This document shows positions 1 to 64,000 of a stretch of DNA of 64,000 nucleotides, piece after piece. This DNA comes from Natronococcus sp. A-GB7 (GTDB lineage Archaea > Halobacteriota > Halobacteria > Halobacteriales > Natrialbaceae), in assembly GCF_029688865.1 (NCBI RefSeq), contig NZ_JARUKV010000022.1, positions 1-64,000 of the forward strand, written 5' to 3'. Positions within the stretch are counted from its first letter, which is position 1, and each line of letters starts with the position of its first letter. The translations under genes and the position numbers were made by a program. The notes beneath the pieces were generated by a model. That model had not been told where the DNA came from. It ran no database searches and saw only the letters and a program-made list of their open reading frames with translations.

Positions 1-287
1 GTGTAATATAATCTGTTGTCAAGACTACGGGCTTCTATACGCTCGTGCCAGGCTAACTTTTCCAGTCGAGATGCAACCAACACAGCCCGAGATAATCTAG
101 CAGAATCACCCTCGGTGAGCAACGGTTCAGGAAACACCTCTGGCTTTTCAGCTGCAAGATGTTCCGTGATTTCTGATAGCTTATAGGCCATTTCTGAATT
201 CTTCTGGAGGAACCTCTCGATCTCTACTTCTAAAATATCGACTTGCTTGCTCTTGTCCCACTGATTCGATTCAATATCGATCGGCAT
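1..287 (-). CDS. Hypothetical protein, C-terminus cut by window edge
   Basis: An open frame of 95 codons starts at an ATG at 287 and runs off the left edge without a stop. The product is acidic and mostly helical, beginning MPIDIESNQW and containing a heptad-like segment (EVEIERFLQ, then MAYKLSEITEHL) followed by LLTEGDSARL and VLVASRLEKLAWHERI. I do not recognise the family. The helix spacing would suit a small winged-helix or helical-bundle protein of the kind common in haloarchaeal accessory regions, but that is a guess. Local base composition is AT-richer than the rest of the window. Confidence 0.6.
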   Translation of the reverse strand, partial: MPIDIESNQWDKSKQVDILEVEIERFLQKNSEMAYKLSEITEHLAAEKPEVFPEPLLTEGDSARLSRAVLVASRLEKLAWHERIEARSLDNRLYY

Positions 288-301
288 AGTATCACTATCC
301 T

Positions 302-511
302 CTATCTGCGGTATATTAATTCTAGTCTAGTAACAGAATTAATAGGAACGTCCAAATAAGTTAGCCACAGGAGACTTTCATAGATGGTTTTCACCGTTTT
401 GGCATTTTGATGTTTTACTCGAGAAATATAGACCAGTAGTGAGTCATCCCGGAACGCCCTACTGAGTTCCTTTAGTGGGCCAATGAATTTGAGACCGACT
501 CGAGCACCCAC
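302..511 (-). CDS. Possible small hypothetical protein
   Basis: A 69-residue frame lies 14 nt upstream of the edge gene on the same strand. It is not acidic (unlike most haloarchaeal proteins) and has no motif I recognise; the middle reads VYISRVKHQNAKTVKTIYESLLW. It could be a real gene in an operon with the edge gene, or the remnant of a longer gene such as an integrase C-terminus. No promoter or ribosome-binding site decides the question. Confidence 0.25.
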   Translation of the reverse strand: MGARVGLKFIGPLKELSRAFRDDSLLVYISRVKHQNAKTVKTIYESLLWLTYLDVPINSVTRLELIYRR

Positions 512-1075
512 TGTGGTTGCAGTTCGTCTGCGTGACTACGGCCCGCTGTAGGTACTGACGCCGCTTGCCCGGGGGAGCAAGCGGTCGCTACCGCCGTTCT
601 GGAGTCGTTGTTCACCATGCATCACGCTGATTAGCTCACCAATTTCACCCATGTATGCTTACAATGATAGAATCATCACATAAGTCCTATTGTGTTTTCA
701 ATACAAATTCAAATATCATAAAATCATATCTAACTGACGAGAGGTCCCTCACCATACGACGACTGCTGCCGCAACCGTAGTATGCCCTCTTCGTGCAGGC
801 AGTCGTGCTACCTAGCCTAAGATGCACGCGTCTACGAGATTCCCTCCTGTGTCATCACTCAGAAACGGTGAAGTCGCGGGGGCTTGTTCCCATGGTACTT
901 CACATCGTGGCGATATTGATTCCCTTCGGGAACAGCTCAGTGACGGACAAGCGTTCATCGAAGAGAGTGGGTTCGATCATCGGCTCATGGGTATGTTCGG
1001 CCAATCAGCAGCTTCAGCCGAAAAATCGAGACGCTCCTCAAGTTCCTCAAGCGACAGCGGACGTGAATTCGTCCG
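512..1075. other. Gene-poor stretch, 564 nt
   Basis: No convincing gene is seen. Two overlapping plus-strand frames beginning near 793 and 822 have serine- and arginine-rich compositions typical of non-coding frames, and they run into the antisense of the HalOD1 gene. The part at 640-730 is AT-rich. A hairpin lies at 561-584. Confidence 0.5.
561..584. repeat. 8-bp inverted repeat (hairpin)
   Basis: CCGCTTGC at 561-568 is the exact reverse complement of GCAAGCGG at 577-584, with an 8-nt loop. It may be a transcription-end hairpin or an element end; there is no following T-run on either strand. Confidence 0.5.
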
Positions 1076-1372
1076 CTACTGCCCGTCGAACTCTAGAACA
1101 GCGATCCGACCGTTACTGCTGGCAACGACTAGGTAGTCCAGTATGCCGAACTCAATCTTTGTCGGTGGTTCATCACTGATCACCGGATCGCCGAGAAGAG
1201 AATCGAGTGCCTCGGGATCAATGGACTCGTACAAAAGATCAAGTTCGGTCGGGCTGACACCCTCAGCTACTGCAAGTGCTCGAATGACTGCCTCGCTTGC
1301 TTTCTCATTGCACGAATATCGTGTCTGTACCACCGGTTCGTCGCCGTCCCGAGGGTCATGTTCGTTAGCCAT
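1076..1372 (-). CDS. HalOD1 output-domain protein
   Basis: This 98-residue acidic protein matches the haloarchaeal output domain HalOD1. It has the helix SEAVIRALAVAEGVSPTEL, then LYESIDPEALDSLL, and a C-terminal two-strand segment ending RIAVLEFDGQ. The family is found alone or at the C-terminus of response regulators; its ligand is unknown. The length fits a stand-alone HalOD1 protein. It is divergent from the HTH-PAS gene at 1580, with about 200 nt between them for two promoters. The start is the first ATG (MANEHDPRDG). Confidence 0.8.
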   Translation of the reverse strand: MANEHDPRDGDEPVVQTRYSCNEKASEAVIRALAVAEGVSPTELDLLYESIDPEALDSLLGDPVISDEPPTKIEFGILDYLVVASSNGRIAVLEFDGQ

Positions 1373-1579
1373 TTCGTTCCCCGTTCTAATTGTTTCATAT
1401 ACCCCCTGATCTCGAAGACTGCGCTCTATACGGAGTTTGGAAAGTAACCTGACAGTGGTGTAAGAGGTATTTTATTCTTCTGTTTCCTCATGCGGTTGGC
1501 AGCCGATTAACTCCGGTTGTTCGAAAGTACTGTTTCTACCGGCAGAACACATTTGCCTACACTTGATCAAATTCGTCTT

Positions 1580-2095
1580 ATGACAACGACCACACCAGAA
1601 CTTGAAGACGTAGTAGAGACGGTTGATACAGTCGGTCCACCTGGTACACCGGTGACGACGCCAGAAGTCGCCGACAGGTTCGACTGCACCCAGCGGACTA
1701 TCTACAACAGACTCGAGACGCTTGTCGATGACGGCGTCCTACAGACAAAGAAGGCCGGGGCCAGCAGCCGTGTATGGTGGCGCCCCGTCGAAAGCGATCC
1801 GCCGGGTAGCGAATCCTCACGGGGTCGAGAACAGGTACGCTCCCACTCAGTCTTTGATTCGACAATGGTCGGCGTCATTGTCTGGGGAGACGACATGATG
1901 ATCACTGACGCGAACGACGCTTTTCTGGAGATGACTGGTTTCGAGTACAAGGAGGTACTGGGTACGTCGTGGCGCGAACTCACGCCCGAAGAATTCTATC
2001 AGGAGTCAAAACGACACATCGAACAAGTCGAGCGGACAGGGCCCCAAATCCTACCGAAGAGGAGATCCCACTCTATATTCTATCCCTTTGTTTAA
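1580..2095 (+). pseudogene. HTH-PAS sensor/regulator, C-terminally truncated
   Basis: From the ATG at 1580 the frame encodes an N-terminal winged-helix segment (about residues 20-60; TTPEVADRFDCTQRTIYNRL, then LVDDGVLQTKKAG) followed by a PAS domain from about residue 85 (IVWGDDMMITDANDAFLEMTGF). The PAS domain breaks off after RHIEQVERTG: the expected strand carrying the 'DGSRWW'-type segment is missing and the frame ends within about 15 unrelated residues. Proteins of this HTH-PAS type normally continue with complete PAS/GAF domains and an output region, so this is read as a truncated copy. An upstream in-frame ATG at 1517 is possible, but the extension looks non-conserved. Confidence 0.6.
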
Positions 2096-2164
2096 GAGTG
2101 AATTCTTGATCTAAATGGTGAGATAGATGTCTAGTTTTATGTGCTATGTTCACAAGCATAACAT

Positions 2165-2317
2165 ATGAACGTCATTAGAGCAATGCACCAGGTGCTGTAC
2201 AACAGTAGAGTTACGATGTACGAATGTCGTGATTGTGGGCAGAATTTCTCTGGGGGCGTTACGGAGTGTCTCAACTGTGGATCGGAGGAGATTGCTGACT
2301 ACGAACTTAGACAATAA
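2165..2317 (+). CDS. Small zinc-ribbon protein (rubrerythrin-like ribbon)
   Basis: A 50-residue frame with two CxxC pairs: YECRDCGQNF and ECLNCGSEEI, 14 residues apart. This is the rubredoxin/rubrerythrin-like zinc-ribbon spacing common in haloarchaeal micro-proteins. An internal ATG at 2216 (MYECRDC) could be the true start, giving 33 residues that contain only the ribbon. A second zinc-knuckle gene follows on the same strand. Function unknown; it probably binds one Zn or Fe ion. Confidence 0.65.
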   Translation: MNVIRAMHQVLYNSRVTMYECRDCGQNFSGGVTECLNCGSEEIADYELRQ

Positions 2318-2372
2318 AAAGCAATGTTACGATGATGGTCCGTTGTGTACTTTGATCGTACTCACATACCGC

Positions 2373-2378
2373 TTTTTA
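2373..2378 (+). promoter_or_regulatory. TATA-like box for the gene at 2401
   Basis: TTTTTA is centred about 25 nt before the ATG at 2401, the spacing expected for a leaderless haloarchaeal transcript. Confidence 0.4.
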
Positions 2379-2400
2379 CTGTGGAATCTAATTATACGAT

Positions 2401-2604
2401 ATGACAAATGCTCCTAAAGGGCAGAGAGGAATTGCCGTCTGTGTCCAGTGTGGAAGAAAGTATGCGGCAAAGACACTCTCGGATGGGGGTGTCAAGCCTA
2501 TCGGATCACCTAGTGGATGCAAGTCTTGTGGATGTACTGAGTTTAGCCCCTTTTCCCTAGCCGAGACAGATCCTGGTTCCGAAAAAGGAGATCTCCACGG
2601 GTGA
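2401..2604 (+). CDS. Small two-knuckle zinc-binding protein
   Basis: This 67-residue protein carries CVQCGRKY near residue 14 and CKSCGCTEF near residue 40, with a basic linker (KTLSDGGVKPIG). The paired CxxC knuckles indicate one structural zinc site. It lies in a GC-poor context and is likely leaderless (TATA-like box at 2373). No function can be assigned; such micro-proteins are often nucleic-acid or protein-interaction modules. Confidence 0.65.
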   Translation: MTNAPKGQRGIAVCVQCGRKYAAKTLSDGGVKPIGSPSGCKSCGCTEFSPFSLAETDPGSEKGDLHG

Positions 2605-2767
2605 GTGTTCCTCGATGTTCAACCCTTTGTGAGTACTTATGAGATGAGTATCATCGACAGTGCTTCAGAACACAGACCGACTTGAAATTTCAATAGTAGG
2701 ACTCTGAGTTAGACTACCGCTGCCTCGAGGGCCCCGTGAATGGATGTGGCTACTTGTGTGTGACATT

Positions 2768-3134
2768 CTAGAATGTGGCCTCGTCTATCTCTTCCCAAGC
2801 TCGCGGATCCGTTGGGCTAAGATGATGGCCAGCGAGCATCCGTGAAGAGCTCGACCGGCGATCATCATCGTCGAAGTAGTGCCTCGTGTTCCCGCATTCG
2901 GCGCAAATCGTTTTCGTCCAGACCAAGTCGTTCGCCGAGACCGACTACGGTTCGTTCGCGTACTCGTACTGCCGGCCAGGATAGTACTCGCGGATCTCGT
3001 CGCCGTCTTCGTCCTGGACCTCGTAGGCGTACGCCTGCAGACTGAGCGACGGCAGGTCGGGCTCGATGGCCGGATCGCTTGACGGGCTCTTTTCGCCTCG
3101 GGCGGCGTGCTCGGGACAAGTATGAAGCTCCGGC
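2768..3134 (-). pseudogene. Zinc-binding protein gene: no start codon, in-frame TAG
   Basis: Reading the minus strand in one frame gives ELHTCPEHAARG near 3110, then DLPSLSLQAYAYEVQDEDGD and REYYPGRQYEYANEP. A TAG stop at 2947-2945 interrupts, and the same frame continues with ANDLVWTKTICAECGNTRHY, FDDDDRRSSSRMLAGHHLSP and AWEEIDEATF to a TAG ending at 2768. Codon sense and protein-like composition persist on both sides of the internal stop. No ATG, GTG or TTG lies upstream before a TAA, so the 5' end is also missing; it overlaps the head of the divergent winged-helix gene at 3122. CPEH and CAEC are plausible zinc ligands. I read it as a decayed gene. Confidence 0.6.
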
Positions 3135-3417
3135 AGCCTACTGACTTCCTGATCCTCGAGGAACTCGAAGAGAAAGGACGCAACGTCGCGACAAACTTAG
3201 CGCACCATACCGGAAAGTCCCGCAAGAACGTCAACACGAGACTTCCCCTGCTTGAAGACTACGGTCTTGTTCAGAAGATCGGACCGCTGAGCAGTCTGGT
3301 CTGTACGAGATTACGCGGTTAGGAAAAGCAGCGATTATCCACCAAGCCGAGTACGACGACGCTGACGACTTCGAATCACTCATCGAATATCCTTTGGTCA
3401 CTGTTGATCGGCCTATG
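3122..3417 (+). pseudogene. Winged-helix regulator with 1-nt frameshift
   Basis: The frame starting MKLRQPTDFLILEELEEKG matches a common haloarchaeal winged-helix family that includes phage-type repressors: recognition-helix region HHTGKSRKNVNTRL, then LEDYGLVQKIGP. After IGP the frame collapses (LSSLVCTRLRG, stop at 3320-3322). From 3286 the next frame resumes the family sequence: AEQSGLYEITRLGKAAI, then AEYDDADDFESLIE. Loss of one base between CCG and GCT near 3285 explains the break. The original stop has not been identified; the shifted frame runs into the next gene. A sequencing error cannot be excluded. Confidence 0.7.
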
Positions 3418-3477
3418 AAATCCAATCGGAGGTTGGGACTGTGGCCTTATCCAGAACCTGGTTTGAAAGCTGACTTC

Positions 3478-3690
3478 TCACCGAAAGTAGAGAGCGTATA
3501 TCATGATGGCAAGGCCGAACGCAAGGCTTCCGCCGACAACGACGATCAGTGCGAGTGACTGATCGGCGCGCAGGAGGGCAAGGATGAGTATCGTGTATGC
3601 TGCGTATATTATCGTAAGAGCGACGCCAAACCAGAGCCACCGGGTCTGTTCGGAAGCATCCGTCTCCCCTCTCTCATCAGTGCTCATTCG
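3478..3690 (-). CDS. Small two-TM membrane protein
   Basis: From the ATG at 3690 (MSTDERGETD) the frame encodes 70 residues: a short acidic head, then two hydrophobic helices (WFGVALTIIYAAYTILILAL, about residues 20-40, and LIVVVGGSLAFGLAIMIYAL, about 47-68). Longer upstream starts add arginine-rich residues that look non-coding, so the internal ATG is chosen. Function unknown. It is convergent with the broken winged-helix gene. Confidence 0.65.
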   Translation of the reverse strand, partial: RMSTDERGETDASEQTRWLWFGVALTIIYAAYTILILALLRADQSLALIVVVGGSLAFGLAIMIYALYFR

Positions 3691-3886
3691 TAGTGCTTCT
3701 CGTATTCGCACCCGACTCTCGTGTAGCTTACCTACCACAGCGGGTGTCCTGGCCCGGCTGTAACGCACGAACTTCGATACCGCCGCCGCTATGCACCTAC
3801 ACGATGACCGCCGTTCGAGACGCCCGCGTCAATCGGGGGCACCGAGTACTGGGTTCAAGGCGCTGCGAAGTGAGCGTATTGCCAGC

Positions 3887-4648
3887 ATGTCTGTTCAGGG
3901 CTCCATCACGTTCGTACCGAGCGTCCACTTCTCGCCAACACACTGCCGCCGGGTCCGCGAGACGATTCGCGCGGAAGCCCCCGATCTCGTCGCCGTCGAA
4001 CTCGACGAGTTCCGGTTCGAACACCTCGACCGCGGCCGACGACCGACCTCCGCCGATGTCACACAGGTCTTCCCGTCGACACCGGCAGCTGCCACCTACG
4101 GAGCCATTACAGCGCTCCAGCGAACCGTTGTCCGGCTTTCCGGGCTTGACCCGGAGACGACCGACATGGAGGCTGCCATCGAGACGGCAGCTGAACTGGA
4201 CACCGAGATCGCACTCATCGACGAGAGGATTGCGGAGACGCTCGCCGAACTCAGCGCGCGGGTGGGCCTTGAGACGCTCCCGAAGTTCTGCCTGCGGATA
4301 CAGCGGGTGGGACCACAAACGCAGGCCGCCCAGATCGAGGCGCTCACGCGGCCGGTCGGCGAGATCGAACACGGCGACGATGTCCAGCCCGCAATTGACC
4401 AGTTGCGGCAGTTGCTTCCCGAGGTTGCCGAGGTCATGATTGACCGGCGTGACCGAGCGATGGCCCAACGACTCCACCGGCTTCGTCGCGAGGGCAACGA
4501 CGTGGTCGCGGTCATCGGCGCCGGCCACCACAACGGGATCCAACACGCCCTCGAAGAACTCGAGGAAGGGGATATCGACCCCGATCCGGAAATCTCGCTT
4601 CCGATCCGCTCGTCCATAAAAACGGTCGTTCGGATTCCGATCGACTGA
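3887..4648 (+). CDS. TraB/GumN-family protein
   Basis: The 253-residue product from the ATG at 3887 fits the TraB/PrgY/GumN superfamily. It has FVPSVHFSP near residue 10 (position of the family's first conserved His), VAVELDEFRF near 40 (the conserved vElD-R block), and GAGHHNGI near 222 (the C-terminal GxGH motif). The family has a metal-dependent hydrolase-like fold (Tiki/TraB); PrgY of enterococci acts on a peptide pheromone, but the role in archaea is unknown. Many archaeal TraB proteins carry C-terminal membrane helices; this one ends soluble after RIPID and is short for the family. An upstream in-frame ATG at 3791 adds arginine-rich sequence and is rejected. Confidence 0.7.
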   Translation: MSVQGSITFVPSVHFSPTHCRRVRETIRAEAPDLVAVELDEFRFEHLDRGRRPTSADVTQVFPSTPAAATYGAITALQRTVVRLSGLDPETTDMEAAIETAAELDTEIALIDERIAETLAELSARVGLETLPKFCLRIQRVGPQTQAAQIEALTRPVGEIEHGDDVQPAIDQLRQLLPEVAEVMIDRRDRAMAQRLHRLRREGNDVVAVIGAGHHNGIQHALEELEEGDIDPDPEISLPIRSSIKTVVRIPID

Positions 4649-4839
4649 CCCTCGGCGACAGTGTCTCGGCCATCCTCGTCGGCGGACGACTAGCGGTTTC
4701 GCTCCTATCGCTACTTCTGGTGGTTCGACGGCGGCACTATCTCTCCACCACATGTCAGTTCCAAAACTCGCCTCCCATACTACATAGACCTCCACCTACG
4801 GTCCTGCTATGGCGACGAAGACGAGACAGATGGCCTCTA

Positions 4840-5058
4840 TCACTCGAATTTCGTGTTGACGTCGCGACCACCGAACTCGCGTTGTTCGACAGCACGGTAC
4901 GCCGAGAGGAGACCACGGTCCTGGATGCCGCGGATCCGTGCTATTGGGAGATAATGCTCAGACGAGGAGAGAAACCGCGCCGGATCCTCGCCCATGTCCT
5001 CGTCGATTTCCGGATACTGCGGTCGGTCAGACGTCGCCGCTTGTATCGGGACGCTCAC
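4840..5058 (-). CDS. Small hypothetical protein, second gene of a coupled pair
   Basis: A 72-residue acidic frame starts at a GTG that overlaps the stop of the upstream gene (GTGA at 5058-5055). It contains LPIARIRGIQDRGLLSAYRAVE, a helical block resembling short haloarchaeal 'IxxIexxxxwxxvE' proteins of unknown function. The overlap with its neighbour is the main support. No motif permits a functional call. Confidence 0.5.
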   Translation of the reverse strand: MSVPIQAATSDRPQYPEIDEDMGEDPARFLSSSEHYLPIARIRGIQDRGLLSAYRAVEQREFGGRDVNTKFE

Positions 5059-5270
5059 GTCCGCTTGACCACCCCGTTGAAGACGTAGATCCGACCAGTG
5101 TTCTCGAGTTCGTCGAACGAAGCGAGAACCGTCTCACAACTGTAGCCTGTTTCATCGATGATCGCTTCGATCAGGAACTGCTTCGTCCACGTGCCTCGAG
5201 AAAGCCGAGTGAGGATCTCTTCTCCCGGAGTTCGAGTGTTCGCTTCCGTCGGTGTGTGTTGGGAGTCCAT
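5055..5270 (-). CDS. Putative winged-helix protein
   Basis: This 71-residue frame has a disordered acidic head (MDSQHTPTEANTRTPGEEIL) and a wHTH-like body: LTRLSRGTWTKQFLIEAIID, then ETGYSCETVLASFDELENTG, ending in the wing-like RIYVFNGVVKRT. The helix-turn-helix-strand order fits a small DNA-binding regulator. It is translationally coupled to the gene at 4840-5058. No target is known. Confidence 0.6.
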   Translation of the reverse strand: MDSQHTPTEANTRTPGEEILTRLSRGTWTKQFLIEAIIDETGYSCETVLASFDELENTGRIYVFNGVVKRT

Positions 5271-5441
5271 TGAACTTGTTCACCACAGGCCGACGGCGGG
5301 TCGAACTCCCCCGTTCTCTCCGAGAGAGAGCCGAGAGCGAACACACCCGCCGCTAATCGTTTGATGATTAACACTACTACTGCAACAAGATTTTAGCCGA
5401 ATGAAAGGGCGGTGGGATACCTCGTTGGAAAGAACCCATCT

Positions 5442-5981
5442 CTACCGCCCCCCTCCCTCGGTGCTTGTGGTGAACTTGTTCACAGCCTCTGGATCGCTGT
5501 GAAGTGCTTCAAAATCGATGACGATCGCCTTCGTCTGTTTCCCGTCGTCGATTTCGATGCTCCCGAACTGACGCTCTCTGGCTTCGCTCCGCGTGAGGAT
5601 CCAGTAGTGTTGTTCAGGAAGATCCTCGATTAGATCGTAGGCGTAGCGTCGTGAGACGCCGGTTACCGTCACGATCTTCGCGGCGTCCATCACGACTGCG
5701 GGCTGCTCGCCGGTGCGATTGTTCTCGGCGCCGGCGACAATCTGGCGGACCTTTCCGTTCTTGCTGCTCGAGCCGTCCTCGAGGACGTCCATCCGTGCTT
5801 CGAGGGAATCGAGGCGGGCGCGGAGTTCGTTGTTCTCGTCTTCGAGTTCGCTAACGCGGTCGTCAGTGTTCTCGAGCCAACTGGAGAACGCATCCAGTCG
5901 TGCCTCGAAGTTGTTAACGCGATCGCGAAGCGAGTCGACCAACTCCTTCACGTCCTCGGCGCTGCGAGGGGCGACGCTCAT
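5442..5981 (-). CDS. Coiled-coil protein with HTH-like C-terminal half
   Basis: From the ATG at 5981 (MSVAPRSAED) 179 residues follow. Residues about 10-75 form a long heptad coiled coil (VNNFEARLDAFSSWLENTDD, then ELEDENNELRARLDSLEARM). A linker follows, then a compact domain with MDAAKIVTVTGVSRRYAYDL near 115, which looks like a helix-turn-helix, and ending DSDPEAVNKF-type sequence. The start overlaps the stop of the upstream broken zinc-ribbon gene (ATGA), so the two were an operon. Similar coiled-coil-plus-HTH proteins occur in haloarchaeal plasmids and proviruses (from memory); a role in replication or partition is possible but unproven. Confidence 0.7.
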   Translation of the reverse strand: MSVAPRSAEDVKELVDSLRDRVNNFEARLDAFSSWLENTDDRVSELEDENNELRARLDSLEARMDVLEDGSSSKNGKVRQIVAGAENNRTGEQPAVVMDAAKIVTVTGVSRRYAYDLIEDLPEQHYWILTRSEARERQFGSIEIDDGKQTKAIVIDFEALHSDPEAVNKFTTSTEGGGR

Positions 5982-6477
5982 CGAACCACCTCGTGAACAC
6001 CGAAGGTACGCCGGCAGTTGCGACACTCCCAGCGTGAGCGATCGTCCTCGAGGCGCCAAGCCTCGGGCAGGATCCAGCCACACTCGGGACAGTCGGGCTC
6101 GTACGCGCTCGGCGATCAGCCGATCGACAATAGACGCGCAGATGAGCGACATCCGAAGGATGTGTTCGGTACTGGGATCGACGACAGAGAGAATGTACCA
6201 GCCGCCGGCATCGACGAGTCGCTCGTGGTTCGCGCGCGCGATCCACCAACTGGCCTCTGCGCGACTCGTATCGAACCCAGCAGGACTTACACTCGATCGG
6301 ATCGCCGGTGTCGACGGACCGAGCAGCGACGCTGAAGGGCTCTGTCGCGACGAAATCGCACCAGTCGTCTCGTCGGCCGCGGTCATCAGCAATCGGCTTG
6401 AGTGGCCACTGACGGCAACTCTCGTCTTCGACGTCCAGGCCGCGCGCGCGGTTGTCGGTGACGGACGCGGACGTCAT
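5978..6477 (-). pseudogene. Accessory-region zinc-ribbon protein gene with two frameshifts
   Basis: Three successive frames on the minus strand give one continuous protein. Frame 1 from the ATG at 6477: MTSASVTDNRARG, QWPLKPIADDRGRRDDW, DFVATEPFSVAARS, IECKSCWVRYESR. Frame 2 from about 6255: AEASWWIARANHERLVDAGG, WYILSVVDPSTEHILRMS, IVDRLIAER. Frame 3 from about 6105: YEPDCPECGWILPEAW, then WECRNCRRTFGVHEVVR and a TGA overlapping the next start. CKSC, CPEC and CRNC would form zinc sites. Two single-base changes about 150 nt apart break the gene; the ATGA junction to the coiled-coil gene is preserved. Confidence 0.65.
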
Positions 6478-6560
6478 GCTCCACCCCCCGCTGCCGCAGC
6501 TCGAGGACGCTGTAGAGTCCTATCTGCTATATCGTTGTGACTACGTGTTTTTGCTCGAGG

Positions 6561-6598
6561 CCCGCAAACACCCGCTTCTAGGGGTGTTTTTACGCGGG
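6561..6598. terminator. Two-part hairpin with T-run
   Basis: Inner stem AAACACCC (6566-6573) pairs with GGGTGTTT (6582-6589) and an outer stem CCCGC (6561-6565) pairs with GCGGG (6594-6598). TTTTT lies at 6587-6591. It may end transcription or act as a structured spacer between the divergent broken genes. Confidence 0.4.
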
Positions 6599-6617
6599 CA
6601 TGTAAATAATCTGATGA

Positions 6618-7092
6618 GTGCCCCCGGGGAGGGCACTGCAGTTCGACCGAACGGACGGCGGACCGGAAGAACGGGTCCCGGAGACGAACGTCCTCACTGT
6701 CTGGCCCGATGGGCCGCTGTATCTCAGCGGCGATATCGAGATCGTAACCCCGGACGAGACGACGGCACTCGAGGACACGCGCGTCGCGCTGTGCCGGTGT
6801 GACGCGTCGGAAAACAAACCGCTCCATGACAACAGCCATCTCGAGGCTGATTTCCGGGTGCCCGGAGCAAAGAACGCCTCCGGTCGGGCGCGCAACCGAC
6901 GACGGCGTACTCGCGGTTGCTCCGAGACTCGACGGACTGGTTCGGCTCCAGGGCCAGTTCGAAACTCGCGACGAGGACGGGACGGAGACCGTTCGTGATT
7001 CTTCTATCGCGCTTTGTCGGTGCGGTGCCTCGGAGAGCAGGCCGTTCTGTGATAGATGACACGACGGGGTCCGCTTTTCCAGCGACGCGTAG
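6618..7092 (+). pseudogene. Double CDGSH iron-sulfur protein, decayed
   Basis: The first part (frame from a GTG at 6618) contains WPDGPLYLSGDIEIV and ALCRCDASENKPLHDNSH, a CDGSH box in which the third Cys is His and Gly is Asn. Near 6865 the reading shifts by one base and continues as PPVGRATDDGVLAVAPRL, VRLQGQFETRDEDG and IALCRCGASESRPFCD. There a TGA (7057-7059) replaces the Thr codon of the expected CDGTH box; the same frame then reads HDGVRFSSDA to a TAG at 7092. One frameshift, one nonsense codon and ligand losses indicate a dead gene. Intact relatives bind [2Fe-2S] clusters through three Cys and one His. Confidence 0.65.
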
Positions 7093-7223
7093 TTACGGCC
7101 GTTCGATCTCGAGGCTGTAGATACCGGATGGCCACCGGAGGCCCCGACAACAACCCACCAGCAGTCGAGAGATGACCGCATCGTCCGAAAGGACCAGTAT
7201 CGAAGAGATGAAACGGGATACCA

Positions 7224-7781
7224 ATGGAGGAAACGCACGAGTCCTACGACGACCTCGCGGCCGCGGACTGGCTTCACCTGACCGACGACGAGCAGGTTCA
7301 GTGGGCGGGGCGTCCGTCGTGGCTCACGATCGCAGCCTCAGTCGCGTTCGGCGTCGGTCTCGCGGTGGTCGGGATCGTCCTTACCGTCTGGCTTTCGGGG
7401 GTTATCACCGGCGAGAGCGTCCCGTCGTGGGTAGCCTATCTGCCGTTGGTGCTGGTCCTGGCGGGCGCCGGACAGGTAGGCGCGACGTACCTCAACTGGA
7501 TCCGGCTGCTGTACGTCATCACCGACGAGGAGATCTACGTCAAACACGGGCTCATCTCTCGAGACGTCACGCAGGTTCGTCTCGACAGGGTCCAAAACAC
7601 CGCGTACAACCAGTCGGCGCTCGAGCGAACGCTCTCGTTTGGCGACGTCGTGGTCTACACGGCCGGAACGTCGACCGACGACGTCACTTTCCGCAGCGTT
7701 CCGAATCCGGAGCGAGTCAAGCGAACGCTTACGCACCTGCTGAGCAAGAGCCGGACGCCCCAACCCCGCGACGATCTCTGA
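7224..7781 (+). CDS. PH-domain (bPH2) membrane protein
   Basis: A 185-residue protein with two membrane helices (about residues 35-58, IAASVAFGVGLAVVGIVLTV, and 72-92, LPLVLVLAGAGQVGATYLNW) followed by a bacterial PH-like domain (YVITDEEIYVKHGLISRDVT, then VRLDRVQNTAYNQSALERTL, FGDVVVYTAGTSTDDVTF). This is the YdbS/YdbT-like bPH2 architecture, where the PH domain faces the cytoplasm. The haloarchaeal role is unknown. The start MEETHES is preceded by non-conserved sequence. Confidence 0.85.
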   Translation: MEETHESYDDLAAADWLHLTDDEQVQWAGRPSWLTIAASVAFGVGLAVVGIVLTVWLSGVITGESVPSWVAYLPLVLVLAGAGQVGATYLNWIRLLYVITDEEIYVKHGLISRDVTQVRLDRVQNTAYNQSALERTLSFGDVVVYTAGTSTDDVTFRSVPNPERVKRTLTHLLSKSRTPQPRDDL

Positions 7782-7922
7782 GAGGGCGACCGCGGTTCGC
7801 ACTCGCGGGACCGCCCGGGAGCCGAAACGCGAGGAGTTTTACCCTCTAATCGATCGGACCTCCGGACCGACGCCTGCTCGATCGCGAACCCGCCCTGACC
7901 GGTCGGACCCGGCCGGAGACGG

Positions 7923-8033
7923 CTACGTGTCGGGACGAAAGAGGGCGCAGTTCGGACACCAGACGGAACTGTCGGCCCGAGCGATCTTTCGTCCACCGCA
8001 CTCGGTACACGGGTCGGTCGCGTATTGAACCAT
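7923..8033 (-). CDS. 36-residue zinc-ribbon micro-protein
   Basis: Start ATG at 8033, stop TAG at 7925-7923. The product MVQYATDPCTECGGRKIARA continues with DSSVWCPNCALFRPDT: two CxxC pairs (CTEC, CPNC) with 13 residues between them form a complete zinc ribbon. Nothing else fits inside so short a protein. It stands alone between the PH-domain gene and a convergent membrane-protein gene. Function unknown; similar haloarchaeal micro-proteins are usually unannotated. Confidence 0.65.
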   Translation of the reverse strand: MVQYATDPCTECGGRKIARADSSVWCPNCALFRPDT

Positions 8034-8317
8034 GTAATACGAACGACACCACGCGGTAATATGCTTTCCGTAAGACACTCACACACACACGTCGAACCGT
8101 CTCGAGTCCCTACCGAGCCGGCGGGACGACGCAAGTGAGAGCGAGGACGTGACGGCGGACGGCGCTTTCGACCCTCGACGCGGACCGAGTCCGTTTCCCG
8201 TTCCGAACGGATCGAGTACGTCGGCGGGTGGAGTCGGAGAATTCATCGGAAACACGGTGTCGGTCCCCCGCAGTCCTCGATGGTCCGGCTCGGACACCTA
8301 CCGTCCCGCGAGTCGTT

Positions 8318-9307
8318 TCAGGTGGGTTCCTCCCTCGGTACGTCGCCCTCCGACGGATCACCGGTCGGGTAGCTCTCCGCTTCCTCGGCGTCGGCCTTCG
8401 CCGTCAGTTCCCGGAACTTCTTCGAACGGCCCTCGAGGAACTCGACCGTTTCGCTGTCCGGCGTCAGCTCGCGGGACTCGATCAGGAACGTCGTGATCAC
8501 GACGGTCTTTACCCAGGGTCTGAGCACGCCGAGGTAAACCGTCAGGCCGATCGCGGCGATGCCCAGCCAGCCGAGTATCTCGAACGTCGGCGAGAGGCTC
8601 CCGAAGACGGTCGCCAGCGGCGTCAACGCCAGTAACATGACGAACGCCGCCACGTACATCGCGAGGATGATAAGCAGCGTCGAGCCGAGGATCGACTTCC
8701 AGGTCTTCGCGTAGAGGACGACGCCATCCCGGGCCGCTCGCCAGTTGTTTTCCTCCTCGGCGATGAAGACGTAGGCGATGATCGCCTCGTCGATGTACGA
8801 CGCCGCGAGCCCGATCGCCTTTCGAAGGACGGTGAGGATGTTCTTCAGCGTCGGAACGAAGCTCACCAGATTCGATAGCGAAATGGCGGTGTTGTTGAAC
8901 TGCCGGATCGCCGCCTTCACCAGCTGATCCACGACGAACAGGGCGTTGGCCTCCTTGAAGTGCGATTTCACCTGTCCGGTGCCGAACGCGAGCTGGTTTC
9001 GCGGCGTCTCGCCCGTATCGACGATGTGAGCGATGACGGCGACGTGGCCAGCCGCGACCATGTAGAGGACGTACCGACGGGCAAAGCGCATCGCGGCCAG
9101 GAAGATCAGGGTCGCGACGAGCAATCCGATCCCACCGATCGGTCCGGAGACGGTCCCCGCGTCAAGCAGCGTCAGCACCAGCCAGCCGACGACGCCGAAG
9201 TAGACGACGGTAACGAGCCCGAACAGCAGACCGACGGCGATCCGTAGTGCGACGAACGGGAGCGTCCTGAGGAAGACGCGCGTCGCCTTCAGGAAGTACA
9301 GCACCAT
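8318..9307 (-). CDS. Polytopic membrane protein, unknown function
   Basis: This 329-residue protein has about six to seven hydrophobic helices: a pair near residues 17-50, one near 58-73, a long central region (SLSNLVSFVPTLKNIL, then ILGSTLLIILAMYVAAFVML) and a pair near 235-265. A charged cytoplasmic tail rich in Glu and Asp follows. It ends acidic (SEGDVPREEPT), as usual in haloarchaea. A central motif ASYIDEAIIAYVFIAEEENN reminds one of choline-transporter-like (CTL) family proteins, but I cannot confirm that. Single gene followed by the small ribbon gene. Confidence 0.75.
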   Translation of the reverse strand: MVLYFLKATRVFLRTLPFVALRIAVGLLFGLVTVVYFGVVGWLVLTLLDAGTVSGPIGGIGLLVATLIFLAAMRFARRYVLYMVAAGHVAVIAHIVDTGETPRNQLAFGTGQVKSHFKEANALFVVDQLVKAAIRQFNNTAISLSNLVSFVPTLKNILTVLRKAIGLAASYIDEAIIAYVFIAEEENNWRAARDGVVLYAKTWKSILGSTLLIILAMYVAAFVMLLALTPLATVFGSLSPTFEILGWLGIAAIGLTVYLGVLRPWVKTVVITTFLIESRELTPDSETVEFLEGRSKKFRELTAKADAEEAESYPTGDPSEGDVPREEPT

Positions 9308-9395
9308 CGCTACGCCCTCCGTTGGGTCGCTGATGACGACGAGGACTCCCTCACCGAAGTCGGCGTGCGGTTTCGCACCATCGATGTCTCTCGTG

Positions 9396-10004
9396 TTAAC
9401 ATGCTATCTCCCAGGTTACCTCCCCACCGTCGGGGTCGTATGCCACGTCGTCGTTCATCAGGGACGAGGGCTCGAGGTGGATGCTGCCCGACGTGCCGCT
9501 GCCGAGTTCGAACTCGATCTCGTCGACGGTCGTCCGGGCGTCGTACGCTTCCACTTCGCCGATCGTCTCGTTCGGGTCGCCGGTCGGAAACGAGAGGTGG
9601 ACCTCGACGACATCGGATTCGGCTGGATCGTGACGTTCGACCCAGAACTCGATCTCGTCATCCACGTCTCGGTGGCGAATCATCTCGTTTTCCGGTGGAA
9701 AGGTCCTGCTCGCCTCGCACGAAGCGTCGTCGTAGGTGTACGTCTCGCCGAGGAACACGATTTCGGCGGTTCCGACGCTCCCGTCGCTCCCGTCGTCGTT
9801 GCTCACGTCGCTCGACCCCTCGGTTTCGTCATCGTCGTCCGTCGACTCGTCGCTCGCCACCTCGGCCTCGTCGCCGTTGCCCGCGGTATCGTCCTCGTCC
9901 CCGCTAAGGCAGCCGCTCACGACCGGAATGCTCGCGACCCCCAGTGCTCGAAGAACCGTTCGTCGATCGAACACCGCTGTATCTATTTGCCTCGTTGTCG
10001 TCAT
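9396..10004 (-). CDS. Tat-exported lipoprotein, hypothetical
   Basis: A 202-residue protein with a twin-arginine signal (RR at residues 14-15, hydrophobic stretch VLRALGVASIPVVS) and a lipobox Cys at 32 (SGCLSG). A low-complexity Asp/Ser/Glu linker runs to about residue 80. The folded part begins VGTAEIVFLGETYTYDDASC and ends TWEIAC; the two Cys could pair. The linker and the Tat lipobox are standard for haloarchaeal cell-surface proteins. Ligand unknown. It lies next to a second lipoprotein gene on the same strand. Confidence 0.8.
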   Translation of the reverse strand: MTTTRQIDTAVFDRRTVLRALGVASIPVVSGCLSGDEDDTAGNGDEAEVASDESTDDDDETEGSSDVSNDDGSDGSVGTAEIVFLGETYTYDDASCEASRTFPPENEMIRHRDVDDEIEFWVERHDPAESDVVEVHLSFPTGDPNETIGEVEAYDARTTVDEIEFELGSGTSGSIHLEPSSLMNDDVAYDPDGGEVTWEIAC

Positions 10005-10037
10005 CGTCTTCGTGATTCGGTTGTTTTCATCCGTCTC

Positions 10038-10745
10038 TCAGCTCCCGTCACCCGGTGCGTCGTACTCGAGCAGCTCCATCTCGAGCAGTTGCGCGCCGCT
10101 CTCGTCGTGGTACGCGACGAACGCCGGAAACGCCAGGTCGGGCGAGAGACAGCTCTCGTGGACCACCGCGCCGTCGATCTCGGTCGTGGTCACGTAACAC
10201 TCCCGTCCGACGTAGGAGGCGGTGTCATCGACCGCGTACCGGAAGCTTCCCTCGTCGGTCGCGACGCGCCACTCGTAGCCGACGTAGACGCCCTCGTCGG
10301 CGACAACGTACGGCGAGTGCAGCCCCGAGCCGATGAAGATCGCGGCCGGCGTCGTCATCAGCTCCGAGAACACCTCGTCCTGAGTGCCGGTTACGGTCCG
10401 AGCGAACTCGTCTCCGCTCTCGAACGCCAGCTCGGTGTCGACGGTGAGTCGATCCTCGCCCGCGTCCTCGACGATCCAGCTGAAGGTTCCGGGACCGTCC
10501 TCCTGGGAGTCGAGACGATACTCGTAGCGCTCGCCCGGTTCGAACTCGTACAGCCGCCACTCCTCGTCGGTTTCCGGCGGCTCTTCGGGCGTCTCGACGT
10601 CTATCCCCGTTCGATCCCGAAACTCGTCGCTTGCCCGGTCGCTGGCCTCGCTTCTCGCTCGGTCCGTGATGTCGTCGACACTGAGACAGCCGCTCAGCGC
10701 GGTGAGTCCGGCGACCGCCACGAACGAGCGCCGGCGCACTCCCAT
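10038..10745 (-). CDS. Tat-exported lipoprotein, hypothetical
   Basis: A 235-residue product with RRR at residues 4-6 and a lipobox Cys at 20 (LSGCLSVDD). The body is beta-rich and acidic (YEFEPGERYEYRLDSQEDGP, AFESGDEFARTVTGTQDEVF), resembling haloarchaeal secreted beta-sandwich proteins of unknown function. Its ATG overlaps the stop of the upstream DUF4870 gene (ATGA at 10745), so the two are co-translated. Confidence 0.8.
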   Translation of the reverse strand: MGVRRRSFVAVAGLTALSGCLSVDDITDRARSEASDRASDEFRDRTGIDVETPEEPPETDEEWRLYEFEPGERYEYRLDSQEDGPGTFSWIVEDAGEDRLTVDTELAFESGDEFARTVTGTQDEVFSELMTTPAAIFIGSGLHSPYVVADEGVYVGYEWRVATDEGSFRYAVDDTASYVGRECYVTTTEIDGAVVHESCLSPDLAFPAFVAYHDESGAQLLEMELLEYDAPGDGS

Positions 10746-11236
10746 CAGACGTACCTCTCTGCGATCTCACCGGCGACGGGGAGGGCGTATCGCTCACCCG
10801 TAACCGCCTTGTACGTCAGCAGTACCCAGAGGATGAACCCGAGCGGAGCGAGCACCAGGAACGTCAGCATCGAGATCGCCAGCGAGAGCATCCAGCCGAC
10901 GAACGGCAGGAATTCGAGAACGAACCCCATCATGAACACGCCCATCCCGACGGCGAAGAAGCCGCCGAAGACGACGATGCTCTGTGCGGCATGGAAGCGG
11001 ACGAACTCGTTTCGATCCTCGAGGAGGTAGAACAGCACCGCAATGAACGGTGCGAACAGGTAAACGAGCGCTCCCGCAACGTTCTCGCTGAGGCCGCCGA
11101 CGACGGTGCTGTCTTCGGCATCCACATCCGAATCGGCAACTGTCGGCTCCGCGTCGGAAGATCCCGGCTCCGTCGCGATCGCGTTCGAGTGATCGGTTCC
11201 CAGCTCCCCATCGATTTCTGTGTTATCGGTTGACAT
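10745..11236 (-). CDS. DUF4870 membrane protein
   Basis: From the ATG at 11236 (MSTDNTEIDG) 163 residues are encoded: an acidic head of about 50 residues, then the DUF4870 core with LVYLFAPFIAVLFYLLED, the signature FVRFHAAQSIVVFGGFF and two to three further helices (LPFVGWMLSLAISMLTFLVL, LGFILWVLLTYKAVTG). DUF4870 (Tic20-like in shape) is a small membrane family without a settled function. An in-frame upstream start (11329) adds a basic head and is less likely. First gene of a coupled pair with the lipoprotein. Confidence 0.8.
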   Translation of the reverse strand: MSTDNTEIDGELGTDHSNAIATEPGSSDAEPTVADSDVDAEDSTVVGGLSENVAGALVYLFAPFIAVLFYLLEDRNEFVRFHAAQSIVVFGGFFAVGMGVFMMGFVLEFLPFVGWMLSLAISMLTFLVLAPLGFILWVLLTYKAVTGERYALPVAGEIAERYV

Positions 11237-11638
11237 GTAATTGCCTCCTGATTCTTCCCCGGACCGTCTCTCGTCGACGAACGTGTAGGGAAGACGTTCA
11301 CGCTGCGTTACTCTATTGAATCTTCCCACTGAGAAGCGTTATCACATAATACGACGTACCGATCCCGTTTTAGGTATGATAACGATCGACCTCGCACAGT
11401 TCTCGTCCGACATATGAAGGTATTCGATTCTTATCCGTGCGTCCTCGAGCCGTTCGTTACAGGCTTCCGAAACGGCGAAACTCGCGCTCGAGGGGGGCTG
11501 TTCTACGGTGGCCCCGCTGTCGGCCGAGATCGGTATCGCAGTCGCTGACAGTCAGCGCATGCCGGGTTGCACGACTGTTGCACAATCGGTATGCAACCGA
11601 TTTCAATTGTTGCTACGTTCGGGCGGTGAGAAAGTGGC
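11237..11638. other. Gene-free interval of 402 nt
   Basis: Holds the promoter of the DUF4870 gene and the downstream region of the AI-2E gene. A 7-bp stem AATCGGT (11584-11590) / ACCGATT (11596-11602) with a 5-nt loop lies here, preceded by GTTGCAC twice between 11568 and 11583. No gene is seen. Confidence 0.5.
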
Positions 11639-12718
11639 TCAATCCGATGGAGCGTTTCGCTCTCCGGTATCGGAGGTGTGTGCTTCGCTGAAAACTTCGA
11701 GCACGGCCTTGAGCGTCGCCAGGAGGACCGGTCCGAGTATCAGTCCCAGGAAACCGAAGAGATAGAGCCCGCCGATCACCCCAACGAGAACGGTTCCCGG
11801 ATGCACGCCGGATCCGATATCGACCAGGAAGGCTCGCAGGTAGTTATCCACGATCGAGAGGACGGTAACGCCGTACGCCAACAGGAGCAGTGCACCGACG
11901 GGGTCGCCGATGAGGAGAAGATAGCCGACGATCGGCATCCAGACCAGCCAGATTCCGATCGCGGGCAGGAAGGAGACGACGACCATCACAACCGACCAGA
12001 ACGCGACGTTCGAAACGCCAATGAGGTAGAGTCCGATTCCGCCGAGTATCCCCTCCGCGAGCGCGACGAGGACGTGACTGATCAGTACGGCCCACGTGAC
12101 GCCCTCGATCTCGGCGACCAGCTCCGTTCGAGTCTCGTCTTCGATCGGTGCGACCGCACCGATCCAGCCGACTAACCGCCGCCCGTCGACGAGGAAGTAG
12201 TACAACAGAAAGACCAGCACCAGAAGTCCCAGACCGACGCGAAAGCTCGTATCGATCAGTCCGATCAGCTCCTGGAGGACGAACTCGGCGCCTCGCTCGA
12301 GGAGCCCTTCGACCTCCGTGTTCAGGAACTGCTCTCCTTCGGCGACGATCGCGTCGTCGATCCCCAGCTCGCGGGCCGTCTCCTGAATCGTCTCAGTGAT
12401 CGCTATGTCGTCGACCTCCTCGAGGAAGGAGAGAACCGTCCGAAGAACGATGCCGGAGACGATGAGTAGCGGCAGGATGGCGGCAACGACGCCGAAGAAG
12501 GTTACGAGACCCGCCGATATCCGCGGCGAAATCGTGAGCGCCCGTCCTCGAATCGTGACCGTTCGAGCGGCGAGGCGGTCGTGAACCGGAAATAGAATGA
12601 ACGCAAGCAGCGCGGCGGCGATGATATACTGTAGTAGCGGGAGCAAAAGCAGGGCGCTGATCCCACCGAGAAGGGCGACGAGAAACAGCATAAACACGAC
12701 GCGGAGATCCATACCCAC
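11639..12718 (-). CDS. AI-2E/PerM-family transporter
   Basis: A 359-residue protein with eight predicted helices: three at the N-terminus (MDLRVVFMLFLVALLGGISA onward), a soluble middle part (residues about 105-150, AITETIQETARELGIDDAIV), then helices including LGLLVLVFLLYYFLVDGR and the family-typical C-terminal block (PAIGIWLVWMPIVGYLLLIG, GVHPGTVLVGVIGGLYLFGF, GLILGPVLLATLKAVLE). That block is diagnostic of the AI-2E/UPF0118 family (exporters, some Na+/H+ antiporters). Start may be at MGMDLRV (12718) or two codons later. Confidence 0.85.
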   Translation of the reverse strand: MGMDLRVVFMLFLVALLGGISALLLLPLLQYIIAAALLAFILFPVHDRLAARTVTIRGRALTISPRISAGLVTFFGVVAAILPLLIVSGIVLRTVLSFLEEVDDIAITETIQETARELGIDDAIVAEGEQFLNTEVEGLLERGAEFVLQELIGLIDTSFRVGLGLLVLVFLLYYFLVDGRRLVGWIGAVAPIEDETRTELVAEIEGVTWAVLISHVLVALAEGILGGIGLYLIGVSNVAFWSVVMVVVSFLPAIGIWLVWMPIVGYLLLIGDPVGALLLLAYGVTVLSIVDNYLRAFLVDIGSGVHPGTVLVGVIGGLYLFGFLGLILGPVLLATLKAVLEVFSEAHTSDTGERNAPSD

Positions 12719-12790
12719 CCATTCCGAAACGACCTATTTAGCCGTTAATACTTCAGCAGGTGATCGGAACGATACTCCGATATCGGCCCG

Positions 12791-13426
12791 CTAGCGTCTC
12801 GTCGTTCTCGTCTCGGATTCGAGGTCTTCCAGGTATCGGTTCGGGACGTAGGGTTGGACGCCCGTCGGTATTCGCCGAGCGACGACAGCCGCGAGATCCG
12901 CGAGACGACGCCTGAGCGCGGTGTAAACTGCCGCGACGGCGACGGTACTGAACACGAGCCACTGGAACACTCCCTCGAGCGTGTACAGAAGGGGGAGCGC
13001 GAGCGTTACCGAGAGCATCAGATCCGCCGGCGAGCCGTCGTATCGAACCAGGCGACGTGGCGGAATCCAGGTCCGACGGTAGTGATCGTACACCGCCCTG
13101 TCGGACGTCCCCTCCCACGGGCGCAACTCGAGTCCGCTCCCGAGGACGTCGGTCGCACAGTGGAGGGCGGCTGCGAGCAGAAAGACGGCGACGGCGACGG
13201 TCACTCCCGTCGGAACGAGTACCGCGACGCCGATCGCGAGGACGGCAAGCACGCTGTAGTACACCGGAAAGTGGAGGGTTTTGCGGTGGCCGGCGTACAT
13301 ATCGAGGTCGGGAAATATCCCTCCGACCAGTCCCGCGCCGAGCGCCAGGGGAGCAAACTCCGGAGCGACGACTAGCAACGGCAGCGCGAGTGCCATGCCG
13401 CCGAGAGCGTGAGTCGGGAGCATCAT
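12791..13426 (-). CDS. DUF457/YdjM-type membrane-bound metal-dependent hydrolase
   Basis: Starting at MMLPTHALGG (13426), 211 residues. Family features are the N-terminal THALGG, GGIFPDLDMYAGHRKTLHFP (PDLD plus HRxxxH, likely metal ligands) and ALHCATDVLGSGLELRPW. Four to five hydrophobic helices embed it in the membrane. The C-terminal half (TLEGVFQWLVFSTVAVAA) is hydrophobic too. Its true reaction is unknown. It is divergent from the DedA-like gene, with the two likely starts 125 nt apart. Confidence 0.8.
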   Translation of the reverse strand: MMLPTHALGGMALALPLLVVAPEFAPLALGAGLVGGIFPDLDMYAGHRKTLHFPVYYSVLAVLAIGVAVLVPTGVTVAVAVFLLAAALHCATDVLGSGLELRPWEGTSDRAVYDHYRRTWIPPRRLVRYDGSPADLMLSVTLALPLLYTLEGVFQWLVFSTVAVAAVYTALRRRLADLAAVVARRIPTGVQPYVPNRYLEDLESETRTTRR

Positions 13427-13550
13427 AGTGTCCCTCCTAAAGGGACAGAAAGGCTTCAATGTATCGGGTAACCTGTTCGACCCGTCTCGACGGAAAAGCA
13501 GTACCGCCTCCAAACTCCTATATGAGGGTGGTGAGAAGGGAGCGGACGAG

Positions 13551-14117
13551 ATGCCTCTCGATACGACGCTGGCCGAGTTGGTGCTTACAATCGGTCCGCC
13601 GGTGCTCGTGTTGTTGTACTTCCTCGAGGGGCTGTGGATCGGGAAGCTCCTCCACCCGTCCGTTCTCCTGATTCTGTATCTCGTCGTTACGGAAGCCGGA
13701 CTGCTGGTTACGGCCGTGGTTTCCGCCCTCTGTGTCGTTTCTGCGACGGCGGGACAGTGGGTTCTGTACGAGGGCTTCAGAGGTGAGCACGAGGACAGAA
13801 ATCAAGCCAGTCGCGTCGTTCAATACATCGACCGGATCCCGATCGTCGTCAGACGTCGCCTCGGTCGCAAACGGATGTCGTTTATCAACCGCCAGTTCGA
13901 CCGGTACGGCGGGAAAGCGATCTGCGTCTCGAACGCGACTCCCGGGCTCCGAGGGCTGATGACGGTCGTTGCCGGGTTGAACGGCTACCCGCGGCACCGA
14001 TTCGTACTCCTCTCGGCGATCGGGAACGCGATATACATGGTGATTCTCGTCGCGGTCGCGAACGGTCTGTTGGAGGCCATCGACTTCCTCCCGGAGTACG
14101 ATCTCCTACGAATCTGA
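13551..14117 (+). CDS. DedA/VTT-like membrane protein
   Basis: From the ATG at 13551 (MPLDTTLAEL), 188 residues. The VTT pattern is present: FLEGLWIGKLLHP, FDRYGGKAICVSNATPGLRG, LMTVVAGLNGYPRHRFV, SAIGNAIYMVILVAVANGLL. DedA proteins are undecaprenyl-phosphate or lipid-carrier flippase candidates in bacteria; the archaeal role is presumed similar. CTATATG at 13518-13524 sits about 29 nt upstream of this ATG, supporting it over the longer frame beginning at 13428. The 3' end overlaps the convergent DUF2238 gene by 12 nt. Confidence 0.7.
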   Translation: MPLDTTLAELVLTIGPPVLVLLYFLEGLWIGKLLHPSVLLILYLVVTEAGLLVTAVVSALCVVSATAGQWVLYEGFRGEHEDRNQASRVVQYIDRIPIVVRRRLGRKRMSFINRQFDRYGGKAICVSNATPGLRGLMTVVAGLNGYPRHRFVLLSAIGNAIYMVILVAVANGLLEAIDFLPEYDLLRI

Positions 14118-15410
14118 TTCGTCGACATCGAACCGGCTCTCGAGTTGCTCCGCGAGACTCTCGGAAACGTCCGTGAGGTACACCGTTCCCCACGTCGCGA
14201 CGATGATCGCACCGAGCGTGTTGAACAGCATATCGACGATCGTATCGTCGATTCCGTGTTGTGCCAGCACGGGCTCGATGCCTAACAGGAGCGCGCCTTG
14301 ATCGACGAAGAACTCGAAAATCTCCCAGACGACACCCATCGAGAGCACGAATACGACGGTGAACGCGAACAGCGCCCACCGCGGAAGGTGAATATCCCGC
14401 CCGTGGAGGTGGATCGCTCGAAGGGTGGCGTAGCCCGCAGCCGCGACGACGGTTGCCGACAGCGTGTGCGTCAGGTTATCCCAGCGAGCGATCGCGTCGT
14501 ACAGTCCGGCGGTACCGAGCGCGTGTAGAAAGACGGCGCTCGTCACCCACAGTGCGAGTCCGGGTTCGACCGCGATGTGGTAGTCTCGGTCCAGTACCGC
14601 CGGGATGAAAGTGATGATCAGCGCGATTGCGGCGTTGGTCACGACGGGGAGTTGGAGGTTCCAGATACCGTAGACGAGAACGCCGACAAGAACGAACTGC
14701 ATCAGTCGCACCAGCCGGATCTGTCGTCGCTTCGCGATTCCCAATCGCTCGCTGAGAACGACTCCCTCGACGTCTTCGTCCTCGGTTCGGGACGTCGAGC
14801 AAGCGGCCATTCGAGGCGATGCACGCGCGCCTGCGGTACGGAAGTACCAGTAGAAAATCGCGCCCGCGAGGAGTCCGGCGATAGTCGCATAGATGAACTC
14901 GATCATCACCGCCGCGTTGATCGCGTCCTGGGTCCGCCCGTCGAGCAAGAACGACGTTCCGAACAGAACGTCCGAAGCCCAGCGAACGATGTTCAACAGG
15001 CCGCTCATAGCGAGGGTAAACAGCACGGTGAGGGTGATAGCAAACCACGGAACGAGGCGGAGCGATGTGAACCGGTGTAGTTCGACCGCCATCAGCAGTC
15101 CCAGCGTGGCAAGTGCCAGACTCGGGACGACGGTCGTCAACAGCGGTCTCGGTGCGAACGCCTCCCAGAGGACAGGTAGACATATCAGTCCAACGAAGTA
15201 CCACGGCGGCATCAGCGTCGGATCGCGGAACTTGACCGCCGGAGCCGTGATTACGACGATCGCAATGCTACTGAACAGTACCGATTCGTACCGGGTAAGG
15301 AAGAATCCGCCGACGAAGGTCGCACCCAGTACGGCGAGGAACAGCCACGAGAGTGCCGTGTTTCGCGAGGACTCGACGAACAACGCCGTGAGCCTGTCGA
15401 CTTCACTCAT
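14106..15410 (-). CDS. Polytopic membrane protein with DUF2238/YjdF-like C-terminus
   Basis: A 434-residue protein from the ATG at 15410 (MSEVDRLTAL) with about eleven helices. The C-terminal third has the DUF2238/YjdF pattern: IARWDNLTHTLSATVVAAAG, then VFVLSMGVVWEIFEFFVDQ and DTIVDMLFNTLGAIIVATW. The N-terminal half has five helices (WLFLAVLGATFVGGFF onward) and a cytosolic loop near 215-235. Function unknown. The frame could be extended upstream to 15473, but the extension is basic and unlike coding sequence. Confidence 0.75.
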   Translation of the reverse strand: MSEVDRLTALFVESSRNTALSWLFLAVLGATFVGGFFLTRYESVLFSSIAIVVITAPAVKFRDPTLMPPWYFVGLICLPVLWEAFAPRPLLTTVVPSLALATLGLLMAVELHRFTSLRLVPWFAITLTVLFTLAMSGLLNIVRWASDVLFGTSFLLDGRTQDAINAAVMIEFIYATIAGLLAGAIFYWYFRTAGARASPRMAACSTSRTEDEDVEGVVLSERLGIAKRRQIRLVRLMQFVLVGVLVYGIWNLQLPVVTNAAIALIITFIPAVLDRDYHIAVEPGLALWVTSAVFLHALGTAGLYDAIARWDNLTHTLSATVVAAAGYATLRAIHLHGRDIHLPRWALFAFTVVFVLSMGVVWEIFEFFVDQGALLLGIEPVLAQHGIDDTIVDMLFNTLGAIIVATWGTVYLTDVSESLAEQLESRFDVDESDS

Positions 15411-15548
15411 CGATACTCGGGTTCGGACGACCTTCACCGCACGGTGACTCGTGAACGACCATACTGACACCACCGTTTTTCCGACCTAAAGAAACCTCGT
15501 TTCGAACCGTCCAGGATCGTTCGGTCGACGGTTCGAGGCCGCCGGCCG

Positions 15549-17519
15549 CTACTCGTCGTAAAACGCCGCGAACACCTTCTGCTGGGCCGCACGCAGGTGC
15601 TGCAAGTACGTCGAGTGAGAGATTCCTAGGACGTTTGCGATATCCGTTGCGGACGAGCGACGCGGCTGCTCGAAGTAGCCGTGGCGGTAGGCCGCCTCGA
15701 GTGCGACCGCCTGCTTTTCGGTCAGCGCGCTCGTATCGACCGTGAGTCCTCCGGCGTGATCCCCCCACTCTCGTTCGGCGAGTGACTGTACCGACACGTT
15801 CCCGTACCGGTCCTCGAGGCGGTCGATCAGCGCGCCGAGGTTCTCCCTCGAGGGGAGCTCGATCCGAAGCACGGCGTGGTCGGCGGTGACCTGCGTCGAT
15901 CGAACGCGCGCGTTGAACGGAGCGAGCGTCGACTCCGGAGTCTCCCCGCTGACCGTCAGTCGGAACGAACCGGGGTCGGTCTGTCGGACCGGAACGATGG
16001 CCCGGACGATCGGATGATCCGCGGCGGCGTCGCGAAACATCTCGGAAGCGCCGCCGTGGAGGGTGACGTACTGGACGACTTCTCCACCGCCGTCCGAGTA
16101 GGTGCTGTGGACGGTCACCTCCGGCATGGACGCGTCGCCTCCGGCGACGGCAGCGATCTCGCTCAGGTAGTGCGTTCCGTCCCGGAGTTCGATCCGAGCC
16201 CCGACCCCGTGGTCGGCCGCAAGCGCCTTCCGGGCGTCCATGTGGTGGATCGCGTAGCCCACGGTCGCCGTGAGATCGCGGAGGAACTCGCGCTCGGCGT
16301 CGTCGATTGCGTCGGGTTCGGTTTGGTAGGCCGCGAGGACGCCGTAGGTGACGTCCTCGTAGCCGACCGGAAGCGCGATCGCCGTCCGAAACCCACGCTC
16401 GAGGGCCAGTCCCCGCCAGTCGGTCGGAAACAGCGCCTCGAGATCGGGGATCAGCTGCGTCGTCCCGGTTCGGGCCGCCCAGACGCTGGGCTCGCACTCG
16501 TGCTCCGCTCGCTCGAGCGAGAGTTCGACCTCGTCGACGTACCCCCGGTCTCCGGCGACGGCGCGTGGCTGGAGCGTCCTGTCGACGACCGTTCCGAACC
16601 AGACGAGGTCGTACCCCTGGTCGGCGAGTTCGGTGACGACGGCGTCCTCGAGCTCCTCCCGGCTTCGCGACGCGACGAGCGCCCGCTGGAGGTGTCTGTT
16701 CAGGTTTCGCTCCCGGCGGTGGCGCACCTCCTTCAGTCGTTTCGCCGTAACGTCCCTGATCGAGAGCATCGTTGCCGGGGTGTCGTCGTACACGAGTTCA
16801 CACCCCGTGTACTCGCAGTGAGCAGTCCCCTCACCGGTCACCAACCGAAAGCGGTGGACGTCATCCGTGAGGATTTCCCTGTCGATCCCGCGAAACCGTT
16901 CCCGGTCGGCCTCGTGGACGAAGGTTTCGACGAACGAGGTGTCGACGAGGTCGTCGACGCTCGAGTCGGTGAGTTCGGCGAAGCGCTCGTTACAGAACAG
17001 GATCCGACCGTTTCGGAGGATCACGATCGCGTCGCGGCTCTGCTCGATCACGGTCCGGTAGCGCTGTTCACTGTCCTCGATCGCTCGCCGCAGTGTGTGG
17101 CGTTCGACTGCGTTCCGGATCTTGCCGGCCAGAACGGGTGTCTGGTCGATCTTCGGATCCTTCGGTAGGTAGTCGGTTACGCCGGCGTCGATGGCCCGCG
17201 TCGCGATCGTCTCGCTTCCTTCGCCCGTGACGAGGATGACCGGCAGCTCCGGACGATGCTCTCGAACACGCTCTACAAGTTGGATCCCGTCGGCTTCCGG
17301 CATCCGATAGTCGACGACGAGACAGTCGTGGTCCGCCCCCTGAAGCGCGGAGAGCGCCTCGTTCGCACCGAGGGCCAGCTCGACCCGGAACGACGGATCG
17401 TGCTGCTCAAGTTCGTCCGTCATAAACGTCGCCCACCGCTCGTTGTCGTCGACGAGCAGCACCTCGATCCGCTCGAGGGACGGTTCTATCCGGTCGTCGT
17501 CGGCTGCACGTTCAGTCAT
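15549..17519 (-). CDS. Response regulator: REC-PAS-GAF-HTH_10 (bat type)
   Basis: A 656-residue regulator. REC domain at residues 18-140 (LLVDDNE acidic pocket; phosphoacceptor D70 in CLVVDYRMP; Lys in DYLPKD). PAS at 145-265 (RYRTVIEQSRDAIVILRNGR). GAF at about 290-430 (VAAR-type pocket, IALPVGYEDVTYGVLAAYQT). A bacterio-opsin-activator region follows, and an HTH_10 at 595-650 (LTEKQAVALEAAYRHGYFEQ, then SATDIANVLGISHSTYLQHL). The output should bind DNA. Its gene follows that of the histidine kinase by 42 nt on the same strand, so the two are probably a cognate pair. Target genes unknown. Confidence 0.9.
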   Translation of the reverse strand: MTERAADDDRIEPSLERIEVLLVDDNERWATFMTDELEQHDPSFRVELALGANEALSALQGADHDCLVVDYRMPEADGIQLVERVREHRPELPVILVTGEGSETIATRAIDAGVTDYLPKDPKIDQTPVLAGKIRNAVERHTLRRAIEDSEQRYRTVIEQSRDAIVILRNGRILFCNERFAELTDSSVDDLVDTSFVETFVHEADRERFRGIDREILTDDVHRFRLVTGEGTAHCEYTGCELVYDDTPATMLSIRDVTAKRLKEVRHRRERNLNRHLQRALVASRSREELEDAVVTELADQGYDLVWFGTVVDRTLQPRAVAGDRGYVDEVELSLERAEHECEPSVWAARTGTTQLIPDLEALFPTDWRGLALERGFRTAIALPVGYEDVTYGVLAAYQTEPDAIDDAEREFLRDLTATVGYAIHHMDARKALAADHGVGARIELRDGTHYLSEIAAVAGGDASMPEVTVHSTYSDGGGEVVQYVTLHGGASEMFRDAAADHPIVRAIVPVRQTDPGSFRLTVSGETPESTLAPFNARVRSTQVTADHAVLRIELPSRENLGALIDRLEDRYGNVSVQSLAEREWGDHAGGLTVDTSALTEKQAVALEAAYRHGYFEQPRRSSATDIANVLGISHSTYLQHLRAAQQKVFAAFYDE

Positions 17520-17561
17520 CCGACCACCCGGTCGGCTCGCCAGACCCGTGTTCGATCCCGA

Positions 17562-19418
17562 TCATCGGTCCTGACACCGCTGGCTGGTTGCAGTCTTGGA
17601 CGCACGATCGCTTTCGGTCGTCGTCCCCTCCTCACTCGGTGACCCGAAGTCGTTCACCGCGACGGTCCGTACGGTATCCGGTTCGCGGTCGCCTCCGGCG
17701 CGTGCCAGTCGGACCGTTACGACCGATCCGGTCGGTCGGTTCTCCGCGACCGAGAGTTCGGCTCCGTACCCCTCGATCAGCGATCGAACGATGTAGAGCC
17801 CGTAGCCCGAGCCGTCGTACTCCGAAAGCGGGGTCTCCCCGGTAAGCAGATCCCTCGGCCCCTCGGGGAGCCCGGGACCGTTGTCGGCGATTGCGACGAG
17901 GATTCGCTCGTCGGACTCGGTCACGGTGACGGTCACTTCGGGCCGAGGGTCGTCGCTGTGGACGACCGCGTTCGTCAGGAGGTTGTAGAACACCGACGAG
18001 AGCATCTCGTCGGCGTACACCGTTGCGTCCGGGAGGTCGGACGCCATCTCGACGCGTGCGTCCTCGAACGCGGTCGCCACGGCCTCGAGTTCCGCCTCGA
18101 GAATCGGGGCGAGCTCGGTCGGTTGCGGTTTGCGCTCGCGCCGATCGATCGTCCGCAGGAGGTCGCCGACGGTCTCCGTGAGATCGACGACGTGCTCGCA
18201 GTTCCACCTGATGCGATCGGTGTACTCCGAGAGCCGGTCGTGGACCTCGGGATTGTCCTCGCGCAGTCGCTCGAGTTCGGGATCGACCCGCCGCAACAGC
18301 CCCAGGACGAGCCCCATCTCGTTTCTAATGTCGTGGCGAACCAGTTTGTTCAGCAGCTCTCCCTGCTCGTTTCGTAGCTCGAGCGACCGTTCGTAGCGCT
18401 TCTGTGCGGTAACGTCTCGGAGAACGACTACCCGCCCCAGGGTCGCCTCCTGCGAACGCAACGGCTGCGAGCGGAGTTCGAGAAACCGATCGCCCTCGGA
18501 CGTCGTAACCTCGATCGTCCGACCGTCGGCCGCCTCGTCCAGCTCCGGCAGGACGGCGTCTACGGGCGCTCCGGTAAGCGGCGGGGAGACGCCGAGTAGT
18601 CGACCGACGCTCTCGTTCGAGTGGACGATCCGCCCGTTCGAATCGAGAACGAGGATGCCGTCGGGCGAGTTGCGCATCGCGGTCGTGTACGCGATCGGCG
18701 GCAGATCGAGCAACCGGTATCGAAACGTCGCGATCCCGACCGCGACGACCGAGAGGCCCGCCGCCGCGGGGACGAGGTTCACGCCCTCTCGACCGAACGG
18801 CGGAACGCCCGCGACCGTGAGGAAGCTCGCCCCGACGGGAGCGACGACCGCGACCGTCAGCAGGGCGGCCTGCGGGTAGTACGTTCGACCGGTGCGGACC
18901 GACTCGTACAGTACGACGGCGAGCGTGAGGGTGGCCATGAGCGCGGCATAGACGAAGCTCAACGCGACGTGGGCCGGGCCGCGATCGGCTCGCCAGACGA
19001 CCAGCCCGTCTGCGTCGACGATCCGCGTCTCGATGATCGCGACGTCGTACGGATTCGTGAACAGGAGTGCGACGAACGCCACGGGCACGACGAACACTCC
19101 GACGGAGAGCGAGGGCGTAAGCCAGCGGGACCGGTCGGTGTACGCGAGCGCGAACAGCAACAGAAGGGGACCGACGGCGGCGCTGCCGACGTGAAGCAGC
19201 TGATAGCTCCGAAACTGGACCGTGGGGTCGGTGCTGAGGAGTTTCAGCGCCGAAAACCCGGTCCAGATCGCGATCGCGCCGGTCATGGCGGCGAACGCGA
19301 GCAACGTCGGCGATCGTCCGCGGCGCCGAACGCGGGCAACCGCGTACGTACCCAGCACGACCGAAAGCGCCGTCGCAAAAAGGATCGGGTACGCGTAGAC
19401 GGTATGTTGCCACGCCAT
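17562..19418 (-). CDS. Sensor histidine kinase with 7TM N-terminal domain
   Basis: From the ATG at 19418 (MAWQHTVYAY), 618 residues. Seven N-terminal helices (to about 225) form a 7TM sensor module of the kind used by haloarchaeal kinases. PAS at about 235-340 (MRNSPDGILVLDSNGRI). Dimerisation/H-box with phosphoacceptor H362 in LVRHDIRNEM. HATPase_c to about 590: N-box LLTNAVVHSD, G1 IADNGPGLPEG, G2 GSGYGLYIVRSL. The C-terminal about 30 residues are low-complexity. The upstream frame to 19499 has no support. The stimulus (membrane or light/small molecule) is unknown. Probably partners with the bat-type regulator just downstream. Confidence 0.9.
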   Translation of the reverse strand: MAWQHTVYAYPILFATALSVVLGTYAVARVRRRGRSPTLLAFAAMTGAIAIWTGFSALKLLSTDPTVQFRSYQLLHVGSAAVGPLLLLFALAYTDRSRWLTPSLSVGVFVVPVAFVALLFTNPYDVAIIETRIVDADGLVVWRADRGPAHVALSFVYAALMATLTLAVVLYESVRTGRTYYPQAALLTVAVVAPVGASFLTVAGVPPFGREGVNLVPAAAGLSVVAVGIATFRYRLLDLPPIAYTTAMRNSPDGILVLDSNGRIVHSNESVGRLLGVSPPLTGAPVDAVLPELDEAADGRTIEVTTSEGDRFLELRSQPLRSQEATLGRVVVLRDVTAQKRYERSLELRNEQGELLNKLVRHDIRNEMGLVLGLLRRVDPELERLREDNPEVHDRLSEYTDRIRWNCEHVVDLTETVGDLLRTIDRRERKPQPTELAPILEAELEAVATAFEDARVEMASDLPDATVYADEMLSSVFYNLLTNAVVHSDDPRPEVTVTVTESDERILVAIADNGPGLPEGPRDLLTGETPLSEYDGSGYGLYIVRSLIEGYGAELSVAENRPTGSVVTVRLARAGGDREPDTVRTVAVNDFGSPSEEGTTTESDRASKTATSQRCQDR

Positions 19419-19876
19419 ACCACTTTCCTCGAGCGAGACTGATATAACGGTACCGGAGACTCTTCGGTTCTCGGTTAGGTCGCTCCGCGGAGATTCCAAG
19501 CGGGAACGATCCCGATCGCATCGATCGGATCACCGCTCGTTACAGCTGCGCCCGGATAGCCGAAATCGTCTAGACGTTTCGATGATGGACGTTCTCGAAC
19601 AGTGTCATTACCGACAAAAAGTCAAAGAAGATATAGTAGCTGGAGCGGCGTGATCGCTCGAGTCGATCGTCCTCCGACCGGAGTGTCGACTCAGATGCTT
19701 CTGGAGAGGGTGATAACACCGTTCGCCGCCTCTCGTTTCGACTACTGGCTGCGTTTCGTCTGCCCCGCTCTGGAGAAAGCATAATTTATAAAATAATAGT
19801 ATCCATTTGTTGATACTGCCTGTCGACGGGTCGATCGTCGGTACGCGCCGAGAGAAACAAAAAAGGAGACGTGCGC
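19419..19876. other. Gene-free interval of 458 nt
   Basis: Contains the kinase promoter region, an AT-rich tract at 19782-19803 and the poly-T ending of the lldP transcript at 19855-19864. Short frames here look like chance. Confidence 0.5.
19855..19864 (-). terminator. Poly-U terminator after lldP
   Basis: On the minus strand the transcript would read TTTTTTGTTT 13 nt past the stop codon of the permease gene. Archaeal RNA polymerase terminates at such U-tracts without a hairpin. Confidence 0.5.
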
Positions 19877-21646
19877 TCAGTAGACGTCGAACACCGACGG
19901 GAGCAGGTCGGGCATGACGTAGACGAACAGCAGCGCCCAGACTCCGACAGCGATGGCGTAGTACAGCAGTGGAATCAGGTTCAGCCGGATCACGCGCCCC
20001 TCCTGGCCGACGAGACCGACGGTCGCCAGCGCGGCGACGATGTTGTGGATCGCCACGAGGTTACCGACTGCCCCGCCGACGGCCTGCGTGCCGACCATGA
20101 TCTGGCTCGAGATGTCGAGCTCGTGGGCGGCGGTGAACTGGAACCCACCGAAGGTGATGTTCGAGACGGTGTTCGAACCGGCCATTGCCGCCCCGAGACC
20201 GCCGATGAGCGCCGCGATAGCCGGATACACCGGTCCGACGACGTTCGCCGTCGCGATCGCAAGCAACTCGATCATACTCTGGTCGAACGCCGCACCGGGG
20301 GCGTCCCCGGACAGGAGCATCACCTGCACCATCGCGATGACGAACACGAGCGCGATGAACGGCGAGACGAGCTTCTCTCCGGCCTCGAGCCAGGCGTCTT
20401 TGACCTGGCCACCGGTCATCCCGAACAGCGGGATCGCGATGAGCGCGCTCAGGATCAGCCAGAAGCCGGGCACGTTGACCCATGCGATCTCCGAGCCCAG
20501 ACCCTGTCCGAAGATGTCCTGCCATGCGAGGATGATCCCGATGGTGAACTCTCCGATCGGGGTCGCGATGTCGACGCCGATATCTGCGTCGGTGATGACC
20601 TCCGCGATGGGGTCCCAGACCCGCGTGATCACCAGCAGCACGACGAGGAAGATGTACGGCGACCACGCCTTCAGTAGCGACATCGAGGGTCCGTCGTTCG
20701 CACCGGGGCCGTTGACTTCCTCACTGCCGGGTTCGATCGCACCGACCCAGTGATCGGGCCACTCCTCACGGGGCGGGAAGTCCCACGTCTCGTCGGGTAG
20801 GAAGTAGCCCGCACGCAGCAGTGCCACGGTGATCGCGCCGCCGACCATCGATCCGATCAGGGCCGGGAACTCGGCTGTGAGGAACCACGCCGAGACCCAG
20901 TAGGGGATCGCGAAGGCGACCCCGGCGAACAGACACAGCGGTGCGACCTCGAGTGCGGGCTTGATCGAACGTTCGTCCCGCGGGCCGAAGAAGTAGACGA
21001 CCATCCCGACGGCGAACAGCGGCATGACGAAGCCGACCAGCGCGTGGTAGGTCGCCGCCCACGCCGCGACCTCGTTCGAGTACTGGGCGACGGACATCCC
21101 GCCATCGTTAACGATCTGGTCCTCGTAAATCGTGAGCGGATCACGGATACCGACGATGATGGGCGTGCCGACTGCGCCGTACGTGACGGCGATGATGTGC
21201 CCGATCAGCGCCGCGATCACCGCGGCCAGTGCTGGGAAGCCAAGCGCCAGCAACAGCGGCGCGACAACCGCTGCCGGCGTCCCGAAGCCCGCGGCACCCT
21301 CGATAAACGTCGCGAGAAAGAACGCTAATAACACGATCTGTACCCGACGATCGTCGGAGACGGACGCGAAGCCCTCGTTGATCCGGTCGAACGCACCGGC
21401 CCGCATCAACGTGTACAGCAAAACCAGTGCGCCAAAGACGATCCACAGGATCTCGATAGCAGTCATCACGCCGACGATCGATGCACCCACCAGATACCCT
21501 GGCGGATTGTTCCACCAGACGAATCCGACAGCGAGGGCGACGAGCCAGGCGATCGGCATCGCCCTCGTCGCCGGCCACAGCAGCCCGACGAGCAACACCG
21601 CGACGATCAGAAGCGGTGACGCTGCAACGATGACGTCCATCACCAT
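19877..21646 (-). CDS. lldP: LldP-family lactate/glycolate permease
   Basis: A 589-residue permease with about 13-14 helices. It bears the L-lactate permease signature FIEGAAGFGTPAA near residue 113, GALVLLYTLMRAGAFDRINE near 75, and the C-terminal blocks GLGAAMAGSNTVSNITFGGF and GTQAVGGAVGNLVAIHNIVA. Family members move lactate or glycolate with a cation. It follows the GlcD-GlcF dehydrogenase gene on the same strand, separated by about 260 nt that include a possible promoter, so uptake and oxidation of the same 2-hydroxyacid are plausibly linked. Start MVMDVIV or MDVIV (two codons later). Confidence 0.9.
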   Translation of the reverse strand: MVMDVIVAASPLLIVAVLLVGLLWPATRAMPIAWLVALAVGFVWWNNPPGYLVGASIVGVMTAIEILWIVFGALVLLYTLMRAGAFDRINEGFASVSDDRRVQIVLLAFFLATFIEGAAGFGTPAAVVAPLLLALGFPALAAVIAALIGHIIAVTYGAVGTPIIVGIRDPLTIYEDQIVNDGGMSVAQYSNEVAAWAATYHALVGFVMPLFAVGMVVYFFGPRDERSIKPALEVAPLCLFAGVAFAIPYWVSAWFLTAEFPALIGSMVGGAITVALLRAGYFLPDETWDFPPREEWPDHWVGAIEPGSEEVNGPGANDGPSMSLLKAWSPYIFLVVLLVITRVWDPIAEVITDADIGVDIATPIGEFTIGIILAWQDIFGQGLGSEIAWVNVPGFWLILSALIAIPLFGMTGGQVKDAWLEAGEKLVSPFIALVFVIAMVQVMLLSGDAPGAAFDQSMIELLAIATANVVGPVYPAIAALIGGLGAAMAGSNTVSNITFGGFQFTAAHELDISSQIMVGTQAVGGAVGNLVAIHNIVAALATVGLVGQEGRVIRLNLIPLLYYAIAVGVWALLFVYVMPDLLPSVFDVY

Positions 21647-21907
21647 CCGTCTCGTTCACCCCGGTTGATCCGGCGTTCGAGCCCCGTGCTTCCGTTCCCC
21701 TGTTCGATTCCGTGTCGCCTCACTCCGTCCTTTGTCATTATGAACGTCCCATGATCACATCTATCATAAGGTATAATAAATGGTTCTATTTATAATCTGA
21801 TTTGTATATGTCTGCAACAGGACATGAAACCCCGTCACCACCTCGACGGGGCCGAACGAGGAACGGTCGTCTGCTGAACAATACTGAAGTGCTACTCCTG
21901 GCTGACG

Positions 21908-24898
21908 TTACCGTGCCGGAAGCAGCTCGTTGACCTTTTCGATCGGGTGCGGCGGCTTTTCGGAGGATCCGTCGCGGTCGCCGATCTGGCTCCGGCACGA
22001 GGCGCCGGGCGCAACCGGGTTCCCTTCGCTGTCGTCGATCTTCTCGAAGAGTCGCTCGCCGATCGACTTCGAGAGATCGTAGTGTTCGGCCTCGTAGCCG
22101 AAGGAACCGGCCATTCCACAGCAGGTACTGTCGAGCGGATCGACGGCGTACCCCGCCCGCCGGAGGACGCCGACGGCGTGGTGGTCCTTGCCGGTCGCCT
22201 TCTGGTGGCAGTGGCCGTGGTAGGCCAGCGTCTCGTCGGTCTCCTCGAGCGGGAGGCCCTCGACGAGCCGGTAGGTGTCCATGTACTCGGTGATCCCGTA
22301 GGAGTGGCCGGCGACCTTCTCGGCGGTCGCGGAGGGTGCCAGGTCGAGGTACTCGTCCTGGAACATCACCGCGTCGGAGGGCTCGAGCGAGACGATCTCG
22401 TACCCCCGGTCGACGTACTCGGCGAATCGCTCGATGTTCGCCACCGCGCGCTCCTCGGCGTCGTCGAGCATGCCGACCGAGAACGCCGCACGGCCGCTCG
22501 GGCCGACGTCCTCGGGGACGGTGACGTGGACGCCCGCGGACTCGAGGACGCGGACGGCGGCCTTCCCGGGACGGGGGTAGTTGTAGTTCGTGTACGTATC
22601 CGGGAACAGCACGACCTTCCGATCGGTCTCCTCGGGGTCGACCCGCGGCCCTCGCTTTGCGAACCAGTCCTGGAGCGACTCCTGTTGGAAGCTCGGCAGC
22701 TCTCGCTCGGGGGCGATACCGGCGACCTTCTCCATCACGACGCGGCTGCCGGGAAGCTTCGTTCCGAGGTTCGACAGGGGGGCGAGTGCGCTGCCGACCT
22801 TCGAGAGGGTGTCGATGTTGCCGAACAGCCGCGAACGCAGGCTGACGCCCTCGCGTTCGTAGTACTGGTACTTGGTCTCGGCCTTGAGCTTCGCTAAGTC
22901 GACGCCGGTCGGACAGTCGCTCTTGCAGCCCTTGCAGCCGACACAGAGGTCGAGCACCTCCTCCTGGAACCGCTCGGTGTACATCTCCTCCTCGGGAAGG
23001 TCGCCCGAGATCGCCGACCGGAGCATGTTCGCCCGCCCGCGGGTCGTCGCGATCTCGTCTTTCATCCCGCGGTAGGTCGGACACATCACGTCGTCGGTCT
23101 GGCGGCAGGTGCCACAGCCGTTACACAGCTCCACGAGGTGGGAAAAACCACCCTCATCGGAGAAGTCGAGCTTCGTCTGGGGCTCGATCGAGGCGTAGGC
23201 GTGCCCGTAGCGGAGGTTCTCGCGCATGTCCGTCGGGTTCTCGTCGGTGTAGACGACCTTCCCCGGGTTCATCCGCCAGTCGGGGTCGAACACCGACTTG
23301 ACGTCCTTGAACGCCTGCCAGAGATCCTCGCCGTACATCTTCGGGTTGAACGCGGTCCGGGCGAGGCCGTCGCCGTGCTCACCGGAGAACGATCCCTCGT
23401 GTTCGAGGACGAGGTCGGTAACGGCGTCGGTGATCGACTGCATCGTCTGGATGCCGCCGTCGTCCTTGAGGTTGAGGATCGGCCGGATGTGCAGGGTCCC
23501 GCTGCCCGCGTGAGCGAAGTAGGCGGCGGAGGTGTCGTGGTCCTCGAGGACGTCCATGAACTTCTCGACGTACTCGGCGAGCTCCTCGGGGGGCACCGTC
23601 GCGTCCTCGATGAACGGGTACGGCTTCGGGTCGCCCTTGAGGCCCATCAACAGCGGGATCGCGGCCTTTCGGAGCTTCCAGATGTCAGCCTGGTCGGCTT
23701 CGGTGTACGCCTCGAGTGCATCGAAGGCGTCGCCGTTCTCGACGAAGTGCTCGTTCGTCCGGCCGATCGCCTCCTCGAAGTCGTCGTGGAGCTCCGAGTC
23801 GTACTCGAGCATCAGCGCCGCCTCGGCGCGTTCGGGGATCGGCTCCTCGTACTGGGCGAACTGCTCGGACTCGCGAGCGAGCCGGAACACCTCGCTGTCC
23901 ATCAGCTCGACGGCGCTGGGTTCGAACTCCAGCGCCTCGGGGACGGCCTCGAGGGTCTCGATGAGGTCGTCGAAACAGTACAGCACGAGCGCGGTCTCCT
24001 CGGGGAGGGTGACGAGGCTGATCTCGGCCTCGACGATCACGCCGAGCGTCGACTCGGCGCCGACGAACAGCTTCGAGAGGTTGATGACCTCCTCGCCGTC
24101 GTCGTTCTCGTAGACGACCTTGTTGAGATTGTAGCCCGAGACGTTGCGCTTGAGATTGGGATACCGCTTCTCGATCTCCTCCCGGTTGTCCTCGACGAGG
24201 CCGCGGACGGTCTCGTAGATCTCGGCCTCGCGATCGTTCTTCGAGACGATCTCCTCCCACTCGGGGGAGTCGAGGACGACCTCGCGGGTGTGGATCAGCG
24301 AGCCGTCCGCGAGCACGACGTCCAGCTCCTCGGTGTAGGCGTCGGAGATGCCGTACCGGACCGAGTGAGCGCCCGTCGAGTTGTTCCCGATACCGCCGCC
24401 GATCGTCGCGCGGTTCGACGAGGCGGGGTCGGGCGCGAACTTGAGTCCGTGCTCCTCGGCCGCCTCGTCGAAGTGGTCCTGGACAACGCCGGGCTGGACC
24501 CGCGCTCGCTGGCGATCGGCGTCGATCTCCAAAATGTCGTCCATATACGTCGTCATGTCGAGCACGATACAGCCCGGCCCGACGGCCTGGCCGCCGAGCG
24601 ACGAGCCCGCGCCTCGGGCCATGATCGGCACGTCGTGTTCGGCCGCGACGCGAACGGCGTTCTGGACGTCGGCGGCGTCCCGGGGCAACACGACGCCGGC
24701 CGGTTTGGCCTTGTAGATGCTGCCGTCGGTTGCGTACAGGACCTGGGCGTACTCGTCGAACCGAACCTCGCCTGTGACGACAGATCGAAGGTCCGCGGCG
24801 AGATCGACGTACTCCTCGACGTCGTCGTACTCGTGGTCGAGTTCGTCACGGAACTCCTCGTAGTTATCTAAGCCACCGTGTGGCTTTTCAACAGCCAT
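21908..24898 (-). CDS. FAD/Fe-S D-2-hydroxyacid dehydrogenase (GlcD-GlcF fusion)
   Basis: A 996-residue fusion. The N-terminal FAD_binding_4 domain has RGAGSSLGGQ at 95-104 and ATIGGGIGNNSTGAH near 164-178. The FAD-oxidase C-terminal domain runs to about 555. Then a 4Fe-4S ferredoxin part (CNGCGTC near 591; CVGCKGCKSDCP near 651) and CCG/heterodisulfide-reductase-like segments (CHQKATGKDHHAVGVLRRAG; DSTCCGMAGSFG near 922). This is the arrangement of E. coli YdiJ and of haloarchaeal 'GlcD/GlcF fusion' proteins, oxidising D-2-hydroxyacids (D-lactate, glycolate, D-2-hydroxyglutarate) to 2-oxoacids with electrons passed to the respiratory chain. Beside lldP, lactate or glycolate is favoured. Confidence 0.88.
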   Translation of the reverse strand: MAVEKPHGGLDNYEEFRDELDHEYDDVEEYVDLAADLRSVVTGEVRFDEYAQVLYATDGSIYKAKPAGVVLPRDAADVQNAVRVAAEHDVPIMARGAGSSLGGQAVGPGCIVLDMTTYMDDILEIDADRQRARVQPGVVQDHFDEAAEEHGLKFAPDPASSNRATIGGGIGNNSTGAHSVRYGISDAYTEELDVVLADGSLIHTREVVLDSPEWEEIVSKNDREAEIYETVRGLVEDNREEIEKRYPNLKRNVSGYNLNKVVYENDDGEEVINLSKLFVGAESTLGVIVEAEISLVTLPEETALVLYCFDDLIETLEAVPEALEFEPSAVELMDSEVFRLARESEQFAQYEEPIPERAEAALMLEYDSELHDDFEEAIGRTNEHFVENGDAFDALEAYTEADQADIWKLRKAAIPLLMGLKGDPKPYPFIEDATVPPEELAEYVEKFMDVLEDHDTSAAYFAHAGSGTLHIRPILNLKDDGGIQTMQSITDAVTDLVLEHEGSFSGEHGDGLARTAFNPKMYGEDLWQAFKDVKSVFDPDWRMNPGKVVYTDENPTDMRENLRYGHAYASIEPQTKLDFSDEGGFSHLVELCNGCGTCRQTDDVMCPTYRGMKDEIATTRGRANMLRSAISGDLPEEEMYTERFQEEVLDLCVGCKGCKSDCPTGVDLAKLKAETKYQYYEREGVSLRSRLFGNIDTLSKVGSALAPLSNLGTKLPGSRVVMEKVAGIAPERELPSFQQESLQDWFAKRGPRVDPEETDRKVVLFPDTYTNYNYPRPGKAAVRVLESAGVHVTVPEDVGPSGRAAFSVGMLDDAEERAVANIERFAEYVDRGYEIVSLEPSDAVMFQDEYLDLAPSATAEKVAGHSYGITEYMDTYRLVEGLPLEETDETLAYHGHCHQKATGKDHHAVGVLRRAGYAVDPLDSTCCGMAGSFGYEAEHYDLSKSIGERLFEKIDDSEGNPVAPGASCRSQIGDRDGSSEKPPHPIEKVNELLPAR

Positions 24899-25018
24899 TA
24901 CTCGTCCCTCAGGGATCGATTATGATAAATCCTGTGTCTGTCCTCCCCACGCAATCCGGTAAACACCCACACGAACTGGCGGTTCCCGCAAGGATTGCCT
25001 CTCGAGGGGGCCCGGCGA

Positions 25019-26374
25019 TCACTCCTCGGGCTCGACGACGAGGATCCGGAGGTCGTTGACGTTCGTTCCGGTCGGTCCGGTCCGAACGATCGCGTCGGCG
25101 TCCTCGAGCACAGGAAGAGCGTCGTTGCGTGCGAGCGCACGTCGCCCGTCTCCCGTCGGGACGTCCCCGGCTGCCGCGATCGCTCCGGCGGCGTCGGTCG
25201 CGCCGTCGATCCCGTCCGTGTCGACGCTCGCGACGACGACCGCGTCGCTCTCGAGTTCGACGGCACCACTGAGCGCGAACTCCTGATTCGGGCCCCCTTT
25301 GCCGTGATTCTCGGCGAGCGTTACGGTCGTCTCCCCGCCGGAGAGCAAGACCGCGGGCGGCGAGATCGGATCGCCGGTCTCGGCACACTCCTCGGCGATC
25401 GCGACGTGGGTGATCGCGGACTCGCTGGCCTCACCCCGGACTCGCGAGGAGAGGACGAGCGGATCGTACCCCCGATCGTTCGCCACCTCGCGGGCCGCCT
25501 CGATCGCGGTCCGGCCGCTTCCGAGCACGTGGATCCGCACGGACTCGAGCAGCGGATCGTCCGGCGAGACCGTCTCGGGGTTCTCGCCGCGCTCGCCGGC
25601 TGCCAGGTACGCCGAGACCGTCTCGGGAACCGACAGCTCGTACCGCTCCAGCACCTCGAGGGCGTCCGCGTAAGTAGACGAGTCGGGGGCGGTCGGGCCG
25701 CTGGCGATCACGCTGAGGTCGTCACCGACGACGTCGCTCAGGACGAGCGTCGCGACCGTCGCCGGCGCCGCTCGGCGGGCGAGCTTGCCGCCCTTGATCG
25801 ACGAACAGTGCTTGCGAACGGCGTTGATCTCGTCGATCGAGGCCCCACACTCCAACAGTGACTCGGTGACCGACTGGAGGGCGGCCAGCGAGATCGATCC
25901 GGCTGGAGCCGGCAGGAGGGCGCTCCCGCCGCCGGTGATACAGGCCAGCACGAGGTCGTCCTCGCCGGCCCGGTCGGCGATCTCGAGCACCCGCCGGGCG
26001 CCCTCGACGCCGTCCTCGCTCGGGATGGGGTGGTCGCCGGGGTGTTCCTCGACGACCGACGTCCCGGCCGGATCGTCGGTGACGACGACCCCGCCGGTGA
26101 GCGCGTCGCCGAGCGCGTCCTCGAGGGTTCGGGCGAGGTGGCCCGCGGCGTTGCCGCCGCCGACGACGAAGACGTTCTCGTAGCGGTCCAGGTCGTACTC
26201 GGTGCGCTCGTTCCCGGCGGCGTTCTCGACCGCGAGTACGCCGTCGCGGACGGTCAGCGTCTCGTCGACGATCCGCTCGGGATGGGCGGCCTCGAGGCCG
26301 GCGACGAGGCAGTCGAGTGCCACCTCGTGGGCACGCGATCGCTCGAGCGCGTCGCGGTTCGCAATCGTAACCAT
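25019..26374 (-). CDS. gckA: Glycerate 2-kinase (DUF4147/GckA type)
   Basis: From MVTIANRDAL (26374), 451 residues; an ATG three codons upstream is possible. The family pattern is seen: FVVGGGNAAGHLART near residue 70, DHPIPSED, LACITGGGSALLPAP, EINAVRKHCSSIKGGKLA, LSDVVGDDLSVIASGP, LSGGETTVTL with GKGGPNQEFALSGA, and DTDGIDGATDAAGA. It phosphorylates glycerate to 2-phosphoglycerate. The family Lys usually found in 'GxGKA' is Asn here, worth a check. The family was formerly called hydroxypyruvate reductase TtuD in tartrate operons. Divergent from the malic enzyme gene. Confidence 0.88.
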   Translation of the reverse strand: MVTIANRDALERSRAHEVALDCLVAGLEAAHPERIVDETLTVRDGVLAVENAAGNERTEYDLDRYENVFVVGGGNAAGHLARTLEDALGDALTGGVVVTDDPAGTSVVEEHPGDHPIPSEDGVEGARRVLEIADRAGEDDLVLACITGGGSALLPAPAGSISLAALQSVTESLLECGASIDEINAVRKHCSSIKGGKLARRAAPATVATLVLSDVVGDDLSVIASGPTAPDSSTYADALEVLERYELSVPETVSAYLAAGERGENPETVSPDDPLLESVRIHVLGSGRTAIEAAREVANDRGYDPLVLSSRVRGEASESAITHVAIAEECAETGDPISPPAVLLSGGETTVTLAENHGKGGPNQEFALSGAVELESDAVVVASVDTDGIDGATDAAGAIAAAGDVPTGDGRRALARNDALPVLEDADAIVRTGPTGTNVNDLRILVVEPEE

Positions 26375-26502
26375 ACGTCCCAATGAACGGACCGCGGTAT
26401 GTAGCTTTCCTGGATCGGCCGCGGCTCCCGCGCCGCCACCGGTTATGCATTATTATTGGTGGTAAAAACAGCTTTACCGCACCGTACGATACATGATGAC
26501 AT

Positions 26503-28764
26503 ATGTCCCTCGAGGACGAGTCACTGGAGTACCACGAGGAGGAACCGCCAGGAAAGATCGAGATCGCGACGACGAAATCGACGAGCACACAGCGGGATCT
26601 CTCGCTGGCGTACTCGCCCGGCGTCGCCGGCCCCTGTCGTGCCATCGACGAGCGACCGGACGACGCCTACCGGTATACGGCGAAGGGGAACCTCGTCGGC
26701 GTCGTCTCGAACGGCTCCGCGGTGCTAGGACTGGGCGACATCGGCGCGCAAGCTTCGAAGCCGGTGATGGAGGGGAAGGGCGTCCTGTTCAAACGGTTCG
26801 CGGACATCGACGTCTTCGACCTCGAGTTCGAACTCGACGATCCCGACGAGATCGTCGCGGCGACCGCGGCGATGGAGCCGACGTTCGGCGGGATCAACTT
26901 AGAGGACATCGCGGCCCCGGACTGTTTCGAGATCGAGGAACGGCTCCGCGAGCGGATGGACATCCCCGTCTTCCACGACGACCAGCACGGCACGGCGATC
27001 ATCTCTGGGGCCGGGCTGCTCAACGCCGCCGAACTCGCCGGGAAAGGCCTCGAGGAGCTCGAGGTCGTCTTCTCCGGAGCCGGTGCGAGCGCGATCGCGA
27101 CGGCGCGCTTCTACGTCTCGCTCGGCGTCCGGAAGGAGAACATCACCATGTGTGACTCGACCGGGATCATCACCGAGGAGCGCGCCGCTGCCGGCGACGT
27201 CAACGAGTACAAACGCGAGTTCGCCCGCGACCTGCCCGAAGGGGGACTCGCGGACGCGATGGAGGGTGCTGATGTCCTCGTCGGGCTGTCGGCGGCCGGT
27301 ATCGTCTCCCAGGAGATGGTCCGCTCGATGGCCGAGGATCCGATCATCTTCGCGATGGCCAACCCCGACCCCGAGATCGGCTACGAGGAGGCGAAAGCCG
27401 CCCGCGACGACACGGTGATCATGGCGACGGGGCGCTCGGACTACCCGAACCAGGTCAACAACGTGCTCGGCTTCCCCTTCATCTTCCGGGGGGCACTCGA
27501 CGTCCGGGCGACCGAGATCAACGAGGCGATGAAGGTCGCCTGTGCCGAAGCGCTCGCCGATCTGGCGAAACAGGACGTCCCCGACGCCGTCATCAAGGCC
27601 TACGGGGATCAGCCGCTGCGCTTCGGTCCCGAGTACATCCTGCCGAAGCCGATCGACCCTCGAGTACTCTTCGAGATCGCGCCCGCGGTCGCCGAGGCGG
27701 CGGTCGAGAGCGGGGCCGCCCGCAGCGAGGTCGACCCCGAGACCTACCGGGAACGCCTCGAGGCCCGGCTTGGCAAATCCCGCGAGATGATGCGAGTCGT
27801 CCTCAACAAGGCGAAAAGCGACCCCAAGCGGGTCGTCCTCTCGGAGGGGGAAGACGAGAAGATGATCCGAGCGGCCTACCAGATCCAGGACGAGGGGATC
27901 GCGACGCCGGTGTTGCTCGGCAACCGCGACGAGATCGGCACGACGGTTACCCGACTCGGTCTCGAGTTCGATCCCGAGATCGTCGATCCGTCGACCGGCG
28001 ACTACGACTCCTACGCCGACCACCTCTACGGGCAGCGCCAGCGCAAGGGGATGACCCGCAACGAGGCCAACGAACTCGTCCGGAGCGATCCGAACTACCT
28101 CGGCAGCGTGATGGTCGACGTCGGCGACGCCGACGCCATGCTGACGGGGCTGACCCACCACTATCCCTCGGCGCTGCGTCCGCCCCTCGAGGTGATCGGC
28201 ACCGGCGACGACGCCGACTACGCCGCGGGCGTCTACATGCTGGCGTTCAAGAACCGCGTCGTCTTCATCGCCGACGCGACGGTCAACCAGGACCCCGGCG
28301 CCGACGTCCTCGAAGAGGTGACTCGCCACACCGCCGACGTCGCTCGCCGGTTCGACGTCGACCCCCGTGCGGCGATGCTGTCGTATTCGAACTTCGGCAG
28401 CGTCGACAACGAGCGCACCCGCCCCTCCCGCGAGGCCGCCCAGCGGCTGCAGGCCGACCCGACTGTCGACTTTCCCGTCGACGGCGAGATGCAGGCCGAC
28501 ACCGCCGTCGTCGAGGAGATCCTCAACGGCACCTACGAGTTCTCCGAACTCGAGGAGCCCGCGAACGTGCTCGTCTTCCCGAACCTCGAGTCGGGCAACA
28601 TCGGCTACAAGCTGCTCCAGCGGCTAGGTGGCGCCGAGGCGACCGGGCCGATGCTCGCGGGGATGGACAAACCCGTCCACGTGCTGCAGCGAGGCGACGA
28701 GGTCAAAGACATCGTGAATCTGGCGGCCGTAGCCGTCGTCGACGCACAGCGAACGGAGAACTGA
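26503..28764 (+). CDS. maeB: NADP-type malic enzyme with PTA-like C-terminal domain
   Basis: A 753-residue MaeB. The N-terminal malic domain has [11 protein letters not shown] near 35 and the [10 protein letters not shown] block. NAD(P)-binding part: [20 protein letters not shown] near 190; C-terminal malic block [12 protein letters not shown]. From about 430 a phosphotransacetylase-like domain ([60 protein letters not shown]) probably senses acetyl-CoA, as in other MaeB proteins. It converts malate to pyruvate and CO2, draining the malate made by AceB. A promoter lies in the 119-nt divergent interval shared with gckA. Confidence 0.93.
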
Positions 28765-28778
28765 TCGAAGCCTTCCTC

Positions 28779-29717
28779 TCAGGCGACGCGGTTTTTCAGC
28801 TCCTCGTCGGACTGGTAGCGCTCGACGTTCTCCGCGACGAGTTCGGCGATGTCGAGGTGGTACCGGTTCGTCGCCGACCCCTTGTGCGGGAAGACGATCA
28901 CGTCGTCGAAGCCCCACAGCGGCGACTCCTCGGGGAGCGGTTCGGTCTCGAAGACGTCCAGTCCGGCGCCGGCGATCTCGTCGGCCTCGAGGGCCTCGAC
29001 GAGCGCGTCCTCGTCGACGACGGGCCCGCGGGCGACGTTGATCACGTAGGCGTCCTCGCGCATCGCCTCGAACTCGGCGTCGCTCAGCATATCGTCGGTG
29101 GCCGGCGTGTGCGGGACGGTGAGGACGACGAACCTGGCGTCCTCGATCGCGTCGTGGAGCCGATCGGGTGAGAAGATCTCGGAGACGCCGGGCACCGGCT
29201 CGTCGGAGCGACGAACGCCGACGACGTCCATGCCGAGGGCGTCACAGCGGGTCGCGGTCGCCTCGCCGATCGTTCCGAGGCCGACGACGCAGACGCGTTC
29301 GTTCTCGAGGGTGAACGGTCGTTCGTACGGCGGCTCCCACCACTCGCGGTCGTTCTGGTGATCGCGGTAGCGATGGCCCAGCCGCGCCAGCGAGAGCATG
29401 CAGTTGAGCGCGACCTCGCTGACCGTCGAGCCGTGGATCCCCGAACTGTTCGTGAGCGGAACTCCCTCCCGTTCGTACTCGTCGGTGTCGAACTCGTCGT
29501 AGCCGGCGCGAATGCAGTGGACCCAGCCCGCGTCCAGGTACTCCGGTTGCGGGACGTAGGTCGCCACCGCATCCGTCGGACCGTACTCGCGGCCGTCGCC
29601 GACGAGTTCGGCGGGGATCGGAAGGTCGTCGAACGCCTCGACGAACGCCTCCGGCGGGATCACGTTTTCGACCGATTCGTGGACGTACAGCTGCTCGAGC
29701 TCGTGGCGCTCGGTCAT
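28779..29717 (-). CDS. NAD-dependent D-isomer 2-hydroxyacid dehydrogenase
   Basis: A 312-residue enzyme. NAD-binding GLGTIGEATATRCDALGMDV near 145; active-site Arg in VINVARGPVVDEDALVEAL; Glu in DVFETEPLPEESPLWG; His in VIVFPHKGSATNRY near 283. These are the expected R-E-H triad. Family members reduce 2-oxoacids (hydroxypyruvate/glyoxylate, pyruvate) with NAD(P)H; the substrate cannot be read from sequence. Next to glycerate kinase and malic enzyme genes it may act as a glyoxylate/hydroxypyruvate reductase. Convergent with maeB (14-nt gap). Confidence 0.9.
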   Translation of the reverse strand: MTERHELEQLYVHESVENVIPPEAFVEAFDDLPIPAELVGDGREYGPTDAVATYVPQPEYLDAGWVHCIRAGYDEFDTDEYEREGVPLTNSSGIHGSTVSEVALNCMLSLARLGHRYRDHQNDREWWEPPYERPFTLENERVCVVGLGTIGEATATRCDALGMDVVGVRRSDEPVPGVSEIFSPDRLHDAIEDARFVVLTVPHTPATDDMLSDAEFEAMREDAYVINVARGPVVDEDALVEALEADEIAGAGLDVFETEPLPEESPLWGFDDVIVFPHKGSATNRYHLDIAELVAENVERYQSDEELKNRVA

Positions 29718-29834
29718 ACGCTACTCCTTCCGTGGAGGGGAATTGAATGTTGCGTATTATTCAGCACCTCGAGAGTGTGAACACAGTTGGCACGGGATCC
29801 AGGCCGTGGCGGTCGCGTCGCCGCCACCGCAATC

Positions 29835-29840
29835 TTTTTT
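29835..29840 (+). promoter_or_regulatory. TATA-like box for the PPC-domain gene
   Basis: TTTTTT centred about 27 nt before the ATG at 29865, supporting that start over the longer frame. Confidence 0.35.
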
Positions 29841-29864
29841 GAGCAACGTTGCGCGTGTTGCGGT

Positions 29865-30290
29865 ATGGAGTACCAGGAAGTGGAGGCGACGCGGGAGTTC
29901 CTCGCGCGACTCGAGACCGGACAGGACTGGCGCGACGAGATCGAGAGCCTCGCCCGGGCGGAGGACGTCGAGGCGGGCTGGTTCAACGCAATGGGAGCGG
30001 TCCAGGACGCCGAGATCTGGTTCTACGACCAGGACAAGGAGGAGTACCAGTCGGTCTCCTTCGACGAACCGCTCGAGGTCGCCGCCTGCGTGGGGAACAT
30101 CGCGAAACTCGACGGCGACGTGTTCGCCCACACCCACGCCGTCCTCTCCCGACGGGACGGCGAGACCCTCGCGGGTCACCTCGAGGGTGGGACCGTCTTC
30201 GCCGGCGAGGTCCACCTCCGCGCGTTCGAGGAGCCCCTCGTCCGGAACTTCGACGAGACGACGGGCCTGGACCTCTGGCTCAACGAATAG
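29865..30290 (+). CDS. PPC/DUF296-domain protein
   Basis: From the ATG at 29865 (MEYQEVEATREF), 141 residues. The plant/prokaryote-conserved (DUF296) fold is shown by REFLARLETGQDWRDEIESL, NAMGAVQDAEIWFYDQ, the metal-binding stretch DVFAHTHAVLSRRDGETLAG, and HLEGGTVFAGEVHLRAF. Prokaryotic DUF296 proteins form trimers with a bound metal (His residues of HTH and LEGG-E-H) and are of unknown function; in plants the domain accompanies AT-hook DNA binding. It stands between two dehydrogenase genes. Confidence 0.88.
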   Translation: MEYQEVEATREFLARLETGQDWRDEIESLARAEDVEAGWFNAMGAVQDAEIWFYDQDKEEYQSVSFDEPLEVAACVGNIAKLDGDVFAHTHAVLSRRDGETLAGHLEGGTVFAGEVHLRAFEEPLVRNFDETTGLDLWLNE

Positions 30291-30343
30291 CGTCGAGAAA
30301 AATCGACTTCTTTGCGGTGGTCGTGACGACGCCGAGTGATCCG

Positions 30344-31399
30344 CTAGAGACGGCTCCGGAGATCCTCGACCACGTCCTCGGTCCCGCTCGAGCCGCCCAG
30401 GTCGGGCGTTCGCGGGGCGTCCGCGTCGGCCAGCTGGTCGGTGACGGCGTCCCAGAGGGCGTCGCTGGCTTCCTCCTCGCCGAGGTAGTCGACCATCATC
30501 GCGCCGGAGAGGACCGTCGCGATCGGATTCGCGACGCCCTCACCGACGATGTCGGGGGCGCTGCCGTGGACGGGCTCGAACATCGAGGGATAGGCTCGGG
30601 TCGGATCGATGTTAGCCGAGGGTGCCAGCCCCATGCTGCCCGTAATGATCGCGCCGATATCGGTCAGAATGTCGCCGAAGAGGTTCGAGGCGACGACGAC
30701 GTCGAACTCCTCGGGACGGCGAATGAAGTCCATGCTCGCCGCGTCGACGAGCAGCCGTTCGACGGTGACGTCGGGATACTCCTCGCTTACCTCCTCGACG
30801 ATCTGATCCCAGAAGACCATACTGTGGGCCTGGGCGTTGGACTTCGTGATACTCGTCAGGTGGCCCTCCCGCTCGGTCGCCGCGTCGAAGGCAGCCCGAA
30901 CGATCCGTTCCGTTCCGGTTCGGGTGAAGACCGCGCTCTGGATGGCGACCTCGTGGTCGTGGCCGGGGTGTTCCTGGCCGCCCATGTTGGCGTACTCGCC
31001 CTCCGTGTTCTCCCGGTAGACGACGAACTCGATGTCGCCGCCGTCGTACCCCTCGAGTGGGCTCTCGACACCGTCGAAGAGGATCGCTGGCCGCTTGCAG
31101 ATGGACTGGTCGAACCCCTTGCGGATCGGGAGGAGAAGGTTGTTCAGCGTGACGTGGTCCGGGACGTCGGGATGACCGACCGCCCCCAGCAAGATTGCGT
31201 CGTACCCCTCGAGCTCCTCGAGGCCGTCCTCGGGCATCATCGCCCCCTCCTCGAGGTGTCGCTCGGTCCCCCAGTCGTACCGCGTTAGTGAGAGTTCGAA
31301 CCCGTGCTGTTCGGCGACGTCCTCGAACACCGGTCGAGCCGCATCGACGACCTCGGGACCGATACCGTCACCTGGAATACTCGCTATCTCGTATGCCAT
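30344..31399 (-). CDS. Tartrate/D-malate dehydrogenase-like enzyme (TtuC/DmlA)
   Basis: A 351-residue beta-decarboxylating dehydrogenase: N-terminal SIPGDGIGPEVVDAARPVFE, NNLLLPIRKGFDQSICKRP near 87-106 with GVESPLEGYDGGDIEF, catalytic RENTEGEYANMGG, Lys in SITKSNAQAHSMVFWDQI, VASNLFGDILTDIGAIITG, MFEPVHGSAPDI. The 'LLLPIRKGFDQ' loop is typical of tartrate dehydrogenase/decarboxylase and D-malate dehydrogenase, not of LeuB or isocitrate dehydrogenase. It would convert D-malate to pyruvate or tartrate to glycerate/oxaloglycolate with NAD. Placed a few kb from glycerate kinase. It lies convergent with the DUF296 gene, with a 53-nt gap. Confidence 0.85.
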   Translation of the reverse strand: MAYEIASIPGDGIGPEVVDAARPVFEDVAEQHGFELSLTRYDWGTERHLEEGAMMPEDGLEELEGYDAILLGAVGHPDVPDHVTLNNLLLPIRKGFDQSICKRPAILFDGVESPLEGYDGGDIEFVVYRENTEGEYANMGGQEHPGHDHEVAIQSAVFTRTGTERIVRAAFDAATEREGHLTSITKSNAQAHSMVFWDQIVEEVSEEYPDVTVERLLVDAASMDFIRRPEEFDVVVASNLFGDILTDIGAIITGSMGLAPSANIDPTRAYPSMFEPVHGSAPDIVGEGVANPIATVLSGAMMVDYLGEEEASDALWDAVTDQLADADAPRTPDLGGSSGTEDVVEDLRSRL

Positions 31400-31512
31400 G
31401 TGGAGTGATACCGCCCGACCGTCAAAAAGACTCTGAAAGGGTCAAGGATTCCTCGTCCGCCCGGCGAGCGCCCCCGCGTTCCGCGACGTGTCGATCGGTA
31501 GCATCCAGTGAG

Positions 31513-31519
31513 TTTAATA
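31513..31519 (+). promoter_or_regulatory. TATA-like box for the VOC gene
   Basis: TTTAATA lies about 27 nt before the ATG at 31543, the spacing of a leaderless promoter. Confidence 0.45.
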
Positions 31520-31542
31520 CGGTGGTCGACCGGGAAAACGGT

Positions 31543-31911
31543 ATGGAGCTCATCCATATCAACATCAACGTCGCCGACGCCGACGAGACGATCGCGTTCT
31601 ACGAGCAGTTCGGCTTCGAGGAAAGCTGGGAGTTCGAGACGCCCGACGGCGAGACGCAGAACCGGTACATCGCCGACGAGAACGGCGTCGAACTCCAGCT
31701 GTCGGACACCGAGGGCGAGGAGAGTTTCGAGGAGGGGTCGTCGTGGGACCACCTCGCGATCGGCGTCGACGACGTCGACACGGTCTTCGACGAGATCGAC
31801 CACTACGGTGTGGAGAAGGAGCCCGGCGACCAGCCCGAAGCGGGCGCCCGAACGGCGTTCGTCTACGATCCGGACGGACGGAAGGTCGAACTCGTCGAGT
31901 CGCTCGACTAA
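31543..31911 (+). CDS. VOC (glyoxalase-like) protein
   Basis: From the ATG at 31543, 122 residues with two beta-alpha-beta-beta-beta halves: MELIHININVADADETIAFY and, after a short linker, WDHLAIGVDDVDTVFDEIDH, ending AFVYDPDGRKVELVESLD. Metal ligands would be His4 or His5 region, Glu near 50 (ENGVELQLSDTEG), His near 69 and Glu near 117, as in glyoxalase I and related metal enzymes. Possible activities are lactoylglutathione-type isomerisation or ring/hydroxyacid chemistry. Divergent from the tartrate dehydrogenase-like gene; frames upstream of the ATG are non-coding. Confidence 0.85.
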   Translation: MELIHININVADADETIAFYEQFGFEESWEFETPDGETQNRYIADENGVELQLSDTEGEESFEEGSSWDHLAIGVDDVDTVFDEIDHYGVEKEPGDQPEAGARTAFVYDPDGRKVELVESLD

Positions 31912-32064
31912 CCCGGATCGGTACGCACTCGCCACGCCAGAGCGGTCTAACGACTGATTTTCCTTCCCTTTCCCTCCCGGCGGAACTCGTCTCCGTAGAC
32001 CAGCTGCGTCGACGAACCGAACGACGATCCGGCTCGGAATGACAAACCAGTATAGTTTGCCCGT

Positions 32065-32084
32065 TCGGGTTCTCTATTTCAGAA
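32065..32084. repeat. 20-nt direct repeat, copy 1, upstream of aceB
   Basis: TCGGGTTCTCTATTTCAGAA. It matches copy 2 at 32191-32210 at 19 of 20 positions. Within it TTCT and AGAA form a weak dyad, so it may be an operator. Confidence 0.6.
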
Positions 32085-32190
32085 TATCCGGCGCCAGCGG
32101 GGACGAAACCGAAGTAAATTACAAAAATACTGCTGTAAATATACTGATATCCTCTCGTAGCTACGGAGTGGTAAAAGAAGAGAAGTCGAC

Positions 32191-32210
32191 TCGGGTTCTC
32201 TATCTCAGAA
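32191..32210. repeat. 20-nt direct repeat, copy 2, upstream of aceB
   Basis: TCGGGTTCTCTATCTCAGAA, 126 nt downstream of copy 1. With the next base the dyad becomes GTTCT-7 nt-AGAAC. Confidence 0.6.
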
Positions 32211-32546
32211 CGAATCCGGATCGTCGAGTACTCGATCGTTCGGTTCGCGAAGCGGGTTCGGCTGCTGCGCCAAGCCGAGTTCGGCGAGTCGGCGAACGAA
32301 TTATTTTCTGTGAAAGAACAAGCGTACACTACCGCTTGCGGCCGGGGCGGACGAATCGACCCGGCCGTTCGGATGGTGAAGACGCCGTCGCAGCCACGGC
32401 GCTCGCTCCCCCCTCGAACGTCGCCCTACACCCGGCTCGATATTCCCATCCGTAGCGTCGCACCGAACCGTCACGCGGGATCGCGGTCGAATACGGCACG
32501 TTCGCGCCGCAGTCGGCCGTCTCGACCGCGAGGCGTTACCAAACGA

Positions 32547-32554
32547 TTTTAATA
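32547..32554 (+). promoter_or_regulatory. TATA-like box of aceB
   Basis: TTTTAATA lies about 30 nt before the ATG at 32583, implying a very short leader. Confidence 0.45.
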
Positions 32555-32582
32555 TTAGAATGCAATAGAGCCAGATGGATTC

Positions 32583-33893
32583 ATGAGTACGCATACCGAC
32601 CGTCTTCACGACCGGAAGTTCGTGCGAACGTTCTTTACTACCCCGACTGCAGTGGAAGGAGAGGACGACTCCGCCAAGATGCTCCAGAGCGCATCGCAGC
32701 TTCGCGGCATGCAGGCGCCCGACGTCTGGGTCCCGGACAACGAGGACGCGACCGCGCCCTCGATGCGACCCGAGGGCGTCGAGAACATGATCGACGTGAT
32801 CTCGGAGGAAGGCGCCGACTTCCCCGGCGAGATCCACCCCCGCGTCGTCTGGCACCGCGAGAGCCCCGCGACGCGATACCAGGGCTTCCAGCAGATCCTG
32901 AAGCTCGCCGACCCCGAGAACGGCGCCATCGAGCACCTCGACGGCTTCGTGATTCCGGAGGTCGGCGACATCGACGACTGGAAGAAGGCCGACGAGTTCC
33001 TCACGATCGTCGAGAACGAGCACGACCTCGAGGAGGGGAGCCTGGCGATGTCGGTCATCGTCGAGAGCGGCGAGGCCGAGCTCGCGATGGGCGACCTCCG
33101 CGAGGAGATGGGCAAGCCGTCGAACAACCTCGAGCGCCTGTTCATGCTGGTCGACGGCGAGGTCGACTACACGAAGAGCATGCGCGCGATCACGCCTACC
33201 GGCGAGCTCCCGCCGTGGCCGGAGCTGCGACACAACACCTCCCGCGGCGCGAGCGCGGCCGGCCTGATCGCGGTCGACGGTCCCTACGACGACATCCGCG
33301 ACGTCGAGGGCTACCACGAGCGCATGACCGACAACCAGGCAAAGGGGATGCTCGGCATCTGGTCGCTGACCCCCGGCCAGGTCGTCGAGGCCAACAAGTC
33401 GCCGCTACCGCCGAAGAACGGCAGCTGGCAGCTCGAGGTCAACGACCGAACGATCGAGCTCGAGGAGGAGGACGGTCGCCACGTCTACAGCGGTAACGAG
33501 GTCGAACTCGAGGAGACGGGCGACGACCAGTACACGCTCCGCGTCGGCGGCGACGAGCTCGAGCTCGACGGCGAGGAGCTCTCCGAGGAGCTGCTCGACA
33601 TGACCTCCTACATCCCGAGCCTGGACGACATCGTCGACTCGATGGAGGAGTTCGAGGCGGCCAAGGAGGCCGGCAAGGGCGCCATCGCGATGGAGCGATC
33701 TGGCACCCTCGTCATCGACGGCGTCGAGGTCGAGGTCAGCAACGACCGCATGTGGGACGAGGCGACCTACCAGGCGGCCCAGACCCCGATCACGCTGTTC
33801 CAGGACGTCTACGAGAACCGTCCGGACCAGCACGAGGACCTCGAGGAGCTCTACGGCGAGGACCTCGTCGAGCGCGCGAGCCTCGTCGGATAG
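32583..33893 (+). CDS. aceB: Malate synthase, haloarchaeal type
   Basis: A 436-residue protein matching the haloarchaeal malate synthase class (related to the CitE/HpcH lyases rather than to bacterial isoforms A/G): RKFVRTFFTTPTAVEGEDDS, QAPDVWVPDNEDATAPSM, HPRVVWHRESPATRYQGF, FVIPEVGDIDDWKKADEF, MSVIVESGEAELAMGDLREE and SYIPSLDDIVDSMEEFEAAK. It condenses glyoxylate with acetyl-CoA to malate in the cytosol. No isocitrate lyase gene is next to it; glyoxylate may come from glycolate oxidation or the methylaspartate cycle. An IclR regulator gene lies downstream on the same strand. Confidence 0.92.
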   Translation: MSTHTDRLHDRKFVRTFFTTPTAVEGEDDSAKMLQSASQLRGMQAPDVWVPDNEDATAPSMRPEGVENMIDVISEEGADFPGEIHPRVVWHRESPATRYQGFQQILKLADPENGAIEHLDGFVIPEVGDIDDWKKADEFLTIVENEHDLEEGSLAMSVIVESGEAELAMGDLREEMGKPSNNLERLFMLVDGEVDYTKSMRAITPTGELPPWPELRHNTSRGASAAGLIAVDGPYDDIRDVEGYHERMTDNQAKGMLGIWSLTPGQVVEANKSPLPPKNGSWQLEVNDRTIELEEEDGRHVYSGNEVELEETGDDQYTLRVGGDELELDGEELSEELLDMTSYIPSLDDIVDSMEEFEAAKEAGKGAIAMERSGTLVIDGVEVEVSNDRMWDEATYQAAQTPITLFQDVYENRPDQHEDLEELYGEDLVERASLVG

Positions 33894-34415
33894 CCGGGTT
33901 CGGTACCCCGAACCGGATCGTTTCGTTCTTTTCGGACGCTCGTGCTCGAGGAGACGGATCCCTACTCTCAGCCTTCCGGCTCGTCCCGGCCCCCTCCGCG
34001 GTGACGAGCGCTCTCGAGTACGGCCGACGGTGTCCGCAGTTCGTACCCGCAGGCGATGGCGGCAGCGAGCGTCGAGCGTCCGACAGCACCGTTCGACGCC
34101 GACACCTGTAGCACTACCCCACCCTCGCGGACGGGCAATTCCACCGCTTCGAGGCGTCGGCGTCGAACTCTCGAGCTTCGGGCTGCTCGAGAGGACGGAC
34201 GAACCGACGGCCGGTCTCGACTACCGACGAGTGATCTGTTCTCCATATGAGAACACTATCTTCGCTCAGTCCCTGGTCTCCGCGTGCAGTACAAGGAGAC
34301 GTTTTCGGGGCTTGGATGCCGTTTGCGTCGACTTCTACCGAAGCTGGCGGTCTCGGTCGACGACCGTGTTCGTCGATTTGCCACTCGGAGGCTCGGAATC
34401 CGCCGATTACGGCGT

Positions 34416-34428
34416 TCTCTATAAGAGA
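34416..34428. promoter_or_regulatory. 13-nt perfect palindrome upstream of the IclR gene
   Basis: TCTCTATAAGAGA (5-bp arms, centre ATA) sits just before the TATA box, where a repressor or activator would contact the pre-initiation complex. It may be an autoregulatory operator. Confidence 0.45.
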
Positions 34429-34434
34429 CCAACC

Positions 34435-34440
34435 TTTATT
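34435..34440 (+). promoter_or_regulatory. TATA-like box of the first IclR gene
   Basis: TTTATT lies about 27 nt before the ATG at 34465, consistent with a leaderless mRNA. Confidence 0.45.
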
Positions 34441-34464
34441 GGCTTCCACCGACTGGTTTCGCGT

Positions 34465-35226
34465 ATGGAAAAACGGGCCAAACATCCCGTCCGGACGACC
34501 GAAAAGTCGCTGACGCTCATCGACGAGCTCAACCGCCGCGGGGGCGCGCGGATCACGACGCTGGCGGACGAACTGAGCATGGGCAAGAGCGCGATCCACA
34601 ACCACCTCAGCACGCTCGAGGAGCACGGGTTCGTCGTCAAGAACGGGAACACCTACGAGCTGAGTCTGCGCTTTCTGGATATCGGCGGGCAGCTCCGGAG
34701 CGAGATGGACGTCTACCGAGTCGCCGAACCGCAGGTCGAGGCGCTGGCCGAGGAGTCCGGGGAGCTGGTCCACTTCGTCGTCGAGGAGGGCGGTGAGGGG
34801 GTCTACCTCTGTCGCTCGAAGGGCGACCGGGCCGTTGACCTCGACACCTACGTCGGCTGTCGTCACCCCATGCACAGCTCGGCGTTCGGCAAGGCGATCC
34901 TCTCGCATCTCCCCGACCAGCGGGTCGAGGAGATCATCGACCGCCACGGGCTGCCGTCCGTCACGCCGAAGACGATCACTTCGCGGGACGAACTCTACGA
35001 CGCGCTCGAGCGAACACGGGAACGAGGGTTCGCCGTCGACGACGAGGAGCGACTCGAGGGGCTGCGCTGTATCGCGGCGCCGATCAGGTTCGACTCCGAG
35101 GTCATCGGTGCGATCAGCATCTCGGCGCCGACGGCCCGCATCGACGACGACTGGGAGGAAAACGAGTTCGTCGAGCAGCTCTGTCGCACCGCGAACGTCA
35201 TCGAGCTGAACAAGTACAAGGTGTAG
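34465..35226 (+). CDS. IclR-family transcriptional regulator
   Basis: From the ATG at 34465 (MEKRAKHPVR), 253 residues. N-terminal wHTH (residues 8-70): KSLTLIDELNRRGGARITTL, LSMGKSAIHNHLSTLEEHGF. C-terminal effector-binding domain with ESGELVHFVVEEGGEGVYLC, HPMHSSAFGKAILSHLP and LRCIAAPIRFDSEVIGAISI. IclR regulators usually bind an organic acid; glyoxylate and pyruvate act on the bacterial namesake. It lies between aceB and the second GlcD-GlcF gene, which is convergent with a 1-nt gap, and probably controls this cluster. Confidence 0.92.
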   Translation: MEKRAKHPVRTTEKSLTLIDELNRRGGARITTLADELSMGKSAIHNHLSTLEEHGFVVKNGNTYELSLRFLDIGGQLRSEMDVYRVAEPQVEALAEESGELVHFVVEEGGEGVYLCRSKGDRAVDLDTYVGCRHPMHSSAFGKAILSHLPDQRVEEIIDRHGLPSVTPKTITSRDELYDALERTRERGFAVDDEERLEGLRCIAAPIRFDSEVIGAISISAPTARIDDDWEENEFVEQLCRTANVIELNKYKV

Positions 35227-35227
35227 C

Positions 35228-38194
35228 TTACGCGAGCGACGCCTCGAGTTTCGCGATCGGGTGGGGCGGTTTCTCGTCGTACTCGTCGCCGATCTGGGTT
35301 CTACAGGACGCTCCCGGAGCGACGACGCCGTCGCCGTCGCTCTCGTCGATCTGTCCGAACAGCTGCGTGCCGATCGCGCGGCTCATCGAGTAGTGTTCGG
35401 CCTCGTAGCCGAAGGAGCCGGCCATGCCACAACAGCTGCTGTCGAGCGGGTCGACGCCGTACCCCGCCCGCCGGAGGACGCCGACGGCGTGGTGGTCCTT
35501 CTTCGTCGCCTTCTGGTGGCAGTGGCCGTGGTAGGTCAGGCGTTCGTCGACGGGCCCGAACTCGAGGCGGTCGTCGAGTCGATGGACGTCGAGGTACTCG
35601 CAGACGCCGTAGGCGCTTTCGGCGACGTCGGTCACGTCGTGGCCGGTGACCAGATCGGGGTAGTCCGACTGGAACATGACCGCGTCGCTGGGCTCGCAGA
35701 CGACGACGTCCCAGCCGTTTCGAACCCTCGGGATCAGGGCGTTGACGTTCTGCTCGGCCTGCTCTCGGGCCGTCTCGAGGAAGCCTTTCGAGTAGGCGGG
35801 GCGGCCGCTGCTGGTGGTTCCGGACGGGAGGTCGACGTAGACGCCGGCGGCCTCGAGGAGCCGAACCGCGGCCTTGCCGATCTCGGGATCGTTGTACTCC
35901 GTGGTGACGTCCGGGAACAACAGGACCTTGTGGTCGGCCGTCTCCGGATCGACCGGCGACTCCCGGCTCTCGAACCAGTCGGTGAACGTCTCCCGGTGGA
36001 ACGTCGGCAGGGACCGCTCGCGGGCGATGCCGACGGTTTTTTCCATCACCATCCGGGCGCCCGGCAGCTTCGTCGCGTAGTTCGACAGCGGCGCGGTGGC
36101 GCTGCCGAGCTTCGAGAGGGTGTCGATGTTCGCGAACATGCGTTCACGGATCGAGGCGCCGTTGCGCTGGTGGTACTCGTGTTCGACCTCGACCTTGAGC
36201 TTCGCCATGTCGACCTCGCTCGGACAGTCCTTGGCACACCCCTTGCAGCCGATACAGAGGTCCATCACCTCGGTGACGAACTCGTCGGAGAACGCCTCGT
36301 CGGGCTCTAATTCGCCAGTCATCGCCTGACGAAGCATGTTCGCTCGCCCGCGAGTGCTCGTGATCTCTTCGTCGGCCGCCCGATAGGTCGGACACATCAC
36401 GCCACCTGTTCCTTCTTGGCTGGTCCGACAGCCGCCACAGCCGTGACAGAGTTCGACCATTCCCTGGAACCCGTTCTCGTTCTCCCAGTTCAGTGCGGGC
36501 TCGAAGCCGGCCTCGAACTCGCTGTCGGGGCCGAACCGGAGGTTCTCGGTCATATCGTGGTCGCCACAGACCGAGCCGGGATTGAGCAGCCAGTCGGGAT
36601 CGAACGCGGTCTTCAGGTCGCGAAAGACGTTCCAGATGTGGTCGCCGTACAGCTTCCGGTTCCACTGGGTCCGGGCGCGGCCGTCGCCGTGTTCGCCGGA
36701 GACGCTGCCGCCGTACTTCACCGCGAGGTCCGTCGCGCCGTCGGCGATCGCCTCCATCGTGTCGACCCCCTCGGCGGTTTTCGTGTTGACGAGCGGTCGG
36801 ACGTGCATACAGCCCGGCCCGGCGTGGGCGTAGAAGCTGCCGAACGTCCCGTTTTCCTCCATGACCTCCTGGAAGTCCGCGACGTACTCCGTGAGGTGCT
36901 CCGGCGGGATCGCGATGTCCTCGATAAAGGCGATGTGTTTCTCGTCGCCGGTCCGGGAGAGCAGGATCGGCGTCGAAGCCTTCCGCATCTTCCAGAGCCG
37001 CGACTGCTGTTTCTCGTCGTAGGCCGTCAGCGCGTCGAACGCGATCTCGCCCTCGCGGTCGTCGATCAGCGCCTCGACCAGTTCGCGGCCCTCCTCTTCG
37101 TCGTCGGCGTAGAACTCGACCAGCAGGAACGAACTGGTTCCCTCGGGGAGGATACCGACGACGTCGGCGAACTCCTCGGTGTTTCGCGCCAGGTCGAGCA
37201 GCACGTCGTCTAACACCTCGACCGCCGCGGGGTCGTGTTCGAGGATGTCCCCGACGTCGTCCATCGCATCGAGCAGACTGCGGTAACAAAGCACCGCGAC
37301 CGAGGTCGTGTTCGGGATCGTCTCGAGGGAGACCTCCGCCTCCGTGACGATCCCCAGGGTGCCCTCGCTGCCGACCAGCAGCCGCGCGAGGTTGACGGTT
37401 CCGCTCTTGGCCTCTTCGACGAGCATGTCCAGATTGTACCCGGAGACGTTCCGCTTGAGCGTCGGATAGGCCTCCTCGACCGCGTCGCTCTCCTCGTCGA
37501 CGATCCGAGCGACTTCGGCGTAGATTCGCTCGAGAAGCTCCCCCTCGGGATCGGCCCGCTCGCGCAGTTCCTCGAGGTCGATCTCGCCGAAGCGCTCGAC
37601 GGAGCCGTCGGCGAGGACGACCTCGCAGGACTCGACGTAAGCGTCTGTCTTACCGTACTTCAGCGAGTGCGCCCCGGTCGTGTTGTTCCCGATCGCACCC
37701 CCGAGGGCGCTTCGGTCGGCGGTCGACGGATCCGGAGCGAACTTGAGCCCGTGGGGCTCGAGGGTCCTGTTGAGTTCGCCGACAGTAATCCCAGCCTGGG
37801 CTCGGGCTCGTCGGGCATCGGGGTCGGTGTCGGTCACCGCGTTCATGTAGCGGGTGAAATCGAGGACGACGGCCTCGTTGACGGTCTGTCCGGCGAGGCT
37901 CGTTCCGCCGCCCCGGGGAAGCACTGGAATCTCGTGGTCCGCACAGTAGCGCATCACCGCGGCGACGTCGTCGGTCCCGGTCGGGTAGACGACGCCGATC
38001 GGCAGCATCTCGTAGGCGCTCGCGTCCGTCGCGTACAGTTCGCGAGAGTACTCGTCGAAGCGGACGTCGCCGTCGACCCGTCGCTCGAGCGCGTCGACGA
38101 GATCGATTCGTTCGGTCGTGTCGTTCTGGTAGTCGTACTCCGCGCGACGATCCGTCGCCGGGTCTCCGTCGATCGGTCTGTCGTGTGTAGCCAT
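35228..38194 (-). CDS. Second FAD/Fe-S D-2-hydroxyacid dehydrogenase (GlcD-GlcF fusion)
   Basis: A 988-residue paralogue of the gene at 21908-24898: FAD_binding_4 (RGGGTSLAGQTVNEAVVLDF near 95; SALGGAIGNNTTGAHSLKYG near 168), oxidase C-terminal domain, a first Cys cluster CHGCGGC near 579 with a longer loop before VMCPTY, CIGCKGCAKDCPSEVD near 648, CHQKATKKDHHAVGVLRRAG and DSSCCGMAGSFGYEAEHYSM near 918. The Cys-rich C-terminal half is very similar to the first copy, the N-terminal half less so, suggesting different substrates. The YdiJ-like layout implies membrane-linked oxidation of a D-2-hydroxyacid. Its regulator is probably the adjacent IclR. Confidence 0.88.
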   Translation of the reverse strand: MATHDRPIDGDPATDRRAEYDYQNDTTERIDLVDALERRVDGDVRFDEYSRELYATDASAYEMLPIGVVYPTGTDDVAAVMRYCADHEIPVLPRGGGTSLAGQTVNEAVVLDFTRYMNAVTDTDPDARRARAQAGITVGELNRTLEPHGLKFAPDPSTADRSALGGAIGNNTTGAHSLKYGKTDAYVESCEVVLADGSVERFGEIDLEELRERADPEGELLERIYAEVARIVDEESDAVEEAYPTLKRNVSGYNLDMLVEEAKSGTVNLARLLVGSEGTLGIVTEAEVSLETIPNTTSVAVLCYRSLLDAMDDVGDILEHDPAAVEVLDDVLLDLARNTEEFADVVGILPEGTSSFLLVEFYADDEEEGRELVEALIDDREGEIAFDALTAYDEKQQSRLWKMRKASTPILLSRTGDEKHIAFIEDIAIPPEHLTEYVADFQEVMEENGTFGSFYAHAGPGCMHVRPLVNTKTAEGVDTMEAIADGATDLAVKYGGSVSGEHGDGRARTQWNRKLYGDHIWNVFRDLKTAFDPDWLLNPGSVCGDHDMTENLRFGPDSEFEAGFEPALNWENENGFQGMVELCHGCGGCRTSQEGTGGVMCPTYRAADEEITSTRGRANMLRQAMTGELEPDEAFSDEFVTEVMDLCIGCKGCAKDCPSEVDMAKLKVEVEHEYHQRNGASIRERMFANIDTLSKLGSATAPLSNYATKLPGARMVMEKTVGIARERSLPTFHRETFTDWFESRESPVDPETADHKVLLFPDVTTEYNDPEIGKAAVRLLEAAGVYVDLPSGTTSSGRPAYSKGFLETAREQAEQNVNALIPRVRNGWDVVVCEPSDAVMFQSDYPDLVTGHDVTDVAESAYGVCEYLDVHRLDDRLEFGPVDERLTYHGHCHQKATKKDHHAVGVLRRAGYGVDPLDSSCCGMAGSFGYEAEHYSMSRAIGTQLFGQIDESDGDGVVAPGASCRTQIGDEYDEKPPHPIAKLEASLA

Positions 38195-38509
38195 TGGATA
38201 TCTGGTGTTGGTCGAAGCGGTTTCTGTTGCAAGCGATGCCGAAACCGGCTCGGGAAGGCGACGAGGGGGCGTCTACTCGTCGATCCGGCCGCCTCCGAAC
38301 GGTCGGACTGCTCGCCGCACCACGATCCGGTCGGTCGGGAAACGGGGAACAGTCACCGGTCGTTTGCTAATCGCTTGCATGTTTCGTGTGTGGTAACTGC
38401 TAGTCGAGGGAACTCACATAACTGTTGTGCCACTCGGCTGCGAGCACAGTCGTGTTCGTGGATCGCACCACTCCAGCGCGCCGTTCCACACGGACTTCTG
38501 GGGGTCGTT
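38195..38509. other. Interval of 315 nt upstream of the second dehydrogenase
   Basis: Promoter region of the 988-residue dehydrogenase on the minus strand. No gene or repeat is seen. Confidence 0.4.
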
Positions 38510-38674
38510 TCAATCGGCGTACCCGTCGTTCGCCCGGTAGACGACGAGGAGATACGCGGTGACGACGAGAAACACCGTCGCGTACAGCACCGATCGGACG
38601 TACAGGGAGTAGGCGAACGCCGACACGTTGAGCACGATTCCGCCCAGTACGAGTCCCCGCTGGAGTCGCGGCAT
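38510..38674 (-). CDS. 54-residue membrane protein
   Basis: ATG at 38674, TGA at 38512-38510. The product MPRLQRGLVLGGIVLNVSAF continues with two hydrophobic segments (GIVLNVSAFAYSLYVRSVLY and ATVFLVVTAYLLVVYRAN) and a short DGYAD tail. Two TM helices with a basic head suggest an inner-membrane micro-protein. No family known. It follows the cupin gene by about 65 nt on the same strand. Confidence 0.55.
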   Translation of the reverse strand: MPRLQRGLVLGGIVLNVSAFAYSLYVRSVLYATVFLVVTAYLLVVYRANDGYAD

Positions 38675-38738
38675 AGCCGCGGATACGGGTACTCGAGTAT
38701 TAAATTCGGCGGTCGGATCGACTCCTCGGGGACCACCG

Positions 38739-39164
38739 CTACTCGCCGTCGTCCCCGACGGAGCCGTCCGTCGCTTCGTCCGCGGTCTCGAGCTGGTAGA
38801 CCGGATACCGCCCCTCCTGGGGCCAGCCGACCGCAGCGAGCTTACACGGCTCGTCGAACGGGTTGTAGACGAGGTGGGCGCCCGCCTTCCCCTCGTCGAA
38901 CGCGATGATATCGTCGGTCTCGAGCGTTACCGTCTCGTCGGTCGTCTCGGCGCGACAGGACCCAGAGACGACGTAGAACAGCTCCTTCTGGTTCTCGTGG
39001 TAGTGGAAGTGATTCTGCGAGAGTCGCTCGCCCGACTCGAGGACGGCGACGTTGAAGTTGAACGCCTCGACGCCGAGCGCCGGCGAGGCCTCCCACCGGC
39101 GTCCCGGTTTGTCGGGATTCGTCTCGAGCTCTTCGAGCGTGACGTGTTTCCAGCCGTCTTCCAT
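38739..39164 (-). CDS. Cupin-domain protein
   Basis: A 141-residue single cupin. The two metal motifs are visible: the first around QNHFHYHENQKELFYVVSG (H-x-H...E) and the second around IIAFDEGKAGAHLVYNPFDE. The start, MEDGWKHVTLEELE, is the usual cupin head. It may be a metal-dependent isomerase, dioxygenase or sugar/organic-acid sensor. It is 78 nt downstream of tctA on the same strand, as the last gene of a possible four-gene operon. Confidence 0.82.
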   Translation of the reverse strand: MEDGWKHVTLEELETNPDKPGRRWEASPALGVEAFNFNVAVLESGERLSQNHFHYHENQKELFYVVSGSCRAETTDETVTLETDDIIAFDEGKAGAHLVYNPFDEPCKLAAVGWPQEGRYPVYQLETADEATDGSVGDDGE

Positions 39165-39242
39165 ACCCTACCGGTCGCACGCCGACACTTAGCCGTTGTG
39201 GTAACGGCCGTCTGCTACCTGCTACGAGAAGAAATTCGGGAG

Positions 39243-40742
39243 TCAGTTCCTGCCGAGGGTTCGTTCGACCCGTCCCTTCAGGAAGGGGCCGAACAGGATC
39301 AGGAAGATCGCGACCGACAGCAGGAACGACAGCGGCTGGTTGATCGGATCGATGAAGATCGTGTAATCGCCGCCCGAGATCTGCAGCGACCGGAAGAAGT
39401 TCTCCTCGGCGATCGGGCCGAGCACGATCCCGAGCACGAACGCGATGATCGAGTAGTTGTTCCGGACCATGTAGAAGCCCAGAATCCCGAGCGCGATGAC
39501 GGCGCCGACGTCCCACCAGTTCTGGTTCAGCGTGTACGCGCCGGCGTACGAGAGCACGATGACCATCGGGATGATCAGGGTCGTATCGAGCTCGGTGATC
39601 TTACTCGCGTAGGGAATCAGCGTCAACCCGACGAGGAGGATGAGGATGTTGCCGAGGAACAGCGAGATAAACAGCGCGTACGTGATCTGAAGCTGTTCGC
39701 CGAAGAGGACGGGGCCGGGCTGGAGTCCGTGCATGAGGATCCCCCCGAGCAGGACTGCGGTCGATCCGCTGCCCGGAATGCCGAATGACAGCGTCGGAAT
39801 GAGCGATCCGCTGACGGTCGGGTTGTTCGCCGCTTCCGGTGCGATGACGCCACGGGGATCCCCGTCGCCGAACCGCCCATCCTTGGTCGAGGAGCGGGCC
39901 TCTTCGGCGTAGGCGACGAACGTCGACGTCGTCGCTCCGGAGCCGGGGACCATCCCGATACCCATTCCGATCAGCCCCGATTTGAGGGTCGTAACCGGAT
40001 ACTTGAATACCGTCGTGATCCCGTCGCGAACGCTGCCGGCGATCTCGACGTCGCCCTCGGAGATCTTCTTGCGGGCGGCGAGTTTCATCATCTCGGCGAA
40101 CGCGAACATCCCGATCAGTGCTGCGACGAAGTCGATTCCCTCGTAGAGTCCGAACTGGCCGAAGGTGTACCGCGGACGCGGACTGAGGATCGCGGTCCCA
40201 ATGGTCGAAATCATGAATCCGAGCGCGCCGGCGACCAGTCCCTTGACGATCGACCCCTGGGTGACGATCGTGATCAGGGAGATCCCGAGGATCGCCAGTA
40301 GGAAGTACTCCGGCGAGCCGAACGCCAGCACGACCTCGATCAGGATCGGCGAGAGGAGGATTAGTGCGATCGCGGCGAGAAAGCCGTTCAGCGCCGACGC
40401 CGTCGTCGCGATGGCGAGTGCGTTCTTCGCCAGCCCGTTCTGTGACATCGGATACCCGTCCAGTGTCGTCGCCGCGGCTGACTCGGTCCCAGGTGCGTTG
40501 ATCAGGATCGCCGCGATCGAGCCGCCGAACATCGCGCCGCTGTAGATCGCGACCAGCAGAATGATCGCCGCCGTCGCGTCGAGTGGCAGCGTCAGCGGCA
40601 GCACGATCGCCATTCCGACCGGTGACCCGATACCGGGGAGCGCTCCGAGGACGATCCCGAGGAGGAGTCCAAGCGCCAACCACATGATCATCTCGGGGGT
40701 CGTCGCGATCGACAACCCCTCGAAGAAGGCGTCGACCGCCAT
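39243..40742 (-). CDS. tctA: TctA-type large membrane subunit of a tripartite carboxylate transporter
   Basis: A 499-residue protein of about 12 helices. Diagnostic TctA blocks: LGALPGIGSPVGMAIVLPLT near 32-51, IYSGAMFGGSIAAILINAPG near 65, TTLDGYPMSQNGLAKNALAI, and GMGIGMVPGSGATTSTFVAY near 255. It forms the channel of the TTT (tripartite tricarboxylate/tartrate) system with TctB and the binding protein TctC. Start is directly after the tctB stop (no gap), so translation is coupled. Confidence 0.92.
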   Translation of the reverse strand: MAVDAFFEGLSIATTPEMIMWLALGLLLGIVLGALPGIGSPVGMAIVLPLTLPLDATAAIILLVAIYSGAMFGGSIAAILINAPGTESAAATTLDGYPMSQNGLAKNALAIATTASALNGFLAAIALILLSPILIEVVLAFGSPEYFLLAILGISLITIVTQGSIVKGLVAGALGFMISTIGTAILSPRPRYTFGQFGLYEGIDFVAALIGMFAFAEMMKLAARKKISEGDVEIAGSVRDGITTVFKYPVTTLKSGLIGMGIGMVPGSGATTSTFVAYAEEARSSTKDGRFGDGDPRGVIAPEAANNPTVSGSLIPTLSFGIPGSGSTAVLLGGILMHGLQPGPVLFGEQLQITYALFISLFLGNILILLVGLTLIPYASKITELDTTLIIPMVIVLSYAGAYTLNQNWWDVGAVIALGILGFYMVRNNYSIIAFVLGIVLGPIAEENFFRSLQISGGDYTIFIDPINQPLSFLLSVAIFLILFGPFLKGRVERTLGRN

Positions 40743-41387
40743 CTACAGCCCACCTCTCAGGAGTATCGGCGCACCGTCGAACAGCATCGGCACGAGCGGA
40801 CTGAAGTCGAAGAGGTGTCCCTGGTCGAACGGCAACACGAGATACGTCATGAACAGGTAGATGACGGCCGTTCCCGCGACGGCCAGCCCGACGCTGACGA
40901 CGGGATTGACGCGGAACCAGAGGGTGTATCCCGCGATATACAGCGGTGTAACGAACAGGAAGCCCGCGGCCCACCCCGCGACGAAGTACAACACCGCCGT
41001 CGAGACCATGAATATCGTCTCGTCTACTTCGAACCCGTACTTCGCACCGAGCGTGTCCTTTTTGTACTCTTCCGCTTCCGGTTCGGTATCCTCGAGTTGC
41101 TCCTGGTCCGTCTCGGTCTGGTCGACCACCTCCGAGTCCTCGGAGCTAGTGATGCTGACGCTCTCGGCGACGAACCGCCGAACGGGTCCCGGGAGGTAGT
41201 TCTGCAGTAACAACAACAGCGAGCCGATAAAAACGGCCGCCGCGGTTAGCTGAGGAAACACGCGAGCGTCGTCCGGGTAGCTCTCGATCACCGGCTCGAT
41301 AATAAACACCGCGCTCACGACGAGGAACGTAACGAGCATTATTCGCTCCGGCGTTACTTTCCTCTTAATTGACTCTGAATTACTCAT
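40743..41387 (-). CDS. tctB: TctB-type small membrane subunit
   Basis: A 214-residue protein with four helices (IMLVTFLVVSAVFIIEPVIE, LTAAAVFIGSLLLLLQNYLP, VDETIFMVSTAVLYFVAGWA with VTPLYIAGYTLWFRVNPVVS, and LAVAGTAVIYLFMTYLVLPF) and an acidic loop of about 50 residues (STSITSSEDSEVVDQTETDQ region). This layout is that of TctB, which holds the membrane complex together. Between tctC (26-nt gap) and tctA (0-nt gap). Confidence 0.85.
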   Translation of the reverse strand: MSNSESIKRKVTPERIMLVTFLVVSAVFIIEPVIESYPDDARVFPQLTAAAVFIGSLLLLLQNYLPGPVRRFVAESVSITSSEDSEVVDQTETDQEQLEDTEPEAEEYKKDTLGAKYGFEVDETIFMVSTAVLYFVAGWAAGFLFVTPLYIAGYTLWFRVNPVVSVGLAVAGTAVIYLFMTYLVLPFDQGHLFDFSPLVPMLFDGAPILLRGGL

Positions 41388-41412
41388 TATAATATAACAA
41401 CGGCGGGGGTAG

Positions 41413-42483
41413 TTACGAGTGCTCTTCGATCAGATCGACGATCTCTAGCTCCTCCATCTCCTCGAACGCGTCGTCGATCGACGCGTTCGCCTCCTCGGGA
41501 CCTTCGTAGAAGATCGGGTTTCCGGTATCATCCGACCACTCCTCGTACCGTTCGTCCTGAGTCGCCTCTTCGACCCGCTCGGTCAGTTCCTGGATGACGC
41601 CGTCGGGCGTATCCGGCGGGGCGTACAGGCCCCGGGTAACGCCGGAGATGAAGTCCATATCCGGATACCCCTCGTCGGTCACCGACGGGATGTCGGGGTA
41701 CACCTCCGTCCCCTCGCTCCAGAACGTACAGACCGGGTAGACGCCGCCTGCGGAGACGTCCGGCTCCGTCCCCGCGTCCGTTCCGATCCCGCAAGGAACC
41801 TCGCCGGAGGTCACCGCCTCAGCGATCGGGCCGGTACCCGTGTACTGGACCCGATCCTCCCACTGCCAGTCGTACTCCTCGGCGTACCCCTCACCGTGTT
41901 TCGCCAGCAGGGTCATGATGTCCTGCGGACTGCCGGGCTCCTGGATACCGATCGAATTCCACTCGCCGGAGTTGTGCATCTCGCGGACGTCCTCGAACGT
42001 TTCGACCTCGCCCTCGTACTCCTCGTTGACGATCAGACACCACGTCGAGCGACCGATGTTCGCGATTCCCTCGAGCTCGCGCTGATCGAAGCCGGGGTCG
42101 TCGAGCATCTGTGGCGGCACCTCGAGCGGGGTTGCGCTCCCAGCGATCGTGTGTCCGTCGGGATCAGAGCCGTACAGTTCACCGAACCCGTTCAGACCGC
42201 CGCCGCCGGGAACGTTGTCGACCTGGATATCCTGATCCATCGCGTCGGTAAGCGATTCGACGATCCCGCGAGCGTAGACGTCAGTGCCACCGCCCTCGTC
42301 GTACGGCACGATGTATCGGATCGTTTCAGCGGGCTCCCAGTCCTCGTCGTCCCCCGCGTCGGGGTCGTCGTCCTGTAGACAGCCAGCCATCGATACGGCA
42401 GCTCCCGCACCAGCAATCCCGAGGAACCCTCGCCTGGTCGTTGCCTCCACCGTCAAACGTCGTTGAGTTGGTTTTTCGGACAT
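41413..42483 (-). CDS. tctC: TctC-type solute-binding lipoprotein
   Basis: A 356-residue Bug/TctC binding protein with a Tat signal (RR at 17-18 in TTRRGFLGIAG) and lipobox Cys35 (SMAGCLQ). The mature part begins with an acidic linker, then YIVPYDEGGGTDVYARGIVE near 65, VDNVPGGGGLNGFGELYGSD near 95 and the ASKGHTV-like DPDGHTIAGSATPLEV. These are the typical carboxylate-binding loops of the family (citrate, tartrate or other dicarboxylates; not predictable). First gene of tctCBA-cupin. Confidence 0.9.
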   Translation of the reverse strand: MSEKPTQRRLTVEATTRRGFLGIAGAGAAVSMAGCLQDDDPDAGDDEDWEPAETIRYIVPYDEGGGTDVYARGIVESLTDAMDQDIQVDNVPGGGGLNGFGELYGSDPDGHTIAGSATPLEVPPQMLDDPGFDQRELEGIANIGRSTWCLIVNEEYEGEVETFEDVREMHNSGEWNSIGIQEPGSPQDIMTLLAKHGEGYAEEYDWQWEDRVQYTGTGPIAEAVTSGEVPCGIGTDAGTEPDVSAGGVYPVCTFWSEGTEVYPDIPSVTDEGYPDMDFISGVTRGLYAPPDTPDGVIQELTERVEEATQDERYEEWSDDTGNPIFYEGPEEANASIDDAFEEMEELEIVDLIEEHS

Positions 42484-42720
42484 ACGTATCGACCACAGAC
42501 CCTGGAATTCGTTACACGACTCCGTGAGTCAGGGTCACACTACCATGATCAAACAGTACAGATATAAAGCTTTCTCTTGTGTTGGGGCTTGATCTGTACA
42601 TAATACAAAAATGAACAAATTTAATGTTAGATTTAATATCTAAGGGGTCGTCCGATCGTGGCTACGAGTTGCCCGACCCTGCGAGTAACTGATTTATGGG
42701 TGGAGGCCGTCGTCGGATCC

Positions 42721-43149
42721 ATGACCGTCGTTGCAGCGATCGATCGTTCCGACAGGGCCGCCGCCATCATCACTGAAGCACACCGACTCGGCGAGGCGTT
42801 CGGCGAATCGGTCGAGGTCGTCCACGTTCTCACCCGCGACGAGTTCGTCTCGCTCGAGCGAACGAACGTCAGCGAGACGGGGGGGACGGTACCGGTAGAC
42901 AACGTCGTCGAGATCGCCGAAGAGATCGCCGCGGAGGCGATCGAGGACGCCGGTGTCGAGGCGACCCCGGTCGGACTCCTCGGAGATCCGGCAGACGAAG
43001 TCGCCAGCTACGCCGACGGGGAGGAAGCGAGCTACCTGGTCGTCGCGGGACGCAACCGCTCGCCGGTCGGGAAGGCGCTGTTCGGGAGCGTCGCTCAATC
43101 GATCCTGCTGGACGCCTCGACGCCGGTCGTCTCCCTTCGAGCCGAGTGA
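42721..43149 (+). CDS. Universal stress protein (UspA family)
   Basis: From the ATG at 42721 (MTVVAAIDRSDRAAAI), 142 residues. ATP-binding C-terminal signature GRNRSPVGKALFGSVAQSIL, ending CPVV-like DASTPVVSLRAE. The DxS start (AAIDRSD) and the middle VGLLGDPADEVASYADGEEA fit UspA proteins. The upstream in-frame start at 42658 has no support. Divergent from tctC, with AT-rich DNA between (42545-42650). Role in stress or nutrient adaptation is general. Confidence 0.9.
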   Translation: MTVVAAIDRSDRAAAIITEAHRLGEAFGESVEVVHVLTRDEFVSLERTNVSETGGTVPVDNVVEIAEEIAAEAIEDAGVEATPVGLLGDPADEVASYADGEEASYLVVAGRNRSPVGKALFGSVAQSILLDASTPVVSLRAE

Positions 43150-43174
43150 GTCGGAGCGACCGGCGCCGTAATAC

Positions 43175-43184
43175 AAAATTTTTT
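43175..43184 (+). promoter_or_regulatory. TATA-like tract of the crotonase-CoA-transferase operon
   Basis: AAAATTTTTT lies about 30 nt before the ATG at 43210. Confidence 0.4.
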
Positions 43185-43209
43185 GCGAGAGACCCACTAA
43201 CGGGGTGGT

Positions 43210-43995
43210 ATGGTTAGCTACAGCGCCTACGAAAGTATCACCCTCGACGTCGACAACGGAGTGGCGACGATCGAGTTTCACCGCCCCGAGGTCTACAACG
43301 CGCTCAACAACGAGGTCATGCTCGACCTCAGCCGCGCGTTCGACGAGATCCAGCTGAACCGCGACATCGACGTCGTCGTGATCACCGGCGAGGGCGAGGA
43401 CGCGTTCTCCGCGGGCGCGGATATCTCCCAGTACGCCGGAACCGCAGACGAGCACGATCCGCTCCAGCGGGACCGCCAGGAGCTGTTCTACGAGATGTAC
43501 CAGAAACCGTACGACTGCCACGCGCCGGTGATCGCGAAGATCAACGGCTACTGCGTCGGCGGCGGGCTGATCTTCGCGATGTACTGCGATCTGCGGATCG
43601 CCGTCGACGACGCGAAGTTCGGCGTCCCGACGGCGAACATCGGTCAGATACCCACCGGCGGCTCGACCTGGCGGGCGGTCGAGCTGGTCGGCGAGGCGAA
43701 GGCGAAGGAGCTCGTCTACACCGCGGGGATGATCGACGCCGACGAGGCCGAGCGGATCGGGCTGGTCAACCACGCCGTCCCGCGCGAAGAGTTAGACGAG
43801 ACCGTCGACGGGATCGTCGACGGAATCCAGGACACCGGTCGCGGGGCGGTCAAGAACTCCAAACGCGCGATCAACGGCGCGGTACGTGCGGGGAGCCTCG
43901 CGGGGGCACGTGAACAGGAGGCCGAGATCTGGTGGGAGCAGTTCGCCACCGACGAACGCCGCGAGCTGGTCGACGAGTTCAACGAGGGCCAATGA
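43210..43995 (+). CDS. Crotonase-family protein without the hydratase glutamates
   Basis: A 261-residue enoyl-CoA hydratase/isomerase-fold protein: EFHRPEVYNALNNEVMLDLS, oxyanion-hole SAGADISQY near 67, NGYCVGGGLIFAMYCDLRIA near 112, AKFGVPTANIGQIPTGGSTW near 135. Aligned with mitochondrial enoyl-CoA hydratase, the two catalytic Glu (E144, E164 of the rat enzyme) fall on Ile121 and Thr141, so ordinary water addition to enoyl-CoA is unlikely. It may be an isomerase, decarboxylase or CoA-ester carrier step. Its TGA overlaps the ATG of the CoA-transferase gene (ATGA), so both act together. Confidence 0.85.
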   Translation: MVSYSAYESITLDVDNGVATIEFHRPEVYNALNNEVMLDLSRAFDEIQLNRDIDVVVITGEGEDAFSAGADISQYAGTADEHDPLQRDRQELFYEMYQKPYDCHAPVIAKINGYCVGGGLIFAMYCDLRIAVDDAKFGVPTANIGQIPTGGSTWRAVELVGEAKAKELVYTAGMIDADEAERIGLVNHAVPREELDETVDGIVDGIQDTGRGAVKNSKRAINGAVRAGSLAGAREQEAEIWWEQFATDERRELVDEFNEGQ

Positions 43996-45188
43996 CCGAA
44001 GGACCGCTTTCCGGCGTCTCGGTCGTCGAGATGACCGGCCACCGCGCGGGGCCGTTCTGTGGCGCGTTGCTCGCCGACATGGGCGCAGACGTCGTGAAGA
44101 TCGAACGACCGGGCGTCGGCGATCCCGCCCGGTCCCAGGGGATCGGTCCCGACGGTAAGTCGGGGTACTTCATGGCGAACAACCGCAACAAGCGCTCGGT
44201 CACGCTCGATCTCAAGACCGACGCGGGAACGGAAGCAGCCCGGGAGCTGATCGCCAGCGCGGACGTCTTCGTCGAGAACTTCGGCTACGGCGTCACCGAC
44301 AAGCTCGGCATCGGCTACGACGAGATCAGCGACCGCAACCCCGGGATCGTCTACGCGAGCATCAAGGGGTACGGCGAGACCGGTCCCAAGCGAGAGCAGC
44401 CGGGACTCGACCTCATCCTCCAGGCCGAGGGCGGGATCATGAGCGTCACCGGGCCCGAGGGCGGCGAGCCCGTCAAGGTCGGCCAGGCCATCGGCGACCT
44501 CACTACGGGGATGTTCGCCGCGATGGGCGTCCTCGCACGACTCTACGAGCGCGAACACGTCGGGGATTCCGACGCGTTCGTCGGCAAGTTCGACGTCGGT
44601 CTGTTCGACTCGATCGTCACCCTGCTCAACGAGTATCTCACCGAGTACTCGATGGACGGTTCCGTTCCCGGCCCGCAGGGCGTAACCCACCAGACGTTGG
44701 TGCCCTACCAGCGCTTCGAGACCGCCGACGGCGCCATCGTCACCGGCGTCCCCAGCGACGACCGCTGGGACGACTTCGTCGATCTCGTCGGGGTGGAGGA
44801 ACTCGGAGAGTACCCGACCAACGACGACCGCCAGGACAACGCCGAGCGCGTAACGGAGCTGATCCAGGCCGCTCTCGAGGAACGCTCCACCGAACACTGG
44901 CTCGAGCAGCTGACGGACGCGAACTTCCCCTGCGGTCCGATCAACGACGTGGCCGACGTCGTCGCGGACGAGCAGACGAGCGCCCGGAACCTCGTCGTCG
45001 ACCACGAAGACCCCGACTGGGGTGAGTGCCTGCTTCCGGGCCACCCCATCAACTATCCCGACTACGACGCCGTCGTGCGCACGCCGGCGCCGCGGCTCGG
45101 TGAGCACACCGAAGAGGTGTTCGACGAGGTCGCGGGCGACCAGACGACCCTCGAGCAGTGGAGCGAGGACGGCGCGTTCGGCAACTAA
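43992..45188 (+). CDS. Class III CoA-transferase (CaiB/BaiF)
   Basis: A 398-residue protein from the overlapping ATG at 43992. Family landmarks: LSGVSVVEMTGHRAGPFCGA, LLADMGADVVKIERPGVGD, NNRNKRSVTLDLKTDAGTEA, VENFGYGVTDKLGIGYDE and the catalytic Asp169 in GQAIGDLTTGM, the position of D169 in CaiB and formyl-CoA transferase. It should move CoA from one acid to another without ATP. Substrate unknown; the crotonase partner suggests a small branched or hydroxylated acid. Confidence 0.9.
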   Translation: MTEGPLSGVSVVEMTGHRAGPFCGALLADMGADVVKIERPGVGDPARSQGIGPDGKSGYFMANNRNKRSVTLDLKTDAGTEAARELIASADVFVENFGYGVTDKLGIGYDEISDRNPGIVYASIKGYGETGPKREQPGLDLILQAEGGIMSVTGPEGGEPVKVGQAIGDLTTGMFAAMGVLARLYEREHVGDSDAFVGKFDVGLFDSIVTLLNEYLTEYSMDGSVPGPQGVTHQTLVPYQRFETADGAIVTGVPSDDRWDDFVDLVGVEELGEYPTNDDRQDNAERVTELIQAALEERSTEHWLEQLTDANFPCGPINDVADVVADEQTSARNLVVDHEDPDWGECLLPGHPINYPDYDAVVRTPAPRLGEHTEEVFDEVAGDQTTLEQWSEDGAFGN

Positions 45189-45253
45189 CGCGCTCGGCCG
45201 TTCTTTCGGATACAACAGCGAAAGCCGATAGAAGAGCGTTCGGCGGTGCCGTT

Positions 45254-46864
45254 CTACTCGAGGTCCGGCCGCGAGAGCTCGGTCTCCTTCGAGGTGACGA
45301 TCTCGAGCAGCGCGGGCGTACCGGACTCGGTCTGTTCGATGGCACGCTCGATGGCCGGTCCGACCTCGTCCGGATCCTCGACGCGTTCGCCGTAGCCGCC
45401 AAGCGCCTCGCCGACGTCGGCGAAGTCGCCGGAGAACGGCGTGTCGTAGGAAGCCATCTCGTAGTTGTTCAGGTGGATCGTCAGGATCGGGATGTCCTCG
45501 CGGGCGGCCGTCTCGAAGTCCAGCCCGGTCATTCCGATCGCGCCGTCACCCATGAGGTTGATGCAGTGCTTGTCGGGGTGAAGCAGCTTCGCGCCCAGTG
45601 CGAGCCCGAGTCCGTAGCCGAGTTGGGTCGTCTTCCCCCAGCCGATGTACGACAGCGGCTCGGTCGACTCCCAGAACGGTGCCAGGAAGTCCCGCGGGTT
45701 GCCGGCGTCGTGGGTGATGATCGTGTCCTCGGCGTCGAGGACCTCCGTGAGCTCGTGGATCACGCGGTAGGGGTTGATCGGCGTCTCCTCCGACGTGAGC
45801 TTCGGCCGCCACTCGTCGAGCCACGCCTCCCGTGCGTCCTCGATCTCGCTGACGACGTCGTCGAAGCGGTCGCGGGAGTCGCCGACCTGTGCACCGACGG
45901 AGTCGACCAGCGCGTCGAGGGTCAGCTTGGCGTCGCCGACCAGCGAGTAGTCGGATTCGACGTCCTTGTCGATGTCCGTCGAGTCGAGCGTCGAGTGGAC
46001 GATCGTCGGCCCCTCGGGGACGGTGACGCCGTAGGCGGTCTCGGTGAAGCTACAGCCGACACCGAAGAGCACGTCGGTCTCCCGCATGAAGTGGGCGAGC
46101 TGTCCCGGTTCGCTCTTGCTGGCGGCACCCAGCGACAGCGGGTGGTCCTCCGGGAACGCGCTCTTCCCGTTGAGGCTGGTCGCGACGGGTGCCTCGAGCG
46201 TCTCGGCCAGCTCCCGTAGCTCGTCCCACGCCTCGGCGTAGTGGACGCCCTGGCCGGCGAAGATGACGGGGTTCTCGGCCTCGAGCAGGACGTCCGCGAT
46301 CTCGTCGACGCCGTCCGGGTCGGGACCGGACCGGTTCGACGACGTGGGCTGATACTCGAGGTCCTCCGAGAGGTCGGTGTAGAAGACGTCCTTGGGGACC
46401 TCGACGACGGCCGGACGCGGACGACCGTTCCGGGCCGCGCTGAACGCGCGGCGCATCGTCTCGCCGACGGCGTCGGGGTTCGTCAGTTGCTCGCAGGACT
46501 TGCTGACGTGCTGGTAGTTGACCAGCGAGCTGAACTTGGGATCGACGTCGGTCTTGGCTTCGTCATAGCCGGCGGGGATTGCGACGATCGGGGCCGACTC
46601 GCCGTAGGCCTGGGCGACACCGCCGAAGGAGTTCTCCGTGCCGGGACCGTGCTGGCACGCGAACGCGCCGACCCGGTCGCCGGAACTCAGCCGACCGATG
46701 GCGTCGGCCATGTGGACGGCGGTCCGTTCCTGTCGGGTGATGATCGTCCGGATCCCCTCCGCTTCGGCCGCACCGGTGTCGAAAAGCGGGTTGCTCGGGA
46801 ATCCGAACAGGTACTCTACTCCTTCCTCTTTCAGGGTACGCGCGATCGCTTGATTGACATCCAT
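45254..46864 (-). CDS. Thiamine-diphosphate-dependent enzyme (acetolactate-synthase-like)
   Basis: A 536-residue ThDP enzyme: N-terminal pyrimidine domain with catalytic Glu46 in TRQERTAVHMADAIGR, QHGPGTENSFGGVAQAYGES, middle domain with NPVIFAGQGVHYAEAWDEL, and C-terminal PP domain with GDG...NN (MGDGAIGMTGLDF to LNNYE) near 437-463. Glu46 excludes a glyoxylate carboligase of the usual kind, which has Val there. Decarboxylase or carboligase on a 2-oxoacid or oxalyl-CoA-like substrate is possible. On the same strand, 205 nt downstream of the second CoA-transferase, and probably in its pathway. Confidence 0.85.
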   Translation of the reverse strand: MDVNQAIARTLKEEGVEYLFGFPSNPLFDTGAAEAEGIRTIITRQERTAVHMADAIGRLSSGDRVGAFACQHGPGTENSFGGVAQAYGESAPIVAIPAGYDEAKTDVDPKFSSLVNYQHVSKSCEQLTNPDAVGETMRRAFSAARNGRPRPAVVEVPKDVFYTDLSEDLEYQPTSSNRSGPDPDGVDEIADVLLEAENPVIFAGQGVHYAEAWDELRELAETLEAPVATSLNGKSAFPEDHPLSLGAASKSEPGQLAHFMRETDVLFGVGCSFTETAYGVTVPEGPTIVHSTLDSTDIDKDVESDYSLVGDAKLTLDALVDSVGAQVGDSRDRFDDVVSEIEDAREAWLDEWRPKLTSEETPINPYRVIHELTEVLDAEDTIITHDAGNPRDFLAPFWESTEPLSYIGWGKTTQLGYGLGLALGAKLLHPDKHCINLMGDGAIGMTGLDFETAAREDIPILTIHLNNYEMASYDTPFSGDFADVGEALGGYGERVEDPDEVGPAIERAIEQTESGTPALLEIVTSKETELSRPDLE

Positions 46865-47069
46865 AGTGTTTGCTCCAGGTAGGGCTACCTACTCCTACTC
46901 CCGAGCACTATCATAAATCCTTCGACGCCTGCAGTCGGTTTCGGCCGAATGCGGAGCTATCGCTCCGAAAACTCGCCGTCTCGCTCGGGACGCGAGCCGA
47001 CCGCCGACACCCCGTCCGACCCGACAGCGGTACCGCTCCCGAAGGGTCAGCACCCTCCGTGCGGCGGAG

Positions 47070-48320
47070 CTAACCCGACAACGCTCCCTTCCGTCGAAGT
47101 TCCTCGATCTCCGCCTCGGAGTAGCCAAGCGCCCGGACGACGGCCTCGGTGTCCTCGCCGAGCAGCGGCGGCGCCTCGTCGAACCCGCTCTCGGACTCGG
47201 CGTAGTTCAACGGGTGCTCGAGGATCGGGATCTCGCCGGCCGCGGGGTGAGAGAGGCTGTCGACCGCGCCGCGCGCGTTGACCTGTTCGTTGTCCAGCGC
47301 CTCGTCGACGCTGTAGACCGGTCCGACCGGCAGGCCGGCGTCGTCGGCGAGGCGTTCGACCCACTCGTCGGTCGAACGCTCGGTGAGCGTTTCGGCGAGT
47401 TCCTCCTCGAGGGCGTCCATGTTCTCGACCCTATCGGCGTTGGACTCGAAGCGGGGATCCGAGGCGAGGTCCTCGCGGCCGATCTCCGCACAGAACTGCT
47501 CCCACAGCTTCTGGTTTCCGCAGGCGACGTTCAGGTAGCCGTCGGCCGTCGGATAGCTCTGGTAGGGCGCGAGGACGGGATCCTTCGTTCCCATCCTGGT
47601 CGGCTCGTCGCCGACGAACGCCTTCGCGGCCTGTTTCGTCAACCAGGGCAGCGCCGCGTCGAGCATCCCGAGTTCGACGCGTTCGCCCTCACCGGTTCGC
47701 TCGCGCCGGTAGAGCGCGTTGACGATCCCGAACGCGGACCACATCGCGGTGATCAGATCCGTCTGCGGGAGGCCGACCTTGACGGGGTCGCCGCCCTCGG
47801 GCCCGGTGACGCTCATCATCCCGCTCATCCCCTGGATCAGCAGATCGTAGCCGGGACGGTCGCTCCAGGGCCCCGAGTCGCCGAACGCGGAGATCGAACA
47901 GTAGACGAGTTCGGGGTGGTCCTCGGAGAGTTCGTCGTAGCCGAGGCCGAGCCGTTCGGCCGTTCCCGGCCTGAAGTTCTCGACGACGACGTCGGCTTCG
48001 TCGATCAGCTCCCGACAGATCTCGTACCCCTCCTCGGATTTGAGGTTCAGTTCGACGCTCTTCTTGTCGTAGTTGACCGTCCAGAAGTACGGTGACTCGC
48101 CGTGTTCGGACGCCGCCCGTCCCTCCCCCTCGTAGTCGGAGATATCGACGAACGGCGGTCCCGAGTGACGGCTGTCGTCGCCTACCTCCGGCCGTTCGAT
48201 CTTGATCACCTCAGCGCCCTGGTTCGCGAGCATCAGCGTCGCGAACCCGCCGGTTACGAACGTCGTCAGATCGACTACGGTGATATCATCGAGGATCCCA
48301 CGGCTAGCTCTGGCTCCCAT
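47070..48320 (-). CDS. Second class III CoA-transferase (CaiB/BaiF)
   Basis: A 416-residue paralogue: LDDITVVDLTTFVTGGFATL, LANQGAEVIKIERPEVGDDS, WTVNYDKKSVELNLKSEEGY, VENFRPGTAERLGLGYDEL, and catalytic Asp188 in VGLPQTDLITAM. It starts 42 nt after the stop of the MFS transporter gene. A loop of about 20 residues near 57-77 (SDYEGEGRAASEHGES) is longer than in the first copy, so the substrates probably differ. Confidence 0.9.
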   Translation of the reverse strand: MGARASRGILDDITVVDLTTFVTGGFATLMLANQGAEVIKIERPEVGDDSRHSGPPFVDISDYEGEGRAASEHGESPYFWTVNYDKKSVELNLKSEEGYEICRELIDEADVVVENFRPGTAERLGLGYDELSEDHPELVYCSISAFGDSGPWSDRPGYDLLIQGMSGMMSVTGPEGGDPVKVGLPQTDLITAMWSAFGIVNALYRRERTGEGERVELGMLDAALPWLTKQAAKAFVGDEPTRMGTKDPVLAPYQSYPTADGYLNVACGNQKLWEQFCAEIGREDLASDPRFESNADRVENMDALEEELAETLTERSTDEWVERLADDAGLPVGPVYSVDEALDNEQVNARGAVDSLSHPAAGEIPILEHPLNYAESESGFDEAPPLLGEDTEAVVRALGYSEAEIEELRRKGALSG

Positions 48321-48362
48321 ACACCAAGCATGCGAGAATACCGTATTAAATCTTGTCGTTAG

Positions 48363-49598
48363 TTACTCATTCCCACTGTACAGCGTAAACAAGACGAGGA
48401 CGATCCCCGCGCCGACGAGCGCGAGTGCACCGAGCGTTCCGAGAAGGATCGTCTCGCTCGCGTAGGTGAGCAGGGAGCCGGCGAGTGCGGCACCCGCCGC
48501 GCCGAAGCCGAACATCCCGAGGTAGGCGTAGCCGTAGGAGAGGCCATGGACGTCGGCGGCCGCGTACTCGGCGATCACCACCTGGTAGATCGGCGCCGTC
48601 GCATAGAGGAAAAAGCCGAGTGCGGCACAGACGAGCAGGAACGGAGCGAGCCCCCAGCCGACGGAGGGGATGAAGACGAACGCGAGCACGCCGAGTGCGA
48701 ACAGCGTCGAGAAGAACGCGTACTCCGTCCGAACGTGGTCGGTGACCCGACCGCCGGCGTACTGCCCCAGAATGCCGATCATCAGGATCCCCGTGTAGAT
48801 GTACTGTGCGGGCTCGGCCTCCTGGCCAAATATTTCGTAGGTGCCGAACTGCGGCAGTCCCCCGATCATGTCGGGCAGGAACGTGAGCAGGCCGCGATAG
48901 TAGATTCCGTAGATCATGATCGCAGCGAACGTGAGCAGGAACCCGGTCGTGAGCAGCAGCTTCGAGTCGTCGACGATCGACTGAAGATCCATCGACGACC
49001 CGTCGTCGTCGGTGTCGTCAGTTCCCCCGTCAGCTGCGGTCGCGGCGTTCTCGTTGAACTCGATCAGCGAGCCGAACGCGACGACGGCGACGGCCGGGAC
49101 GGTGAGCGCGACGACGACGAGCCGCCAGTCGAAAAAGAGGAGCAGTGACGCGGTCAACAACGGGCCGAACGCGGTCCCGATGTTGCCGCCGACGCCGTGG
49201 TAGGCGAACACTGTTCCGCGATTTTTCGCGCCACGGCTGATCAGCGACAGACCGGCGGGGTGGTAGACGCTCGCGGCGACGCCCCAGATGACGATTGCTA
49301 CCATCAGCACGTAGACGTTCGGGGCGAGCGCGAGGAGGAAGAAGCCGCCGCCCATCCCGACCACCGATGCGACGATCAGCCGACGCGAGCCGTAGATGTC
49401 CGAGAGCAGTCCGCTCGGGATCGCACCGACGCCGATGAGGCCGTAACCGATACTGACGACGATTCCGAGGACGAACGGCGAGACGTCGAAGACGTCCAAC
49501 CAGATGACGATAAAGATGGGGATACTCAACTCGTAGGTGTGAAAGATGCCGTGTGCGAGCATCGTAAACCCCGTAATCGAGCGATCGTTCTCATCCAT
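48363..49598 (-). CDS. MFS transporter
   Basis: A 411-residue major-facilitator protein with 12 helices and a charged central loop at about 185-210 (TAADGGTDDTDDDGSS). Motif A-like SGLLSDIYGSRRLIVASVVG near 62-82 and GGRVTDHVRTEYAF in the second half. N-terminal IFHTYELSIPIFIVIWLDVF. Substrate not predictable; the first place in an operon with a CoA-transferase and a ThDP enzyme points to an organic acid. Confidence 0.88.
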   Translation of the reverse strand: MDENDRSITGFTMLAHGIFHTYELSIPIFIVIWLDVFDVSPFVLGIVVSIGYGLIGVGAIPSGLLSDIYGSRRLIVASVVGMGGGFFLLALAPNVYVLMVAIVIWGVAASVYHPAGLSLISRGAKNRGTVFAYHGVGGNIGTAFGPLLTASLLLFFDWRLVVVALTVPAVAVVAFGSLIEFNENAATAADGGTDDTDDDGSSMDLQSIVDDSKLLLTTGFLLTFAAIMIYGIYYRGLLTFLPDMIGGLPQFGTYEIFGQEAEPAQYIYTGILMIGILGQYAGGRVTDHVRTEYAFFSTLFALGVLAFVFIPSVGWGLAPFLLVCAALGFFLYATAPIYQVVIAEYAAADVHGLSYGYAYLGMFGFGAAGAALAGSLLTYASETILLGTLGALALVGAGIVLVLFTLYSGNE

Positions 49599-50113
49599 CG
49601 CCGTTCACCACTTCCTTCCAGCGAGAGGACGAACCTGGCATGACATAACGGAGCGTGTCGGATCTACTTAACCGATTCCCTGTGGCGTTCGCTCTCGAGC
49701 AGGGCGTACTGGCGTAGTCTGTCCCAATTATTCGGATAGGCCGGAAGAAGGCTCGGAGCAGCTGTATGGAGGGTGTGACGACGGTTATATAGATATCAAA
49801 CGCCAATATAGCATCCGAGCAACCGGGATACAGACGGAGAACGCCAGAGAGTGCCGAACGAGGCCACTTCACACGTCCGACCGCTGACCCCCCGATACGA
49901 TTACGAAAGTACGGATGTAATTCCGTAGTACAGCCCCGATCTCGGATGATAATATATGGGAGTTATCTCGGAAGACGGCCGAAACGAGAGTCCCTATTCA
50001 CGAAGCAAGCATCGCTAATCCCGTTCCGTAGGATCTGGAGGGAGACCGGTCCTGGAGACCCATCTCCGCAAAGAAAGGCATAATTTATAATGTCCCGGTC
50101 CCCAGGATCGAGT
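49599..50113. other. Interval of 515 nt between divergent MFS and IclR genes
   Basis: Shared promoter region. AT-rich tracts at 49785-49815 and 49940-49965. Two minus-strand frames here look like chance. No gene is seen. Confidence 0.45.
50084..50090 (+). promoter_or_regulatory. TATA-like box of the second IclR gene
   Basis: TTTATAA lies about 27 nt before the ATG at 50114, fixing this start over the ATG at 50090. Confidence 0.5.
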
Positions 50114-50881
50114 ATGGCAAACAAACCCAAATCGGGGGCACGCACGACCGAGACCTCCATACGGATCATCGACGCGCTCCGGAAGCTGGGGGAGGCGACG
50201 ATCCACGAACTATCCGAACATCTCGGACTCGCTCCGAGCACCGTACATCGTCACCTCGTTACGCTCCGCGAGCACAGCTACGTGGTGTGTACGGACGGGC
50301 GCTACCGGATCGGGTTCCAGTTTCTCACCATCGGCGGTCACGCCCAGCGGACGACGACCGCGTACCCGATGATCAAACAGAAGGTCGACGCGCTCGCGGC
50401 GGAGACCGGAGAGCGCGCCCAGTTTATCGTCGAAGAACACGGCGAGCGAGTCTATCTGTACACCGAGGTCGGCCAGAGCGCGGTGCAGACCGGCGCCCAC
50501 ATCGGAAAGCGCGGCCCGCTTCACACGAGTGCCGCGGGAAAGGCGATCCTCGCGAACATGCCCACAGACCGCGTCGACGAAATCGTCGCGACCCACGGGC
50601 TACAGGGCGTGAGCGAGAACACCATCACGACGCGTGCGGAACTCGAGGAGGAGTGCGAACGGATCCGAGAGCGCGGGTACGCCTTCAACAGGCAGGAAAC
50701 GACGGAGGGGGTTCACGCGGTCGGCGCGGCGGTGACGGACGCCGACGACGAGGTGATCGGCGCGCTGAGCGTCTCCGGACCCGCCCACCGCGTCAAGGGA
50801 GCGCAGCTCACCGACGAGCTTCCGGAGCGGGTGCTCGGTGCAGTCAACGAACTCGAACTCCACATCGCTCACTCGATCTAG
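50114..50881 (+). CDS. IclR-family transcriptional regulator
   Basis: From the ATG at 50114 (MANKPKSGAR), 255 residues. wHTH: SIRIIDALRKLGEATIHELS, HLGLAPSTVHRHLVTLREHS. Effector domain: ETGERAQFIVEEHGERVYLY, IGKRGPLHTSAAGKAILANM, DEVIGALSVSGPAHRVKGAQ. It stands between the MFS-CoA-transferase-ThDP operon and the thiolase-DUF35 operon and probably controls one or both. It has the same domain layout as the IclR at 34465 but differs clearly in sequence. Confidence 0.92.
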   Translation: MANKPKSGARTTETSIRIIDALRKLGEATIHELSEHLGLAPSTVHRHLVTLREHSYVVCTDGRYRIGFQFLTIGGHAQRTTTAYPMIKQKVDALAAETGERAQFIVEEHGERVYLYTEVGQSAVQTGAHIGKRGPLHTSAAGKAILANMPTDRVDEIVATHGLQGVSENTITTRAELEEECERIRERGYAFNRQETTEGVHAVGAAVTDADDEVIGALSVSGPAHRVKGAQLTDELPERVLGAVNELELHIAHSI

Positions 50882-50904
50882 CCGTTAGCCGTCGGTCACC
50901 GGTC

Positions 50905-51252
50905 TCACTGTTTGCCCGAACTCGTCGGCGTCTCTCGACCCCGCTCGGTTCCGACGGGAACGATCCGGGGCGGCGACTCCGCCCCGTCGGTCGGCTCGAG
51001 GACGACCGAGTCGCCCGCCTCGAGGCCATCCTCGAGGCGAGCGATGATACTCGCGTCGCCGTCGAAGGAAGCGAGGCCGAGCCGGTTCGGGGCACTAACG
51101 CCGTCGGGCGTGACGTGGACCGCCGTCACCGCTTGCACGGTCCCAACGCCCGAGTCGCGAGTCCGTAGTTCGTCGGCGCCGCAGTCGAGACAGCGGCGTT
51201 TCTCGTAGAAGGTTCGCCGACCGCAGTCCGGACACTCGAGGACGCGCGTCAT
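50905..51252 (-). CDS. DUF35/OB-fold subunit of haloarchaeal beta-ketothiolase
   Basis: From the ATG at 51252 (MTRVLECPDC), 115 residues: zinc ribbon CPDC...CLDC (residues 7-30), then an OB-fold (GVGTVQAVTAVHV, LASFDGDASIIARLEDGLEA, GDSVVLEPTD). DUF35 proteins partner with archaeal thiolases; in Haloferax mediterranei the OB-fold beta subunit is needed for beta-ketothiolase activity. The start overlaps the thiolase stop (ATGA at 51252-51249), so the two are co-translated. Confidence 0.85.
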   Translation of the reverse strand: MTRVLECPDCGRRTFYEKRRCLDCGADELRTRDSGVGTVQAVTAVHVTPDGVSAPNRLGLASFDGDASIIARLEDGLEAGDSVVLEPTDGAESPPRIVPVGTERGRETPTSSGKQ

Positions 51253-52439
51253 CCGCTCGCCTCCACGATCGTACAGACGCTGTTGTTCCCGAACCCGGCG
51301 ACGTTGATAGCGAGTCCGTACCGTGGAGAATCGACCGCACGGTCGTTCGGAACGTCGCCCCGAAGCTGCCAGACGAGTTCGACGAGTTGGGAGATCCCCG
51401 TGGCGCCCAGCGGATGGCCCCGGGCTTTCAGCCCGCCACCCGGGTTGACCGTCAGGTCTCCGTCGCCGTCGATCTCGGTCCGTCCCTCCCGCGTTAGTTT
51501 CCACGCCTCGCCCCGATCGGCGAGTCCGAGTTCCTCCATCTCGAGCCACTCGAGGATGGTGAAGGCGTCGTGGATACACGCGATGTCGATCTCGTCGGGG
51601 CTCGTCCCCGCCGCGTCGTAGGCCGCTCGCCCGGCGGCCGCGGCGCTCTCGATCCGTAGCGGATCGGCCCGATCCGCGACGGCGTGGACGCCGACGGCGC
51701 TCTCGCAGGCCGTGACCGACACGTCCGCGTCCGCCGCCGTGACGACCACCGCGGCGGCTCCGTCCGAGGTCGGACAGCAGTCGTAGAGGCGAAGCGGCGT
51801 CGCGACCTTCGGCGAGTCGAGAACGTCCGCGATCGTGACGTCGCTCTCGAACTGCGCGTACGGGTTTCGACGGGCGTTCGCGTGGTTCTTTACCGCAACC
51901 CGTGCGAGGTCGCGCCGAGTCGCGTCGTAGGTCTCGAGGTACCGTGCGGCCGCGAGACCCGCGAACGAGGGGAGGGTGATCCCCTGATCGTACTCCTGGC
52001 TGTGCGTGATCCGGCTGATGATCTCCGTCGAGACCGACGTGTCGGCGACGGACATCTTCTCGCCGCCGACGGCCAGTGCGACCTCGGCTCGCCCCGCCCG
52101 AACGGTGTCGACCGCGTCGAGCACCGCACTCGCCCCCGTCGCGCTGGTGTTTTCGATTCGACGTGCGGACGCCCGACTGAGGCCGAGACTGGCGGTCAAC
52201 GCGTTCGCCAGCCCGGAGGTGTTGTTGAACGCTTCCGCAGCCATGTTCCCGACGTGGACCGAGTCGACGGCGTCCGGTTCGATGTCGGCGTCCTCGAGCG
52301 CCCGTTCCGCGGCGGTTTCCAGCAACTCGGCGATCGATCGGTCGTCGGAACTCGCAAACGTCGTCATTCCGACGCCAGGAATCCCGAAACTGGCCGGTGA
52401 TACCTCTGGCCGACCCGGCAGAGAGCTATGACTTTCCAT
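51249..52439 (-). CDS. Thiolase-like catalytic subunit with Ser instead of Cys
   Basis: From the ATG at 52439 (MESHSSLPGR), 396 residues. The thiolase frame is shown by SARRIENTSATGASAVLDAV (nucleophile position is Ser99 rather than Cys), AEVALAVGGEKMSVADTS, ACIHDAFTILEWLEMEELGL (first His) and GGGLKARGHPLGATGISQLV (second His). The Ser-His-His triad with a DUF35 partner is the haloarchaeal-type beta-ketothiolase described in Haloferax mediterranei for PHBV synthesis. It condenses or cleaves acyl-CoAs. The frame extends upstream to 52697 but that part is not thiolase-like. Confidence 0.88.
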   Translation of the reverse strand: MESHSSLPGRPEVSPASFGIPGVGMTTFASSDDRSIAELLETAAERALEDADIEPDAVDSVHVGNMAAEAFNNTSGLANALTASLGLSRASARRIENTSATGASAVLDAVDTVRAGRAEVALAVGGEKMSVADTSVSTEIISRITHSQEYDQGITLPSFAGLAAARYLETYDATRRDLARVAVKNHANARRNPYAQFESDVTIADVLDSPKVATPLRLYDCCPTSDGAAAVVVTAADADVSVTACESAVGVHAVADRADPLRIESAAAAGRAAYDAAGTSPDEIDIACIHDAFTILEWLEMEELGLADRGEAWKLTREGRTEIDGDGDLTVNPGGGLKARGHPLGATGISQLVELVWQLRGDVPNDRAVDSPRYGLAINVAGFGNNSVCTIVEASG

Positions 52440-53406
52440 CTCGCTGCATGAGATAACAAACCACACCGACTTATAGATGTCGTTGCGAACGCCCGAAAAC
52501 GGGACGAACGCCCGCCATCGTCCCGAATTCGGTAGCGCTCGGCTCCCGGGGGTAGCGTCAGCTTCCCAACCCCGTTTCCGGTGAAGTACCCGTTCAGCCG
52601 GGTTTCCTGTTCGGTCGGTCGGGATTAGACCCGCGATCGCTGGCTCGAGTAGCGTAGCAGTCCCTCCGCGGGCGATCAGACGCGGCCTCGCAGTCACACC
52701 TGCGTTCGCGGAAACTGTTCGTATCGGTCGAGAGTCGTTTCCGTCGATACCGGGGTTCCACTCTTTCCCGAAGGAAGACTAATTTATACATTCTGTTATC
52801 TTCTATTACAGATGGGGTTGTGTTGTAATCACTATACTATAGCGTGCGACACTCGAGTCAGTCCCGATCAGTTGCCGGTAGCCGCTCCCTCGTTGGTCCC
52901 CTGCTCGAGATGTTTCGGGTTCGAATCCGAGCCGTCGAATCGGGTTCTGGGCCCCGATATCGCCTAGTTCGCTTCTGTCGCACGTGAGATCACGATCGAA
53001 CTGCTCCGCACTCGCAGGTGAACGATCGTGCTCGCATCCCGTCTGTGATCGAGTTGAGACGAGAGTCAGTATAGCAACCGTTCGAAAATCCAACCAAACT
53101 GTAACCTGTTAATATAATAATATAGTTATGTTTGGCGTGGCTTTCTAACCGGTTCGAGTTCCAACGAAATCGGGCAGTCCGCGTCGAGTGTCGTTGGCCT
53201 CCGCGACGAGGGAAAAAACGGCTCGGCCGCACCGAGAACGAACCCGACGACGAGGCGGACGAGAGTACGATGGTGACGAGGACGACGAGGAGAACGTGGA
53301 CGAGACGGACGACGGAGAGAGCGTGCTCCGAGTGATCCGCTCGGAGGGTAGCGTCTGCCCGACAGCAAGGGAAAGAATAAGGACGGATACACGACTCTGA
53401 TACGGG
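52440..53406. other. Interval of 967 nt with no clear gene
   Basis: Contains AT-rich patches (52780-52815, 53107-53128), a GGGTTCGAATCCGA stretch near 52917 that resembles a tRNA T-arm but does not pair properly, and an Asp/Glu-coding tract near 53240-53330. No gene is supported. Confidence 0.4.
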
Positions 53407-53601
53407 ATGAGCAGCGATCGGGATACACGCTGGGAGTACAAGGCCATCGAGCCGCCGACGGAGTTGACGAAGCGCGAATCCGCGAACCCCGAGGAGCGGT
53501 TGAACGAACTGGGCGCCGACGGCTGGCGGCTCGTCGAGACGGTTTCCTACGACGGCGGCGGTACGAAGTTCCTGCTGTTCGAACGGCGGCTCGAGGACTG
53601 A
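53407..53601 (+). CDS. DUF4177-like small protein
   Basis: A 64-residue protein with the DUF4177 pattern: WEYKAIEPPTELTKRESANP, LNELGADGWRLVETVSYDGG, TKFLLFERRLED. These proteins form a small alpha-beta fold of unknown function. Followed 10 nt later by the gene at 53611 on the same strand, so the two may form an operon. Confidence 0.8.
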   Translation: MSSDRDTRWEYKAIEPPTELTKRESANPEERLNELGADGWRLVETVSYDGGGTKFLLFERRLED

Positions 53602-53610
53602 TCGCTACCG

Positions 53611-54612
53611 ATGAGGGATCTGACGACCGCCAACACGATGCGCGAACGGGCCGCCGAGAACCGCTACAAGCTCTGGGTGCTCCTCAATGCGAACCGATGG
53701 CTCCTCACCGGGATGCTGGCGGCGGGCGTGTTCTCGCTGTTGATGCTCTGGGGCGTCTCGAGTTCGCAGTCGATCCGCGCGGTGATGGCCTCGGAGGACT
53801 GGGTGAAGATGACGTTTCAGGCGCTGATCGGCGCCCTCATCACCGGGACGACGCTCGTGGTCTCGATCAACCAACTGGTCCTCTCCCAGGAGATCGGTCC
53901 GCTGGGCAGCCAGCGAAAGCGGATGGATCTCGCGATGGATTTCTACCAGAACACCGACGAGCTACTGGACTTTCCGAGTCCCGCGAACCCGGCGCTGTTT
54001 CTCAAGGAGCTCATCGACGCGACCAGCGATCGGGCTCGGCGGTTCGAGCGGACCGTGCAACGCAGCGACGACGAGGATCTCCGCGCACAGACCGCGGAGT
54101 ACGTCGACGACCTCCTCGAGAACGCGTCCGTGGCCGGAGAGGGACTGGACGGTACCGACTTCGGCTCCTACGACGTGATGAACTCGGCGCTGAACTACAA
54201 CTACGACCGGAAGATGTACGATCTCCGCTGGCTGTTGGCCGAGTACGAGGGCCAACTCTCTGAGGAACAACGCGAAGCGGGGGTTCAGACGCTCGAGGCG
54301 CTGACGATGTACGGACCGGCGAGAGAGTACATCAAGACGCTGTACTTCCAGTGGTCGCTCGTCAAGCTTTCCCAGGGGATCCTCTACCTGGCCGTCCTCG
54401 CGCTCGTCGTCGCCGGCGGGATGCTGTTGTTCGTCGACGAGGGGACGATGATCGGATCGCTGTTCGGCGTCGACAACCTGCTGTGGATCGTCGCCCTCGC
54501 GTACACGATCTGCGTGCTGCCGTTCCTGCTGTTCGTCTCCTACATCCTCCGCCTGGCGACGATCGCGAAGCGAACGTCGGCGATGGGCCCCCTGGTCCTC
54601 CGGGGCGACTGA
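53611..54612 (+). CDS. Four-TM membrane protein, unknown function
   Basis: A 333-residue protein: two helices at about 26-48 (WLLTGMLAAGVFSLLMLWGV) and 65-90 (ALIGALITGTTLVVSINQLV), a long cytosolic helical domain at about 95-250 with coiled potential (FERTVQRSDDEDLRAQTAEY), then two helices near 262-285 and 292-320. The family is conserved in haloarchaea as far as I recall, but has no known role. The layout resembles channel-like or signalling proteins, without catalytic motifs. Confidence 0.75.
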   Translation: MRDLTTANTMRERAAENRYKLWVLLNANRWLLTGMLAAGVFSLLMLWGVSSSQSIRAVMASEDWVKMTFQALIGALITGTTLVVSINQLVLSQEIGPLGSQRKRMDLAMDFYQNTDELLDFPSPANPALFLKELIDATSDRARRFERTVQRSDDEDLRAQTAEYVDDLLENASVAGEGLDGTDFGSYDVMNSALNYNYDRKMYDLRWLLAEYEGQLSEEQREAGVQTLEALTMYGPAREYIKTLYFQWSLVKLSQGILYLAVLALVVAGGMLLFVDEGTMIGSLFGVDNLLWIVALAYTICVLPFLLFVSYILRLATIAKRTSAMGPLVLRGD

Positions 54613-54644
54613 GATCGTTCGTCGAACCCCCAATCGCTTCGCCG

Positions 54645-54998
54645 TCAGTCTCCCGCTCGAGCGTCCGACAGCTGGCACCGAACGCAGCGGTCGCCGGGGA
54701 AGCAAGCGCCGTTCTCGTACGGACAGTCCGATTCGTCGACGTCGACGGAGAGCTCGCGTTTCGCGTCCTCCCACGCGGTTTCCCAAACTTCGATATCCAT
54801 CTCCGCGGAGGTGAAGACGACGTTCTCGTCGCGATCGACGATCTTCGCGGCCGCTACCGAGTTTCGGTGGTCTTTCACCGCGTCGACCGCGTCGGCGTAC
54901 GAGTTACACCGGATCGTCCTCGTTTCGTCGCCGTCGTTCAGCAGGCGAACGGTTACGGAGCCATCGACCTCCTCGGTCGGTTCCAGTCCTCCCGTCAT
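54645..54998 (-). CDS. Small Cys-rich hypothetical protein
   Basis: From the ATG at 54998 (MTGGLEPTEE), 117 residues. An acidic N-terminal part (VDGSVTVRLLNDGDETRTIR) is followed by a tail with CPYENGACFPGDRCVRC near residues 94-110, four Cys that could bind a zinc ion or Fe-S cluster. The tail ends SDARAGD. No family assigned. Convergent with the membrane-protein gene on the left (32-nt gap) and divergent from the MBL hydrolase gene. Confidence 0.65.
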   Translation of the reverse strand: MTGGLEPTEEVDGSVTVRLLNDGDETRTIRCNSYADAVDAVKDHRNSVAAAKIVDRDENVVFTSAEMDIEVWETAWEDAKRELSVDVDESDCPYENGACFPGDRCVRCQLSDARAGD

Positions 54999-55128
54999 AC
55001 TGCCGGAGTCGAGTTGCCGACACAAAAGGGTGCCCTCGGGGTCCGACGAACTCGGCGTTCGGGTCCGACCTCGCCCGGCGTGTAAGCAATCCAAAGAGCC
55101 ATCCGATACTTTCCCGTCACTGAACGGT

Positions 55129-56574
55129 ATGGTCACCGCCAGATCGGTCGCCCAGTGGGGGCTGGGCGTGCTCGTCGCACTCTTTGCGCTCACCGCGCTC
55201 TCCGCGATAGAACTCTCGGCGCTTTCGATACTACAGGGAGTACTCGCTGCCCTCCTGTTTCTCGGCGCTGCGGCGCTCATCGTTCCACGAACGCGGGCCG
55301 CGATCGTCGGACGGACCGATCGCTCCCTCTCGTCGGGCGTCCTCGCCGTTCTCGTCGTGGTTGCGGTTCTGACCGGGATGCTCGTCACGCCGCTCGACGC
55401 CGACGACGAACCCCCGGTCGACGCCGACGCCGAGGACCTCGAGGCCGCCGATACCGACGGCCAGGCGGACGACGGCGGAACGCAGGCCGACGAGACGAAC
55501 GACGCGGACGGCGAGGTGGAGTCAGACGACGGTGAAGCGGACGAACCCGATAGCGAGCCGGGGTCAGCGGGAACGGACATCGACGACGGCGGGAGCGGAG
55601 CGGGAGATGCCGACGACGGCTCGAGCGACGAGTCGGGAGCAACTAGCGCGAACGGCGACTCGGAGACCGAACGGACGACCGACGTCGACGGTGAACTCGA
55701 GATCCACCACATCGATGTCGGCCAGGCCGATTCGACGCTGCTCGTGACTCCCGACGGCGAGACGGTGCTGATCGACACCGGCGACTGGCGCCAGGACGGC
55801 TCGGACGTTATCGCCTATCTCGAATCGCAGGGCGTCGATCGGGTCGATCACCTCGTGGCGACCCACGCCCACGCCGATCATATCGGCGGTCACGCCGCCG
55901 TGATCGAGCACTTCGAAACCGACGGTGACGGCATCGGAGCCGCCTACGACTCGGGCGTCGCCCACGACTCCGCGACCTACGAGAACTACCTCGACGCGAT
56001 CGAGGCACACGACGTCGATCTCTTCGAGGTCGAGGAGGGCGACGAACTGCCGATCGACGGGCTGGAGGCGACCGTGCTGAACCCGTCCGCGGACGAATCC
56101 GGCGACGACCTCCACTACAACAGCGTCTCGGTCGCGTTCGAGTTCGGCAAGTTTACCTACCTGACGACGGGCGACGCCGAAGCCGACGCCGAACAGCGGA
56201 TGGTCGAAGAACACGGCGGCACGCTCGAGGCCGACGCGTACCAGGCCGGTCACCACGGCTCGTCGACGTCGTCGAACGGGCCGTTCATGGACGCGGTCGA
56301 CCCGGAGATCGCCGTCATCTCGAGCGCCTACGACAGCCAGTACGGCCATCCACACGAGGCGGTACTCGAAGACTACGCCGAGCGGGGAATCGAAACCTAC
56401 TGGACGGGGGTCCACGGCGACGTCGTGGTGACGACCGACGGCGCCGCCGTGAGCGCCGAGACCGAACGGGAGTTCTCGACCGACGCGGCTGACCTCCGGG
56501 AGGAACGACCCGACGAGCAGGCCCGCGTCGCTACACCACAGGTTGATACGGCTACGGCCGGTGTATCCGGGTAA
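55129..56574 (+). CDS. Membrane-anchored ComEC/Rec2-like MBL hydrolase
   Basis: From the ATG at 55129, 481 residues. Three N-terminal helices (about 8-27, 33-50, 70-92), an acidic Asp/Glu linker of about 95 residues, then a metallo-beta-lactamase domain: HHIDVGQADSTLLVTPDGET, LIDTGDWRQDG, metal-binding H246-A-H248-A-D250-H251, TYLTTGDAEADAEQRMVEE and AGHHGSSTSSNGPFM. The domain matches the C-terminal hydrolase of ComEC DNA-uptake proteins, but the channel is missing. Likely on the outer face of the membrane. Its TAA overlaps the ATG of the DUF3006 gene (TAATG). Confidence 0.88.
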   Translation: MVTARSVAQWGLGVLVALFALTALSAIELSALSILQGVLAALLFLGAAALIVPRTRAAIVGRTDRSLSSGVLAVLVVVAVLTGMLVTPLDADDEPPVDADAEDLEAADTDGQADDGGTQADETNDADGEVESDDGEADEPDSEPGSAGTDIDDGGSGAGDADDGSSDESGATSANGDSETERTTDVDGELEIHHIDVGQADSTLLVTPDGETVLIDTGDWRQDGSDVIAYLESQGVDRVDHLVATHAHADHIGGHAAVIEHFETDGDGIGAAYDSGVAHDSATYENYLDAIEAHDVDLFEVEEGDELPIDGLEATVLNPSADESGDDLHYNSVSVAFEFGKFTYLTTGDAEADAEQRMVEEHGGTLEADAYQAGHHGSSTSSNGPFMDAVDPEIAVISSAYDSQYGHPHEAVLEDYAERGIETYWTGVHGDVVVTTDGAAVSAETEREFSTDAADLREERPDEQARVATPQVDTATAGVSG

Positions 56575-56852
56575 TGACCGCCGACGGCTCGTTCACCTGC
56601 GTCGTCGATCGCATCGTCGACGGGACGACGGCCGTCGTGCTCCTCGAGGAGGACGACGACGTCGTCGACCAGCTCGATCTCGACCTCGAGACGCTCCCGG
56701 AGGAGTGTCGACACGAGGGGGCGCTGTTCGACGCCGACGTCTCCGACGAAGCTCTGGTCGACATCGAGTACCGACCCGAACGCGAGCGGGAGCGACGGGA
56801 GCGACTTCAAGAGAAGTTCGATCGGCTCTCGAAGCGACTGGACGAACGGTAG
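56574..56852 (+). CDS. DUF3006 protein, partner of the MBL hydrolase
   Basis: A 92-residue acidic protein: FTCVVDRIVDGTTAVVLLEE, LDLETLPEECRHEGALFDAD and the charged C-terminal helix RRERLQEKFDRLSKRLDER. DUF3006 genes regularly follow ComEC-like MBL hydrolase genes in bacteria and archaea (known association). Translation is coupled by the TAATG overlap. The function is unknown; it may bind or restrain the hydrolase. Confidence 0.85.
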   Translation: MTADGSFTCVVDRIVDGTTAVVLLEEDDDVVDQLDLDLETLPEECRHEGALFDADVSDEALVDIEYRPERERERRERLQEKFDRLSKRLDER

Positions 56853-56977
56853 GCAGGCGACTGTTCGACGCCGTACGGTTCGCGACCGCGATCACGGTCG
56901 GCCGAACGGCGGTCTTCGACTGCGTTCGGATCGTCGATTCGAAAACGGGGACGGCCGTTTGACGGTCGGCTCCTCGT

Positions 56978-57091
56978 TCAGTCCGCGCTGTGGGCCGGAA
57001 TGGATCCACACTCCGGACAGCCGACGTGTTTCGTCGTTCTGTAGTCGAGCGCAGCACTGCATCGGGTGCACTTGTATTGGGTTTCAGTCAT
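56978..57091 (-). CDS. 37-residue zinc-ribbon protein
   Basis: ATG at 57091, TGA at 56980-56978. The product begins MTETQYKCTRCSAALDYRTT and continues KHVGCPECGSIPAHSAD: CxxC...CxxC (residues 8-11 and 25-28) in a small ribbon. It lies alone between the DUF3006 gene and the FMN reductase gene. Function unknown, probably structural zinc binding. Confidence 0.65.
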   Translation of the reverse strand: MTETQYKCTRCSAALDYRTTKHVGCPECGSIPAHSAD

Positions 57092-57180
57092 CGAGCGCTG
57101 GTAATCCGCTCGAGCATATATACCTTGTGCGACGTCTATAACGGTTGATTCGGCAGATACTGGAGCTCCTCACCTCACGG

Positions 57181-57771
57181 TCAGCCGGCACGTTCGTCGG
57201 CGCCGACGTTTTCCCGACTCTCGAACGACTCGGGATCGGGCTCGATGTTGGCGAACTGGACCGCTCGCGTCCCGAGCGTCTCGACGCGCTGGCGAATATC
57301 GTCGTCGACGAGTTCGCGCCCCTCGAACCGGCGATGGGCGTTCGGCACCGCCGCCTGATGGGGCAACACCCAGGCGTCGAGGGCCCGGCAGACGACCCGC
57401 AGGTGGTCGAGCGCCCCGATGGGGAAGCTCCCGCCGGAGACCGCGAGCAGCCCGACGGTCTTGTTCTCGAACTCGTCGAACCCGCAGTAGTCGAGCGCGG
57501 TCTTCAGCACCGAGGAGTACGACCCGTGATACATCGGCGTTCCCAGGAGGATGGCGTCCGCTTCCCGAACGCGCCGGGCGAGCTCCGGCGTGTCGCCGGC
57601 CTCGTCGTCGTCGGCGTCGAACAGCGGGATCTCGAGTTCCCGGAGATCGATCAGTTCGGTGCTCGCGCCGGCGGCTGCGGCAGCGTCCAGGGCGTGTTGC
57701 AAGGCGGGGCGGGTGTAGCTCTCTTCGCGGAGGCTTCCGGCGATTGCGACGACGCGAGTGTTCTCGTCCAT
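57181..57771 (-). CDS. NADPH-dependent FMN reductase-like protein
   Basis: A 196-residue flavodoxin-fold protein: FMN loop GSLREESYTRPALQHALDAA near 12-30, ADAILLGTPMYHGSYSSVLK near 71-90 and TVGLLAVSGGSFPIGALDHL. These match the NADPH-dependent FMN reductase family (FMN_red). It would reduce free FMN or quinones, or act as a redox sensor. Downstream of a DoxX-like gene on the same strand (62 nt). Confidence 0.9.
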   Translation of the reverse strand: MDENTRVVAIAGSLREESYTRPALQHALDAAAAAGASTELIDLRELEIPLFDADDDEAGDTPELARRVREADAILLGTPMYHGSYSSVLKTALDYCGFDEFENKTVGLLAVSGGSFPIGALDHLRVVCRALDAWVLPHQAAVPNAHRRFEGRELVDDDIRQRVETLGTRAVQFANIEPDPESFESRENVGADERAG

Positions 57772-57833
57772 AGGACACGTTCGGCAGTGTGGGTTAAAAT
57801 CACTCTCCCGGACGCGGCGGCCCGGTCGGTCCG

Positions 57834-58229
57834 CTACTCGTTCGTCGCTACGGGATCTTCGCTCGCGGCCTCGAGCAGGAGAATCGCCCCGCCGAGGAGG
57901 GCGACGTTCTTACAGAAGTTGATCTTGTTCGCCTGGCGCTCCTCGCCCTCCATCGTCCAGAAGTCGTGGATCCCCGGCGTCGTCCCGAGGAAGAAGACGA
58001 TCACCGCGCCGGCGGACGCTCGAGGGTACTTCCAGAGGACGATACCCAGATTGGCGACGAGGAGCATCCCGGTGACGAACGGGACCAGCCGATCCGCGGC
58101 AGGGACCCCCTTCTCGCGGGCGATCTCGACGCGTTTCTCGTTGCTCCGGAAGCCGTCGACGGCCATGTACGCGAGCGTCGCCCCGTACAGCAGCCGGCCC
58201 AGTCTCGAGGGCGGAGACGAATCGGCCAT
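57834..58229 (-). CDS. DoxX-family membrane protein
   Basis: From the ATG at 58229 (MADSSPPSRLG), 131 residues with four helices: LLYGATLAYMAVDGFRSNEK, VPFVTGMLLVANLGIVLWKY, SAGAVIVFFLGTTPGIHDFW and NVALLGGAILLLEAAS. The pattern fits DoxX-like proteins, some of which belong to thiosulfate/quinone redox complexes. It starts 2 nt after the stop of the Asp-box gene and is surely co-transcribed with it. Confidence 0.82.
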   Translation of the reverse strand: MADSSPPSRLGRLLYGATLAYMAVDGFRSNEKRVEIAREKGVPAADRLVPFVTGMLLVANLGIVLWKYPRASAGAVIVFFLGTTPGIHDFWTMEGEERQANKINFCKNVALLGGAILLLEAASEDPVATNE

Positions 58230-58231
58230 CC

Positions 58232-59278
58232 TCAGATCGCCTCCATTCGGCTGACGTTCGCGCCGAGTCGTCCGACCGTCTCGTACGCCCCGTTCTCGTC
58301 GCGTCGCATAAGTCGGCCCTCGACGTCGTCTCGCTGGTCGGGGACGTCGAACAGCCCGGAACCACAGAGGACGTCGCCGTCGTGGACGGTCCACGTTTCG
58401 ATCACCTCGTGGGGTTCGCCGGGGAACGGCACTCGCTCGAAGTCGCGACCGAAGTTCGTCGACTCGAACAGCGCGACCTCGTGTTCGTCCTCGACCCACG
58501 CCGGCGGCGCCTCCTCGCCGCCACAGAAGAACAGCCGTCCGTCGTGAACGAAGACGCATCTGATGTAAGAAAAGTCGTTACCCTCGTCGAGCCGGGTCCA
58601 GGAGCCGCCCGCGTCGGTCGTCCGGTAGAGCCCGCCGACGCCGACCGCGTGGCCCAGACCGAGGTTCTCGAGGTCGTGGTCCAGATACCCGGTCGTCGCG
58701 AGCCAGACGTCTTCCGAGATCGGCAGCACCTGGTGGACGTCGTCGATGATCGTCTCCCGGCGGTCGAGCCAGGTCTGACCGCCGTCGTTGCTCAGGTGGA
58801 TCCCACCAGCTTCGACGCCAGCGATGAGTCGTTCCGGACGACCGGGGACGGCCTCGAGCGCCCGCAGTCGCGCGTAGTGGGGGTCGATCGGCGACTCCCA
58901 GTGACCACGGGAGGGCAGTTCGCGAAACCCCTTCAGCTCCGCCCACGTCTCGCCGTCGTCGACCGAGCGGTAGATGTAGGGATCGTTCGTCCCCGCGTAG
59001 AGCGCCCCGTCCGCAGTTGCGAGGATCGACCACACCTCGCTCTCGCCGGCGTGCCAGAAGCGGTCGCCGAGGGGGACCTCGAGGTCCTCCCAGGTTCGGC
59101 CGCCGTCCCTTGAGCGGTACGCCCCCGTCGACGACGCGACGAAGGCGCCGTCGGCGTGATCCCACGTCTTGACCGCCGTGACGACCCCGCAGTCGAGCAC
59201 CCGCTCCGCTTCGTCCCGATCGAAGGGGATCCCGTCGACCCGGTAGAGGCCGTCGTCCGTCCCGATCAGCAGCGTCAT
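58232..59278 (-). CDS. Asp-box (BNR) repeat protein
   Basis: From the ATG at 59278 (MTLLIGTDDG), 348 residues. Asp-boxes of the S-x-D-x-G-x-T-W type are at AYRSRDGGRTWEDL, IYRSVDDGETWAEL, IHLSNDGGQTWLDR and LYRTTDAGGSWTRL, so this is a beta-propeller of the sialidase/Vps10/photosynthesis-Ycf48 type. No signal peptide or catalytic sialidase residues are seen, so it is probably cytoplasmic or an assembly factor. Operon with DoxX and the FMN reductase. Divergent from the TatD-like gene. Confidence 0.85.
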   Translation of the reverse strand: MTLLIGTDDGLYRVDGIPFDRDEAERVLDCGVVTAVKTWDHADGAFVASSTGAYRSRDGGRTWEDLEVPLGDRFWHAGESEVWSILATADGALYAGTNDPYIYRSVDDGETWAELKGFRELPSRGHWESPIDPHYARLRALEAVPGRPERLIAGVEAGGIHLSNDGGQTWLDRRETIIDDVHQVLPISEDVWLATTGYLDHDLENLGLGHAVGVGGLYRTTDAGGSWTRLDEGNDFSYIRCVFVHDGRLFFCGGEEAPPAWVEDEHEVALFESTNFGRDFERVPFPGEPHEVIETWTVHDGDVLCGSGLFDVPDQRDDVEGRLMRRDENGAYETVGRLGANVSRMEAI

Positions 59279-59412
59279 GTGTGTCACGTTACTTCGACAC
59301 ATAATAAAGTTTTACCAGCCTGTAAAACGCTAAGTGCTCGGGCCGACGATAGGTACCCGTCGTGACGACAACGGCCTCGCTCACACCGTTTGCGGTACAC
59401 CCCACCTGACCC

Positions 59413-60414
59413 ATGCCACCGACACACTCGACGAAACGGCCGACCGACGCAGCGCACCTCGACGACCACCCGGAGCTGCCGACTGAGCTCCTCAACCTGC
59501 CCTGGATCGACGTCCACAACCACGCCCACACGCTCTCGTGGGACGATCGCGAGCGGTACGCGCTCTCCGGCTGCGAGTCGATGGTGATGGTCGCCTCGGG
59601 CTACCACTGGACGCCCTACAAACCGGTCAGGACCGACGACGTTCGGTTCCTCTGGGACGACGCGATCAACCGCCGCGCGGCGATCGAGCGAAACCACTTC
59701 TTCGAGGCTAACCACGGACTGGGGATCCACACGGGCGTCCGCATCGAGGATCCCGACGAGGCCCTCGAGGCGATGGCCGACTACTGCACCCTCGAGGAGG
59801 TCGTCGCGATCGGCGAAACAGGCGTCACCCCCTCGCAACACGTCAGCAGCTGGGATCTCGACGAGCAGCGCGCGATCGTCCAGGCCCAGATGGAACTCGC
59901 CGATACCCACGACCTGCCGGTGCTTCTCCACACGCCGAACACCTCGAGCGACTCGGGTCGGTCGTACCGGGACGGGATCGGGACGCCGGGCTACGAGAAG
60001 AACCCCGGCCTGGGACAGGAGCCGGTGATCGACGCCGAGAATCCGGCGCTCGAGGCGGTGAAGATCGACGTCGAGGCAGCCCGAGACGCGGGCTTGGACG
60101 AGGAGCGGGTCGTCGCCTCCCACGCGGACGGGAACAACACCGAGTACCTCATGGAGGAGACCGACTGCTACCTGAGCTACACCATCGGCCACTCGTGGCT
60201 GATCGGCGTCACCGCGGCGGACGTCGCCGACGCGATCGACGAGTACGGCCCCGAGCGGATCATGGTCGACACCGACTGTGCGAACGTCCTGCGGACGGAT
60301 CCGTTCGCGCTAAAGCGGGCCATCTTCGAACTCTATCGCTACGGGATCGACGAGGACGCGATTCGGCAGGTCGTGCTGGAGAACCCCCGCGACGTGTTCG
60401 ACATCGGTCAGTGA
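59413..60414 (+). CDS. TatD-like metal-dependent hydrolase
   Basis: A 333-residue amidohydrolase-fold protein: WIDVHNHAHTLSWDDRERY near 36-55 (H-x-H), VVAIGETGVTPSQHVSSWDL near 133, LPVLLHTPNTSS near 175, ERVVASHADGNNTEYLME near 233 and IMVDTDCANVLRTDP near 280 (final Asp). These are the metal residues of the TatD/PHP-like hydrolases. An internal stretch (YEKNPGLGQEPVIDAENPAL) is longer than in bacterial TatD. The reaction is unknown; DNase activity as in TatD is possible but unproven here. Confidence 0.8.
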   Translation: MPPTHSTKRPTDAAHLDDHPELPTELLNLPWIDVHNHAHTLSWDDRERYALSGCESMVMVASGYHWTPYKPVRTDDVRFLWDDAINRRAAIERNHFFEANHGLGIHTGVRIEDPDEALEAMADYCTLEEVVAIGETGVTPSQHVSSWDLDEQRAIVQAQMELADTHDLPVLLHTPNTSSDSGRSYRDGIGTPGYEKNPGLGQEPVIDAENPALEAVKIDVEAARDAGLDEERVVASHADGNNTEYLMEETDCYLSYTIGHSWLIGVTAADVADAIDEYGPERIMVDTDCANVLRTDPFALKRAIFELYRYGIDEDAIRQVVLENPRDVFDIGQ

Positions 60415-60547
60415 TCTTCGCAAAGAGAATCGACGACGTTTACGAGTAGTTGGTACTACGATTTCGATATTCGGTCTCGGTGCCGAATCTGAGGCCGCTG
60501 ATTCGCTACGTAGAGATGCTTGCTGAACGCTGTGGCGGAATGTTAAT

Positions 60548-61021
60548 ATGACGGTAGTACCTCTCACTTCCGAGATAGTCGATATGCTCAAAGAGTCGAC
60601 GGCGATAGAGAATATGTGGGCCAGACACTCCAACCCGAAGAGCGGGTGGAGTCGAATGGCAGCAGCGTTTGTGGCCGTGGGCGCACTCTACCATCGGCAA
60701 TGGAAGTTATTGGGGCTCACTCTCCTGTTCTTACTCATCAATCCGGTGTTATTCCGCGAACCAAGTGAAGAGTTGGATGACTGGATGTACAAAGTCGTAC
60801 GTGCTGAAGAACGCTGGACTAATGACGGGCACCGCCTCATCGGTCTCGGCTATCCACAGATCCTAAACACCGTGAGTATCCCCATCGGGCTCTATAGCCT
60901 CTACGCGGCGTACAAACGCAAGCCCGTCTCAACGTTGGTTTTCACACTCGCATCACAAGGGCTCAACCAATGGTGTTTGAAGGAGATTATCGAGTACTAC
61001 GAAGAAGTCGATTCGCAGTAA
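60548..61021 (+). CDS. DUF6653-like membrane protein
   Basis: A 157-residue protein: ENMWARHSNPKSGWSRMAAA near 18-38, then helices (KLLGLTLLFLLINPVLF), the charged centre EERWTNDGHRLIGLGYPQI and a C-terminal pair of helices ending NQWCLKEIIEYYEEV. The family (DUF6653, from memory) has no known function. Base composition is poorer in GC than in the flanking genes, marking a small acquired island with the MNT gene. The start could also be the ATG at 60584. Confidence 0.7.
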   Translation: MTVVPLTSEIVDMLKESTAIENMWARHSNPKSGWSRMAAAFVAVGALYHRQWKLLGLTLLFLLINPVLFREPSEELDDWMYKVVRAEERWTNDGHRLIGLGYPQILNTVSIPIGLYSLYAAYKRKPVSTLVFTLASQGLNQWCLKEIIEYYEEVDSQ

Positions 61022-61030
61022 GAATAGATC

Positions 61031-61037
61031 CTATATT
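61031..61037 (+). promoter_or_regulatory. TATA-like box of the MNT gene
   Basis: CTATATT lies about 26 nt before a GTG at 61060, supporting that codon as the leaderless start. Confidence 0.45.
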
Positions 61038-61059
61038 GATCCTCCGCTCAGAACAATAC

Positions 61060-61530
61060 GTGCTTGACCTGTACGTACCGTTTCACCAGATAGCCGCAGA
61101 GAGGATATATGCCCTATTTCATAGCCTCGGGATCCGGCTGGCGATCCCGTTTGGATCTCACGCGAGCGGAGAAACCCATTTTCGAAGTGACGTCGATCTC
61201 GTGGTCGAACTCGAAGACGCCCAACCGACCGATCCGGAGTACAACGAACGCTTCTTCGGGCAGAGTGCCGATCTCAGCGAGACACTCGAGACTAACGAGA
61301 TAGATCTCGTGGATCTCCAGAGAGCCTCTCCGGAGCTGGTAGCGACGATTTTGATCACGGAATACTCCTCGTGGGTAATGCGGATCATGCAACTGCCCTT
61401 CGAGACCAGCTGGCGGAGACGGTCCCCTCAGTCACCGCGTGAACGGTTCGATGCGGCACTAACCAGAATCGACGAACACCTGAACGGATCTGCCGTGACA
61501 GCAACGGACGGCGAGACGCACGACGAATGA
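61060..61530 (+). CDS. MNT-type minimal nucleotidyltransferase (antitoxin)
   Basis: From the GTG at 61060 (VLDLYVPFHQ), 156 residues; a longer frame begins at 60970 inside the previous gene. The nucleotidyltransferase signature is clear: IPFGSHASGETHFRSDVDLV, a GS-x10-D-x-D motif. A helical C-terminal part ends ERFDAALTRIDEHLNGSA. Such MNT proteins AMPylate or otherwise silence a partner HEPN ribonuclease. Its TGA overlaps the ATG of a HEPN-like gene (ATGA at 61527-61530), the usual order, but that partner is truncated. Confidence 0.82.
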   Translation: MLDLYVPFHQIAAERIYALFHSLGIRLAIPFGSHASGETHFRSDVDLVVELEDAQPTDPEYNERFFGQSADLSETLETNEIDLVDLQRASPELVATILITEYSSWVMRIMQLPFETSWRRRSPQSPRERFDAALTRIDEHLNGSAVTATDGETHDE

Positions 61531-61679
61531 CGGACGAACCCTTCCCACCGGATCGCCTCGACAGGATCCTGAACGCTGTCGAGACGATTGAGGTCAGCCT
61601 GGGTGTCCTTGCTGCGCGGCAACTACGACGCGAATCTTCGGATCAACTCGAGAAATCGTCTCACTGCTCCGCGAACTGA
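61527..61679 (+). pseudogene. Truncated HepT-like HEPN toxin gene
   Basis: ATG at 61527 overlapping the MNT stop; 50 codons. The start RLDRILNAVETIEVSLGVLA matches the first helix of HepT-type HEPN proteins, then the sequence degenerates (ARQLRRESSDQLEKSSHCSAN) to a TGA at 61679. The catalytic RX4-6HXY motif, about 100 residues into a normal HepT, is absent, so no RNase activity can remain. Likely a deletion product. Confidence 0.6.
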
Positions 61680-61741
61680 CTGATTCACCATCCGTTGCTG
61701 CTCGAGGAAAACTGAAGCGAAGGTCGTGTTACTGACTACTG

Positions 61742-62629
61742 CTAGTCGAACGCGCAGGTGTTCGTCAGTTCGCCGAGCCCCTCGACGCCGATCGTCACCT
61801 CGTCGCCGTCCTCGAGCAACACCGGCGGCTCCCGGTAGACGCCGACGCCCGGCGGCGTGCCGGTGAAGATGAGGTCGCCCGGCTTGAGCGTAAACGCCTG
61901 GCTACAGAACGACACCAGCTCGTCGATACCGAAGATGAGGTTCGCGGTCGTCGACTCCTGGAGTCGCTCGCCGTTGACCTCGGCCTGGATCTCGAGGTCG
62001 TGTGGGTCGTCGACTTCGTCAGCCGTGACGAGTTCGGGTCCGATCGGTGCGAAGCCGTCGAGGCTCTTGCCGCGGACCCACTGGCCGTCGCCGTGTTGAA
62101 GATCGCGAGCCGAGACGTCGTTGCCGACGAGGTAGCCGGCGACGTGCTCGAGGACCTCGTCCTCGTCGACGCGCCGGGCTTCCGTCCCGATGACGGCGAC
62201 GAGTTCGGCCTCGTAGTCGACCTTCTCGGTGAGGTCGGGATCCCAGCTGATCGTGCTTCCGGGACCGGTCACGGTCGTCGGGAACTTCGAGAAGAGGACG
62301 GGTTCGTCCGGAATCGGGTTGTCGCCCTCCTCGGCGTGGTCCCGGTAGTTGAGTCCGACGCAGACCACCTTCTGCGGATTCCGTACAGGTGCGTGTCGCT
62401 CGAGGTCGTCGTGCTCGTAGACGCCGGTTCCCGTCTCCAGAGCGTGCTCGACGGCCAGTTCGGCCTTCCGCTGCCACTCCCAGCCGGCCAGCAGTTCGGT
62501 GCTCCGTCGGGGCAGGTCGACGCCGGCGGCGGCGCCCGCCTCGGCGAGGTTGACGACCGTTGTGTCATCTATTCTGGCGCCGCACCAGGGCTGTGCTCCG
62601 TCCGTCGTCGTGTACTGTCCGAGTCGCAT
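61742..62629 (-). CDS. Fumarylacetoacetate hydrolase-family protein
   Basis: From the ATG at 62629 (MRLGQYTTTD), 295 residues. The FAH C-terminal domain begins near 90: QKVVCVGLNYRDHAEEGDNP, PVLFSKFPTTVTGPGSTISW, VDYEAELVAVIGTEARRVDE (E-x-E metal ligands), YLVGNDVSARDLQ and TLKPGDLIFTGTPPGVG. Family members hydrolyse or isomerise 2,4-dioxo acids or ketopantoate-like compounds. It lies 23 nt after the amidohydrolase stop, so both are one operon. Confidence 0.88.
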   Translation of the reverse strand: MRLGQYTTTDGAQPWCGARIDDTTVVNLAEAGAAAGVDLPRRSTELLAGWEWQRKAELAVEHALETGTGVYEHDDLERHAPVRNPQKVVCVGLNYRDHAEEGDNPIPDEPVLFSKFPTTVTGPGSTISWDPDLTEKVDYEAELVAVIGTEARRVDEDEVLEHVAGYLVGNDVSARDLQHGDGQWVRGKSLDGFAPIGPELVTADEVDDPHDLEIQAEVNGERLQESTTANLIFGIDELVSFCSQAFTLKPGDLIFTGTPPGVGVYREPPVLLEDGDEVTIGVEGLGELTNTCAFD

Positions 62630-62652
62630 ATGGGTGAATTGGTGAGGGTGGG

Positions 62653-64000
62653 TTACTCGAGGTCGACGCCGGCCTCGTCGAGCAGCCGTTCGCCCGAGGC
62701 GACGAAGCGGTCGAACTCCTCCTCGACGAGCGGGTTTCGCAGTTCGCCGTCGCGTTTGACCGGTTCGCCGTCGACGAGGACGGTGTCGATGTGAGACGGG
62801 TCGGACTGGAAGACGACGGTCTGGATCGGGTCGTGACACGGCGCGGTCATGAAGTCGTCCGTACGGATCATGACGATGTCCGCGCGCTTGCCGGGCGTGA
62901 GCGAGCCGATCTCGTCCTCCATGTTCAGCGCCCGCGCGCCCTCGATGGTGGCCATCTCGAGGGTCTCTCGGGCGGTGGTCTGGACCTCGGTGACCTCCGC
63001 GTCGCCCTCGAGGATCGCCTGGTTTTCGAACATCCGCTGGACCTGCAAGCCGATCCGCATCTGCGTCGCCATATCGCCGCTGATGTCCGAGCAGACGTCG
63101 ACGCCCCACGCCGGCCGGCCGCCGGCCTCGAGAACCTTTCCGGTGACGGGGATGCCGTGGCCCATCTGCATCTCGACCTCCGGCGTCGCCGAGAAGGAGA
63201 CACCCTGCTCGACAGCGTGGTCGACGTCCTCCTGAGCGAAGTGGTTCCCGTGGGCGACGTTGACGTCCGGTCCGAGCATGTCTTCGATCGCACCGAAGCC
63301 CTGATAGTCGTCGCCGTAGACCGACGAGGGCCAGCACGCGGCGCCCATGTGGAGCGTGGCGACGACGCCGAGTTCGCGGGCCAGTTCCAGATCGGCGCGG
63401 GCGGCCTCGTCGGTACAGAAGTCCGGCCCCCGGAGCCCGAGCGCGAGCTCGAGCAGGTCGTCGTCGCGGATGTTCTCGTCGTAGAACTCGCGGATCTCCC
63501 GTTCGGGGAGGGTGACGTCGCTGTCGAACCACCATTTCGCCGCGTCGTCGCCCGGCGGTCCGTAGGTGTACACCGCGCGCAGTCCGGTATCCTGCAGCGC
63601 GTCGACGGCCCGTTCGGCGTGCTCGATCGAGTTGGGGTACGACCAGTCCAGGGCCGTAGTCGTCCCCGTGTAGAGCTTCTCGAAGGCGCCGAAGAGGCCG
63701 CCGAGGTACATGTCCTCGGGCTGGTAGAGGCCGGCGATGTTGCCGAGCATGTGATCGAAGTAGTCGCCCATGAGCGACCAGTCCCCGGCGATACCCCGTA
63801 CCTGGGTCTGAGCGAGGTGGATGTGTGAGTCGACGAACCCCGGCAGGACGATGTGGTCGCTGGCGTCGATCTCCTCGGCGTTCGACGCGCTCAGCCCGCG
63901 TCCGATCTCGACGATCTCGCCGTCCTCGATCAGCACGTCGGCCTCCTCGAGTTCGCCGATCTCGGGATCGAGCGAGACCACGGTGCCGTCTCGGATGAGT
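62653..64000 (-). CDS. Amidohydrolase (SsnA/AtzA-like), 5' end beyond the window
   Basis: At least 449 codons; the frame stays open to the right edge (LIRDGTVVSLDPEIGELEEA), so its start lies outside. Metal-site motifs: GFVDSHIHLAQTQ (H-x-H), LHMGAACWPSSVYG, VAHGNHFAQEDVDH and GVDVCSDISGDM (Asp). The deaminase/chlorohydrolase subfamily is suggested by the open C-terminal part (GSLTPGKRADIVMIRTDDFM). Substrates would be amidines, triazines, guanine-like rings or cyclic amides; not predictable. Operon with the FAH-family gene downstream. Confidence 0.85.
   Translation of the reverse strand, partial: LIRDGTVVSLDPEIGELEEADVLIEDGEIVEIGRGLSASNAEEIDASDHIVLPGFVDSHIHLAQTQVRGIAGDWSLMGDYFDHMLGNIAGLYQPEDMYLGGLFGAFEKLYTGTTTALDWSYPNSIEHAERAVDALQDTGLRAVYTYGPPGDDAAKWWFDSDVTLPEREIREFYDENIRDDDLLELALGLRGPDFCTDEAARADLELARELGVVATLHMGAACWPSSVYGDDYQGFGAIEDMLGPDVNVAHGNHFAQEDVDHAVEQGVSFSATPEVEMQMGHGIPVTGKVLEAGGRPAWGVDVCSDISGDMATQMRIGLQVQRMFENQAILEGDAEVTEVQTTARETLEMATIEGARALNMEDEIGSLTPGKRADIVMIRTDDFMTAPCHDPIQTVVFQSDPSHIDTVLVDGEPVKRDGELRNPLVEEEFDRFVASGERLLDEAGVDLE

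Follow-up and report, generated by a model that had tools for sequence, protein, structure and literature searches.

The two catalytic glutamates of crotonase-type hydratases correspond to Glu144 and Glu164 of the rat hydratase. In DmdD, the two catalytic residues are numbered Glu121 and Glu141 (PMC3660561). PksI/CurF are described as using a crotonase fold to decarboxylate a dicarboxylic thioester (PMC7501309), and E. coli ScpB, a methylmalonyl-CoA decarboxylase of the crotonase superfamily, is encoded by a gene that adjoins the CoA-transferase gene scpC, as in the gene pair described here. The Variovorax thiodipropionate cluster, which carries crotonases (PMC6370202), serves as an analogy only. 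A mesaconate CoA-transferase and hydratase from haloarchaea were obtained in active form by expression in Haloferax volcanii, whereas E. coli gave insoluble protein (PMC5592240). Among the matches listed in a search of the open-licence literature (titles and the starts of abstracts), we recognised no publication on the haloarchaeal crotonase considered below, and the annotated records of the clade inspected here name its members enoyl-CoA hydratase/isomerase family proteins.

We analyzed a 64,000-nucleotide stretch of DNA from Natronococcus sp. A-GB7 (NZ_JARUKV010000022.1), referred to here as the window. On its + strand, positions 43210 to 43995 encode a 261-residue crotonase-fold protein (PF00378, E = 2.1e-56), which places it in the crotonase (ECH) superfamily by sequence; its nearest named relatives belong to Natronococcus, with 97% identity in N. 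amylolyticus. A 398-residue class III (CaiB/Frc) CoA-transferase follows on the same strand at 43992 to 45188, identified by PF02515 (E = 9.1e-116) and by Asp169 in a GDLTTG motif. The first-pass annotation had named this Asp as catalytic, and in an alignment it coincides with the Asp of class III transferases of solved structure. The two genes are joined by an ATGA overlap, also recognized in that annotation, in which the transferase ATG (43992-43994) lies on the crotonase TGA (43993-43995). By eye, a T/A-rich stretch is visible some 25-35 nt upstream of the crotonase start codon (within 43149-43215), and could be the TATA box of a leaderless transcript.

In the earlier reading of this locus, Ile121 and Thr141 of the crotonase take the places of the glutamate pair of hydratases. 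Alignment with solved hydratases and with E. coli CaiD, PaaF, PaaG, MenB and ScpB gave the same placement, with residue positions mapped by sequence alignment rather than from model coordinates. The oxyanion-hole residues, said to be intact, are present in the GAD block (A70) and the GGG block (G118). Pro148 and Thr149 stand where E. coli MenB and PaaG, respectively, carry Asp; we take these positions to be the Asp site of MenB/BadI-type enzymes and the acid site of PaaG-type isomerases. An AlphaFold2 model of the protein has a pLDDT of 90.7, with lower values in loop 71-90 (block means 76 and 71). Of the PDB structures, 5z7r, a crotonase from Clostridium acetobutylicum, matches it best (Z 35.1, rmsd 1.4 over 253 residues, 36% identity). 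The structure search returned hydratase-like folds, and the predicted fold does not by itself fix the reaction.

A scan of genome contigs returned 35 loci, 13 of them archaeal at 78-97% identity and 22 bacterial at 30-39%. Twelve of the archaeal loci are titled as haloarchaea and one as a Euryarchaeota MAG. At E <= 1e-60, matches were found in 40 of 391 genomes of the class, representing 15 of 86 genera. A tblastn search of plasmids recovered nine haloarchaeal records with at least 46% identity, with the next record at 40.6%. One haloarchaeal match (L120, 1.9e-61) retains both glutamates and was excluded from the clade. Six loci (L091-L096) encode divergent clade members at about 46-56% identity, and a similarity search for island genes near them found none except weak ABC-ATPase matches at 26-28%.

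We counted residues in 51 distinct haloarchaeal proteins of this clade, including the window crotonase. Position 121 is Ile in 44, Val in six and Thr in one; position 141 is Thr in 38 and Val in 13; position 148 is Pro in every protein; and position 149 is Thr in 43, Gly in seven and Ser in one. Other acidic residues in the same positions would have counted against the earlier reading, but the aligned positions 121, 141, 148 and 149 are free of acids in all 51. None of these proteins has the two catalytic glutamates of an enoyl-CoA hydratase, the acid at 149 of a PaaG-type isomerase or the Asp at 148 of MenB/BadI. Tyr75, Arg89, Trp241 and Gln244 are invariant (51/51), Trp242 is found in 50 and His82 in 49. 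Because the 51 proteins agree, and because dN is below dS in all eight pairings of the window crotonase with relatives, the loss of the glutamates is no sequencing accident; the agreement of the 51 likewise rules out chance. The absence of both glutamates is a trait of the clade.

A phylogeny within the superfamily had been suggested as a check, and the clade has a support of 100/100 in both trees that we built. The second tree was built without five long sequences (Ec_ScpB, L043, L010, L012 and L013) and without L113 and L114, and with 10 of the 28 other clade sequences that the first had contained. It places the clade next to haloarchaeal hydratases that retain both glutamates, with weak support (88/87).

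To set these residues in context, we aligned 47 other crotonases, of which 16 are bacterial hydratases found with the clade profile (L123-L138) and 31 are further crotonases. Both hydratase glutamates are missing from 10 of the 47, E. coli PaaG and MenB included, which rules out that their absence is remarkable in itself. Among 11 aligned paralogs from the Natronococcus genome, eight have both glutamates and three have neither; three further matches in this genome (L011, L014 and L015) lie outside that alignment, of which L014 looks MenB-like and L015 has the L008 gene as its best match. Not one of the 47 has Tyr75, Trp242 or Gln244. Arg89 and Trp241 had appeared distinctive as well in the set of 31, where Arg89 occurs once and Trp241 never. 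This was overturned by the 16 bacterial hydratases, most of which have both residues: 12 or 14 of them carry Arg89, depending on which of two alignments is used, and 14 carry Trp241. Unlike the clade, all 16 retain both glutamates, and none has Tyr75, Trp242 or Gln244. Arg89 is therefore no mark of new chemistry. The aligned sequences suggest that the clade branched off within the hydratases, keeping Arg89 and acquiring Tyr75 and Gln244 while both acids disappeared.

We looked for bacterial members of the clade in three genome samples. A search of 200 genomes from the phylum of a Burkholderiales bin (E <= 1e-58), run without a positive control, was empty; 246 genomes from the phylum of a Microthrixaceae bin (E <= 1e-55) gave four matches; and 250 genomes from the order of the Burkholderiales bin, a sample overlapping the other bacterial ones, gave 14 matches in 11 genomes. 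Sixteen of the 18 bacterial matches were recovered as loci, and no clade member was among them, as all 16 have both glutamates.

These comparisons bear on two alternatives. The protein might be an enoyl-CoA isomerase, a racemase or a hydratase working through other residues, such as Tyr75, His82, a water or the substrate carboxylate. The position of the clade among hydratases with both glutamates, the Arg89 and Trp241 that it shares with most of the 16, the closeness of the model to hydratase structures and the near-invariance of His82 are all consistent with such an enzyme. Against it stand the lack of any acid at the four active-site positions and the MaoC-type gene of four annotated relatives (below), and we consider it unlikely. 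A thioester hydrolase, a BadI/MenB-like retro-Claisen hydrolase or an enzyme of some other enolate reaction is suggested by E. coli MenB and the two bacterial proteins in its group (L113 and L114), which also do without both glutamates. All three, however, have Asp at the place of Pro148, which is Pro throughout the clade, and this alternative is slightly less probable again.

We next considered the link to the CoA-transferase, counted in 53 distinct clade proteins, some on short loci. A CoA-transferase lies within 300 nt downstream of the crotonase in 35 of the 53, with an ATGA overlap in 14, and a transferase match lies within 8 kb in 43. No match was found nearby for the remaining 10, some of whose loci are short. 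The idea that crotonase and transferase form a working pair is thus backed by most loci and unsupported in these 10, and obligate coupling is ruled out by the 18 of 53 that have no such gene within 300 nt downstream. At L085, L086 and L088, a D-2-hydroxyacid dehydrogenase takes the place of the transferase after the crotonase. The overlapping genes, together with the loss of catalytic residues, could also mean that the crotonase is a paralog without catalytic activity, retained to partner or scaffold the transferase. The retained oxyanion-hole blocks and invariant residues, and the same 18 proteins without an adjoining transferase, make this very unlikely. For the window transferase itself, the best solved match is succinate-hydroxymethylglutarate CoA-transferase, and the best NCBIfam models are those of succinyl-CoA:mesaconate and succinate-glutarate transferases, both below cutoff. 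The top match is the succinyl-CoA:mesaconate model NF041294, likewise of class III, at 288.5 bits; its equivalog cutoff of 700 is far higher.

The pair lies in an island of organic-acid genes. Upstream of the crotonase are a UspA-family gene (42658-43149, + strand) and, on the - strand, the genes of a tripartite tricarboxylate transporter: a TctC-type substrate-binding protein (41413-42483), a TctB-family subunit (40743-41387) and the TctA permease subunit (39243-40742). Beyond these are a cupin-domain protein (38739-39164, - strand); an FAD-linked oxidase of the 2-hydroxyacid dehydrogenase type, fused to an Fe-S/CCG domain (35228-38194, - strand); a gene without a Pfam match that we name malate synthase AceB (32583-33893, + strand) after an annotated N. 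occultus gene to which it is 95.6% identical over 436 residues; and a protein of the tartrate-dehydrogenase/isopropylmalate-dehydrogenase family (30344-31399, - strand), which is found beside the crotonase in several relatives. Downstream of the pair, the - strand carries a thiamine-pyrophosphate (TPP) enzyme matching NCBIfam PRK06154 (45254-46864), a second class III CoA-transferase (47070-48320) and an MFS transporter (48363-49598), followed by an IclR-family regulator on the + strand (50090-50881). The TPP enzyme adjoins the second transferase, and its best solved relatives include BbmA, oxalyl-CoA decarboxylases, 2-hydroxyacyl-CoA lyases and acetolactate synthases. Further away, at 19877-28764, we noted an L-lactate permease and a malic enzyme with a PTA domain, with a second FAD/Fe-S oxidase (21908-24898) and a glycerate-2-kinase-like gene (25019-26383) among them; the island seems to extend there into other 2-hydroxyacid metabolism. 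No MaoC, acyl-CoA dehydrogenase or MmgE/PrpD gene was found among the 30 ORFs scanned in the window's own cluster.

Much of this island recurs in the 13 close loci, whose limited flanks make all gene counts lower bounds. The transferase follows the crotonase in all 13 (in L026 after a gap of about 270 nt). At least one tripartite-transporter gene is present in at least 12, the TPP enzyme in at least nine, the second CoA-transferase in at least eight (one of them a fragment) and the tartrate-dehydrogenase-like gene in at least seven; the UspA-family and FAD-linked oxidase genes each occur in at least 11. An annotated N. occultus plasmid has the same island, malate synthase AceB included. Tartrate was considered as the substrate and not adopted: the window's dehydrogenase scores 466.5 bits on the tartrate dehydrogenase model TIGR02089, just below the cutoff of 470.4, and the surroundings at other loci suggest C5 dicarboxylates or tricarboxylates. 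A Halomarina homolog of this dehydrogenase scores 471.2 on the same model.

More distant relatives show other surroundings. In five plasmid loci of Halomarina, Haladaptatus and Halorussus, the crotonase occurs with MmgE/PrpD, a mandelate-racemase-like enzyme and an isocitrate/isopropylmalate-type dehydrogenase (in Halomarina, tartrate dehydrogenase), and four of the five also have an ADP-forming-type ligase, an acyl-CoA dehydrogenase and MaoC beside it. The four annotated relatives with MaoC in the gene run carry CoA-transferases as well. Their MaoC-type gene is another candidate for hydration; the one scanned, from Haladaptatus halobius (L103), scores best with NCBIfam RipB/Ich, at 174.3 bits against a cutoff of 340. 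Two haloarchaeal loci (L090:6657-13709 and L119:7178-11692) have an aconitase gene on one side of the crotonase and a citrate synthase gene on the other. These genes are preceded in L090 by PrpF and an acyl-CoA dehydrogenase, and a methylcitrate-cycle lyase was not seen among the genes scanned nearby. In two other haloarchaea (L097:2399-16655 and L105:4671-18244), the genes accompanying the crotonase and a CoA-transferase are TctA-C, an AMP ligase, DUF6282 and a CO-dehydrogenase-like set (CoxE, CoxG, FAD and 2Fe-2S subunits). Taken together, the gene neighborhoods point to short di- or tricarboxylic acids, presumably handled as CoA esters.

Such surroundings would suit a retro-aldol lyase that, in place of a CitE-like lyase, yields a 2-oxo acid and an acyl-CoA from a 3-hydroxy dicarboxylyl-CoA (the malyl-, citramalyl-, methylmalyl- or citryl-CoA type). 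The four annotated relatives have the gene kinds of bacterial itaconate/methylsuccinate clusters (PMC12290011), with no lyase in their feature tables; two relatives sit between aconitase and citrate synthase genes; and the island includes malate synthase. However, a retro-aldol reaction requires a base for the 3-hydroxyl, and the positions that face this group in hydratases are Ile/Val/Thr and Thr/Val. In addition, the Natronococcus genome has five HpcH/HpaI-type matches of its own, none of them inside the window, and the PLSDB gene tables used for the plasmids are incomplete. A retro-aldol lyase fits the gene neighborhood better than decarboxylation does but has no evident base, and we regard it as improbable, though the foremost of the alternatives.

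The reading that we prefer, at a probability of about 0.29, is that of a non-hydratase crotonase that acts on a short dicarboxylyl-CoA supplied by the transferase, with C–C cleavage led by decarboxylation. The class III transferase would move CoA from an acyl-CoA, such as succinyl-CoA, to a short dicarboxylic acid that the neighboring tripartite transporter takes up. The crotonase would then bind the dicarboxylyl-CoA, with Arg89 and the clade-specific Tyr75 holding the free carboxylate and the thioester polarized in the intact oxyanion hole. Breakage of the C–C bond next to C-alpha could give an acyl-CoA enolate without a glutamate base, and the acyl-CoA product may pass its CoA to the next acid, so that no ATP would be needed. 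We infer the dicarboxylate substrate, the roles of Arg89 and Tyr75, and C–C cleavage with its version. Decarboxylation of a malonyl-type thioester would be the likeliest version, with retro-aldol cleavage second, because it requires no base and has relatives in ScpB/ScpC and PksI/CurF.

Several features argue for this reading. The wall beside C-alpha and C-beta, free of acids at all four positions, is mostly hydrophobic; Tyr75 and Gln244 are invariant in the clade and absent from the 47 other crotonases; the transferase matches are of dicarboxylate types, and TctABC adjoins the pair; and a MaoC-type gene is available in the same run of the four annotated relatives. Other observations weigh against it. 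Arg89 and Trp241 also occur outside the clade, and 10 of the 53 proteins have no transferase match nearby. For decarboxylation in particular, no malonate-specific gene was seen, and the gene kinds near the plasmid-borne relatives recall C5-dicarboxylate pathways that require a lyase instead. The finding of Arg89 and Trp241 in bacterial hydratases lowered our estimate for the preferred reading from 0.32, and made an isomerase or hydratase slightly more probable than before. It also slightly lowered a wider proposal that we hold with a little less conviction: that the clade is a subfamily descended from hydratases and now without their acid/base glutamates, in which Arg89 as carboxylate anchor and an added Tyr75 (with Trp242 and Gln244) might serve the cleavage of dicarboxylyl-CoA. 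This cleavage, whether a decarboxylation or a retro-aldol reaction, would complete a transferase cycle in an uncharacterised di- or tricarboxylate pathway and substitute for a CitE-like lyase or a malonyl-type decarboxylase.

The first-pass annotation had concluded that the pair probably performs a reaction other than hydration. The part of this claim that stands is that the crotonase is not an ordinary hydratase, given its acid-free positions and the clade-specific Tyr75, Trp242 and Gln244; for the pair as a whole, a reaction other than hydration is plausible. If true, the name hydratase/isomerase misleads, a haloarchaeal catabolic pathway for an organic acid remains to be found, and the superfamily would gain a reaction that requires no carboxylate base; candidate substrates could be tested with the conserved residues and the linked transporter and CoA-transferase as guides. 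If wrong, the clade crotonase only adds to the divergent hydratases.

Set beside known systems, the window crotonase resembles the clostridial short-chain hydratase (C. acetobutylicum 5z7r; NCBIfam PRK05809) in its predicted fold and oxyanion-hole blocks, but has Ile121 and Thr141 for the two glutamates and scores 194.7 on that model against a cutoff of 394. E. coli MenB and PaaG, like the clade, do without both hydratase glutamates; their Asp lies at 148 (MenB) or 149 (PaaG), where the window protein has Pro and Thr. PksI depends on a C-terminal His (His230; PMC7501309), whereas the window crotonase has Trp241, Trp242 and Gln244 in that region and no His in its last 45 residues; PksI itself lay outside the alignment, in which 11 of the 29 A3 members have a His there. 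E. coli ScpB has Glu, Pro and Tyr at 121, 141 and 148, unlike the clade; its branch is very long (3.21), which leaves its place in the tree unsure, and the likeness of ScpC to the transferase is one of gene adjacency. As far as tested, the particular residues of PksI/CurF and ScpB are not shared by the clade. The itaconate/methylsuccinate cluster of pseudomonads and Cupriavidus (PMC12290011) has the same CoA-transferase, MaoC-type, acyl-CoA dehydrogenase and MmgE/PrpD kinds as the Haladaptatus and Halorussus loci, whose feature tables, drawn from incomplete PLSDB gene tables, list no citramalyl-CoA lyase gene; relative to that cluster, these loci add the crotonase. The haloarchaeal clade is a new subfamily within the known crotonase superfamily.
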